A DNA stretch of 64,000 nt, from contig NC_049995.1 in the NCBI RefSeq assembly GCF_000003815.2, positions 3,607,896 to 3,671,895 on the forward strand, written 5' to 3'. This document shows positions 1 through 64,000 of the stretch, in pieces (within the stretch, counting starts at the first letter, position 1; each line of letters begins with the position of its first letter). This stretch comes from Branchiostoma floridae. Its lineage: Eukaryota > Chordata > Leptocardii > Amphioxiformes > Branchiostomatidae. Below the pieces are notes generated by a model. The model had not been told where the DNA came from. It did not search any database and was given only the letters and a program-made list of their open reading frames with translations. Position numbers and translations under genes: made by a program.

Positions 1-2940
1 ATGCCGTGGGAATATAGAAAAAGGTGCGGATGAAAAGTCTGGCCGACAAAATGGGAAACTCTTTCATCTTTCACTTTTAGAAACTACATTTGTACCATGC
101 ATGACTTCACAGTATATAGAAACATCTGACCTGCATTTCTAGAAAAAGGTAGCTTGCTAGGATGCATACAGTAAACTTTAGAGATGAAATTTGGATTGAT
201 TGTCGAGATTGAATCTAGTTATAATGTCCAGAGGGGTTCCAAAACTGACAAAGATACCCTCTACCAAATAAGAATAGGTGAAACTTAATATATAAAAAAA
301 ACTTTAGCTTCTCTCGCAATAGGAAAAAGAATATACACATTTGCTAACCTGTCTGATAAATGAAAACACCCTGCGTACGTCGTACTGCGTACTGCGTATG
401 GCGGAACATCAGAAAGCGTGGGAGGGGGGCGGTACTTACATATGATTTTCGTAACACAAACAAGCCTCGATAAAATAAACAGGTACAAAAAATCACACGG
501 GCCCTCAACTATCACATCCTCTTTTTTTGTGTGTGCGTTACGCTGTTATTATATCAGAGTAGTAAGATAACATGCCATTGTTTGTATCCATCACTTGTTT
601 CCAATTAACAATTTCCAATTAAATGAAATGTTCAATAATCATATAGGTCCATTATTATCGACTATGACGTGCTCCTGATAATGAGGACAAAATGATGACA
701 TTTTTGTTCTTCATTTTTTTTCTGGACAAAAGAATTGTTGAGTGTTTCGCACTGCAACGAATAAACAAAACAACTATAAGCACACACAGCTGTGCTCATG
801 CAAAGAGGTCACTTTGAAACCTCCTTGCTGTACGTTAACATACACATTTTAGATAAAATATTAGCCCGTGTGGTGTCTGCACCAAAGTAATTTCAATTTT
901 ATTTTCTAGTGATATGAATGAAAAGAACTGGAAGAATGATTCGGGAATTCGATGTTCGGTAACATCAGAAATTCGCATACTTGGTACAAACGTCATTACT
1001 TATGGAACGACACGTATTGTGATCAGATAATTATGTAATCAGAAAATGTTGTATTTGTAATTAGTATAATCAGTGTTACAAGTAAATGAATGTCCTTCGG
1101 GCTCCAATGTTGCATTTAAAGGCATTTAGGTCGTTACGATGTATGTGTTTTTAACGGAAATTCATGACGATTCATTGATTGAACTTTCTTTTAATTATAG
1201 AAATTAAAAATAACGCTCAGATTCTTCTTGTGAATATTTATTTGCAATCCTCGAGCCGTTCTTAGGCTACTTTGCTGTTACAAGTAACTCCCGCGTAGGA
1301 TGCATTTGGTATGATATACAAATGGCAAAATAGAATATAATTGACCGAATAGAATAAATAGATATATAATATGATAAATATATAGCTTAATTTGACGGCA
1401 TGGCAGTTTCACAGCATGATATCTATCAGAGATACCCGTTCATCTGTTATTGAAATGATACGATGTAGTTTAGTATTCACAAAGTGAAACTTCGAAGTTA
1501 CAAAATAAGTTAGATGTAGGGAAATTCACAGACACCATGTTAGTTCTTACTACAACTTTGAGCAAAATTTGAATTCGTAGACATGATAACAGTTGCGTAA
1601 GAGTGTATAACGTATGATTACGCAACTGTTATTATGTCTACGAATTCAAATTTGCTCAAAGTTGTAGTAAGACCGTGACCACTAGTAATAATACAATATG
1701 ATGATACGATTATACCACCTATAGAAATGTCGATGCCAGTTCAATACAGTAAACAGTTGATATTCAGTTCAATTCGTACTAATATATTTTGGTCTCAAAT
1801 TGATTAAAAGTCTAGTTCATACCCATATTCTCGATTTACCAACTGTCATATACTGGCTAATATATTCAGCTATGCTTAGCGTTTCCTTAATTCTAACAAA
1901 ATCATTACATTCCGCGATATGTTGCTAAGATGTGACTAACACATCCTTTACAATTTACCGACATTACGCTATTACCCTGATAGTATTCTATAAGAACATT
2001 TATGCTAAAACTATATAGTAACAACTGTATCTATAAGTCTATAATCTTGTCTAATAATCAAAAAGTCAATGATATATGGTTAAAAGATTATACATTGTGA
2101 AAGTTTCCCTGCTACATTTACATATCATTACTCTCCGATTTCATATAAGTTGATTGTAGTATAATCGTATGGATATAATCTCAAAGTTTAAACGAAAAAG
2201 AAATCTATACTTGTAGACATTTGATTTTAAAGATTATGTTCAACATTTTCCTTCATTAATCTTAATCTTATATAATGAAATTAAATATCCACTATAACTT
2301 CTGATGTAAAAACTAGAATGAAATAGATACAAGACTTTATCCTTAGCATCTAATGGTTAAATGTAAATAACAGCTCCAACATTCTGAATTACTTAGCTAT
2401 GCTTAGTACTCCATCACATACGTCGTACGATTGTCGTGCGATCGCAAACTGACAGCATTTTGGGGATAACCTAACATGTCTCATACAAAATTCATCTGTT
2501 TTTTTTTTTTTAAGATAAAACGCTGTCTTACATCCTTGCCGGTGGCCTGTTTGTTTGAATCTTTATTTTTGTCATGAGAAGCTCAAATCGGCCTACAATG
2601 CCATTTTTCACTGAGATCATGTGTGTTTAGTTATACTGTAAGAAGTCGTTATACATGTAGACATTACGAAAGTCGCTGTACTTTTGTCGTGTCAATAAAG
2701 ATGTGTTGATCATGGGGAAGGTATCGGTCAGATAAAATATAACAGAGATGCAGATCATATCGAGCCCTGAAACAGTCTGCTTGAAAATTGTACATAAAAA
2801 AACGCACTACCATCTATACGACAAATGTAAACCGAGCGCTATCTATCACCCCCCCCCCCCCCTCCTCAAAATCCCCAGCCTGCTTGAAAATTGTACATCA
2901 AAAGTCGCACGACAGCTTAAGACGTATGTAAACCGACCAC
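1..2940. other. AT-rich 3' flank of gene A
   Basis: I find no gene here. It holds the 3' UTR and downstream flank of gene A. There is a tandem ~102-bp duplication (ctgcttgaaaattgtacat at about 2777 and 2879), a C-run near 2850 and the hairpin at 1545-1672. A minus-strand AATAAA at 2567-2562, about 375 bases after the stop, is a candidate polyadenylation signal. Confidence 0.5.
1545..1672. mobile_element. Hairpin element (near-perfect 55-58-bp inverted repeat)
   Basis: The arm starting tcttactacaactttgagca is followed, after a ~17-base loop, by its reverse complement ending at 1672. Only a few mismatches are visible. There is no coding capacity. This is consistent with a foldback or miniature inverted-repeat element in the 3' flank of gene A. 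Confidence 0.75.
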
Positions 2941-5900
2941 TTAAGCAAGAGGCTTGACTTCCTCCCCTCCTCTCTTCTTCCAGATGTTCATCCGCAGATC
3001 CTCCGTATCCTTCATCGTCCCGTTCTCGTCGCGACCGGCAATGTCCAGACTCTTGATGGTGATATAAGAAACCAATTATTTATGAATGTTTCCAAAATAC
3101 ACGCTTACTTTCTAACTATTCATGACAATGAGAAATCAATCTTATTATTAAAATCAAAGAACCCACATATTATATAGTGTAGCATAGCCTTAGTTGTTCT
3201 ATCTCTCCCACTGACACTGTAAAGATTCTTTACAGCAACGTTTTATGTAACTACTGCATTTAGCCCATATGGGCAAGGTCATGCAAATAAAGATCATTGT
3301 CATTGTCATTGTCATTGTCATTATAGAAGAAGTTGGGTAAAGTCGTCTTCTACTACCTGAAAAGAAGAAGCCAAACCCAACGAAACTAGTATAATGTACA
3401 CTTACACGTAAGTAGCACAACAAAGTCATAGAATGTAGCTTCGTACCTTTGTACTTTCCTTACCATACGTGTTGTTTGTATATACCTGCATTTAGCCCTC
3501 GTGCATGAGCTTGCAATAAACATTATTTATTAAGAAGTCTATTTGCAAGTTCGTGCCCGAGGGCTAATTGCAAGTACATGGTATAAACATAGTAGATATA
3601 CAAGTGACAATGGACAGTTATGAACAATATTCTACTGTAATGCTAGTGGATGATTTATTTATACCTTGATGGACCCCGCCAGATTCCCAAGCGATGACGC
3701 GATGTCATTGGTCGTCACCACTTCCTTCTTTCCCTCTGGCTCCAGTTCCTCCCTCTTCTTGAAACGTTGAGCGGCGACGAACTCGCAGAGGATGCTCAAC
3801 ACCCTGAAGGCGACCATGAGCCCCAGGAAGTAGTAGCGGTTGAGGTCCAGGTCGTACAGGAGGCAGGCGCCCCTCTCGCCGCACGTGGTGTTCCACAGGC
3901 GACAGGTCGAGTCGATCAGAACACCGAAGTAGATAGGCGAGGGGATGAATCCTGTAACGCAGAAGGTTCAGAATAAAGATACTCTTTTTACACAACCAAT
4001 TGAAATCTTTATTCTCCCCAACGTTTTCTTGACCGTCTGTCACCTTCTTCAAGGCAATTCCGACTGGTGTCGCCGCCCACAGTTCAAATGAGGTCACAAA
4101 ACGTTGAATATTTACATATGTACAGACAGCTTTTTCCTACGTAGAACTTTCAGCATGTTTATCAGTATAGAATAGTAGACCCCGACATAAAATAACAAAA
4201 CAATACGAAAAGTGTCAAAACATGATAAAATGTAAAAGAAATTATCAATAGCATGCTTGTTTAAAATCGGAACATGATAACAAATTCAAAACAGTTAACA
4301 ATGAGTAATCACCACAAGTTCTTGAATCATAATTTATCAATATCTAATCAAAGGATTCTTATGATTTTTGACTAGTTGCCTGGAGGGCAAAAGAAGGTAA
4401 AAACCTGCAAAGAGTAACGAAACTTACCGAGCAGTCGATAGAACACAATCTGCACCCCCATGCCGAGGGACTTCGTCTCGGGGGTCAATGATCTATAGAA
4501 AACGACAAGGCAAAAAGTCATATTTGAAACCTATCAAACCATAAAAAAAACTTGAATCAGCATTCTCTTGCATTGAACTTATGACATGCAATATTTGTCA
4601 TTTCTGATAAACTAAGAGTTCCATACCACCCATGAATTTCCACAAGTCTCGACTTTGCGATGACACAGTCTTCCTACTCACTTCCTCCCTCTCTCTATTG
4701 GCAGAGTATCCAAAAAAATTACACATATAATACACAACAACCAAATTAAGTTAACTCCAGACACGCCAAAAAGCTTCCAATGACGTCCATAATGATGCAC
4801 ACATGTGCACAGTGATCAAGTCCCAACGATTATCTATTCATCAACTAATCACAAGAGCGCAAATCATGTACCGCTATTGGCTTTATGCGATCGTCGTATG
4901 ATTTTGATACCATAGGATTTTTTTTCAAGCATGTTATGACAGAATCAGCCACCAATATGGATCAAAAACAGTTGAACCTTGCAGGAGACATTTTTGTCCT
5001 CCAAAATGCCCGAAGTTAGATCTATGTGACCCTACGTCTTAGTTTGAAGGCAAGATGACAAGAACATACCTGAGAGCGGCAATGATGCTGGGGATCAATC
5101 CGAAGGAACTGAGGAAGCCGACTACGACAAAGCTTCCCAGAAAGTACTTCCATTGTCCACATATCTGAGGACACGGAGCACCAATGGCAAAGCTCGGCAC
5201 CTTCATTCCGGGAGGCATCATTGGTCCTTTTCCGGGAACTCCGGTGCCGGGACGACGGCCGCCTGAACCCGGCATTCCGGCTCCGTTGCCGGGACGCACG
5301 TCACCCGAATCCGGCATTCCATCTGCAGTGCCCGAGCCTTGGCCAGCTGGATCCGGCATTCCAGCTCCGGTGCTGGGACGCTGATCGCCTGAATCCGGCA
5401 TTCCGGCTCCGGGAGTGGGACGCTGTCCACCCGAATCCGGTATCCCTGCTCCATCTCCAGTGCCGGGACGCTTGCCACCCGAATCTGGCATACCTTCTCC
5501 GTTGGCGGGACGCTGGCCGCCTGAATCCGGCATTCCGGCTCCGGTCCCGGGACGCTGGCCGCTTGAATCCGGCATTCCGGTTCCGTTGCCGGGACGCTGG
5601 CCACCTGAATCCGGCATTCCAGCTCCGGTGCCAAGGCGCTGGCCGCTTGAATCCGGTATCCCTGTTCCGTTTCCTGGTCGCTGGCCGCCTGAATCCGGCA
5701 TTCCGACCCCAGTGCCTGGACGCTGGCCGCCTGAATCCGGCATTCCGGCTCCGGTACCGGGACGCTGACCTCCTGACCCTGGAATTCCAGCCCCGGTGCC
5801 GGGACGCTGACCTCCAGGCATTCCTGCTCCGCCATTTGCTGAGGGTCTACCACCTGGTCCCTTTCCGCCGCCACCGCTAAATTTTGCAGCTATCTTCATG

Positions 5901-8900
5901 AGGACCTCTGGTGGGAGTTTGGCCAGACAACCGCAATTGGAATATTTCTTCAAAGCCAAAAGTACAAAGATATGAATAAAAATTACATCATTTGTGCAAT
6001 CTAAATAGGTATATAGATATATATGTATAGATAGAGGGGGGGTAGATGGATAGGTATAGATATAGATTAGATAGATAGATATAAGGAGAGACAGACATAG
6101 AGAGAGACATAGAGAGAGAGATCATATAGACAACATTTACATACACCATAGCACATTATTAGGGTGGTCAAACCATCAAACATTTAATAACATTGTCACC
6201 TGAAGTTTGGGCCTATCAAAATAGTGCTATTTCGAGGTGTTAGTCATAGCTATGCCCATATCTCAGATGAGCATTGTAAGTGTAAGAGTACTGACCTTGA
6301 GGGTGAATCCCATCGGGTGCACGAAGTCTTCTCCCCCCTCGGTACATCCCGCGTGACACGCCGAGAAGTAGGTAACTCCGTCCATGCCGCACACCGGGCT
6401 GTACTTCTCCGTGCTGCAGCTGCACTCTCCGTTACAGGGGGACAGCAGGTTGGCGTCCTCAGCCGCCAGCTGGGGGGCGTTGGGCATGTAGGGGCTGTGG
6501 TGGAGGAAATACACTCGTTGTGATTTACATAATGTTTCTTAACAACACAATACGAGACGGGCGGCGCTATAGGCAACTATTCAGTGGGAGTCTCCGTTAC
6601 AGGGGGAGAGCAGGTTGGACTCCTCAGCCGCAAGCTGGGGGGCGTTGGGCATGTAGGGGCTGTGGTGGAGTGAATAAACGAGTTGGCATGAAAGTTTACC
6701 TGGGTGACACAATACAAGACGGGTGGTGCTACAGGCAATCTTACGCATTTGACTCGTTAGTGGAGTCACGAAGGGGCTGTGGTGGATGAAAGTTTATCTG
6801 ATGATGCTAAATGACACAATACAAGACGCTATAGCCACTCTTTCATATTTGACTCGATAGTGGAGTCACGTAGACGTAGGCCGTAGGGGCTGTGGTCAAA
6901 TAACATATATGTCCTAGCATGTTACCATAAATGTTTACCAGTGTTTCTGAATGGCACAATACGAGGAGGGGGTACGATACAGGCTTCAAGACATGTGACT
7001 CTTTAGTTGGGTCACGTGTAAACAAACAAGTCCACGTGTCCTAATTGAGGTGAATCTAATGAATTTAAACAGGCATTAACTATGATGGACCATTCTTATC
7101 TTCCTCGACCACATCATCAGACAATATGATAGTTTTAACTTTTGCCTAACTTATGGGATAATCTAAATTTCTAGACTTTACACATACCTGTATCCGTAGG
7201 GAATGGTGACGCCCGCCATGGGTGGTACCGGACAAGTGAAGAAGAACATCCCGACGAAGCCCAGAGTGGACACGGCAGTGACGGTCATACTCATGTAGAC
7301 ACACTGCCTCGGGGACAGCTTGAACCTCCTGATGATGAGCCCAGACGCCAGGAAGCCGACGATCATGGTAGGTAAGACGATAGGGGCTGGGATGTGAAGG
7401 GAAAACATGCTAGGATAAGTTGAAACTAAAATCTAGATACACAAAAACAAGGTCTACGTCCCACAGAACTTACCGAACTACGCTGATGTCACATTATAAG
7501 GACAATCATAAAGCCAAAAACTCCACCAAACAGTTACAGCCTATAAAATGTCATATCACTCCAGAATAACTAGAGTTTGATCTTGAACAGTATTCTCGTT
7601 TGCTTGTGCGTGCATCCGGGACAAAATATACGTTGCCTAGATTGACTGTGTCTTTCTCCACTGGTATATGTGATAACCTTACTTTAAAACATTCAATTCC
7701 CAAGATGGCGGTGGCCATTGTCCCAGATGGCGGCGCCCCTGCATGCAGCTACAATCTTTTGCTTATATTTGTTATAATACTTACAAATGTTATGACTTAC
7801 TAGCCTGACTAAAATCGCGCTCCTGGTGGCCAGGCCTGCAGTTGTTACCACCTAGGAGGGGTTAATTAACCCCAACCAGCAAGAGACTGTGTATCTTTAT
7901 CTGTATCTATATAGCCGGTATAACCGTCGTTCGGTGTAACACACCAGCTTCGCAGGCACGCGGCGCGGCAGCATCTGGTTATATTACACTGAACGACCCG
8001 TCACACCTAACTTGTGCACTATCTGCAAGCGTTCTTTAAAACTACCCAGAGAAGAAGCCCCTACTGTACTTGATAACATATTCCACTCTGCGTAGACAGA
8101 CTACTAAGAGATCCAAGACTTACCAAGGAGCAGGTTGGCTCTTGACTTTGGGACGCCGAACTGCACCTCCATGTATTTCGGCATGAAGGAGTAGGCCCCG
8201 GACACAGACGCGTTACACACGCCGGAGAAGCACAGCATCATGAACGTCCCGTTCGTCAGGATGTCCTTCAGGCTTTTAGCCATGTCTAAAAAAATATCAT
8301 ACATTATTTGAATTCGGTCAAATATACTGCCTTCCCGAGCTCTATACAATTGCAATGATCGATATTAGTTTCCCTATCTGTTGGAAATGCATCGATGAAG
8401 GTTAGACATCCATGTAATAAGGTGCGCCAAAAAGCAACAGGATATGATTGTGGAAAAGCTAACATCATAGTTTTTATCATCCAGTTGTTTGAGCAATTGC
8501 TATCTAGCGTATTCATAATATGAATAATTCGATCGTATATACATTCAGTAATTTCAATGTCATAGAAAAGAAGACTTAAGTTGAAAAAAGACAGTACAAA
8601 ATTATACAGCTATATTGACATATTTACAAGTCATTGAATATCAAAACCTGGTGATTTTTTTGCATAAATAATCAAATATGGTAGAGCCACGAAAAATTAG
8701 GATGTGAGACAGACCAGATAAGACAGCATAATTGGGCTTCAAGTTCAAGATCAAAATATTAGAGTACCTTTCAGTTGCTCAAACAACCCCCTGGTGGAGT
8801 CCAGAAGTGGTTCTTTACGGCCAGTGTCCATCATCGGCAGCATCCGCTGTTTGGTGCTCTTCTCTTCCTTCTCCACCTCATCGTCGTCATTCTCTGGCCT

Positions 8901-11900
8901 TTTCATTGCTGCAAAACGTACACGATATGTGGTTAATTGGATAGGAAGTAGGGTATGGTGCTTTCTTACAGTCGTTGTCGCTGATAGCGTAGAGGGAGAA
9001 ATTGTGATCATAATCATCATGATATGGCTTGAATCAAGAAAAGTGAGCGAACATATTCTCCAAGCAGATCGTACGGTAGCATAAGATAGTATCAAAATCT
9101 GGCAAAAAAGTTTACCTGGCCTAGAACTGTGCATCCAATGCTCACTCCTAGACCGGCTACACTCCTTTGTCAGCTTTTGATAGTATCTTATGCTACCGTA
9201 CGATCTGCTTGGAGATGATACAATTAGGAATTTCTTCAAGAACTGTCGTGTGCAGAAAAAGTTACAAGACATCTTTGACCCATCACTGACGTCACTATTC
9301 CGTTTCAAATCACGTGCCATTTTCCTGACAAAGACTAAGAGGAAAGGTTTATTGTTAATTCTGGTGTAATCGAAGTTTGTTTAGAACATGTAGTTTCAAA
9401 TAGAAAATGTCACAAATAGCTAATAATTTTCCAAACGTACCGGCGGGAAAGAAGAACATGGGCATGGCCACCACCACCAGAACCCCAGCTAGGATGAAGA
9501 GCCCCAGCCACCATGCCCCGACCCACAGGGGGTTATCTGAGGTCAGCCCAAACTCGCTGGGGTCGATGCCCTTGTCGATGTCCACGTAGTACTTGATGAC
9601 GAAGGCGCCCATGATGAAGCCGATGGGAATGCCGATAGCGAAGACCATGGAGGATATTCCTGTGATAGAAATAACGTGGCTATGATTAAAACAAGTATGT
9701 TTTGGACGGCTTGACACTAGGTAGTAACGTAGAACCCACTAATCATTAAAGAAGTGGGACTTTTCATCAGCCACTGCCTCCAAAGAAGAAGTCAAACCAC
9801 CCAGTAAAGAAAGTAGAAGCATGTACATAGATAGCTGACGTGTGTGTATTTAGAATAGACACTTGTTACTTTTTACTGTCTGTATCATTGCAATTAGCCT
9901 ACGGGCATGGATTTGCAAATAAATTATCTATGTCAAATCGCATTGCTTTCCTATAATAAGGAAAATGCAATACAAATAACATTACAAAAAACTTAAGCCA
10001 TTTCATTGGCAAATTTCTAATATTCTATCGTACATGATTAGAGCTCGGTTGTCATATGATGTTACAGGTAAGGTAGAGATCTCACTTTATCAATTCGTTT
10101 GATCAATGTGAAAAGAAGTGTCCACTCACCAAAGTAGACTGGTGCACTTCTCCTGGATACCTGGTCGTCGATGTATGTTGTTCCAAGAGGTCTGACTGGC
10201 GTGCCACCAATCCCGTACAAAAACTGCAAAAAATATCAAGTACAACTACGTTAACACTATAGTTAACAACAAGGCTTGCCTGATCTTTAGATGTGTTGAC
10301 AAAACAAAGCAAAGCAATTAAGCATTTGAAGCTGAGATTGATGACACATTATAGTGACAACACTGCCCGGTATATACACGCTAGTGATGACGCAGGAAGT
10401 ATGTGTGTAGTACGCTATGCACATTTTGTGACGATGTAGGCAACATCTGAGTAGTAGTTCATCCAATGACGTGGTGCATACATGCTTGGCATGACACATG
10501 TGTGTAGTTGGTAATGCACACCATCACGGCCATTTGTGAAGAATGTAGCATGTGCGTAGGACGCAATGCAAATTTTGTGACGATGTAGGCAACATGTGTA
10601 TAGTGGTTTATCCACCGACGTGGTGCATACACGATTGTCATGACGTAGGCAACATGTGTGTAGTTGGTAATGCACCATCGCGGCCTTTCATGACGTAGGT
10701 AGTATGTGTGTTGATGTGATGTACATTGTGCGATGACGTAGGCAAAATGTGTGGAGTACTTCATCCAATAGATGACGTACCTGTGCGAAAAGGAACAGGG
10801 CTAGCCAGCCTCCCTTAGAGGACACCGCCTTCTCCTCCTCGGAGCCGCACGACGATACAGTCCGATTAGCCATGCAAGGCCCCTGGTGAGAGGAGGACAC
10901 TTTGTCATTCGTCTTTTAGAAATGCATTTACTTGACTTTGACTTTATTCTGATTTTAAACAGTAAGTCCCGTGAGTCACATGATTTGATAGAAGAACTCT
11001 GTAAGTTCGTCTTCACATGTTTTAAGAAGAGGGAAGAAACATGTAGAAATATAGTCGTAAGTAGAACATAGAATAGCTTACTTATCAGACTCTTTGTACG
11101 CGACTTACTGCATTTAGCCCTAGGAGGGCATGAATATGCAATAAACTTCATTGTCATTGTCATTAACACGAAGACATAAGGTTAAAACATTAAATACAAT
11201 CAAGCAAGCAATAGGTACAGTCTAAAATATCAAATCTCATTTTTTTCGGTATTCTTTACATCTAAATTGATGGATGTTGATGGCTCACCTGGTTGGTGCT
11301 GTTATCCGTACTATTGAAACTGACGTCATATGCTGGTGTGATGAAGTGGGTCATACCAGAGAGGGTGGCGGCAGCGGCCAACAGCAAGGCACCAACACCT
11401 GTGTCGATGTAGGTTAGGCATGTATGTATGTATGTATGTGCATAGGCCAGGACTGGCCCCTCGCGTAGGGTAATACCGCCCCTTATGAGGTGATATACTA
11501 AGTACCCTTATTTGGCAGAGTACAAGACGGTGATGCGCCACGTCTCCTTTCCGGGTGAATGTTCCAACATGTCACTGAGTCACCATGTGGCTGATACGAG
11601 ACAGAGGTTCGCCAGGCCTCTATCCGGGTGATTTGTAGTGAATCACCAACTCCAGTCAGACAGAATGATTTGATCCATCACACACCGCACCATCGCACGT
11701 GTGTGGGCTCTTTAACATGCATGGGGTATGACTCTCCCCATACACGGGACCTCCATTTAACGTCCTATCCGAGGGACGGATAGGCATGCAGGTGATAAAA
11801 TACGCCAAAAAGCAGTTATTCAAACAACTTGATATGGTTTTTCAGGCTGTTTGAAACGTCTGACCGTTTCCAAAACCATATCCAGCTGTTTGAGTAACTG

Positions 11901-14900
11901 CTTTTTGGCGTACCAACACCTGTAGGCAAGATGGGAAATGATATGGTATCAGGCTAGCCCCTGACGCGTCGCGTGCTCTCAGATTACTCTCCAGAACAGA
12001 AAAAGCAAGGATCTTAGATCCTAAGATTCTCTTAGATCAAGAATTCTCTTGTGGTGGGACCGCGTAGCGCAGTGGGACCGTGTTCGCCCCGTCACCGAGA
12101 GGTTGCGGGTTCGAATCCGCCTGCCGTGTTACCGATCTTGTGCCCTTGGGAAAGGCACTTTACACGGCTTTCCTCACTATACTCAGGTGAAAATGAGTAC
12201 CTAGCTTCGGCTCACGGTGATTTACATAATTCACCCGGACGGGAGACCAGGCGCATATGAAAGGGTATGTCACCCCGTAAGGGGCGGTATAACCCCGTCG
12301 TGTGTAAACATGTGCGATCACGTCGACCGATGATGTATGTTCGTCTGTATCTCTGTGGATCTGCCGCTACCAGCCCAAAGCTGCCTAGGCAGTTCCGTGT
12401 AATGAGTTGTATCATTGGCAAATAAATAAATAAATAAAATAAATAAATTCTCCTATATCCTATAAATGTATATTGTTTTACTTACCGATGATCCTCGGCC
12501 GGCTGACGCCTGGCTTCCCGCCGTAGTAAGTGACGAACAGAACCGTCATCATGCTTCCAACATCGGCGGCGCTGCTGATCAGACCAAGCTGACGACTTTG
12601 AAGGCCAAATCTGACAAGAAATTGTCCCAAAATTAATAAAAAGTATATGCATGACCGTCTAGATATCGTTGCAGTTGAAAGAATGTGGTCTTAAAAGTGA
12701 GTAAGCTTGTAGCAGCCCTCGTCACGGTTCACGGTTCGTTATCATGCTTCCGACATCGGCAGCGCTGCTGATCAGACCAAGTTGACGACTTTGAAGGCCA
12801 AACCTGACAAGAAATCGTCCCAAAATTAATAAAAAGTATATGCATGACCGTCTAGATATCGTTGCAGTTGAAAGAATGCGGTCTTAAAAGCGAGTAAGCT
12901 TGTAGCAGCCCTCGTCACGGTTCACGGTTCGTTATCATGCTTCCCACATCAGCCGCGATACTGATCAGACCAAGTTGACGACTTTGAAGGCCAAACCTGA
13001 CAAGAAATCGTTCCAAAATTAATAAAAAGTATATGCATGACCGTCTAGATATCGTTGCAGTTGAAAGAATGCGGTCTTAAAAGTGAGTAAGCTTGTAGCA
13101 GCCCTCGTCACGGTTCACGGTTCGTTATCATGCTTCCAACATCGGCAGCGCTACTAATCAGACCAAGTTGGCGACTTTGGAGACCAAACCTGGCAAGAAA
13201 ACGTCCAAAAAAGTAAATAAAAAGTACATGCATGACCGTCTACTGCAGCTAGATGTCGTTGCAGCTGAGAGAATGCGTTCCCAAAAGTGAGTATTACTAA
13301 GCTTGTAGTAACCCTCGTCACGGTTCATAACTGGAGTACATTTTCTGATTATTTTGGGACGGCGCCACCTACATCGGCTATAAGTAGCTGTCAGAATCGA
13401 TCCAGCCATTGGTTGATTCTAACCCTGATGATAGTGTCTGACAGACACCGAAACGTTGAAAGTAAGTAGTCTCCAAACAGACCCTACGGTGTCTTAAAGA
13501 TAGTATCAAAGCTGGCAAAGGAGTATAGCCGGTCAAAGGGAGTCAAACTGGCACCGTCAAAGTTGGCAAAGGAGTATAGCCGGCCAAAGGGAGTCAAACG
13601 GGCACCGTCAAAGTTGGCAAAGGAGTATAGCCGGCCAAAGGGAGTCAAACCGGCACCGGAGGCGGTGCGGCTATATATAGTCCTTTACCAGCCTTAAACA
13701 CATATCTAAGGCATCATAGGGTCTGCTTGGAGACTAGTTAGTAAGTTAGTTAGTTGACCAGAGTTACCAACCTAGGATTGATGTGTTCAAAAATTGTACT
13801 TTCCCAGAACTATCGTAGAGTGGAATTAGTTATCACCAAGTACAGTAGGGGCATCTTCTCTGGGTAGTTTTAAAGAACGCTTGCAGATAGATGTGCAAAA
13901 GTTAGGTGTGATGGGTCGTTCGGTGTAATATAACCAGCTGCTGCCGCGCCGCGTGCCTGCGAAGCTGGTGTGTTACGCCGAACGGCGGTTATACCGGCTA
14001 TATAGATACAGATACTATCTCGGTTGTGTTTGAAGAGCCTTACTCTATGAGTATTTTTAACTCTTTACTGATGACCTTACCGTTTCTCCATGGTGGTCAG
14101 CATCCCGACGACATAAGAACCTCCTGACAGATACGTCATGATGACCAGACACCAGCACGGCAGAAACAGCTTGGGATTGGCCAGGCGGGCAGCCCATCTG
14201 AAAAAGAAACAAACATACATCTAGTAGTTTAATGAACAATTAGTACTAAAATCTAAGATACCTCTCCGTATAATATCTATTAGTGCGAGTTTTTTTGTGT
14301 GAATTTTTGTTGTAGTCATTATTGTGATTTTCTTGCTGAATCTGTTTGAAACTTTCTTACTGACTCCCAAAAGTCGCTGGTATTGATGGGTGTTTAACTC
14401 CCATACTCGTTCGCAGTAGTGCTATGTAGAGAAAGCAGCATGTACTCTCAAAGCAGAGGTTGAAGAGGAACATCGTGAGAAAAAGGTCACGATTTTCCCC
14501 ATCAACCTCTGCTTGGAGAATATATGTACCATTCTCATTCTCCTGCACCAAGTCTTTGGTATGACTCGGCCGTGGATCGAACACACGGCCTACAGGTGGG
14601 GTCACACCTGCGTATATATTTAAGTCCGTATGAGGCGCGCATGGGACGGGAGTATTTACCTCCACCAGGCTCCACAGGTCGTTGAAAAAATAATAGAAAT
14701 TGGACAAACGTAAACAGGTAACATGTCAGACGAGTTTGCTGGGTCGCTAATCATACTTCTCGGTCAGGTAGCTCATGTTATCTATCTATATTTGTCCAAT
14801 TTGTACTATTTTTCCCGCGACCTGTGGAGCCTGGTAGAGACTAAGAGCGTCATACGCACCTCAAACGGACTTGAATATATACGCACGTGTGACCCCACCT

Positions 14901-17240
14901 AAAGCTGGGTTTACACCTGCGTATATTTTCAAGTGCGCGTGAGTTCCGCATGAAATTTTGTCAATACGCGGCCGAACGCCCAACATTTGGAATTTTTTTG
15001 GAATAAATTAAATTGTACGTCGAGCCCACCTGGCGTTTGAATTACGACTTCAGCGTTTTCATTTCGCATGAGATGCGTATGATTGCAACTGAAATACGCA
15101 ACAAAATTTTCCGTACTGCGAATAGATTCGTATGGGGTACGTATGCTGGGCGTTTTCCGGACGCACACAACGTCTACTGACCGCATGCCTGACGCACCTG
15201 GTGCTAACTGCATTCCAAACGCATTTCAGGTGTGTCAGAGGAACAGTTTCTGTTACATATACTTTTGTTTGCGAGCATTGCCAATAGAGTATTTTTGTTA
15301 GAGGAACCCTTTGTACTACGTATGCTTTTGTTTACAGGCAGTGCAAGTAGAACATTGACAAGTAAACAGTGAAGAGGTTTTTTTATTCATTTGCGAAGCA
15401 GTGAAGCAGTGACACTGTGATTTTACAGTAATGTGGGCCATCATTTACCTTAAGAAGTTATGTGCACTGTTAAGATTGTGTTTGTTTTCACTTTGTCCTT
15501 AATGATTTCCCCTATCATCTTAGTATTTCAAGTACTATAAAAATCACACCCATACACAACACAAAACGTATTCAAGATCTTTATCAAACACGTAAATTAA
15601 ACAATTATGAAACCTTACGCCCTCTTTCAAAGCTGTAATATGGCTCTATATTTCACCTTTATATCATGTGGTTCTACACACAAAAAAAGTGCCATTATCA
15701 GCAAATTAAGTCAAATATCTGTTACACAAAATGGCACGTGTGTCACACAAATTGACCCAGTGCTTGAGCAGGTTCCTCTACATCTTCCCGTCCCTGGAGG
15801 CTCTGTTGGGACCAGTGTCCTGCATTCATGGTGTCCTGCAAGTTGTGACCATCTCTCCATGCCCGGGGTACAAATTCGTCGGTCCTGGCCTGGATCTGAC
15901 ATCATAAACCGGAAGATTCCAAAAAATCCCTATCGACCAGAGGATTTGTCCATTCTGTCCAGAGCTAATAGAAGACGAATATCACTTTATGGTTGTATGT
16001 CCCAAATATTCCGATATACGCAATTCTCTATACAGAAGGCTGTCATTTTGTACACAAGGATTTATCCAAATGGACCTGAAGTGCAAATTCAAATACATAA
16101 TGACATGTGACAATCCCTGCATGGCAGATATAGGAAAATATATCAAAGAAGGTTTAGACATTAGAAATTCCCCAAATGATTGTAAAAGCCTCCAATGATT
16201 GTAAGAAACTTATCCCATACTACAACTCCTGTATTAGTTAGATAAGCCTTAAGTTAAGTTATAGCACTGTAGTTATGTAGATGCCATACTTTGTACCTCG
16301 TACAATTGTTGTGCAATAAAGTTATATACATCTTGAGATGATTTTTTTTTGTCTGGAGTCAGATGCACCTTCGTATTTATTCCAAATCTGGAGTGTGCGT
16401 CGATCACGCTATCATTACGCGTAGTATGCGAAAAGCGATCGCAGAACGCACGGTACTAAATCGTGATCTATGTGTGCATTCGTTATACGGTCGCTCATGG
16501 TGCGTTGTGTCTGCGCTGTAAGAACGCTATGTACTCGCAATACCGCGATTTCCGCGTATTACTGCGTATAAAGCGCAAACATGTAGCGTCTTCATAGCGC
16601 AATCGACCGACGTGGGACCACTGTATTGCGCATCCATAACGTTTTGGGCACCAAACTGCGTACGAATGATAGTTTTGTGCATGTCCAAAACTATCAGGCG
16701 GACTGGGCGTATATTTTCGTTTGCCTGCGTACGTGAAACTTTCTAAAGACGATTCAGATGCGATAGAGGTGCGACTTGTGCGTGCGGCCGCGTATTGAAG
16801 AAATCAGTCAAAATGTCGAAAAATGTCAAAACGGAACTCATGCGGATGAAAATATACGCAGGTGTAAACCCACCTTTACCGAAGCAAGCAAGGCTAACAC
16901 CGAATGCAATGCGAGCGCTCTACCCACTTATTCCTTTTATCAGTGTTAAACCAGAGCATTACAACACAGGTCACAGAACTAGGCCTGTTTTTCAAGTAAG
17001 CCTGGAGAACAAATACATACCATCTAACAACAACAAAAACATCACAGCAATATAACAACATAACAACAGATGTCCAAACAATATTTTCAACAAAATATTC
17101 TAATTTGTCTATTTTGTCTTAATATTTTAGGCCCAAAAAAATTGTCCGTTTTCTAAGACGTCACATTTGTGTTCACCTTGGTTGCAGGCGCCGATTCCGC
17201 AGCTGACATCCTTGTCCTGCGCATGCGCGCTTTTAGACAT
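2941..17240 (-). CDS. Gene A: OATP/SLCO-family organic anion transporter with expanded extracellular loop 5
   Basis: Sodium-independent carrier of amphipathic organic anions at the plasma membrane (family knowledge). Hand-spliced exons, all minus: 17240-17177, 14197-14081, 12610-12486, 11398-11289, 10882-10781, 10223-10130, 9659-9441, 8908-8768, 8285-8124, 7386-7188, 6494-6296, 5947-5070, 4492-4428, 3951-3665, 3051-2941 (TAA). All junctions after exon 1 are GT/AG with matching phase. About 956 residues, against roughly 650-720 usual for the family. Visible marks: N-terminal CGIGAC; WVGAWW signature in exon 7 (about residue 248); Kazal-like cysteine cluster CSCSTEKYSPVCG in exon 11; loop-5 repeat in exon 12; ETKSLGMGVQ in exon 13. 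An in-frame TAA lies just upstream of the chosen ATG. Exon 1 joins exon 2 one base out of frame (see findings). The closest relative is gene B. I cannot assign a vertebrate orthologue. Confidence 0.88.
3200..3640. repeat. Dispersed short-interspersed/LINE-tail repeat, copies in both orientations
   Basis: The pattern 'ctgcatttagccc...gggca...gcaataaa' followed by (cattgt)n occurs at 3240-3326. A second copy at 3490-3530 is followed head-to-head by an inverted copy to about 3590. Other copies are near 9870-9935, 11105-11165 and 58770-58825 (plus) and 18705-18780 and 59510-59560 (minus). The fixed end and (cattgt)n tail suggest the 3' end of a retroposon. Here they lie in the last intron of gene A. 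Confidence 0.6.
5070..5947 (-). CDS. Gene A exon 12: loop-5 exon with fourteen 14-residue repeats
   Basis: This 878-nt exon (phase 0 in, phase 2 out) opens with a CGCL cysteine motif and PPEVL, also present in gene B exon 12b. It then runs through fourteen tandem units of consensus GMPDSGGQRPGTGA (DNA period 42 bp, about 5238-5826). It closes with CPQICGQWKYF and a hydrophobic membrane segment ending at the donor. By family topology the repeat lies outside the cell, between the Kazal-like domain and membrane segment 10. Units differ by substitution (PGNGT, PANGE, GKRPGTGDGA), so the array is not a fresh slippage product. Gene B has a non-repeated P/G/M/N-rich linker at the same place, a likely source of the array. 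Confidence 0.9.
5238..5826 (-). repeat. 42-bp coding minisatellite, 14 units
   Basis: Tandem repeat inside gene A exon 12. The period is a multiple of three, so the transporter frame stays open. The other frames on both strands also stay open over most of the array, which explains the spurious overlapping ORFs. One unit is extended by two codons and the first is shortened by two. Confidence 0.93.
6591..6900 (-). repeat. Truncated tandem copies of gene A exon 11 (decoy acceptors)
   Basis: Directly upstream (transcription sense) of intact exon 11 (6494-6296) lies a second copy of its first ~68 bases, with acceptor, at 6658-6591. It encodes the start of the same peptide (SPYMPNAPQLAAEE) and stops after the first cysteine. 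Two further units, at about 6772 and 6885, keep only the acceptor and a few exon bases, plus shared intron sequence (cacaatac..., ...ggagtcacg). Spacing is about 164, 118 and 113 bp. None has the exon's donor. Confidence 0.8.
7905..8080. repeat. Dispersed ~175-bp repeat, inverted partner at 13835-14020
   Basis: Sequence from tatatagccggtataaccg to gcccctactgtact is matched in reverse complement at 13835-14020. Both lie in gene A introns (exons 9/10 and exons 2/3). Confidence 0.65.
9057..9215. mobile_element. Miniature inverted-repeat element in gene A intron 7
   Basis: Arms of ~41 bp (tctccaagcagatcgtacgg... and its reverse complement) flank ~75 bp that includes ctggcaaaaaagtttacctgg. This is the same family as 13467-13737. 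Confidence 0.7.
10330..10780. repeat. ~150-bp intronic tandem array abutting gene A exon 5 donor
   Basis: Units share tgtgacgatgtaggcaaca, catccaatgacgtggtgcat and gtgtgtagttggtaatgca, at about 10427, 10576 and 10727. The last unit runs into the donor of exon 5 (10781), where the sequence catccaatagatgacgtacc resembles the unit. The array therefore appears to have grown from the exon/intron boundary. Confidence 0.65.
11801..11912. mobile_element. Hairpin element, ~41-bp arms
   Basis: tacgccaaaaagcagttatt at the left is mirrored by aactgctttttggcgta at the right. Related hairpin fragments sit at 8420-8500 and 30800-30865. On its right the sequence accaacacctgt repeats the acceptor junction of gene A exon 4 (11391-11402). 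Confidence 0.6.
12048..12450 (+). mobile_element. tRNA-derived SINE
   Basis: The polymerase III A box (tagcgcagtgg, about 12065) and B box (gggttcgaatcc, about 12107) are spaced as in a tRNA. They are followed by a ~280-bp body and an (aaat)n tail at 12418-12450. The head cannot form a normal 3' acceptor stem, so this is a SINE rather than a tRNA gene. It lies in gene A intron 3. Confidence 0.75.
12611..13330 (-). repeat. 193-bp tandem array carrying three truncated copies of gene A exon 3
   Basis: The string atcagaccaag recurs at 12578 (intact exon 3), 12771, 12964 and 13157, an exact 193-bp period. Each extra unit repeats the first ~63 bases of exon 3 with its acceptor (12803-12741, 12996-12934, 13189-13127) and the upstream intron. 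The copies keep the reading frame through the SSAADVGSM-like stretch. They then run into non-exon sequence with a stop soon after, and the normal donor is missing. The last copy is the most diverged. These are partial exon duplications, not full cassette exons. Confidence 0.88.
13467..13737. mobile_element. Inverted-repeat element with internal 57-bp minisatellite
   Basis: The ends tagtctccaaacagacccta and its imperfect complement (...tagggtctgcttggagacta) enclose three tandem 57-bp units (ggcaaaggagtatagccgg). It is related to 9057-9215, whose core carries a single unit-like stretch. It lies in the intron between exons 2 and 3 of gene A. Confidence 0.65.
14593..14899. mobile_element. Inverted-repeat element, ~90-bp arms
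   Basis: The left arm starts ggtggggtcacacctgcgta and the right arm is its imperfect complement ending gtgtgaccccacc. Both contain an accaggctccacaggtcg-like block. It is immediately followed by the larger element at 14901-16877. Confidence 0.65.
14901..16877. mobile_element. ~2-kb non-autonomous DNA element with inverted ends, containing a LINE tail
   Basis: The left end aaagctgggtttacacctgc is mirrored by gcaggtgtaaacccaccttt at the right. Inner similarity extends about 90 bp (fttccgcatg / atacgcggcc-like blocks). The interior is non-coding apart from a LINE fragment at about 15600-16335, which looks like a later insertion. No clear target-site duplication is visible. Confidence 0.55.
15600..16335 (+). 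mobile_element. LINE 3' fragment (reverse-transcriptase ORF C-terminus)
   Basis: The frame from about 15941 to 16198 encodes a zinc knuckle of the form CPFC...EDEYHFMVVCP followed by a basic tail and stop. This arrangement is typical of the C-terminus of non-LTR retrotransposon polyproteins. The upstream polymerase part is missing. The 3' end is marked by gtgcaataaag at about 16310. Confidence 0.55.
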
Positions 17241-18039
17241 GGCGAATGGTTGTTGGTCACCTCTTTAGATCCTGTAAGGAAGGAGGGAATGGTAGAAAGT
17301 ATGTCAGACAAAGTCCTTCCCGCGCCTGATGGTAGTACTTAGTAGCCCTGGGCCAGAAAACTTTGTGCAGTCACCACAGCAGCGGGGCTAGTCCACTGGT
17401 TACGTAAAGTGGTGTACGTGTGCTCAACTTCCATACTCTTTCCTACGCATGCTGAGTGCTAAGCAGAGAAAGCTGCCGGGTTGGGCCCCGGTTTGGATGT
17501 GTCGTAGGACTTAGCAAAGTGAAAGTCCTTCCCGCGCCTGATGGCTCACTGGGCGGCACCCATCTCCGTTTCAGTAGCCCTGGGCCATACAACTTTGTGC
17601 AATCACTACAGCAAGGGGCTAGGTCCACTGGTAGTGGTATGTGTTCCAACTCCCATACTCTTTCCCCAATGCAGAGCCTAGGGAAAGAGATGTTGTGTTT
17701 CCTGTTTTCCTACCTACAATAGGAATACCTGCCGACCCTAGACTGTTCTTGGGTTTGCAGTGGAGTCACATATAGCTTCCAGTTAGACTTTTTGTTAAGC
17801 CTTTTGAAGTAAAAGATTGCTTGTTCTATCTAATGCAGGATAAATGTAATGCTATCCACTGATCTGATTTGTAACCATTATGCACAAACTTAAAGTTTGA
17901 CACCGAAAACATACGTGTCCTCATGCATTTCAGTTGTACCTGGTCAAAATCACTAGATGCACTACAGAGGCCAAAGTCTACAAAAATAAAACAAGAGAAA
18001 ATCCCTACCAAACGACCCTATTTTTTTTCAGGACTGAAA

Positions 18040-18185
18040 CAAGAAACGCAGCAATTTTTTTCCACGGGCCTAAGCAGAGAAAGCAGCATGTACCATTTTT
18101 ATAGTCTTTTGTATGACTCGGCCGGGGATTTAACTCATGACCTACCGAATGCAAGGGAACACTCTACCCACGCAAACCCGTCATT
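18040..18185 (-). mobile_element. Possible tRNA-derived SINE head
   Basis: Reverse complement shows gtgggtagagtgtt (A-box-like) and, ~35 bases later, tcatgagttaaatcc (degenerate B box), followed by ggccgagtcatac. A related block sits at 14540-14600. The boxes are degenerate, so the call is weak. Confidence 0.35.
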
Positions 18186-19099
18186 GCAGAACGTTCGAAC
18201 ATATGTAAACACAAACAGCAACACTACGGCAAAACAAAACATTGCAACAAAAACAGCCACAGTCCACATATCATGTTAAATCCTTGACACTTAACGAGCC
18301 AAAACTTTATGAATTGGCAGCAGTCCATATTCAACATGATAACACATGTAAATCTAACATAAAATTGAGCTTACGTTGTAGAATTCATGCATGTCACTTT
18401 AAGCGAGTTTTGATGGTCTGTGCACTATGTTGCAAAAGAGATAGAAAGCATAGGATAAAAGCTACACAAAAGGTACGTTTCAACAACAAGACAAGTCAAA
18501 AGACAGAAACCTTGAAAATCCCTCCCGACCGCGAGCATGTATACATCCCAAGTAACCTTCGCGGCTTACTACAGACTACAACTGACCATACGGTCGTTGA
18601 CCTTTCGCTTCAGTTGCGACCGTACGGTCACTGCTATTCAAATGAACTACAGACAAGTTTACGACACATGTTGTCTAAAATGCCCGGTCAAAGACCGTAA
18701 TATAATGGAAGAAGTTTATTTGCAAGTTCGTGCCCGAGGGCTAATTGCAAGTACATGGTATACACATAGTGACAATGGACAGTCATAAACAATATTCTAA
18801 TCTTATATGAATTATAACATTGAGCATATCGGTACGGATTTGTTTATAAATAAAATGGCAGGGCAGGGCAGGGACGTGGGCCTTTCAAACCGCCCGAAAC
18901 AGATTCTACAGGACAGAAAATTCAGGCCACAGAAGCCGTCATGGAGTTAGTATGATTAGATACGTCAGAAAGCTGCCTCACAAGTCGTGACGTCACACCA
19001 CCTACATGACCAATGACCGCGTAGCATTATTGACACTCGTGTCTGTTCTTGAAATATACCCCCGCATAACCTCCAGTATGGTAAAACAATGCCTTTCAG

Positions 19100-19316
19100 A
19101 TACTGTAAATGCATTTAAGTTCGCGGGGATTTAATTTCGCACTGGCGGGAGAAAGGACTTTTCGCGGTGGTTTTGATTTCGCCGTAGCACCATGCATTGT
19201 AGTCTCTTACTGCCATGGAAAGTGTTCGCGGTGGTTTTAAGTTCACGGTGAAGCGCGCGGCCAGCGCGAAAACAGCGAACATTAAACCACCGCGAAAGTT
19301 TCTGCATTTACAGTAT
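19100..19316. mobile_element. Inverted-repeat element, TA-flanked
   Basis: Ends tactgtaaatgcatttaag and ctgcatttacagta are complementary. The interior is rich in ttcgcggtggtttt in both orientations. A TA at both outer edges suggests a Tc1/mariner-type miniature element. Confidence 0.6.
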
Positions 19317-19356
19317 AACACAATCTCATTTCAAAGACGCCTGAAGTTTGTCTTAA

Positions 19357-20052
19357 AGGCATACTACGCAGTTTTTTGCGCTCAAATTTGAAATATTCTA
19401 GAATTAAGAAATATCAGATTTACTACTACTTTTTGTCACTTTTTGACACTTTTGTGTCATTATTTCACGTTTGCAATGTAAAGGATTAGCCTACAAACAT
19501 TCCGCTCTAGGCACCCTGTAACCTTGTGTCCCCCCCAAGTTAGACCCTCCGGGTCTTGCTTGCCACTGGTAGGTCCCCCGGGGTGGGGTAATCAGTTAGC
19601 ACATGCATGGCAGACTGCAGATAAAGAACACAATGGAGACCTTCTTTGGAAACACCTATATCTAATCATTCTAAAATAGCATATAATCATGAACTTATTA
19701 GTCTATTTCGTAGGATATCAACAAGCTAAGGTCATATTCCCTTCAAAACTGCCAGAAACCTTGTACAGAAAGCTAGTCTACTGTACTCAGAGGAACTGTC
19801 AACTGGCCCCCCACTGGGAAGCCAGGCTGATAAGCAAGAAACAACAACACACAGAGGCAGTAACCAGCCTGTGCCCATCTGTTTCTTGGAAGATCACAAT
19901 TTTTATACATCATGCTTATGTGGTGCATTGATGTCGCAGCATCTCTCAATGAATATTGGTATGCAATGCTATAGGGTTGATTGAACTAACAATGTAAAGA
20001 AAAAGTAGGAAAAGCTACTTTTTGTTTTGTTCAAAAATCCCGTAGTATGCCT
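19357..20052. mobile_element. 696-bp element with TTAA target-site duplication
   Basis: Inverted ends AGGCATACTACG / CGTAGTATGCCT are flanked on both sides by TTAA (19353-19356 and 20053-20056). TTAA targets are typical of piggyBac and Kolobok families. There is no transposase ORF, so the element is non-autonomous. Confidence 0.75.
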
Positions 20053-21379
20053 TTAACTAGCTTAAGACGTAATTGTTTCAACAGGAGACTTTTTTCTACA
20101 CAAATCAATTCAAGAGACATAGAGTTGTTTGTAGAATTAAGTTTTTCACACTTTACTCTGTAAGAAGGGGGAGGGGTGGTAGAAGATGTAAACATAAACG
20201 CAACCGTAACACTTATAATCTATGACTGAAGAAAAACAGCCACAGCCCACAAGTCATATTTACTTTTGACACTTGACTCACCAAACGCAGAAAGCACTCC
20301 AATTCTGACAGGCTTACAAATGTAAGACTCTGGAATGAAAACTTGTAAGAGCTCAAGCGTAAAATTGGACTCTTTTTTTGAAATTCATTCATGTTGCGTT
20401 GAGTGAGTTTTTATAGTTGTCGCACTGTGTTGCAACTGAAACGAAATCAATCCCTACTCTGTGGGAAAATAAAGGGTATTATCTTTGGTGGGGAGGTCGA
20501 GGCTAGCCTCCTTTGCAGACTTTTAGCAGGGCCGAATTATATTTCATGGGGACGGTTGCTTATACGTGATTTCTAGCGTTTGCTATCTAATGCCACATTC
20601 CCATTTAAAGGGGCATTCCCCTCCAGAAGGAGGTGATGTTTTCCAATAGATAATGTGTCAATGAATACATAATCAGCCGAATTTTGTTGAATTCACATTG
20701 CGCGATGTGTGTTTCGTATTTACAACATGACACTCACTAAACCCACGCAGACCCTACCCATGCATTCCCTATACGCTTGTCCACTATGTTTATCGTGCAT
20801 ATTTTCGGAATAAATGAGGATCGCTAAGCACACCGAGAAGGCAAATTGCTCATAAGATAGCAAAGAACACATAACAAGGCTAGATTTCTTAGCGATCCTG
20901 AAATTAGTTTTGTAACCGTACCTAAAAGTTTTGCATTGCATTCAGCCATAGGATTTATTCAATTAGAGGGTACTTGGGGAGTTAAATAGAAGACTGAATG
21001 CTTTTGAGGCACGTGGAGCAACTGGGTACTTTATCGCATAATGTGAAATAGTATGCATTTATTATTTCCTAAAATTAATATCTATAGGAAAATAACACTT
21101 CCGTGTGGAGTGAAATCCCCATTTAAAGGATCGTATTCGTTTCTTTTTTGCTCCATAAGGCGAGACCCTGTTGATCTCCTTGCGGCTGTAGACTATTTAA
21201 GGTCTTGAGATGTCACCAAATCCAATTGTTTCATCCATCATATTCATGAAGACAATGACAGCCCAACCCCTCCCAACCTCTTAAGACCTAGCATCGTTCA
21301 TTCTCACCTGTTCCATTGTCTCTTATTTTGTCAGCAGGGCTTGCCTTGTGTAATAATAGCCATAGGCTAGTTGGGCAGC

Positions 21380-21900
21380 CCTGGCTGTCCATACTGAACG
21401 GCCAAACCATTAAATACTAGTAGATTTTAACCTGTCCATAAAGCCAACTTACCAGCTGTCTAAAAACTAAAACAAACAAACAAACAAACAAACAAAACAG
21501 AGGGATAGCAACAGTCCAAGAGGCAGGAACAAGACGCCTGAGAATGATGTAATACTGAACAGCCAAACCAAAAAATAAATTTAAAAAAGTTAAAGTGTCC
21601 GTTAAGCCAACTAACCAACTGTCTAAAAACTAAACTAAACAAACAGACAAACAAACAAACAAACAAACAAAATAGAGTGTAAACAACAGTCCTAGAGGCA
21701 GGAATAAGACGCCTGAGAATGATGTAATACTGAACAGCCAAACCAAAAAATAAATTTAAAAAAAGTTAAAGTGTCCGTTAAGCCATCTAACTAACTGTCT
21801 AAAAACTAAACTAAACAAACAAACAAACAAAAAAGCAAAACAGAGGGGAAACAACCGTCCTAGTGGCGGTAACAAGAGGCCTGAGAATGATCAAGGAATG
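21380..21900. repeat. ~170-bp tandem repeat, about three units
   Basis: Units contain aactgtctaaaaactaaa, a variable (aaac)n tract, and gcctgagaatgatgtaatac at 21541, 21716 and (diverged) 21883. Spacing is 175 and 167 bp, the difference coming partly from the (aaac)n tract. Confidence 0.75.
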
Positions 21901-23123
21901 ATATATAATGAAATACAACACCAGCGACCTCTCCCACGGAGCCTAACTGATGCAGTGTTTTGCAAGTCTATCCACGCTAAAACTTACACAAGAGCTACGT
22001 TTTGATTATAAAACAAGCCCATTTCAAACTAGTCTAACATGTTTTTCGTCTGCAAACTCTAGCCGTGTGTATCAGTGCAAGAGATCAAGGGTTGGGCATA
22101 CTGTGGACCCCATTACTTGCCATGTTAGAAGACTTGAATTCTAATTTTTCTCCTTCATCGACAGATTAGAAAACAAAATATGACTGCCTACAATCACCCC
22201 TCCCCCTATTCAGACTGTGTTCTCATTTCATTTCTTTACACTGCAAACGTGGCAGGAAAACGAAAAGGCATGAAGAAATAAAGTGACTATCATTGGCAGG
22301 TGCGGGATAGGGAAAGCAAGCGAAAAGAAATAACACTCGTTATAGGTATATTTTCGAACTGGCCTAGGCCTGTTTTCAACAACCTGTCAAACTACCTGGG
22401 GTAGGGTGGGGGAGGGGCGCATGACTTCAGTATTGGCTTTTGGCCAAGTTTTTGGCTTTGGTAAAGTTTGCTAACGAAGAAGTTGTTTTATTTTGAGCCA
22501 CCAATGTGCAACCTGGCTATAGAACGGGCAAAATCTTCTTCCGAAAACTTAAACACAGGACAAAGAAATGTTTAATGTCATTACTGACTCATACTGACTT
22601 AATACACGCACACTTTTGACAGTCCCCTAACTGCAAACTATCAAAACCTACCTCTAAACTCCTTATAAAATTAGTTCTCAATATCATAAAACTTTTTTAT
22701 AGTAACTAACGTTATACAAAAAAGAAAAGTACTCACGAGAATGTAAGTAGTGAGTTCTGTCTACGGTATACAACACTGCCTTCTCCGACGAAGACCGTGC
22801 GATTATGAAACGATATTTTCTCATATGCATATCTGAAGGACGCGTGGGTAATTTATGCCTCGTTATGATAAGATGTTGTTCTCACCGTTTACAAACAAGC
22901 ACTCGATAAGATTATATTGAAAACTGGGAGGGGGCGTTGTTGATGCATATCAGCTTAGCAATCTTTCTTCTGTTGATCTTTAGAACGTTCAAAACTAAAT
23001 ATTGACAAAATAAGGCAATGTACATGAATGAAGGTCGTCATTTCTTATGAAATATTTGAGGATTGACTAGCTTTTCTATTGATTTGGGGAAGAAATTTGC
23101 AGTTGTCTTAAATCCATTTTATG

Positions 23124-23550
23124 TAGGGCTGGGTACCGGTACAGAAAATTCAGGTCCAGGTCCGGTCCAAAGGATTAGGTCCAGGTCCGGACCTGAACCT
23201 GGACCTGATTCACTTTGACTCATACCAATGGTCTATTTCACTACATAGAAATCTGTTTGGTGGAGTATTAGACTTACACTGGCGCTTTAAGATCCTACAA
23301 CGCTAACTGCACCTGTACGATTGGCTGTAAAACTTGGTAGAAATTACTATAAACTCTACTCTACTTCACTCTTGTTATTTTATTCCACCTGCAAGCGCCA
23401 AAACGTGTGAATGGCTGATAAAATAATCTGTTAATTTTCTAATCGGTCCAACATCCGGTGCACCTAATTTTTTCAGGTCCGGTTTTTCTGGACTGGTCCA
23501 AGAAGAAAAACCGGTTTTGTACCGGTACGCTGTACCGATACCCAGCCCTA
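23124..23550. mobile_element. hAT-type miniature element, copy 1 (427 bp)
   Basis: Ends TAGGGCTGGGTACCGGTAC and GTACCGATACCCAGCCCTA are flanked by the 8-bp duplication ATTTTATG (23116-23123, 23551-23558). The interior is rich in ggtccaggtccgg. An 8-bp duplication and cAGGG-type ends fit the hAT superfamily. Copy 2 is at 34723-35159. Confidence 0.85.
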
Positions 23551-25663
23551 ATTTTATGTGTTTTGGCCACCAATATCTGCCAACGAACGTTTCTAGTATG
23601 ATTTGGTATTCAAGAGTAGAAACCTACATGACTTATCAAACTCCGTTTCTCCCGTTTAATGGTTACATCTAATTGTTGTAGTAAAACTGAAACAAAACGT
23701 CCTGGTTACATAATTTATTCAGGTCATCCTTGATATATCTTTACAATTACAAGTATCTAATTTCATTTGCATTCATTGCTTACAAACAGCGACCAACCAC
23801 CTTATTTTCAGATGGACAACATTGCAGTAAAGATTGTTAACATAAAGCACTGACTTGTTTCTTCAAATCATAGGAATACTAAAGACACAAGAAGATATCC
23901 ATTGTATTACAAACTCCAGGCTCCTTTTCAACATGATATACCTTTACACATATATGTCGTGCGTAACATTATGATTCTCTATGCTCCATATTGCTGAAGT
24001 GATATTGTTACATATGGATATATATTCATATACATACATAATGAATTCTTAAGTTAAATGTAAGAAGTAGATCTTTCAATAGTCAGGCTCCACTGGTGTA
24101 TGGCAACATACTGTCCACTGCTATATTCTTTTTCACTATCTATTACCACTGTTTTGTTACTATTATGAATGAACTGTCTGACAAATGGACATTTTATTTG
24201 TTGCGTAGATGATTTTCAAGTATCGCTTAGCAGCTCCAACTCTGTAAATGGCTTCCTCAACAAAAGATTCATGTTGACAAATAGTTGACAAGAATTATCG
24301 TAACTAAATGTTTAGCTATCAACAATAAATGTTTACTCGTTAACAACGATATGTTCATGGCAATTCGCATCTATCCTTTATCAACCTACTCTTAATGATA
24401 ATACAAATGTACACGTACATAGATTAAAATAATGTCAAATTCCTGTGTACAATAGTACATGAGTATAGAATAACTGTTCTTTCACCAAAACTTTCACTTG
24501 CACAAAATGTTGCTGATAAACATTTCATATCTATATCTATATCTGATGCTATAGCGTATATATTCTTAGATATATATCAATGATATTTAAGATGGAAAGA
24601 AAAAAAAGTTCTGGTATATGTTGTTATATGCACCAAACTTTGTAAATACCGACAATATTTGAAGAGTATAAAGTAAGTGCATATATCTGTTACACTTAAC
24701 AAATACTATAAAAGACAAATAATACTTTAACAAGGGTAGGAACATTTGATGTAAGTGATATTAACAGTTACTATGCTAATCTTATATTGCTGGAGATTGA
24801 TCAAAATGTAATTTCATTTCTCTATTGATTACCTAACAATTTTTTAAAAATCACATTCATGTCCAAATATTAAGATTGTAAGATACAATTGCTTGTTACA
24901 TGTAAAAGTAAATCTAAACAACTTGTTGAATCATCTTTATTGCCAAATTCTCTCGATAGACTAGGGAAGATTTTAAACTACATTGTACTTCATGATTAAC
25001 ATAATATGAACATTGCATAATGAAATTCCTTTTCACAAGTCATAATTATAGTATTTTGCTAAATTATCATAAAATCATCAGAAATATCAAGACATGTAAA
25101 AACGTTTCAAAAAGGAACATATGTTCTCTAGCGAATATTTTGGTGGCTTTAATGCTATGCGTATTGTACATATACATATCTGGTTACAGCCAAACTTTTG
25201 CTTTTCTTTCTTTGATAATTCGTATTCTTCTCTTAAAAATTTCACATTTTACAACTCCCGTTTATAACCCTGATTGCCAGTTTTATTATATTCAAAACAT
25301 ATCTCGAGACCTTTCATAAATTTTCCCTTGTTATATAAATTTGCATTTAATTGTCAAAATCAAAACATCTGCCTTAGTTGTCAAATACATGACATATCGT
25401 CTTAAAACCACCTCTAACATGTTTTAGCACAATGAACTTCAAACTACATATCTTTCAAAATACTGGCAGTTTATACATACATATATACCATATTGATTCC
25501 CATATATACGGCTACGTGAAAAGTAGCTCGCTTCCAAATATAGACTCGTCCTAATCAAGAGGGCCATTTTGAAAAGTTGCTCTCGTGAGAGTACAGCATG
25601 GCGAGAACGCGCGTGACTTGCACCAAAACGAGGCCAGACAAGATTCACTACTGATTACATCAC

Positions 25664-25705
25664 CTACACAAGAGGCACGTGCTTCACATCTCCAAACTTC
25701 TTCTT
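25664..25705 (-). CDS. Possible alternative terminal mini-exon of gene B (C-tail copy)
   Basis: A 42-nt copy of the last 13 codons plus stop of gene B lies ~95 bp downstream of the main stop. It encodes KKKFGDVKHVPLV then TAG, against KKKFGDAEHVPLA then TAA in the main exon. Immediately upstream is a pyrimidine-rich stretch ending in AG (cctcgtttttag), so it starts in phase 0 behind a plausible acceptor. There is no obvious donor in the main exon that would feed it. It could be a used alternative end or a recent partial duplication. Confidence 0.4.
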   Translation of the reverse strand, partial: KKKFGDVKHVPLV

Positions 25706-25758
25706 CTAAAAACGAGGCTAATGATGCAGAGAAGTTGCATAATTACTAATTGCATGAC

Positions 25759-28700
25759 TTACGCTAGAGGCACGTGTTCTGCGTCTCCGAACTTCTTCTT
25801 CCAGATGTTGGCCCTGAGGTCCTCTGTGTCCCTCTCTACATCATGGTGTGGATGGTGATGATGATGATCGTGTCCAACCCTGTCTAGCGAGTGCATGGAG
25901 CCCGTCAGCGACCCCAAAGACGCGGCAATGTCCTGCTTGGTCACGCCACCGTTCTTGCTCTCCAGAGGCTTGTTCTGCTCCCTCCTCTTGAAGAGGTAGG
26001 CGGCGAAGAGGATCAGGAAGCCGCCTAGAACCCGCAGCGCTGTGATGAGTCCGAAGAACGCGTACCTGTTCTTGTCCAAGTCGTATAGGAGACAAGCTCC
26101 CTGTTGGCCGCAGTTTGTGGACCACAGTCGACAGGTTGTGTCGATCAAGGCGCCGAAGTAGATCGGTGACGGGATGAAACCTGGAAAAGGGGAAACAGAG
26201 TTTATAAGGTTAAAGTCCTTTCCACACTATATGGGGTAAAGGTGGGTGCACATCATAATTTTCTGGGCACTTGGACCACACAATTGTCGAATCACACATT
26301 GACCTCGACCACAAATGCTTTCAAAGCTACTGCTTTGTTTTATAAGAACATTTTTGGCTCTGTTCTATATGTACCGTCTAACAAGACTGTTTTAAGAACA
26401 GACTTTTGGTCCTGTACTTCATATCACCGATGTTTTCAGGATCGACGACTTACCAAGAAGCTTCATAATCACGGACTGCACTCCCATGCCGAAGGATTTG
26501 GTCTCAGGCGTCAATGCCCTGTAAGGAAGAAGAAAAAGCACAATGTGTATCCGAACAATAGGCCGAGACTCATGCAATAGTTTCGTTACGTTTCCAGTTT
26601 TACACAAATGTAGCACATCATAAACATGCAAATTATGTCCCAAACATGCAAATGTATTCATAGTTACAGCCTTAACTGCCATGCCGATAGGCTTCAATCT
26701 TCAAGCAGATCTATGAGTGGGAAGACAGTATCCATCCGTCCAAACAAAGGGCCACTCGGATGGATACTGTCTCCCCTTCCATAGATCTACTTGGACATCT
26801 GCATAAAAAGGTTTCGTGTCAAGAGTTAGTTAAAAACTTAAAAGAAGGAAAACAATATTTGTACAATATGTGTCTTAAACATGATGAGTTGAGGTACATT
26901 GTAGAATATAAACCTATATTGGTTTCCAGTTTGTACACAAATGCAACACATTATAAACATGCAAATCATGTCCAAATCATGCAAATAGTATATTTATAGT
27001 ACATATGTGAACCTCAATGTCAGACCGTCACCATGATATAAGAACTATGATATACATAATGTTTTCTATTGTTTATGTTTGCGCCATATATACATTTATA
27101 TGCATTGTGCAATATGCCCTGCCTTTAACGTAATCCTGTTTACCTAAGGATGGAAATGATGACTGGAATAAACCCGAACGACGAGGCGAATCCGCCGACT
27201 ACAAAAACGGCGATAAATGCGCCCCACTTATTACAGTCGGTGCGGCATGGAAAACCTATGGCGAAGTTTGGCATCCCCTGGAATCCGGGAGGTCCATTTT
27301 CCGGCATTCTAGGACCCATTCCTGGAATGGGAGGCGATGTGGAATTGGCGTTCATAGATGGGGTACTGTCCGTTGCGTTCGCGTTGCTGCGAAGTTTTTG
27401 CGGACTTGCCGTCGCCCACATCGGGTCTATGTGAGGCTTCTGACTGTCTTGTTTTTCGTCTCCGCCAGGTGGAGCGCCTGCACCTGACTTTCCGAATTTC
27501 TCAGCCATCATCTTCTTCAGAACCTCTGGTGGTAAGTCGGCAAGACAGCCGCAACGGGAGAAATTCTAAAGGAAAACGTCGAGCCATCAACGTATATAGT
27601 ACTACACGATCTAATAGGCAATTGGCAATAACAACACCAACCTCCGTCACTTGTTGAAGGCAGAGAATCACTACAATATTTGATAAGATATATTGTAGCA
27701 AAATTTGGAAAAAAATGTAGGATCTATGATTTTGGAATTTCTGAAAAGACCGGAAGTTGACTGTACATAAATTAGTTGTGTTAGCACCCTTAAAAAGGAA
27801 CAACTCACAACGGAGCTTGGTTGTTGCCAATGCTTGCACTTTTACCATTCTGAAGATTTCTTGGCATTTTTACCTCCAAACATCCATGCCTTTGTTTTGT
27901 CACACAACAGTGTTTTCATTCCACTCTAATCTTAGCAACTTTGTTGCATTGGTAAAATCTTCAGAATGATAAAAGTGACGATGATCATGATTCTTTGTCA
28001 CGGTACTGCCTAAAGACCAAGGGTAATCTACTTTACCTGTTCACTTTTTGATAATCTACTTAACTTGTTCACTTTTTAAGATAATCATTCATTTTTGAAA
28101 GCTAATTTTCACTCAGTTTTATTTGTCTCCTTGATTTTTGCTCTTAGTCGAAGCAAACTAAACCTGTTTGTAATATCTGTACACAACTCAGCAGTATCTT
28201 ACCCTTGCCCTTTGGTAGCACATTTGAACAATCAAGGAGGTTATATATCTCTATATAACCTTCTTGGAAAAATAAAAATGATAAAGCTTTACCTCAAACA
28301 ACAGACGATGACAGGGATAAACCCAAACGACCATGCCGTTAGCGACACCAACAGTGCAATTACACCCTCGATAATTTTGTCGGGACATTGGTTTTCACAA
28401 ATGCCCCAAAATGCACTGCGGTCGCTACGACCGCCATCTTGGATTTCGTGTGTCGACATCTGCACTACCGGAGGGGTCACCAAGGTCATCTCCATTCCGG
28501 GTTTAATTCCTGCTCTAAGAGTCGCCCAGGAATCCTCTATTCCAGAGTTAATGTCTAAGGACTCCTTTGGCCCACCACCGTTAGAAAGTTTGTGAGCAGT
28601 GTTAGTAGTTGTTAGTGGGAGAGAGGAAGCCATGCAGGCGCAGCCACTGAAGTTCTGCATAATGGAGAAACGATACATGCAAATAAAGTTAGGCGTGTAA

Positions 28701-30210
28701 TGCCTAAGCGTGAAAGTCATGCATTTAGTTCAAGTTAGAAGCTTAGTACGTGTTACCTATTGGACATTGCAGTTAGTGGTTAGTGTTGATTCTTTATTAG
28801 GAAAGCATCAATGAGAGCGTTGCCTTACAATGAAATGTTGCTGTAGATGGTGTTAAATGAGTTGATTTGCATACGGTGAAGTCAGTCATTAGATATAAAT
28901 GTAGCTGTTTTTCTGTCCGAAGATTTCATCCACCAATCACAGCACAAAACATGATCGTTCAGCACACCTTTAAGTATACGAAAGGTTCCATTTTTTCACT
29001 CAAGTAAAGAAACAGAAGCCTTACGCATTCTTTAAGGTGTGCCTAAAGATGAAGAATAATGCTATGATTGTTTCTATGATCTTATAATTGGGCATCTAAG
29101 CTGTTTTACTGACGATTTGGGGAGACTTACCGATACGACGATCCCCATCGGGTGCATGAAGCTCTGCTTCTCGGTGCAGCCTGCGTGGCAGCCCGAGAAG
29201 TAGGTGACGCCGTCCGACCCACAGACCGGGCTGTACTTGTCCAAGTTGCAGTTACAGCCAGTGTTACAGGAGGAGAGCAGGTTGATGTCTCCGTTCTTGA
29301 GGTAGGGAACGTTTGGCATTAACGGGCTGTGGTAGAAGAAATACATTGTTAAATAACGTGTGATGGCAAATGAAATGATGACCGAGGCGGGGGACGTTAC
29401 AGGCTACCTTTAGAAAGACGTGTCCGTGAGGTCGATATCAATTGGAGATTTAGCTGCACCATGGTATCTAGTCTGTACGTGTACCACAAACTCTACTGTA
29501 ACTGGCCTCTCCCCGCAGAGGAGGCCGTTCGGATGTTGGGCGAGCTGCTATAAGCGAAATCTAAGGTATGGTCCAAGTAGGGCTGACCAAAATGTAAAAA
29601 AAAAAAGAATTTAAAAGAAATAAACATCTAACTTCGTAGATATTTAGGTCTATTAGTGTATTTTGTCGTCCTTATTCCATAATCATTGCTATTTTAGTGT
29701 CAAATTCAAGTGAAAAGTTCGCCGTTTCCAACGCCCAAATCGGGTGCCGATACCTTTTGTAACAGTCTGCCCAATTAGGGTCCAGAGCCGTGGCGCGAAA
29801 GTTAAATTGCACAGCCAATCAGGCCTCGCTTGGGAATGACGTCATGGTACCCACCTGTAGCCATACGGAATGGTGACCCCCGCCATGGGCGGCTGTGGGC
29901 ACGTCAGGAAGAACATCGGGATGCTGATGAGGGAGGAGATAAAGACGGAGGCTGCTGACATGTACAGGCACTGCACGGGAGTCAACTTGAACTTCTTAAT
30001 GACGATTCCTGATCCGACGATGCCGAACACGGTGGACGGCAACATCACTATTCCTGGATAAGGAACAACGGTAAGTGGTTGATTCTTTGATTGATTCATG
30101 TATTGATTATCTAATTGATCAATCAATGAGTATGTGAGCGACTAAGTAAATAGTAGAGAGAAGTAGAGTGAGGTAGACTACGTCGTGAGTGTGTGTACGT
30201 CGTTGTGTAC

Positions 30211-30242
<32 letters not shown>

Positions 30243-33200
30243 GAGAGAGAGAAAACGTGTTTGTGTGTGTTTGTAAGAGTGTAAGCTAATGAGTTGGTGA
30301 GTGAGTGCGTGAGTGAGTGAGAGAGCGAGTGAGTGAGTGAATGAATGAGTGATAAGTGTGTTGTGTGTGTATGACAGTAAGCGTGTAGTGAGTGAGTGAG
30401 CGAATGGGTCAATGATTGAAGAAGTGAGTGAGAGGGAGGGAGGAAATTGGAAAGAGGGAGGGATTGAGTTAATGAGGCATTGATGTACCTACCCAGTAAC
30501 ATGTTAGCCTGTGATTTGGGGACTCCGAACTGCAGCTCCAGGTACTTTGGCATGAATGAGAAGGCTCCGAATGTGGAGACCATGCAGACCCCGGACAGGC
30601 ACAGGACCAGGAACACGCCGTTCGTCAGGACCTCCTTCAGACTCTTCGACATGCCTGGAGCAACAAGAGATCACACCTCCGTGAAATATTCAGAGTTTCG
30701 ATTACATTTGAATTCGTCGATGAAGGTATATAATTAGACAAGCAAGGTTACCGTAATAAGATTTGCCATGGCACCAGAGCCACTGACGAAAGGTGGATGG
30801 TACTTGAAACGTCTGGCCGTTTCCAAGATCATATCTGGAAGCTTGAGTAATTGCTATCTGGTCTGTCTTCCATTGACACCATCTTGCCACTCACTTCCTG
30901 CTTTCTCTATCTTTTCTCGTCGACATTCCTCTGAAACTCAGGCCTTTCACTTTAAGGCTACTCGCTAGCCTATTCACCAGTCCATTTAGGTAGCGTGTAG
31001 TCAATTGTCTGCAGTCCTTAGAATAAGACGTTAAGTCGTAGCCCACTGTTCATTGCACATGTCGAAAAGAGCTAAGGGAATTTCCCCGGTGCAATGACCC
31101 TTTTAAAAACTGTACATAGAGTTCGTCCTGTCGCTGTCACGACTAGTGGAAGATTAGCTCTTCAGTTAGCTTAAATGTATCGAAATCACAATCAATGTCA
31201 CATACCTTTGATCTGTTTCCATAGTCCCTTGGCTGGGTCCAGCAGGGGCGGGCCCTTGTCCATGTCCATCATGGGGAGCATCTTCTTCTTCTCGCTCTTG
31301 TCTTTCTTCTGAACAACGTCGCTGTCTGGGGGTCTCTTCAGTGCTGAGAAGACAACATTTTATCAACACTGTTACTCATAAAAGTAGAGACATTCAGTAT
31401 TTCCAGGACAAAAGAAAATGTCATATAAGTTGAATCAAACTTTCTACTTGACACTCCACTGTTTATTTAACAATGTATATTGATTGTTTTGTTCAGTACA
31501 ATGTTTCCTCAAAGATTGATTCAACTTCTATAACTGAATTCCTGAGTAATCTGCACAAACGTAATGGATGAAGCCATACTGCAAGAGGTCAAGTAAGGTC
31601 AGAGCACAACAATCTGTAACCGTAGGGCATCATGTACCAGGCTAGGGCGAGATGCACCGGAAAGATAGCCTGGGTACCATTCGGAAAGTAGTTCGCTCCG
31701 GCGTTTATTATACACCATATACAGTCGCTTCTAGCTCTGACATTTATTATAAACTATATACAGTCGCTTCTCGCTCTGACATTTATTATAAACTATATAC
31801 AGTCGCTTCTAGCTCTGACATTAAGTATACACTATATACAGTCGCTTCTCGCTCTGACATCTATTATACACTATATACTACATACAGTCGCTTCTCTGCT
31901 TCGAAATAATTATAACGGGGGAGACAACTAGTGAGGTTAGTAATCATCTGTACTTTCCCCCTTCATTTTGTAATGGAGAACCTTGAAAAAGAAATAAATA
32001 AACTTTCATCATAAATACGAAGCACAGCAGTTATCGATACATGTTTTGAATGAACACGTACCGGGTGGGAAAAAGAACATGGGGAAGGCCGTTGCCAGAA
32101 GTCCTGCACCACAGATGAAGAAGCCGATCCACCAGGCCCCCACCCACAGCGGGTTGGCGGGGGTCAGGCCCAGGGTCGCCGGGTCGATCCCCTTGTCCAT
32201 GTCGACGTAAAATTTCACGGCAAAGGAACTCAGGACGAAGCCGAGGGGAGGGCCGAGTCCAAACACGATGTAAGATGTTCCTGTAAAAAAAAAAAACAAG
32301 TTGACAAAACAATCAAGACGTAAAACTTCACGGCAAAAGAACTGAGGACGAAGCCGAGGGGAGGGCCGAGTCCAAACACGATGTAAGATGTCCCTGTGAA
32401 AATAAAAGTTGACGAAAAATTCAGAAAAATCAGAAAAGACAAAATTGAATACTAGTATTGAACTTGTATGTCAATCAGCTAAATTACTAGTACTCTACAG
32501 ACTGAGTACATCATGGATTTGCGGTACGCACATACCGCCAATACTTTGTGTTGACAGTTAAGAAAAAGTAAGGGACTTGTTTAAGCTACAATACCTGCTA
32601 TAAAACATAAAATCCCAGAGCATACTAGATATTACTTTAGTTATCCACACCATATTCTTCATACGGTACATGATAACTGTTAGAGTTTAAAGTCTCTTCT
32701 AGCATCTAAATCATTATCGCTAACTTTTATCAACATCAATACTTATCATTGAAGTTTTGTTGTGGTTTTTAAATGCTGAAAACAACACAGTCACGTTTTT
32801 CCTGTCTTTTTGTAAGTACTTATCTGACAAGATATCATTCGTATGCAGAACTTTGGTTGACAGCATGCAAATTAGGAAATTCGATCTCCAATGCCACGTT
32901 CTGAATTCATAGGTGTACCTCAGTCAGAATGCAGTATTGTCCTTGTGCATTCTACCGATAATTAAGATTGACAGTTTGTGTATATCGATTACAACTATGA
33001 CCCAGGTAAAGAAGGACAACGGCCGAAAAGACGTTTGCGTAAGTTGACTTTGACGATCATGACTGGACAGTTTTAGTGTCCGAGCGGTCATTGACACCTA
33101 AAGATCCCGAAAGACGATTGAGAAAACAGTCTTACGGAATCTGCTAAACAGTCTTACTTTGACATATAAGATGATGTCCAAATGGCCTTTGAATTACACG

Positions 33201-34029
33201 ACAAAGGATTTCGACCATTTGCATTGAGCACATGCATTGCCGTTGACATACATGTAAGCACTTGTCTAGTGGCTAAGTTATCGCTTTCTATGCGGTATGT
33301 GTCGGGCTTAATTCTAAGGTACGGGTCATACCAAAGGATTTTTTTAATGGTGTTGTGTTGCCTTTACGTGCACAGCTGTGTGGCCATAGGGGCAAGGAGG
33401 TGGAGATGGGCGCCGCGCTATACACCATATGGTGTTGGACGAACTTGAACTTATGAACATTCATGTTTCAGTTTGCAGAATGATCTTACTATAACAACCC
33501 TAGAATGCCAAGATCTAAGATCTAACAATGCATGTATGTCACTGTCCGAACGGTCATTGACACAATGAGTTCACTTAACGTCTGCAGCACAGGTGTATTT
33601 TAACACCAGTGATTGTAAATTACACCAAGCGCCAATTGTCCGACTGGTCATTGACACACATGAAAGGATTCTGGACGCCCATTGACATAAATAGATAAAA
33701 TCTATTCTCTATCAGCAGCATTGCCTCTTTTATGTAAAGATATAAAGTCACTCAAAAAATATTTGCGTGCCAAATACAACATCAAAACATATGTTAAGTC
33801 AGTTGAAATGCATGTATGCCAAAATCCATAGATTTGTAAAGCCATTTAACTGGCGCGAGGTTCCATGTATCTGTTGTTTTAGAAAACAGCTATTTAGAGA
33901 TATCAAGACAGTACTTTTAAATTGCAATATTTTCAAAATGTTGCTTTCAGGCACTTCAGAGACAGTAAATAGTATTGTAAATTGTATTTTGACATCCGCG
34001 ATTGAAATTCCTTTTATACGACACACACA

Positions 34030-34087
<58 letters not shown>

Positions 34088-37000
34088 AGACATGCAGCAT
34101 GCAAAATACATTATATGCCTTTAGACACTTCATAAACTATGTATTGATTTCTCTACTTACCAATGTAGAGAGGTGCGCTCTCCTTCCTCACGTGATCATC
34201 TATAAACGTGGTACCCAGCGGCATGAGAGGGGTGCCGCTGATTCCGTAGATAAACTGTGAAGAAACGACCAAGCATGAGGGTAAGAACTATGGAAGTTGT
34301 CGGAAACACCACTGTAACGTTACCCCATTATAAGCTTAATTTCTATCCACAATAGAAGTTCAGTAGGATTAAGTACATTGTACTTTTGGACGTCATTCTA
34401 TAAACTGAAATGCCATTGACATGAAATTCAACAACATATTAATTGACATTTGTATCAATCAGTCACTCGCAGGCATCATAGCCTGATGCATAGAGGCTAC
34501 AGACACATTGACAGTTCATGTCAGGTTGATCTATTCTGGGCATACTCCCTCCATTTGGTTCGAGACCCCAGCTCTTTGGGATATAACGTTAATGCGTCAG
34601 AAATGTGTCAAGTGTCGCTTAGTTGAAAGTATGATAACACTAGTAGCGTTATATTTTTATGATTCCATATTAACAGAATATTTTAGACAGAAGACATGAG
34701 TAATGTTACTAATGATCATTACTAGGGCTGGGTACCGGTACAGAAAATTCAGGTCCAGGTCCGGTTCAGGTCCAAAGGATCAGGTCCAGGTCCGGACCTG
34801 AACCTGGACCTGATTCAGTATGACTCATACCAATGGTCCATTTCACTAACAAGAAATCTGTTTGGTGGGGTATTAGACTTACACTGGCGTTTTAAAACAC
34901 TACAACGCTAACTGCACCTGTGCGATTGACTGTAAACCTTGGTAGAAATTACTATAAACTCTACTCTACTTCCCTCTTGTCATTTTCTTCCAACTGCAAG
35001 CGCCAAAACGTGTGAATACCTGATAAAATGATATATTAATTTTCTAATCGGTCCAACATCCGGTCTACCTAATTTTTTCAGGTCCGGTTATTGCTGCTGG
35101 ACCGGTCCAATAAGAAAAACCGGTTTTGTACCGGTACGCTGTACCGATACCCAGCCCTAATCATTACAATATTTCAGGCGGCTTAGCAATATAAAACGAG
35201 CCAAGTAGGACAACACTACACACAGTTGACCTTCCACGGGGTGTGCCTCCGCCGCCGTTTTGTTTCATCTGACATGTAAATTGCGCATTCGTCATACATG
35301 TCATTCCTGTAGAATTGGATGAAAGCTATTGAGAATATGAGAGGGGGCATTATAAGAATATTTGGGATTCAGTATGATTTTATTACGTACCTGTCCGAAG
35401 ACCAGGAGAGCGAACCATCCTCCCTTGGCCGAGTTGGCTGCCGTACCTCCTGAACCGCACTGGGTGTCCGTTCTGTTCGCTAGGCACACATCCTATGGGA
35501 GATGGAACATATAGTCATGAACATGTGACATAGTCACGTTATGCACTGTAAGATCCCGGTTACATTCGCCAAACGGTCGTCGTGCGATTACAAACTGAGG
35601 GAATTCCTATGATAGTCGTGAACATGTCGTACAACATTTAAAAAATCTGTGATTTTGTTGCGGAAAAGGATCCGATGTACTAGTTTGTTGTCGACATGTC
35701 GGTGGTTGATTCTGTCGTAGACTGGTCGGGCATCAAAGTCTATTACATCAAATTCGTCCGACGGCATACGACGAATGTTACCACACCTTAAGTTAACCTA
35801 GTGCAGTTGAGCGTTTGGTTTCTTGAAGTACATTCGAACTATTCTGGAAACAATTATTGTTCAAGTTCTAAGAGCAAAGAAGAGCAAGGAATAGTGCCGA
35901 GGCCAATACTGTTACCATGTAATTAGATGAGATGCTTGCGCCATCCTACGATGAAAGGGGGTAAAACAAGCAGTCATGCATATGAAGAGCTAAGCAAGTA
36001 TTGTTTATTTCTAAAGCTACAGTGCAGATGCATGTGTTTTAATGTGTTATGTTACATATAGATATGCCACGTGGCTTATTGAGCAAGTGAAGAAATAGCA
36101 AAATTGAATGCGCGTTAGCAGTTTGCGTTGATGAACAAGATGATAATAGTGAAATTTATTCTCATGACAAACTGTTAGGGAATGAGAAATGAAATGGTCA
36201 GATTCTACAAGAGCTTAAGCTGAGGAAACAGAATAAGACATCATTAAAACTCAAGAAAGAAAGAGAAAGAAAGAAACAAAGGGAACGAAGGAATGAAAAA
36301 CAGTTAAAGAAACGGAAGAAAAGAAATGGAAAAAAAAGAAATTTCTTTCTGAGTTGAAGAAAAAATACGAGCGACCCACCTTGTTTTCCAGTGATGACAA
36401 GTCCGGTATGCTATCAGGGTCCACCTCGTACGCAGGCGCCACGAAATGCGGCAGTCCGGACAGGAAAGCCCCCAGCGCCAGGCCCAAGAGTCCAACACCT
36501 GGGTAGAACAGTGGGAAATATGCCATGTCAAAACTTTGAATATTATTTTTTTTCATTCTTGGTCGTTCAAAACTTAGGTAATATGAAGCCATCTGGACCG
36601 TATGACCTGATAAGTCCCCGGTTCACACTCGTTGTACGATCACCGTACGAACGCAAGTTTGGGGCAATCCGTACAGATCGTGCACATGTAGTTCAGAATT
36701 CACCTGTCTTGAGCTTCGTAAAGGCTGCAATATGTTCTAGTCAGTATGCCAGTAGTTCCGCCATAGCCTACTTGGAAATTCATTGTACTGCGGCCTGTGA
36801 CAAGTTCTAAGATCTCAATTATGTCTGAATGAAAAATCCAATGATAGCTTATTACCATCATGTATAAGTAAGAACAAAGGTTAGTAGTTTAAGTTTTAAT
36901 GTGTTTTTTTATTGATATCTTTTTGACAGAATGTCAATTTATAATGATCTTTAAATTTCTAAAGAAAGGAGATCGTGGTTTATTTACCGAGGATTTTTGG

Positions 37001-38529
37001 TCGGCTGTTGCCAGGCTTGCCGCCGTAGTACGTCACGAAAAGCACCGTGACCATACTGCCGATATCGGCGGCACTGGCCACGATACCCAGGTCCTTACTC
37101 TGCAGCTGGAACCTACCAGGGGAGAGTCATGATGTTGTTTTTGTTGTTGTTGTTTTTTTTTCAAACTTTATTCAGATAAACAAAAAAAAACACAATACAA
37201 GAAAACTTAAACAAGAACATACAAGTGCACATACACTGATAGGTATGTGGTAGTGATATTACAGAAACAGGTATAAGGGTTCCCACTTTTTGTTATGTTT
37301 ACTTATTTTGTTTTCAGCTGTTGCGATATTTTTTTCCATTTTATGTACATATGTACATATGAGAGTCATGATGTTTAGTAACGCTAACTCACCTTGATCC
37401 GTGGGGTAACCTATGTCCGTTATTTTTCGGATATCAAGTCGACGGATGGTGGCTTTGCAAACAAATTTGCATGAAAATGTTGCACCTTGAAACCACCGTT
37501 CATTGACTTGATATCCCTAAATACCCTTAGATGATTTACAAACGAATATAGGTTAGCCCACGGGAAAAGGTGAACTGGAAGTACCTTAACTAAAGAAAAG
37601 TTGTAATCTAAAGAATGATGTAAAAGGGGGATATTTTAGTCGATAAAAACTTGCAGTATATAAAAGGAACGTAAGGTGGATCTAGAAAAACAGACAAAAA
37701 TCTAGGCGGAAGGATATGTGATCTGACCTTTTCTCCAGGGTAGTGAGGACACCGTTGAGGTATCCTGCCGCGAGAATGATGTTCATCAAAATGGCGAGAC
37801 ACCAGCACAGCACGAACAGCTTCGGGTTCGCTAGCCAGGCTGCCCATCTAAAAATAAAGATTAATCATTAAATGATCGATAGATTGATTTATTGGTTGAT
37901 TTCCTCTTTTCTGAATGGAGGGGAAAAGGTTGCAAAGTTTGGAGATGAAAGCTAGGAAAGGGTGAGAGGGGAGAGCTAGGGAGAAAATAAGGATGAAGGA
38001 CGGTGATGGAAGAAAGAACGAAAGGCAGGAAGGAATGACATCAGGAAGGAAGGAAGGAAGGAAGGAAGACGGATAGAAGGAGACTTGCAAGAATTGGAGA
38101 AGGTAGGAAGGAAGGTAAGGAGGTTGGAAGGAAGGAGGAAGTAAGGAGGAGAAGAAGATGGTAGGGTGAGAGGAAGAAAGAACGGAAGGAAGAAAGGTGA
38201 GAGGGAAGCAAGGAAGCGAGTAAGAAAGAAAGTAAGAAAGCAATGAAGGAATGAGGAAAGAAAGAATGAGCTGACAGGTAGCCTGCCAAAACTAGTTTTA
38301 ATCGTACAAAGTAGGAACTAATATCAAATATACCAACAAATTGGAAACGTTTTATTTCTTGTCGAAAATGAGCCCCTTACTTGGGCTTACAGCAGAGTAC
38401 CCCACACCGCACGTCTTCTTCCTTCTCATGGGAGTCTGCCATGATGGTACCGTTCAACTCTCGCGCAGCCTCAGTGAACGCCTTGTCATCGTTGTCATGG
38501 CGACGGGAGGAGGCGCGGCCGTTCTCCAT
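25759..38529 (-). CDS. Gene B: OATP/SLCO-family organic anion transporter with alternative loop-5 exon
   Basis: Tandem paralogue of gene A, same inferred role. Exons (minus): 38529-38381, 37847-37728, 37112-36988, 36498-36380, 35492-35391, 34254-34161, 32280-32062, 31343-31206, 30654-30493, 30053-29855, 29326-29131, then 12a (28654-28293) or 12b (27565-27144), 26518-26454, 26180-25759. All junctions are GT/AG and in phase. Length is about 843 residues with 12b or 823 with 12a. The start ATG follows an in-frame TGA in an exon whose acceptor (ctctaaacag) is near 38606, implying an upstream non-coding exon. Marks: DVRCGVLCC at the N-terminus, WVGAWW in exon 7, Kazal-like CNCNLDKYSPVCG in exon 11. 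The last exon fuses gene A exons 14 and 15 and has a His-rich stretch (HDHHHHHPHH) in the cytosolic tail. Confidence 0.93.
26650..26700 (-). pseudogene. Possible decayed copy of gene B exon 13
   Basis: The frame reads KPIGMAVKAVTMNTF against KSFGMGVQSVIMKLL in real exon 13 (26518-26454), about 64% identity over 45 bases by eye. It lies between exon 12b and exon 13, next to an inverted-repeat element (about 26697-26795). The acceptor/donor context is poor. It may be a remnant of a larger duplication that also produced 12a/12b, or chance similarity. Confidence 0.35.
26697..26795. mobile_element. Foldback element, ~37-bp arms
   Basis: caagcagatctatgagtggg...cagtatccatccg is mirrored by cggatggatactgtctcccc...agatctacttg around a short loop. 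The style is like the 9057-9215 family. Confidence 0.65.
27144..27565 (-). CDS. Gene B exon 12b (loop 5 and membrane segment 10)
   Basis: 422 nt, phase 0 in and phase 2 out. Acceptor tttccttttag, donor gtaaacag. It begins NFSRCGCLADLPPEVL, closely matching gene A exon 12. It continues with a P/G/M/N-rich linker (PPIPGMGPRMPENGPPGF) and ends in CRTDCNKWGAF plus a hydrophobic segment finishing FGFIPVIISILR. The resemblance to gene A marks this as the ancestral-type copy. Confidence 0.9.
28293..28654 (-). CDS. Gene B exon 12a, alternative version of exon 12
   Basis: 362 nt, phase 0 in and phase 2 out, identical phases to 12b. Acceptor cattatgcag, donor gtaaagc. It begins NFSGCACMASSLPL, lacks the PPEVL helix and the Pro/Gly linker, and ends in CENQCPDKIIEG plus a hydrophobic segment finishing FGFIPVIVCCLR. 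The frame is open throughout. Including both 12a and 12b would shift the frame (784 nt), so a transcript should use one or the other. It would swap the sequence of extracellular loop 5. Confidence 0.82.
30180..30445. repeat. Simple repeats (gt)n, (ga)n, (gagt)n
   Basis: Low-complexity tract in gene B intron 9: (gt)n at about 30216-30236, then gagaga, then gagtgagtgagt. It produces an artificial Ser/Leu/His/Thr-rich ORF on the minus strand running on from exon 9. Confidence 0.9.
31710..31890. repeat. 38-bp minisatellite, ~5 units
   Basis: tacagtcgcttct recurs every 38 bp from 31721, with alternating tctagctctg / tctcgctctg between units. Intronic (between exons 7 and 8 of gene B). Not a CRISPR: there are no distinct spacers and the units are contiguous. 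Confidence 0.9.
32316..32394 (-). repeat. Truncated tandem copy of gene B exon 7 (decoy acceptor)
   Basis: The first ~78 bases of exon 7 with the acceptor are repeated 113 bp upstream (exon-equivalent start 32393). The copy ends after the VKFYV codons, where the exon would continue DMDKG, and no matching donor follows. Flanking intron bases (agttgac.aaaa..tca) are duplicated too. Confidence 0.85.
34021..34084. repeat. (ac)n microsatellite
   Basis: Dinucleotide tract in gene B intron 6. It creates Thr/His or Cys/Val ORFs on either strand that are not genes. Confidence 0.95.
34723..35159. mobile_element. hAT-type miniature element, copy 2 (437 bp)
   Basis: Same family and orientation as 23124-23550. 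It is flanked by the 8-bp duplication ATCATTAC (34715-34722, 35160-35167). It lies in the intron between exons 5 and 6 of gene B. Confidence 0.85.
37855..38285. repeat. Purine-rich (ggaa)n-like tract
   Basis: Degenerate aaggaagg / aggaagga repeats in gene B intron 1. The Ser/Leu/Phe/Pro ORFs on the minus strand are products of the low complexity. Confidence 0.85.
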
Positions 38530-38606
38530 CTTGGATTGAGACGCCGCTGTCGTCTGCGGTGAAGTTTTCGTCACTTGTGTTGGTCAGGTGTGACGACAGC
38601 TCTGTT

Positions 38607-41600
38607 TAGAGAAGAGGGAAAATAAAGTCAGTTTTTTTTTCTGTGGACTTTTGGCTTAGCCTCCTTATTCACCACGGGCCCTTTCCATGTGGTAAGCAAA
38701 CGAAAAGGGTGCGGTCTTAAGAACCTAAATTGCGGAGGATGGTACCCAGGCTACAGGCACTTGGCTATAAAAAAACATCTTGTTGCTGTCCCTCCCTTTC
38801 AGCTACAAAAGACAGCATACCAATGTCAGCAAGTATTAGTCAGTGAAAATGAGGCATATATCAAATATGCCCAAATTCACTCTTCATTGGATAAATTTTC
38901 CTTTTTAAGCTTTCGCATAAAATTATTTTGTCACTAAGTTTGCCATCTGCCCCGTCTTGGTTTATTGCAAGGTGTAGTACATACACATTTGACCCTCAAC
39001 CAAATACGGATCATTGCATTTGAGCACTATGGGGTCAGTCACGTCATTAGATTGACAGATCTGCAGACGATAACTTGGATATAGGTCATCAGGTGTTTCT
39101 ACCGTTGACTCAANNNNNNNNNNNNNNNNNNNNNNNNNNNNNNNNNNNNNNNNNNNNNNNNNNNNNNNNNNNNNNNNNNNNNNNNNNNNNNNNNNNNNNN
39201 NNNNNNNNNNNNNCTTAAAAGCTGACTACTTTTGATAGAGTTCGAATTTCTTCTAAAATGGCAAGTATTGACCATGTTTAGGAAAAAATGGCATTACGTT
39301 TAGTAACATACAGTTGACATGAATGGGTATAAGTCAGACGAATATCTTTCTACCTCTCCCCACCCTTACACGCACATTTCTGTGGATGGGGAAAAAGTCA
39401 GTCAAGCGCTTAATTCTAGCCCCTATCATCACCAGTATGCATTGTTTCAACAAGCATAGCTCTCAAAATTTGTAAAATACAAACAAGACGACACATGTGG
39501 CCATTGCAAATCTTCCAGCGAAGCTATGGTAGTAATAGGAGCTGTGAGTGATACGTGTCGTCTAAATCACCGTGGGAAGTTAATCCTGACAACAAGCAAC
39601 CATGGGGGCCTTGGTTCTGTCAGATAGTTGCGAGTTGCAAAATCAGTCACTTTCAAATATCTGTCCCATGATGTAACAGCTATTGGAAGCCACATAACAA
39701 TTTTGCAGATATACCGCTGGTTAGAGTAAATACCGAACGACTTGTTAACCCTAAGACTAAACCAAGCGCCATCTAAACTTTACAAAGAGGTGTCACAGAA
39801 AGGGGTTTATGATGCAACACCCGGAACAAGCTAAACGTTAACAGTTGAAACGACGAATCAGCAATAAAATCAGCACTACATCACCAACAACGGAGAGTTT
39901 TACCTTTGTTTCTTTGCTGGACCTCTCCCACATGCACCTTTCGAACATTAAAAAATAGAAAGTTTGATTCTTGCGCCAGAGCTAGGCTATGTTTACCCTG
40001 TACATAGAAGGAACGCGATAAGTAAAGAACTTTGTACCTTGCACCTGGATTCCTTTGTACTCGTTTATTGCCTGTCATATACCAAACATCAGCAACTAAG
40101 TCGAAGTCTTGATCGGGTTTTAAGTTGCTGTGATGCAATTATTCGAGGCCAGGCCCAGGGTACAACCTAATTTTCTGAATCACGGTGTGTTTTTTTTTGG
40201 GGGGCGTGGGGGGGAGAGGTACCAAATTTTCTGAACTTCCCCAACCAAAAACACACCCATGTTTAAAAAAAGTATTGACTGCGTCACAAAGATTGGGGAT
40301 CACTTGTAAAAACCCCCTTCCAATTGGGTAAAACAGTACCGGATTTACATTATGTGTCAAACGACCNNNNNNNNNNNNNNNNNNNNNNNNNNNNNNNNNN
40401 NNNNNNNNNNNNNNNNNNNNNNNNNNNNNNNNNNNNNNNNNNNNNNNNNNNNNNNNNNNNNNNNNNNNNNNNNNNNNNNNNNNNNNNNNNNNNNNNNNNN
40501 NNNNNNNNNNNNNNNNNNNNNNNNNNNNNNNNNNNNNNNNNNNNNNNNNNNNNNNNNNNNNNNNNNNNNNNNNNNNNNNNNNNNNNNNNNNNNNNNNNNN
40601 NNNNNNNNNNNNNNNNNNNNNNNNNNNNNNNNNNNNNNNNNNNNNNNNNNNNNNNNNNNNNNNNNAGGCAAAAATCGATCGGACGACGAGTCTGCGAGCT
40701 CTAAAATACGAGGAGGCATGACCCAGCCGCCGACGAAGAAATGGCAGAGTTCCCCCCTCCCCGTCAGGGTCAGGCCTCCTGGGAACCCAGAGCTGGCAGA
40801 CTCGTCGTCCGATCGATTTTTGCCTAATGTGAGGGGGGTATTCGGACTGAGACCCTTTCCAATAGCGTGCATGTTGAATGAGCTATACCGTGACGTCCTG
40901 ATTTCGACTCACGACCACCTGGTTCAAAGACAGAGGCACTGACCACTGGAGCACACAAGCTACAAACTATATAGCTACTTACCTTCATTGTGTTTCGAGC
41001 ATCCATACAAAAGTGGCAAATAAAAACGCCAAGTGAAGTGTAGCAAGGTTTCCAAACATAAATCTTAACCACCACTCGAGTGTTGAATGCTACACATGTT
41101 ATGCTTTGACATCAAGGAACATCTGCTAGCAACATCAAGACAAGAAACAAAACCGACAAGTTCTAAGACGTTACAGATTGTGAAAACAGCTTGGAGAAGA
41201 TACCATAGTAGCCAAAGATACCACAACCATTCTTTAAGAACCTAGATAAGATACTGTTGAATAAATTAAAGACATTCAAAGACCGTTGAAACTTGTATGA
41301 GAATGTTTTGCTACTGTTGATTGCTTATAGAAAAAAACGGGATGTGGCAAAGAGAGAGAACCCACTTTAACAGTTTAAGAATGACAAAACAACTGGAAAC
41401 TTACTTGTTCTCTAGTCGGCAAAGTAAACACACATGGTTTGTTTGAAATACATCCCCATACACTGGCTGGAACGACTGAACTAAGGCCGACAGCGATATA
41501 AGATAACATGGCATTTCTTTGTATTCAAACTAAAAGGGAACCGTTCTCAGGCGACATTTAGGACTCATTTTTGTGGCACGTAAAAAGAAACGATCAGTTT

Positions 41601-44600
41601 TAACTGAAATCTTGGTCACAGTTGAGGTAATAAAACTTCTGTCTGACAATTCTAATCGTGTGACGTCATCTTCAAACGATATTTATGGAAGGGGTCAAAT
41701 TAGGACAATATTGACTTGATTCCCGCCTTTTTTCTGATCTATACAACAGATGACGATACTGGAACCTAAATGTACCGACACCATAAATCGGGTACTAGCA
41801 AAAGCGAACCGTTTCAGGATACCTTGGCATCTGTTTTATTTTCCTAAAAACCATGGTATGTCAAGAACTATAGGAAATACAAGAAAAGGTCAACGAACTG
41901 GAAAGCGAGCTCTGTACAAGATTTTTATAACTAACATTGCAATTTTTCTTCTGTGCTGGAGTCGCATTTTGTTTTAATTCTGTCAGCTTGCTAGTACCTC
42001 CTTGTCGCTTGGAAACTAATACAAGGTGACCAAGAAGCATTATAAATCATAGCAAAAACTTTTCCTTCACAAACGGGTAACCTTCTCATAATTTTTAGAT
42101 AGAGCTTTGTCCCTCAAGATACATGTGATAAAGAATAAGCTTAAGGTACAAACTAGAAATCCCGACAAATGCGCATGAAAAATCGTCAAAACGCAGCCGG
42201 AGCCAAACCTCTAGCCTCTACCAGGCTTCGTGGTTTGGTGGTCTAATTGTAGAAAATCCCTTCCCTACCTAACGACCATATTTTTCAGGACCAATATAGG
42301 AAACACAATATTATTTATCTAAGGCCTAAGTGCAACATGTCCGCTACCGAGACACTTGTTCAACTGCATGACCAGAACGCCTGATCGCAACACAGATAAG
42401 TTCTTCTACATGCAAAGTCAACTGCTGACTGGACTAGACAAGGGGCACCAAACAACATGCTGAGATAATGGGTCTGTATGTAAACACGTCTTAGGAATGT
42501 CTTGAAGAATTCTCAAGAAGTAACCCAAGACAAATCGTCAACCGCAAAAACGTAGTTTTTGTCTTACAGCTGAAATGGGACAATGCGACAAAATTCGGAA
42601 GCCGTTTTTTCCTAGAAACTTTGTTGGTCTTTTTAAGAACCAGAAAAAAACTCCCCCTCTTCAAAGCACACAAATTCAAAATTATGAAGATAATAGACTT
42701 GGGCTAAAACAAACAGGAAATTTTTAGCTTCTGGCGCCTTTTTCTCTCAGGAAGTAAAACAAAATCATACACTGAGTCATTTACAACCCCAATAATCATA
42801 TCAAGCATCACACCACACTTACGTCATATCCGTTTCCGGCTTACCTGTCTCTGTTGCATAAGTCTCGAGCTCATTGCATAAGTTGCGTAACTCCAGGGTC
42901 AATGAACTTTTACATGACCTAAACTAAGCAGTTAAACACAGTATCCAAAATCATAACTCCACTTCAATCAACGCTCTTATAACGTAACGTAATGTTTATA
43001 CTGAAATAAAAACTTTTATAACGGCATGCATGCCTTTTTATTAAAGTAAGACCTAATTCAACGTTGTATAATTCAACGTTGAGCAAAATAGGTTGAGTCG
43101 ACAAATTCTTCAAACATTACCGATAACTTTAAACCTACAAAACGCGTTATTTGGCGTCCTCAGTTCATAGCTTAGCGTTAATTTCATAATTTCATGTGTG
43201 ACATTATTTCCATCGTGAAGTCGAACAACAGATTTCCTAAATAAGATCAGATAAGCCGCAACAAACTGTCCGGTTGTGTAGGTATTCACTGCATACTTTT
43301 TCCAGACACCCCATAAATACAATGGAACAATTTGTCATCAAACATTTCCTGTAATTAAGCGTTAACATCCTTCCTGCATTTAACGTTTAAGCGTTACCAG
43401 GATACTAACATGCATAGAGTCTCTAAAACCTCGACAGTTGATCAATTTTTTCAAAGGAGGTCACTACAGATAAAGGGACGCGGTGGTAGAGTCGTAGTAA
43501 AGCGTGTCGGACTGTCACGCGACATTCTTCCTGTCGGACACCTTAGCCATTGAGATCAAAGGTTAACACACGGGCAGGTCGAGCTGACAGGTAAAGATTA
43601 CACCTGGACTGTACAGGTGTGATTTACGGTGGGAGGGGGGCGTGTTCAAAATCAGCCTCTTAACAACGTGTAAAGTAGGTAGCCTCCACCAGGTTACCTT
43701 TCTACGGGGGGATATAACGATTTAAGAATTTGGTGAAAATTGTCCAGGAGAGTCATTCCACGAACTTCTTGAAGGATGTGATTTACGGTGGGAGGGGGGC
43801 GTGTTCAAAGTCAGCCTCTTGTTTACAGCCTATAGAGTATGGGGGTGGGGGGTGATAGAGAATTCGGCAAAATTGACCAGCTGTATAAAAAAGAGAAGAA
43901 TTTGGCCAAGTAGGGACAAATAAGTTGCCATGGGATTTCAGTCTTTTGTAGTTTATCCGCCGGCCGGTCAGTTCACTCCTAGGCACTACTTTAGGCCAAA
44001 TGAACTCCTACTAGTATTTTGTTCCTAACTTGGCGAAAGTCCCCTATTACTATTATTCAGCCAGGTGGGAGCCTGGTAGAGACTGTACCTGAATTTTCTG
44101 TGCGGGTACCTACCCCTACTATAGACTAGGCTTGTGGGTTGCTTTTGTGTGGGTTTTTCTGGTCGATTTAAACATAAGTTCTGGAACAGTTTCTATATCC
44201 CCTAGGTCAAACCGTACTTCGTTTGTTGTTGTTTTTGTGTCAACAAAAAGCTCACATGGTTGTAGAATGGTAGCAGAAAAGATTTCTAAAAAGGTTTTGA
44301 TTTTTTTTGTCATCGATATCTTGCCATCGTTAACATAGATGTTCTGGATACATGTATAACTAATAATCATTTGTTAAACCACTCTGTCGCGCGTGGTAAC
44401 ACTTAGAAAATAACTTATTCCTAGCTGTTTAAAACTTTGAGGGACCTGCAGTACTGTTGATTTAGTCGAGCATCGTTGTAATCATGTTATCAAAGTCTAG
44501 GAAAACACATGAGAAACAACAATTCTGTATGGCGCAATCAGTTAACGGCTGTTTTATGACTGAATACAACACCTATGTGAGCTTCCTTTGAACCCCCTTG

Positions 44601-45736
44601 CTTGAAAAAAGGGAAGAAATGTATTCCCCCCGAAGTTGCGTGTGTATCAGAGCTCAGAACACCTTACAGGCAGAAGACTGGGATTAAAACCCGCAACCTG
44701 TTGAGCAAAATTTCTATCCGACAGATGTTTACACAAGACGCTTTAAACACGAGTGACCACGTACCAGTCTACGCGTACAATGAAAGTTTTCTTACTGGGT
44801 GACGAATTCTGAAGAAAAATGTCCCTTTAAGATTGGGAACACTTCCCGACTCAAATTTGTCATATATATAGAAAACCATTTTCCGACTCCCAAAACAAGG
44901 ACAACTTACGGTATGTACAGTACCATCCTAACATGACATCTCTGAGAAATTTGACAGCTATTTTCACATGTAGGTGCACGTGTACTACAAACAACACCTT
45001 ACAATTATTTTGAGAAATTATTTGTATCGTCAAAAAGCTCCTTGGTATCGTGAATTAAGTCGAACACAAGATTGCCCAAATAAGTCACAAAAGAGTGTCC
45101 GTTTGTATTGGTCTTCGCAGCATACTATGGGAGACACTCATTGAATTCACCTGAACATTTCAATGACATGGTTTTCAAAACCTGTCGTAATAACAAACAA
45201 TGTCGTAATAGCAAACAGTGCCCTGTCCTTGAGTCGACTGCACACCTTTCTAGTTGCATACAATCTAGCTCATAAACAACACCTAGGACTCGAACTCTTG
45301 ACCTCACGATCCAGGGACAATGTAGCTATGCAAAGTATAGGCGCCGTAAAGCTACCTAAACTTACACTTATAAAGTAATACTGATACATATATTCGTATA
45401 ACAATGACAAAAATGGACCACGTGTTTGTCGTTGGTCATCGTACGGTTTGATTGAGTTTTCAAGCAGACTGTGACCAAGGAGCTTTTCGTGACAGAACCA
45501 ACCACAGACAAGGATCTAAGCCAGCATTTTTCGTAACAAGACAGCTAAGATTAGCGGACACAGACACGACTAACTCAAGAATGCCCCAAGACTGCGATCG
45601 TGCGACGATCGCCCGACGTTTTTAAGAGAATTTTTCGTCTTCCGCCGAAGTTTTAGTAAATGAGTAACGTCGCGGCCATGACACTTCCGTGACTTTTCCA
45701 AACAACTTTGACAGCGATATTCTAAATCACCACTGT
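38607..45736. other. Gene B upstream region with two assembly gaps
   Basis: No protein gene is supported. N runs occupy 39114-39213 (100 bases) and 40367-40665 (299 bases). Several good minus-strand donors could end non-coding 5' exons of gene B, for example GTAAGTAGC just below 40983 and GTAAGCC near 42846, but I cannot choose between them. A ~160-bp tandem duplication (gtgatttacggtgggagggg) lies at about 43619-43860. Confidence 0.5.
40666..40828. mobile_element. Inverted-repeat element at gap edge
   Basis: aggcaaaaatcgatcggacg at the left is mirrored by cgtccgatcgatttttgcct at the right, with arms of ~37 bp. It starts exactly at the right edge of the 299-base N run, so the hairpin may have contributed to the gap. 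Confidence 0.7.
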
Positions 45737-48700
45737 TAGTCCATGGGCCAGACCCCCAAATTTTACATATCAGTACCACCTGAGGGGGCAAATTTTCCTT
45801 ATGATTTTTAGGTAGTAGGGTATCTGAGGGATATATTTTGATATGATAGCCGTCGCAGAGTGGTAGCTTTGACCCGGCTATCTGCCCTTGACCTTTTGAC
45901 CCCGATCTGGACCACGCCCTTTGATATGATTATACAAATGGGTGTGTAAATCAATTAAACAATAATATTTTCAAACGAAACTTGCTGGGCTGATACAAAA
46001 TGAACCAAGAATTACAGAAAACTTAATTTCATTTCAATATCTTGATCCTATGAAGAGTTATGAGTCTTTGAATGATTATTTTTGAGCAAATTTTGGATGA
46101 AAAATGTTAATTTCTACTTTTCAAAGGCTGACATTTATTCCGATCTCACATTTGACCTTTTTTCAAGCTTTTATCTGCTTTGTTGTATCATTCCCTGCAT
46201 TCTAAAGTTTAAATCATGAAAATCCTCCAGTTCTATCTAGAGATATGAGTACCTAAATACGTACACACCTAAAGGCCTTGTGTTGGGGAAACCGTTGCTA
46301 GGGCCGTTGCTATGGAGGCACTGGGCTGCAATCCCAAGCAAAATGCAGTACAAAGCCTAGTCTTTTGATATCTTTTTATGTCCTTATACCTTCCAACATA
46401 TGTAGAGAACATGTTCAAGGTGTCATATGTAAGGTAAAGTATAATTCTAGTTTAAAACTAAATAATTTTTTTATTTAAGTTAAATAGCATTATCATCCTA
46501 CATGTATAGGAGACCTTGCACGAGTGTGCATACTATTTCCCACAACTATGAAATGACACTTGACAGTGTTACATGTGTAGCAGGCACCGATGACAACAAT
46601 GAAGGGAGTATGAGGCAAGATTCATATGAGCCTGCTCTGGATACTGCGTATCAAGAGCTGTTCCAATTCATACGGAATGATCTGTTCAGCAACCCTAGGG
46701 TACTAGTACTACGAATGACAGACCTCTCCTCAAGATAAGTGGAGTCTATGAAGTCTCTTGGTATAGAGCAGATCAAAGACTCCACCAAGAAACACATGCG
46801 GCGGAGTTTAGAGAGCGAGTTTTCTAGTACCATACACTTATTTTCTGATGACAACCTCAGACTGCCTGTCTATCCTGACAATCTATCTAGATGCGGCCTT
46901 GTCAAAGCGAATCAGGCTTTACAAAAGGAGCTGAACACTCTTAAATCACTCCTTAACAAAGATGTTGTTGCCAAGGCAGCCATGTTGCTTAGAGACGACA
47001 TAAGAAAGCAGGATGTTCCTCAAGCCTGGCCACCGGTGATCACAGAGGAGGACCAAAGTAGAGACATCATCCCTCCGTCAGTCGTCAAATTCTTCTGCTA
47101 CTTGCTGACAGGTGGTTTCAACAATGCCGATGCATCACAGAGGGTGGAACGACTTGTGACCTCATTCGGATATGACACTGTGTATGCTGTAAGCCAGGGA
47201 AAAGTGAAAACACCCAAACACATCACTTTGGCTTTTTCCATCAAGTGACTGACAGGAAACGTGGAGCTTGTGCAACTGCTGAACCGACTTGGTCACAGTG
47301 TTTCTTACAGTCAGATGGAGGAAATCAGTACGGCAGCTGCAGTTTGCCTTCAGAAGCTGTCAAGTGGTGATGGTGACATAACCCTTCCAAGTAACTTGCA
47401 TAATCAGGTTTTCACAACACTTGCCTGGGACAACATCGACCGACTGGAAGAGACCATAAGCGGTGGCGGGACATCTCATCGTGTGAATGGCATTGCTGTC
47501 CAACCCAAGGTAACAGAGTCCCCTGAAGTAGAAGCCCTCCCTCCAGTGACTAAAACAAAGATATTTTCAAACCAATAGTCATCAGAATGGGATCTTTCCA
47601 TACATGCTGTACACTTCTGGCAATTATCGGAAAACGCTTCCACAATGCAAGTCTCAGGGACCTAATGCCATTGAATCTGGGGTAGTAGCAGAGGGTTTGG
47701 TGTCTGGATTGATGGGCGGACGCAGGTACAACAGAGCAGTCAGGTTCCACAAGCTAGTGTACGAGGCCTTACTCAGGCTTGTGTGGTCAAGGTTTCTGTC
47801 CTGGATGCGTCAGAACCACATGAGGATCTCACTGACCTGGAAGAAGCAACGGAGACCATCGACACCCACACCAATGATGTATCACAACAAGCTTTACTAG
47901 GCATCCTACAGTCAGCAACAAATAACAAAATCATGTGCATGTTTGACAACTATGTCACCACCCTCCGAAGTGAGATCAGCCGTCTCACACAGTATTGGAT
48001 GTCCTACATCGACCTCGTAGAGATTTTTCTGGGTCTCCTTCGAGCAATGAGGGAGGGCGATTGGTTGCTACATCAAGTGCATGTCCATCCGCCAGCTCAT
48101 TACATCCCTTGGTGCTTTGCCTATGACAGGGTAAACTATGCAAGGTACCTGTCATATACTACTATGTACAGATGTCACAACTGCAATCCCAACATCCAGA
48201 CTTGTATGCAGAGTTTATGAGAGGACACTTTTCTGTTCAGATTGGCCACGCAAACCCGTTTGGACGTATTCCGGTTGACCAGACTATTGAGGAGACGGTG
48301 AACAAAGACACGCAAACTGACGGGGGACAGAGGGGTTCAGCCTTAACCACTCAGTTACATCAAAGTACTACCTCACAGCAGAACACAGGAGTATCTACTT
48401 GAAACAACTGAGGGACATGACTAGTGGTGCCAAGAGTAGTAAGTTTTCTCATAAAGATCTACAAACTACACGCATTAGAAGGGATGAAGCCGATGTCAGC
48501 TCATTGGTCGATTTAATGGAGAACAACTGGATCAACCCAATGTCCTCAGAAGAGCCCGACCTTGTCAGCTTGTCCACGGGCAGTGTTGCACCTCCCGACA
48601 TAGTGAAGGATATTTCCGACGCACACCAAATGGGAGAGGACGCCTATCTCTCCTTCCGAAGGAATCGCCTGGAGCAATACCCACCAGAAGTAAAGTTCTA

Positions 48701-51025
48701 TGACAAGCTGACAAAACTAAAACTGAAGACATTCTCCAATATTGGCACTAAGAAGACCAGTGCAAAGGGCAAAACCAAAGTTGTCCTGCAGGCGGACAGG
48801 AACCTGTTCAGGCACATCATACTGATTGCAGAAAGCAGGCAGCTCCGCATTAAAGATGTCCTGACACATCCTCTCGGTCCCCTTCCATGGTCTATTGCAA
48901 AAGCTGATGGCACTTAACGTAAGACCAACAAAGCTGCCCTTGCAAGAGAGCTGGAGAGTCATGTTTCACCAGCAGAAGACACCCCCAGCTCCATCCACCT
49001 GTCCTGCAAAAGATCAACGGCAACAACATAACGTTTTCTGGGCTAGCAAACACCACAATGTCCATAGTTCTAAAGGAAGGTGTGAACAGTCACAGAATTG
49101 ATGTTGTATTTGACGTGTACAGGGACCAGTCCATCAAAGATGCTGATTGTTTCTAGCGTGGGTTCAGTACAGCATCACAGTACAAAACCATAACTGGTGG
49201 ACATCAAGTCAAACAATGGAGAAAGTTTTTGTCCAGTTCAAACAACAAGTCTTCCCTGATCAAGTTTATGATTGAAGAATGGAAGCAGCCAATCTACAGA
49301 ATGAGAGAAACTTAGGAACAAGATGCTGTATGCTACCTGCGAGGATGCCTGCTACAGGTTCACTAAAGATGAATGGGTGGATATTGCGGAGCTACAATGC
49401 TCACAAGAAGAAGCTGACACGCGCCTCCTGCTTCATGCACTCCACGCTGCTGAGTCTGGTTCTGAAGCAAATGTCATCACAGCAGAAGACACAGACATCA
49501 TGGTCATCAGCCTCGCCTTCGCTAAACGTATCCCATGAAGAATACCAGAATGCATTTCAGCAACTGGGAGAAAGCTGGACGATGTCTCCTGATGGCACCC
49601 TGTTCAAGAGGATTGAGCGCTTCACCTGTCAGATGTACGTGCCGTCTACCCCTGTAGCTGACGTAAACGAGATGCGGCACCACTTGTTTATTGCCAAAAA
49701 GGGAAATGTGGAATCAAGTGCACTACCACCGTGCCGAGACTGCCTTCACCTACATGTTAAACAAGCAAACTACCAAGCCGGTATATGGAGGGGGTGCCTC
49801 CAGAACGACCCTCAGGTACCAAGCCCAGTAGATGCAGGATGGAAGTTAGATGAAGATGGTAATCTCTCCATCACATGGCTACAATCACCTCCCGCGCCAG
49901 CTACTGTCCTGGAGCTGCTGACATGTAGCTGCTCCCGGTCGTGTACTCTTCCCTCCTGCACCTGTATTGCACATGGTTTGAACTGCACAGATATGTGTAA
50001 ATTGAAAGACTGTAGCAACAGAAACCGAAGAGGATCTGGACATTGAACTCTCCTCTAGTGATGCTGATGACACATCTAGTGATACTGATGATGAAAAGAT
50101 AATAATCAAATGTAAAGTTGACATGATCATGATAACTGTGCTTGTACATGCCATATTGTGTAAATACTCAATATTCAAAAGGGCATATGGGTTGTTCATC
50201 TACTAGTATATAGGCAAATTTGTTGCTTTGCAGTATGTAGTTACAGCTTACAGCTATGGTTTATGATATGGCATTGCCATGTTATCAAGTAGATAAAGTT
50301 ATTCATTAACTTGTTATTAGATAAACATAATACTCATTAACTCAATATCTTATTGGTCAGCTTATTCTAAACCTGATTACTCTCCCAAAACAAAAGTTTC
50401 TCGACAAAAAAGTGGATTTAGCACTGCATTTAGCTTGGGATTGCAGCCCAGTGCCTCCATAGCAACGGCCCTAGCAACGGTTTCCCCAACACAAGGCCTT
50501 TAGGTGTGTACGTATTTAGGTACTCATATCTCTAGATAGAAATGGTAGATTTTCATGATTTAAACTTTAGAATGCAGGGAATGATACAACAAAGCAGATA
50601 AAAGCATGAAAAAAGGTCAAATGTGAGATCGGAATAAATGTCAGCCTTTGAAAAGTAGAAATTAACATTTTTCATCCAAAATTTGCTCAAAAATTATCAT
50701 TCAAAGACTCATAACTCTTCATAGGATCAAGATATTGAAATGAAATTAAGTTTTCTGTAATCCTTGGTTCATTTTGTATCAGCCCAGCAAGTTTCGTTTG
50801 AAAATATCATTGTTTAATTGATTTACATAACCATTTGTATAATCATATCAAAGGGCGTGGTCCAGATCGGGGTCAAAAGGTCAAGGGCAGATAGCCGGGT
50901 CAAAGCTACCACTCTGCGACGGCTATCATATCAAAATATATGCCTCAGATACCCTACTACCTAAAAATCATAAGGAAAATTTGCCCCCTCAGGTGGTACC
51001 AATATCTCCTCTGGCCCATGGACTA
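45737..51025 (+). mobile_element. 5.3-kb DNA element with ~0.6-kb terminal inverted repeats
   Basis: The left arm (45737 to ~46352) and right arm (~50421 to 51025) are inverted copies, differing at only a few percent of positions by eye over most of their length. The outer edge begins about TAGTCCATGGGCCAGA, with a diverged patch before accacctgagggggcaaatt. A possible 3-bp duplication TGT flanks it, but the exact end is uncertain. The ~4-kb interior carries one broken gene on the plus strand (separate entry). The near-identical arms point to recent movement, while the decayed gene implies that the transposase came from another copy. Confidence 0.85.
46502..50046 (+). pseudogene. Decayed transposon-borne gene: EEADTR/DTD motif protein with CXC-like tail
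   Basis: Open segments 46502-47578 (one frame, broken by TAA 46736, TGA 47246, TAG 47576), 47783-48220, 48172-48402, 48399-48917, 49323-49538 and 49279-50046 read as one protein split by stops and frameshifts. Visible blocks: WMSYIDLVEIFLGLLRAMREGDW followed by FAYDRVNYARYL (near 48130); DQTIEETVNKDTQTDGG (near 48285); LIAESRQLRIKDVLTHPLG; EEADTRLLLHA (49407) followed by EDTDIMV (49485); LPPCRDCLHLHV; and a terminal CSC/CTC/C-rich tail (about 49918-50025) resembling Tesmin/TSO1 CXC modules. I recognise these blocks from uncharacterised repeat-borne proteins in invertebrate and fish genomes. The acidic pairs recall PIN/FEN-like nucleases, which is inference. A conserved stretch after EDTDIMV seems deleted. 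Confidence 0.7.
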
Positions 51026-54000
51026 TGTGACACCAAAATGGGCGAAGGTTACACACAAAAAACACTGACCTGTATTCCAGGTGTCCTGTACACCTGTGTG
51101 AGACGTCGTACGTCACAGGTATCACCCAGACGCACAGGTGTGAAGCCTTGGTCTCACCTGCGTGTACACGGCGTGAGAACGGGAACGGTTTAAAGATCAC
51201 CTGAGCCTTTTGAGTTAAAAGGACGCGCTCGCTGCAACACGTCGGAATGTACCATTCTAGTCAAGGATGATCTTACATTGGCAATTTCTCATAAAACGCT
51301 TGATATGACACATGAAAATTCACTAGTCATACAAATTTTACACTTTCATACTTGGTATTTTTTCTGAGCGCTTTGGCATTTGGTTATACTTTGAAATCAC
51401 CACCATTAAAGGCACATAAACAACTTTTTCATAGAATAACCAAAACGTTTACCTACTCTCCGATACAAAAATGATGATTATCAATAATTTGATGCAAAAT
51501 AAATTTCTTCTATCAATAGAAGTAACGAAACAACAACCTTGTTTAAAACATGTAAAATCTTGTTTTTGTTTGTTCTGTCACTGCCGCTTTCCTCCCTGTG
51601 TTAGAATGGTTTCGTCCTTGTCAATATCCACTTGAATAACCTTGCCCTGAGGCGAGTTCGTGCCACAAGACAAAAGACAGACACCTTTTCCTCTCACCTG
51701 TGCGCGGGTAGACATCTCAGGTAACCTGCACGAAATTTCTACAACTGTCCGTACGGTCAATGACCTTGCGTTTTGACTCGACCGTTCGGCGGTTACTTTT
51801 CAAATGAACTTCAGATGACCTTTCAACGAATGTACATGAACCTCTGTTTAAGATGTCTAGTCAACCTACCGTAATATAATTTATAACATTGAACATTGGC
51901 ACCGATTTGTTTATGAATAAGGCCCCTTTTCCACTAGACGGCGATCACGCTGCGCTCCCACTACGTACTACATAGGATATGTGTAACCTTCGCTTTCACA
52001 CTGGGTATATCATACATAACGTGAAAGTGTGACTGAGAAGACGACAAACACACAAAGTGTAAAAATATTCGTTTCTTTTCTATACAATTCGTTGAGCGAT
52101 CTGTCAAATTTCAGGTCGCAGAGAGCGCGCGGCGAGAGCGCCGTCCTAGTGGAAAGGGGGGTATATACGAGCATGTGATATAGTATCAATACACTGTCTC
52201 TGGTAAGACATTAGTTACTTAATCAACTCAATACATGTTGAAAATTGTCTTGATCCTTTGTAAGGAAGTTGTACCCATGTGTTTTGTTTAAACGTCTTTT
52301 GATCATGCCTTTTACCTGATCAATCTCAATGAGTGCCAATTTCTAAACACCTTTTTACAATAGGTATTTAACGTTCTATTCACTTGGGAAATTAGACGGC
52401 TAATAAAGATTACTGGAAATAGTCTGGGTTTTCAGACCTGTTAGGGCGTAACTATAACGCCGAATCCCCTTCAAAGATCAACTATTATATTATAAAGGCT
52501 ACATGAAGTACTAACTAAATTATATTCGTGAAATCCCTTGAAGATTGCTAATTGAATGCGAGAGCGCGAAAAAAAGATGGGCAACTGAAAACATGATGAC
52601 TGAATTTTCAAAAGACAAACCATAAACGTTTATAAATAAGTATTTATGCAACAAAATATGACATATACTTTTGTATGAAAATATGTGTACGCTGTTAACG
52701 TTACAGTGATATTTCTATTCACGTAGTTCTCTTAGCTCTGACAAAATTCTGAGTTCAAATCTGGCAAAGAAAGTTCAAGTCGCATTCAAGAAGTAGTACG
52801 CTAGGTTCGCCATCTTCTTTTAAGTCCACTAATCGCTATTTAATAGGTGCGACGTAGGGAAATAATCATTTTATTGAGTTGAGTAAATAACCCCTCTTGC
52901 CAAGGACGGCCGACCGACTCCCCTAGCGTACTATTGACTCTATTTGTCCAATTTCTACTATTAACATTACACCACCGATCAGCGGAGCCTGATATATGCT
53001 ATGGGACAATCCGTGCGCTTGGGATGAACTTATGCAAGGCATTAGAGGCCGCACTGCACTAAAGAAACAATGTGACATTTAGTAACGAGTTGTCTAATTT
53101 TGCCAACAGTAACTACCTAGCCATCTGACGGACATGAGCATTGTTCGCCATTTTGCCCTTGGGGCTTTTTCTTGACCCCTCGACCTGACTTCTTCATTCT
53201 TTGTCTACAAGTCATTTAACAAGTCACATCGACTCAGTGCGATTTGTAAACAAGTCACGCATAGTGCCGGTATGCGTAAATAGTACCCGTACGGTCAGTT
53301 TTGTTCATGAATTATCCTACTTTATTCTGTAGCCATGGAGCGAAGCACGTCATATTAGCTGCAGTACCGGTAAGGTCCGCAGACTAGGGTTGGCGCTCGT
53401 AGGTGGTGGTGTTATTGATGTGAAGTTTCTCACAGGTATTACTAAATCAGAGGAGCTTTTTTGTGTCTTACAAACACTGTGAAAAGAAAACATAAACGAA
53501 CTAAAGAAAACGAAAAGATAGGGAAGAGAGAGAAAAGGACTGAAACAAACAAGCGAGCAAGAAACAGAAACTATGTTTAACAGAACACGAACACATTTTA
53601 TGATACACTAAATGTCTTATATCATTCCCAACAACTGATCACATACACCGCAAAACAGAAACAGCAGAAACATATCAAACACTTATAACATCGACATTCT
53701 GGCGACCTTTTCCTGGTATGAAATCTTCTACGTCGTTCGTAATTCCTATTGCAACAAAGAAATGTATTCTTAAATGAAAATACTAGTGAAGAAATGTCCT
53801 ACCCCAAACTGTTGCCAGACATTGCACCCGTCCCTTTTAGATACTACCTAAGTCACACTGACCTTCACCCTACACATGTTTTCCCCACAGTTTTCCAGAT
53901 GTTCGTCAAAGAAGATGAAAACTTGCAGACAAACGATTTCAAGATCCGCCATTTGCAAAATCGTTTAGCAATGCCTATTATGTAAACACTGAAGAAAACT

Positions 54001-54621
54001 CAAACATCGTCCGACACTGGATATTCTACAGTTGGCAGAGAGATGTAATGTTACATCTTCATACTAAGCCATGCAAATTAGTTGTCTGTTTGTGAGTTTA
54101 GCCTAAGTTAATTGTATAAACTACATGTATGTTCCTATGAAAATACACGTATAAGAACGCCCCTACAATAACTAGTGGCCGGGATTTTTAACCGCAACGT
54201 ACGCTCGAAACAAGCCCGATTGCTACATCTGTTTGGGGATCGGGAGTTATTCAGAGGGGCCGCTCAGTCGTTCGGGCCGGCACCAGCAAGTGTACTAGTA
54301 ACCAGCGCGATTTAACCAGGCTCTCGTGTGTCCTCGCGAGATTTTGCGAGAGCATGACGTCATGAATTATGTTGCAACGTCAAGTGCAAGCCAGTATACT
54401 TCACCCACGAGGACATTTAATGTGTAATAGCACAATAACTTCAATGTATCTGCACAAACTAACCGCAAGGGAAAGTATGCGTCATTATATCCTTTCACTT
54501 GGAATTATGAAATACATAGTGAGTGTCATAGATACAGTTTTATCGACGCTTCAATAGTAACATCCCACAAACGATGATACACGTTCTTTGAAGTGGGCGA
54601 CTTAAGTGAAAGTTCAACGGC
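51026..54621. other. Intergenic repeat-rich stretch
   Basis: No gene is supported. It contains a diverged duplicate of 18585-18865 (51745-51920) and a ~240-bp inverted-repeat element at 51921-52161 (ggccccttttccactag / ctagtggaaaggggg). A GC-richer stretch at 54170-54370 has TCTCGCGAGA-like and TGACGTCA (54356) motifs, about 260 bp upstream of the U1 gene. Confidence 0.45.
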
Positions 54622-54788
54622 ATACTTACCTGGCAGAGATGGTACCTTGATCATGCACGGAGGTCCGTCAAGGGCGAGGCCCGACCATTGCACACCCGGT
54701 CTGGGATGACCCCTTCGATTACCCCAAACGCGGGTAACTCGGCTGCGTAATTTATGATAGTGGGGGTCTGCGTTCGCGCTAACCCCCG
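54622..54788 (+). ncRNA. U1 spliceosomal snRNA
   Basis: Starts ATACTTACCTGGCAG, the U1 5' end that pairs with 5' splice sites. Downstream are the U1A-type loop (ccattgcacaccc) in stem-loop 2, a stem-loop 3 (accccttcgattacccc), a near-consensus Sm site (aatttatgatag) and a terminal hairpin (tgggggtctgcgttcgcgct...ccccc). Length is ~167 nt, close to the standard ~164. The 70K-binding loop of stem-loop 1 reads gatcatgcac rather than the usual gatcaygaag. A 3'-box-like caaaagcag follows at about 54799. It is the only copy in the window. It could be a variant gene or a recent pseudogene. Confidence 0.93.
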
Positions 54789-57700
54789 CCCATACAATCC
54801 AAAAGCAGTATACACACTTTTCCCCACAATATCGTCCTTCTGATAGTTGGTAAGAAGATGTATAAAGTAAGTGAGATGATGTAGGATATGTACATCTAAC
54901 GTTATAGTTTATTGGCTTGTCTTTGCGTATGTACGTCTGACTGTATGTTTCGGCTATTCCCATAAAAACAAAGCGCCGCTCAAATGCTGCCATTTCTCTT
55001 TCGCGTACTGCAAGGGTCGCAAAGCAGTGCGGGTAAAGGTGTAAAGTAAGCCATCCCTAAGCGCCATCGTTATCTATCTGACAACGAAATATTTTCGCTT
55101 GTGTGTTCTGGTAGCGACAGATGTTGTTTGACGTAAATTTATGTGCCGTTGTAACATGCCGTCCAGTTGCGTCATCTAGCAGGACTTACGTAAACTACAG
55201 ATTTCATTCTGATGAGACCACAGACCGACGTGACTGGATTCGGTCTAGATATTCAGCGCTGTCCGTTCGTTCGTCCGCGCAAAGCAAAACAGATAAAGAA
55301 TTGCGTGCCAGCCATTAAAAATGAACTTATACACACATATGGTATTACAGTAAATGTGAATGAAGTTACATAAGAATATAAGAAGCCGGGACGGCAAGAA
55401 ATGAGCTTGCATGGACTGTCAACCTATGGAAATATAACGTTACATCAATATTCCCCTATACTGCACTTACTTCATGGTCATGTTGTTACCTTGGCAGTGT
55501 TGCTCCCTTGGACGACGGTTTAGCGAATTGCCTCTGTGCAGTGGAAAACCTGAGGTATTGCTGGTACTGGCCCCTACAGCATGGCCTGACTGGCTATTAG
55601 TATTCAGTAATATATGTACATAATGTAGCTTGCCTTGTGTAAATAAGGCACAATTTGTTAGGGTCAGTAAACCCAGTACAGTATACATATGTACGTTATT
55701 AGACAGGTCACTTACGCCATCTAGCGGAAAGTGAGTGATTTGCACAATACCTGTGTCAAATAGTATTACACATAGACCAATGAGGAAGTGATCCGATTTC
55801 AGGAATAAAATACTCTTTATTCTGTTAAACAGAAACAGCAAAGCAAGTGAAAATGACACTGTACAGATTGCAGAACAGCAACAATGGTGGTAATTTCAAT
55901 TATCATTCAGATACATTAGCCTGTTGGATATGTACAATCATGTATATAACATTCATACGATTTTTTTTTGTTCCGTGTTCTTTAATCACTTCACATCACC
56001 CAAATATGACTTCCAAGATTCCCCTTCTGTAGTACTTAGATTCAAATCGATAAAAATGCATGCCTAAAAAGCTGTGAAATACACTTCTGTACTATGCGGA
56101 ACAAATACTGGAAAGTTAACTTTAACATTGAAACACAAGAAAATGTTGCTTGTTTTACACTTGCTATTGCTTGAAATAAAGCAGATATTATCGCTATGTA
56201 CATACATAACTTCAAATCCTTTGCTTGGCAAACGTGAAGAATAACAAAGTCATCAAATTTTTCAGGATTGTCTGGTTTGTATATAAGACCCGACTTAATG
56301 CAATATTCAAAGAAATATTTTCAACAGTGCTTTCAATTCAACACGTATACATACTAGTACTATATGTATTTCTTTAAAATGCAAATAAGTGACTACCATC
56401 TTGTATGGCCTCATATTTCCTCTGATTGTAATAAGACTTGAAAAAAAAAATTACTTGATGGAACCCTATTTTAAAACATATTTTCATACGGGTACATGTT
56501 TTTGCCATGATCAAAAGATAACAAGGAATTTTCTTCTTTAGTTATGAACCTGGAAGACCTTTGATTGCCTTTTACTTAACAAAATATGAAACAGTAACAC
56601 AAAAGGGGAAATCATATCAGCATAACAACTTTCTAATCCCCCAAATTCTAAATTGAATGTTGAAAGAAACATTTCTGATTAAAAAAAAAATGTACACAAG
56701 GTCAATATTCTGTGCGCTATTCTACATTCAACATTGAAAACAAACATTTTTTTTTCAACTCCAAACAAAACTTAACAAACACAAACACTTCCTCTGGTCC
56801 CTTTATACTTTTCAAAATATGTGCTACAAAAATATTGATTATCTTACAGTGTTCATATGGCATTGGCTTTCAACCTTTGTTTCCTATATGAATATAATAC
56901 ATAAAAAACTTGATGAGTCATATTTTTGTGACACAATTTTGATATCACATGCACATCGTTCCAACTAGTCCCTAATAATAATAAATAACGCAAGATTTTT
57001 ATTGGTACATCAGTAAGGAGTTGTTCAAATGTGAAATGTGGATCAGGCCTATATATAATACATGTACACGTCCCACTACAGAAATGTGCTTGTTGCGATG
57101 GAAAAAAAAAATCACACCATTTGTAAAAAGATACCTTGTGTTACTAAATCCACAAAAAAAGGGTACTTGTAAGCATCAATGACAGATCTAAAGACAATGG
57201 GTTCCCAAACAATGAGTGCATGGCAGGGTTGGACAAGTACACTAGCCCGATTGTCCTGGGCAAGTGAAAGTGCTGATCGGGCAAGCACATGTCCTATAGT
57301 ATAATGTACCTCACTTGCCCCATTGGGCAAGTAAGATTTTTCCACGAGTGAAATTTTGATACTAGTCACTTTTCAGAGTCATTTCATCAAACATTGGTCA
57401 ACCCAGAAAAATACAGCCAATAATAAAAGAATTCCATTGCTGGAAGTGAAAATAGATAGAAAAGCACCATTTAGATTTCAGGCAAGTGAAAAGTTGGTTT
57501 GGGCAAGTAGATTTTTTATGTACTTGCCCGATAGGACAAGTGAATTTCAGAAAACTTGTCCAACATTAGCCCTGCAGGAAAAAATTGAAGCTGTCTGGAT
57601 ATGATATCCCAATATACTTATCAATTGTGTATATGGCATTCAAGTGATGTAGACTTTTCATATCAAAATATTCTTCATCTATATATACAGATTGTTACAT

Positions 57701-59201
57701 CATGACATAAGGTTTCATTTTTCCATTTTTCTGTACCTTATACATACATGTCAGTGCAGTATCTGGTATGAATAAGTGAGTGTTTCTGTCTTGTAAAGTT
57801 AAAACATGACAGAAAAAGTGGAAACCTACAACTGTAGGGTTGGATTTCCAGTATACAGTCAAACTTGTACAATTGACCACCTCTACATCAAGACCACCTG
57901 GCCTTTGATATACAGTCAGACCTGTACAAATGACCACCTCGACCACCTGGCCAAAGTGACATTTTTTTGTGTGGTCACTTAGATGATTTTTCCTATTGAC
58001 CAAAGCATTACAAATCCTGTCTATAGTGACAACCTGTCTAAATAGACCAGATTTTATCGGTCCATTGACTGGTCTTCTTGGCCAGTTTGACTGTATACTT
58101 GTGCACGATCATTTTGTGACATACTAGTATTCTCTTATCAGTATAAGAAGCTAACTCACCTACTTTCAACACCTCTGTACATATTTCTTTCCATCTCATC
58201 ATGAAAAACAACATATATACATCTTTTAGACATTATGCAAAATATATAACATTTTCCTATAATTTTGATTTTACATACTTTTCTGAGAGCTTGCATTGTC
58301 TTGATTATTACTGCAATACTTTAACATCTACAATGTACAGTAAGTACTCATTTCTATTGCAGATTTTGATAGTCTTACAATTACTGCAAGCATTCTTTGA
58401 TACTTATCAGGAATGCTGAGACAATGAGTAATTAGCATCCCATTAATTAACATTAATTAGCCCTGTTAATGAATCAATCTGTAACCTTAGAACCATTCAA
58501 CTTCTTTACTATTGCTGTGGTACAACAAATTATTGTCAATTGGCTTAATGTTCCCGACACAACAAACTGTGCAAGCCTTTGTATAAATACCAAAGACCAT
58601 CAGAGTCATTCCCATGTTCAATATCTTTGCAGTAGAGATAGACATCATATTGGGATGCAACTGCAAGCTGCAGTTTCAGACAAAGTTGCTTGGGGCACTT
58701 CTTTGTCTCAGGATTAGTCTTCAAAAATCCTTTATCACAGTTCATTGTTACATGCATATTCCCTATCTTGTTTATACCATGTACTTGTAATTGAGCCTAC
58801 AAGCATGAACTTGCAAATAAACTTTCTTTAGCTTTATCTTTTTCAAAATTTCGTACATGCTACTTTTAAGAAGGCCTAATACTCCCTCTAAGAAAAAAAA
58901 AATCAATTCCCACTGCAAGGGAAAAACAGGTATGTGTATGACTATTTCAAACACCCAAGGTGCAAAAAAGAAAATCATACACGGTGGGATTTTCATTTTA
59001 AAATTGCAAGCAGGTTTTGTACTGATATTCCTTGACTGTACTGTCCACAAAAACCTTGATTTTTTTCTATCATTTCAAAAAACATAACTGTTACACCTCC
59101 TGATGTACAATGACGAGATCATCTTAATTTTCATTCACCTTATATCAATGACCTTCGAACTTGACCTAACCACTACTAAGTAGGGGGTGCAATTAACATG
59201 G
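54789..59201. other. Intergenic region and 3' flank of gene C
   Basis: AT-rich, with no supported gene. It holds an element-like block at 57226-57580 with ends cagggttggacaagt / acttgtccaacattagccctg and internal gggcaagt in both orientations. A second block at about 57855-58095 has ends tacagtcaaacttg / cagtttgactgta, with a related fragment at about 63245-63395. A LINE/SINE tail lies at 58770-58825. Confidence 0.45.
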
Positions 59202-62200
59202 CTACAAAGTAGTGACCTTGATCTCCACCTCTTCATCCGCTAGTCCAGAGTCCACGTCATTCGGCGAGTGCGGTGACTTCGGAGGTTTGTAGGAGAACAG
59301 CGCCAAGGCGAACCACATCGTGGACAGGAACTTGTAGATGATCGCGGGAATGAGCATCCATTTGCTGAGCTCGGCATTCTCGTACTGGTAACACGATCCC
59401 TCCTCGCCACACTTCTCCTGCCACAGGATACACGTCTGGTCGATGATCGCACCGAACAGGATCGGGCCGGGAATGGTACCTATGGGGCATAGTAATAATA
59501 ATATAAATAGAAGTTAATTTGAAAGTTCTTGCCCGAGGGCTAATTGCAACATGAAGCATACAGAAGATATAGTAAACATACATAAAGTAATTTGGTATGG
59601 ATAACAATGGTGACAAGTGTAAACAAGTGACTATTCTAACAAGTGACTATTCTAGCAATGATATTGACTGCTGAGATATAATAACTATAGCAGGGTTCTC
59701 CTCAAAATTTTTTAGTATAGTGGAGGGGCTGGCAAAAATAACTTGAACCAACGCGCTGTGCTTTCATGAAAATGGGTTCATTTTGCAATGACAGAAGGTG
59801 TCAACTACGACAAGTATGATATATTATAGTGATTCCTTTGTTGTGAAGTGGCAAAACGACTATTGTCTTGATCATCGCCCATTCACAAGTTTTTGCAGAC
59901 AATGCTAACTGGAAAAGTGACCATGCTACTTGGCACAAAATCTGTGAATTTTCATTGATTTTAGCAAAACTAACCAAGAAAAAAGGGAAGAAACACACTA
60001 AATTTCAAAAGTAGTATAGTGAAGCTGGGCTAGGAGTATAGTGGAGGGCCTCCGTTATTCCATCCTCTGGGGAGGACTCTGCTATAGTGAGATTCAGGAA
60101 AAAAAAAGGAAAGTTTTGGCTCACTGAAGAGCTAATCTTCAATCCTCCATTGGTCATGACAAAGAAGACAGATGCTATCTACAGTATTTACAGGGTCTTT
60201 GTACCAGGGAAATTCCCCAAGCTTCTTACGACAAGCACAGTGAACAGTAGTGGTGCGTACCTAAACTCATATTCAGGTTCAGGTCCGGATTCAGGTCCAG
60301 CAGTTCAGGTTCAGGTCCGGACTTTAAGTCAGGACCTAAACCCATCATTGCATATTATGTGCGCTAGAAAGTTTTCTTTTTTGAGGGGGAGGGGGGATGG
60401 TGCATATAAAATTGCATGTTAGCATGAATGTGAAAAATAAATGCAAATTATATACAGCCAGTGTAAACACGAAATGTTTTTTGTCTTTTTCCAGTGCAAA
60501 TTTCACTGTTTATGGAAGGTTTTAGATGGTTTAGAACAAAAAAAGGGAATATAAGTGACAGATACCTTTTCGCTTGTCCGGACTTGGCTCCAGACATTTA
60601 GGTTTTTTTTGGACTTGGACCTAAACATTTTTAGGTCCAATTCCAAGTCCGGGCTTTAGGTACGCACCACTAGTGAACAGTGGACCCGTCCTAAGGACCA
60701 CAACCCTTTCCGGTAGTTGAATGTCAGGTGAGTGACACAGCTGGAATCGCTTTTGTTGCCTCGAGACGCCATTCAATGACATATTCCTCCTAGATTTTAA
60801 GTTCAATATGGTTGTTACAGACAACATATCACATTGGGCTCCTACTTGTATCACAAGAGCTTCCAAAAATTTAAATGCATTAAGAGTCTGCTACTTACCA
60901 AGGACTCGAACCAGGATCCACTGTATTCCAACTGCAAGTGACTTCTGGGTGTCAGGAACACATCTGTATAATGAAATTCAACAAATTTCAGTTGCGTTTC
61001 TAGCCAACTACATCTAGGTTTTACAGCAAAATGGAAAACATTTGCAGGATGTAAATTGTGGTAGGGAAAAATGGAGTGCTTGCATTGGTCTTAGATTAAC
61101 GTTTGAAACAAGCGGGTAGGCAGGTATAGATAGAAGACGAAAAAGAACATTTTCGCTGTAGTTTCAAGTGCAAAAAGTCACCACAAAAAACACGTACGTT
61201 TCAACCTCCGCAAACATTTCCCTTTAGATTTTACATTTAAACTAGCCATCAGGAGTGAGAATGCAATCCTGGGGATCATCAACCAATCAGAACTGACCTG
61301 AGCGTTGCCGTTAGCGACGGGATGGAGAGTAGGAACATGGAGAGGATGATGATGAAGAGAACACCCAGGAACAGTGGCTGGAGATACGCACATTCTGGCG
61401 TGCACTTTCCTGGAACTGCCGTGGTGAGGTTACCGAACGGGTCAGGCGCAATGCACGAACAGTTGGCGTACATCTGATAGAAGATAATCAGTAAATAGCA
61501 TGTCAATCTGGTTAACCAATCAGCAGTGGGATAAAGTTTAAATCATCCAATCAACATACAGATACTAGACCAAAAGGACCAATGTGGAGAGAAATTCAGA
61601 TTTAAGCTTCCAATCAGATATATTATTCAGATCACATCAGCCAATCATCATGTAGATACCAAACCAAGAAGATCCAATAAGGAGAGAGAGTCAATTTAAG
61701 TCATCCAATCAGCATGCAGCTACTAAACCAAGAACATTCAGGTGAGATTTCATATGATCACATCATCCAATCAGTAAAGATACCAAACCAAGCACATCCA
61801 ATAAGGAGAGAGAGTCACTTCAAATCATCCAATCAGCATGCAGCTACTAAACCAAGGACACTCAGATGAGATTTCCTACCATCATATCATCCAATCAGCA
61901 AGTAGATATCAAACTAAGCAGATCCAATAATGTGAAAGAGTTACTTCAAATCATCCAATCAGCATGCAGTTACTACACCAAGAACACTGGGGTGAGATGT
62001 CCTACCATCACATCATCCAATCAGCAAGTAGATATCAAACTAAGCAGATCCAATAAGAAGAGAGAGTATCTTCAAATCATCCAATCAGCATGCAGCTACT
62101 ACACCAAGAACACCCAGTCAAGATTTCCTACCATCACATCATCCAATCAAAAAGTAGATATCAAACTAAGCAGATCCAATAAGAAGAGAGAGTATCTTCA

Positions 62201-63016
62201 AATCCTCCAATCAGCATGCAGCTACTACACTAACACACATTTCCTACCTTGCTGTCTGATTGCGTGGCCAGATCGCCACATCCGGCGTGACACGGTGAAA
62301 AGTAAACGGTGTTGTCGTTTCCGCAGACGGGGTCATACCGGTCACGAGAGCAATGGCAGTCTGCGTTGCACGTGCTTGTGAGACTAAATGATGTCGTCTT
62401 GTTTCTGTGGTAGATAAACAAACATTGACTATCAAAGTAAACACTACTGGTCAAAAATTTAGAAACAACTGAGTCAAGATCTTTGCTATCAAACCTCACA
62501 ATAATTATAACTATAAGACTAGGCCTGAATGAAAATGATGGCAGTGGATAAGGTAGCATTGCTAAATAAAAAGATTCTCAATGCTTGTGTCAGGGTTCGA
62601 ACCAAGGACCTCTTGGGCCTGAGCCAAACGTGCTGAAGATTACATCACGCAATTTCACACGTAAGTCTCATCTGCTCATGTTTCAATGCCTATCATACAG
62701 CTTTCTCAGAGCTTCTCACCTACATGTATACTGGGTTGTGTAAAAGGAAATGCCAATATCATACTTTCTACCAACCTGATGAAATTATTTTCAAAACTGT
62801 ACAATAACATAGAAACTCACATTCCCATGTAGGAAGTGTTGACGCCCGCAAACGGCACATTGTTACACTGGAGAAGGAACACGAAACAGCCCACCAGCCC
62901 GACCAGGCTGAACGCCAGGCAGTACCGGATGATACCGACACACTTCAGCCTGAGCCGGTTCACCAGGACTCCACCCAATATAGCACCGCCCCCTGCACCT
63001 GGCACCACCACGAAAC
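59202..63016 (-). CDS. Gene C: OATP/SLCO-family transporter, 3' part only
   Basis: Exons equivalent to 10-14 (minus): 63016-62821, 62404-62248, 61473-61298, 60963-60899, 59479-59202 (TAG). All junctions are GT/AG and in phase. It encodes a membrane segment from exon 10, the Kazal-like block CHCSRDRYDPVCGND in exon 11, a short loop-5 exon (YANCSCIAPDPFGN...CTPEC) with membrane segment 10, RCVPDTQKSLAVGIQW in exon 13, and a last exon with IIDQTCILWQEKCGEEGSCY, membrane segment 12 and an acidic tail. Loop 5 has the compact family form, unlike genes A and B, so this is the more distant paralogue. The first nine exons lie beyond the right edge. Confidence 0.92.
59692..60083. mobile_element. Inverted-repeat element in gene C last intron
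   Basis: Ends cagggttctcctc and gaggactctg are imperfectly complementary. Flanking CTATAG occurs on both sides. Internal agtatagtggagg repeats occur near both ends. Confidence 0.5.
60248..60672. mobile_element. hAT-type miniature element (425 bp)
   Basis: Ends TAGTGGTGCGTACCTAAA and TTTAGGTACGCACCACTA are flanked by the 8-bp duplication GTGAACAG (60240-60247, 60673-60680). The interior has ggttcaggtccgg blocks, like 23124-23550 but with different ends, so it is a related family. It lies in the gene C intron before the last exon. Confidence 0.85.
61515..62235. repeat. ~125-bp CCAAT-rich minisatellite, ~5.5 units
   Basis: ccaatcagcatgcag recurs at about 61704, 61829, 61955, 62080 and 62207. 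Each unit also holds catccaatcagcaagtagat and gatccaataag, giving three CCAAT motifs per unit. It fills the intron between exons 11 and 12 of gene C; on the transcribed sense the motif reads ATTGG. Confidence 0.88.
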
Positions 63017-63459
63017 CTGCAAAGGAAAGGACAAGATGAAAAACTATATACTTTGTCTGACCCTTGTCTCTTCCCTCATGACCTCAATGAACAGCAGGCC
63101 AATTTCAGCTTTCATGAATAAACAAAGGTTCAAACAAACAAAACAAGATCTGTTGATCATACATGATACCTTTTTGTTCAACCCATATTAGCGCCCTCTG
63201 GCAGAACACACCAGTTTTGCAGGCATGTGTCGACCGCTGTTGCTATAGCCAAACTTGACCAGAAGACCACTTAGGGGACTGGATAAAATTTGGTCTATGG
63301 GACAGGTCACGATAGACAGGATTCTTTTAAAATGCTCAATTGAAATATCATCTATGATACCAATGTCACTTGTACAGGTTTGACTGTATCATGTACACTT
63401 AAAGGCTGTCATGTACATGTACATGTAAGTCCAAATGTTGTTTGCAGCCAATCCAATGA

Positions 63460-63585
63460 TAGCCTGAGTACCATCCTCCATAGTGACTGCTGGCTCACTA
63501 CTTTCGCTTGCTAACCACGGTTAGCAAGCGAAAGTCGTGAGCCAGCGGTCACTACGGAGGATGGTACTCGGGCTAATCCAATGAT
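63460..63585. mobile_element. Foldback element, ~60-bp arms
   Basis: tagcctgagtaccatcctcc...tttcgcttgctaac is mirrored by gttagcaagcgaaagtcgtg...ggatggtactcgggcta around a loop of about 4 bases. A single-arm relative (ggaggatggtacccaggct) is at 38733-38752. Confidence 0.8.
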
Positions 63586-63653
63586 GATTCTAGTCTTCTT
63601 CTTTGGCTCTTGTCGTCTCGTGAGACGGTCGACAGCATCAGTCAGTCAAGGCC

Positions 63654-64000
63654 TCAGTCGTTACTGGTTACAGTTCTCGCCTGACAGTGCCTTTGATGAC
63701 TTATGAGTCCAATCTTGGCACGGCAGGCTCTTCCACAGGAAGCGCAGGTGAACACTTCTCCGGTATTCGACCCCTCCCCTTTCTTCTTCCTCTGTCTTGC
63801 CTCTCGCACTTGCCTCTCACGGGCAGCCCTGTACCGCTCCATACCGGTGTGTACTGCTGCTCTCCATCTACTTCTGTCTGTTGCTACACTTTCCCAGTTC
63901 TTTGTGCAAATGGAGAAATCTTGGAGGGTAGCTTTGCATACATCTTTGTACCTCAGCTTTGGCCTCCCTGCTCGGGCAGGGATTACTCGGGCTAATCCAA
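63654..64000 (-). mobile_element. LINE polyprotein C-terminal fragment
   Basis: Read on the minus strand from the window edge, the frame gives RPKLRYKDVCKATLQDF, then NWESVATDRSRWRAAVHTG, then a basic stretch and a zinc-finger-like end FTCASCGRACRAKIGLISH. This order is typical of the C-terminus of endonuclease/reverse-transcriptase LINE proteins. The 5' part lies beyond the window. It sits in the gene C intron upstream of exon 10. Confidence 0.65.

Follow-up and report, generated by a model that had tools for sequence, protein, structure and literature searches.

The nuclease of AcademX transposons is of the XPG type. Rad2/XPG nucleases are recognised by an ordered acidic active site, with a helix-turn motif after the last aspartate. 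Academ is listed among the superfamilies with a DDD/E transposase (PMC9587614). According to PMC10045372, AcademX (Kojima 2020) combines target duplications of 3 or 4 bp with an encoded nuclease, while AcademH has a helicase and duplications of 9-10 bp. In bivalves, Academ elements have a mean length of 5,565 bp (PMC10294476, as excerpted).

Here, we analysed a window of 64,000 nucleotides from Branchiostoma floridae and identified one locus that is quite probably a degraded copy of a DNA transposon of AcademX type, whose intact protein was most likely a fused transposase; the comparison with named Academ elements is by description only.

The element and its ends

The DNA transposon spans positions 45737-51025 of the window, with inverted ends of about 0.62 kb and TGT on either side. 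The very long, near-identical ends (~0.6 kb) reported in the original prediction were recovered: positions 45737-46367 and 50405-51025 agree at 600 of the 620 bases aligned, the alignment having a 10-base gap towards the outer end, and self-comparison of the window gave an inverted-repeat core of 601 nt that is 97% complementary. This length and identity are far above chance expectation. When the element was compared with the whole window by blastn, it matched only itself and its own two arms, with no further copy. The features of this copy are listed in Table 1.

Matching ends together with a matching gene were found on other contigs, making this a multi-copy family. The 15-bp terminus TAGTCCATGGGCCAG is common to all 14 element ends compared, and element length is 5.3-7.3 kb. 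Exact 3-bp duplications flank 8/9 elements with both ends located, of which the family of the window itself supplies only two and a sister group seven. Both testable elements of the own family have one (TGT in the window, CTA in the C4 copy), as do 6/7 sister-group elements (TAA, TTA, TAA, AAT, TAG, and ATA). The sole exception among the nine is L054, a sister-group element for which the flanking 3 bp do not match.

Table 1. Features of the element copy in the window. Residue numbers are those of the open C13 copy.
Feature	Positions	Strand	Remarks
Left target-site duplication TGT	45734..45736	.	same bases as 51026-51028
Left terminal inverted repeat	45737..46367	+	outer 15 bp = TAGTCCATGGGCCAG
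Gene part, residues 248-586	46505..47560	+	89% aa identity, internal stops
Upstream (DUF6589-related) domain, residues 721-979	47557..48345	+	several frames; FAYDRVNYARYL from about 48116
DxxxE motif (D957, E961)	48277..48291	+	invariant in 7/7 sequences
Linker joining the two domains, residues 973-1195	48324..48989	+	
Putative XPG/Rad2-type nuclease relic, residues 1206-1385	49001..49544	+	FD ~49109, EEADTRLLLHA from about 49407, EDTDIMV from about 49485
C-terminal part, residues 1441-1607	49522..50022	+	ends in CXC-like tail (~49921-50022)
Right terminal inverted repeat	50405..51025	-	pairs with left arm
Right target-site duplication TGT	51026..51028	.	same bases as 45734-45736

A broken gene in the window and open copies elsewhere

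The original prediction placed a single gene between the ends. A gene carrying the quoted motifs (EEADTRLLLHA, EDTDIMV, FAYDRVNYARYL, and the CXC-like tail) is indeed present, but it is a frameshifted relic, with pieces in several frames interrupted by stops and with three large gaps relative to the open copy on C13. The latter is a two-exon gene whose readable exons give 1,635 aa from stop to stop, with a GT-AG intron inside TG^CDT. The gaps remove three stretches of C13: residues ~587-720, including the invariant D706; residues ~1196-1205, where the first nuclease acid (IDGMA) lies; and residues ~1386-1440, which contain the exon junction and TGCD/GxGK. In addition, about 1.2 kb is missing on the 5′ side, the same stretch being absent from the C4 copy. 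Several conserved acidic positions are absent from the window copy, which is unable to encode a working enzyme. Open-frame relatives are under purifying selection over the C-terminal half, with dN/dS values of 0.154 for L063-L065 (659 codons) and 0.191 for L065-L067 (699 codons).

Searches with single sequences against Pfam, NCBIfam, and the PDB returned nothing usable. For example, the C13 protein had no match among Pfam families, helicases included, up to an E of 10, and its further searches gave chance-level scores only. Among viral contigs, scans with window pieces picked out one locus (L001) with phage-like sugar genes, a match judged to be chance, and two cyanobacterial matches of 22 residues each in prokaryotic genome contigs were taken likewise. 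No match to the element DNA or to one 65-aa piece was found in the phage search, and the same piece gave a single weak match (E 0.8) among plasmids.

The C-terminal part resembles an XPG/Rad2 nuclease

Family profiles were used for the region containing EEADTR and EDTD, for which the original prediction had suggested a PIN/FEN-like fold. Against the PDB, the five best rows of the family profile were all variants of a single protein, Exonuclease 1 (taken to be the human one), with E from 9.1e-5 to 2.7e-3 and two collinear stretches aligned. Profile A3, from which C19 was excluded as out of frame after EEADT, again placed Exonuclease 1 first (E 1e-4 to 3.3e-3). Of the two stretches, the C-terminal one carries most of the match (i-Evalue 0.026-0.041), and the one with FD is weak by itself (i-Evalue 48 to 550). 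As the control for this search, the upstream profile A4, built without C3, gave no significant row (best E 0.46).

The conservation of the acidic residues, proposed beforehand as a check, was also borne out. D/E1202, D1243, E1340, E1341, and D1343 (C13 numbering) are conserved in 7/7 sequences, and D1367, D1369, D1425, and GxGK are kept in the 6/7 that are not frameshifted there. These eight positions, in order and followed by the GxGK turn, fit the Rad2/XPG active-site layout at the sequence level. The likeness to Exonuclease 1, FEN1, and XPG lies in which acids are conserved and in what order, these acids having roles in catalysis in EXO1 and FEN1; with EXO1, the FD...ER.RR stretch and the GCD..S...G.G turn align as well. 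In contrast to these proteins, the element nuclease sits inside a fused transposon protein, its similarity to them is low, and none of the 6/6 A3 members matched the Pfam XPG models at E up to 10. We conclude that, by a profile-level relationship, the C-terminal part resembles XPG/Rad2 nucleases of the FEN1/EXO1 type, which supports a part that works like XPG and not formal Pfam membership. The PIN/FEN reading that the original prediction gave to the EEADTR block is thereby supported.

Two other matches were recorded in this region. One A3 member scored NYN_YacP at E 0.064, NYN domains being PIN-like. A 77-aa piece of the window (residues 15-49, EEADTR included) matched KELCH-LIKE PROTEIN 2 at E 6.1e-4; the family profiles did not recover this match, which was set aside, and we count it as a result against the nuclease reading.

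The Cys-rich tail that follows the nuclease appears CXC-like. The Tesmin/TSO1 CXC model (PF03638) was matched above its cutoff of 23.5 in one of six relatives, L064 (score 23.9, E 5.2e-5), and below it in L065 (23.2), L058 (17.4), and the window tail (15.4, E 0.024). No match was found in L060, L062, or L061, the last of which ends before the tail, nor in the C13 tail.

A separate upstream domain probably related to DUF6589

The FAYDRVNYARYL block, read in the original prediction as part of the same layout, belongs instead to a separate upstream domain, which relatives link to Pfam DUF6589 (PF20231). Two of seven sequences exceed the gathering score over ~300 positions (L073, E 1.4e-11; L071, E 2e-9), two fall below it (L068 and L069), and three (C13, L070, and L074) remain unmatched up to an E of 0.1. 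L068, 53% identical to C13, reaches only E 0.0012, and the above-cutoff link to C13 runs via relatives that are 16-18% identical to it. At E up to 1, 4/6 A4 members match the model. The domain is thus probably related to DUF6589 through diverged relatives, not through C13 itself. Pfam gives no function for DUF6589, and no paper on it was among the literature matches listed, the sole PF20231 match being an unrelated optics paper.

D706, D957, and E961 are invariant in 7/7 sequences and D907 in 6/7. Besides the DxxxE pair, D706 is the only clearly placed aspartate, with no other invariant acid between. Profile searches with C13, its relatives, and profile A4 matched no named DDE transposase family or structure. 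The three invariant acids would allow a putative DDE core.

Discussion

The superfamily had been called unclear in the original prediction. We place the element with AcademX because its duplication length and encoded nuclease match the published description, as far as PMC10045372 gives it, and it most likely represents a new family of AcademX type rather than a new kind of transposon. Shared with AcademX are the terminal inverted repeats, the 3-bp duplication (2/2 own-family and 6/7 sister-group elements), the length class, and an encoded nuclease, present at the level of the Exonuclease 1 profile match and the conserved acids. Neither the CXC-like tail nor the link to DUF6589 appears in the AcademX descriptions as excerpted, and the inverted ends are long (0.6 kb here and ~1.1-1.2 kb in three sister elements). 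With AcademH, as outlined in the same source, the element shares the superfamily name, but its duplications are of 3 bp and not 9-10 bp, and the C13 protein matched no helicase family.

The intact family protein most likely acts as a fused transposase. The upstream DUF6589-related domain would recognise the ends and presumably makes the staggered 3-bp cut and the strand transfer, the fused XPG/Rad2-type nuclease may trim flaps or open strands at the transposon ends, and the cysteine tail may grip the DNA.

An inverted segmental duplication that arose by chance around a host gene is refuted by copies of the same ends and gene on other contigs, with the shared 15-bp terminus and 3-bp duplications, and we give it practically no credence; the transposon named in the original prediction holds. 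That prediction had also suggested the nuclease as catalyst. The XPG/Rad2-type nuclease would then do most of the strand cutting during transposition, with the upstream domain serving as a scaffold that binds DNA or has a degenerate RNase-H-like form. Indeed, the larger set of conserved acids sits in the nuclease part, no complete DDE triad can be aligned upstream, and the sequences read have the two parts in a single frame, an observation biased by their having been picked by nuclease similarity. Against this, Academ is listed with the DDD/E transposase superfamilies (PMC9587614, in the part consulted), D706, D957, and E961 are invariant, and exact 3-bp duplications would be better explained by a staggered strand transfer than by the cleavage of flaps, so that we regard a catalytic role of this kind as unlikely.

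We also consider it improbable that the element represents a new, non-Academ superfamily, arisen by the independent union of a DUF6589-type domain with a nuclease of XPG type and a CXC-like tail. Such an origin gains from the Academ likeness resting on descriptions rather than on direct sequence comparison with a named element, and from the lack of a DUF6589 paper among the literature matches listed. On the other side, duplication length and nuclease agree with AcademX as PMC10045372 describes it, and the length range lies near the bivalve Academ mean (PMC10294476, as excerpted).

With the AcademX-type fused transposase as the preferred reading, the family offers a genomic model: the gene is open on C13, the ends are defined, the duplications are of 3 bp, and several relatives have open frames. 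This model suits testing the division of labour between the transposase-like domain and the fused EXO1/FEN-type nuclease, and the family also proposes a meaning for Pfam DUF6589. A bolder proposal, which we hold to be unlikely, is that the decisive end cuts are made by the EXO1/FEN-type nuclease in place of a complete DDE triad, as a Rad2 flap nuclease turned transposition catalyst, and that DUF6589 is an unrecognised Academ-type transposase core.

Ends, copies and target-site duplications

The two inverted repeats that bound the window element (45737-51025) match at 600 of 620 aligned bases, bearing out the long, near-identical ends of the original prediction. The assembly searched (513 Mb, 431 contigs), in which the window is G000:C17:3607896-3671895, gave 16 DNA matches to window 46500-48000, the window itself among them, and at least 45 to the left inverted repeat, a lower bound because only 40 of the 156 candidates were scored. 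Other copies with both ends lie on contigs C4 (L042, 6,070 bp) and C13 (L043), with 92-96% identity to the window's left end, and partial copies of the window's end were found at C17:10924441 (96%), on C14 (94% and 89%) and on C152 (70%). Thirty rows of the left-repeat search have the outer 146-150 bp in common (76-77% identity); five more are weak inner matches. The first bases, TAGTCCATGGGCCAG, are present at all 14 ends compared, and the adjoining stretch sets left ends apart from right ends by differences that recur in both groups, the window's own family and the sister group with the same outer terminus. The L019 and L021 ends deviate inside the 15-base terminus.

Defining the target duplication had been proposed along with the ends, and the genomic copies provide it: exact 3-bp duplications flank 8 of the 9 elements with both ends located (the window and C4 copies; L025, L026, L031, L052, L053, L054 and L055 of the sister group). 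The window element has TGT on both flanks and the C4 copy CTA; L054 has no matching duplication (ATA/TTT). This count leaves aside C13, truncated at its right end, and loci represented by one end only; for L056, a right end was looked for and none was found.

The sister-group elements L052, L054 and L055 (contigs C17, C8 and C5), drawn from the thirty left-repeat rows with the shared outer bases, are 5.9-6.5 kb long, with the same 15-bp terminus, inverted repeats of ~1.07-1.2 kb (96-99% identity) and a mutual identity of 94.8-96.4% in the main aligned pieces. With both real exons of C13 in the query, they match solely via the translated end repeat, and they look non-coding and non-autonomous. 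No autonomous partner with these ends was identified.

Features located in the window
Feature	Position	Strand	Remarks
Left inverted repeat	45737-46367		pairs with 50405-51025 by alignment
Right inverted repeat	50405-51025		pairs with 45737-46367 by alignment
U1 spliceosomal RNA gene or copy, complete	54622-54788	+	Rfam RF00003, 134.5 bits
Organic anion transporter (OATP, PF03137) match	25762-32470	-	3 of 5 ORFs scanned
Tandem array	12544-13242		193-bp unit
Tandem array	61631-62230		126-bp unit
Tandem array	5239-5809		42-bp unit
Self-reverse-complement stretches	14594-14900, 9057-9215, 63460-63575, 1545-1672		74-91%

Elsewhere in the window, the OATP-matching ORFs are, by their sequence, exons of a transporter gene, and the self-reverse-complement stretches are possibly small foldback elements.

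The gene and its nuclease part

Among the copies, sought for intact ORFs as the original prediction had suggested, C13 carries an open gene with two readable exons: an ORF of 1,462 codons, a GT-AG intron within HAFTG^CDT and a second exon, together 1,635 aa (both lengths counted stop to stop). The window copy spans C13 residues 248-586, 721-1195, 1206-1385 and 1441-1607, with shifted frames and stops; it has no IDGMA motif, residues ~587-720 and the part holding TGCD/GxGK are gone, and ~1.2 kb ahead of residue 248 is absent both here and in C4. Judged from these reading frames, the window copy is dead.

A genome protein search with the C-terminal part gave 51 matches, known copies included, many of them open frames of 26-55% identity, and ten loci were read. 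Conservation of the acidic residues, another point raised by the original prediction, is complete at D/E1202, D1243, E1340, E1341 and D1343 (7/7 sequences, C9 and C3 being close relatives), while D1367, D1369, D1425 and GxGK are kept in six, the exception being C19, frameshifted there; a ten-sequence set was also inspected. Against PDB, the nuclease profile A1 (8 sequences) placed Exonuclease 1 in its best five rows (E 9.1e-5 to 2.7e-3), all variants of one protein, followed by three rows of designed TIM barrels (0.0037 to 0.043). Profile A3 (6 sequences, C13 exons joined) returned the identical top five; below them came TIM barrels, at 0.023 to 0.13, and, at 1.9, an ABC transporter. Two collinear stretches align with Exonuclease 1, VFD...K..ER.RR and TGCD..S.F.G.GK (the latter against SGCDYLSSLRGIG). 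Each is weak singly, with an i-Evalue of 48 to 550 for the first stretch and 0.026 to 0.041 for the second. The control, upstream-domain profile A4, had no significant PDB row (best E 0.46). In Pfam scans of six members, the XPG family was matched by none and NYN_YacP scored 0.064 in one. A 77-aa window piece searched singly matched Kelch-like protein 2 across EEADTR (E 6.1e-4), a match absent from the A1 and A3 searches. With Exonuclease 1 first and the acids conserved, the PIN/FEN-like fold class proposed for the EEADTR block appears right.

By our own Nei-Gojobori script, dN/dS was 0.154 for L063-L065, 0.191 for L065-L067, 0.53 for C13-C4 and 0.11-0.49 in near-identical pairs with few changes each; L058-L059 was saturated. 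Related proteins at L063-L067 (contigs C9, C6, C3, C13 and C11) have open frames of 937-2344 codons, and another locus of similar identity from the C-terminal-part search reaches 2762.

The upstream domain and classification

Upstream of the nuclease part, D706, G732, H735, D957, E961 and N965 are invariant in seven sequences and D907 is conserved in six. Pfam DUF6589, scanned in seven sequences, was above cutoff in L073 (1.4e-11) and L071 (2e-9), below it in L068 (0.0012) and L069 (0.034), and unmatched in L070, L074 and C13; at E up to 1 it matches 4 of the 6 A4 members, C13 not among them. These acids and matches are compatible with a DDE core rather than a demonstration of one. The CXC tail passed the Pfam cutoff solely in L064, one of six relatives scanned, and had no match in C13.

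In published accounts, Academ is placed among the DDD/E superfamilies (PMC9587614), and AcademX has duplications of 3 or 4 bp and AcademH of 9 or 10 bp, a difference seemingly tied to the encoded nuclease or helicase (PMC10045372); bivalve Academ elements average 5,565 bp (PMC10294476). The window element resembles AcademX, compared by description, in its overall size and that of its target duplication, in having inverted ends and in its nuclease part, and its superfamily, called unclear in the original prediction, is therefore probably a known one. On this fit, the element most likely represents a new AcademX-type family.
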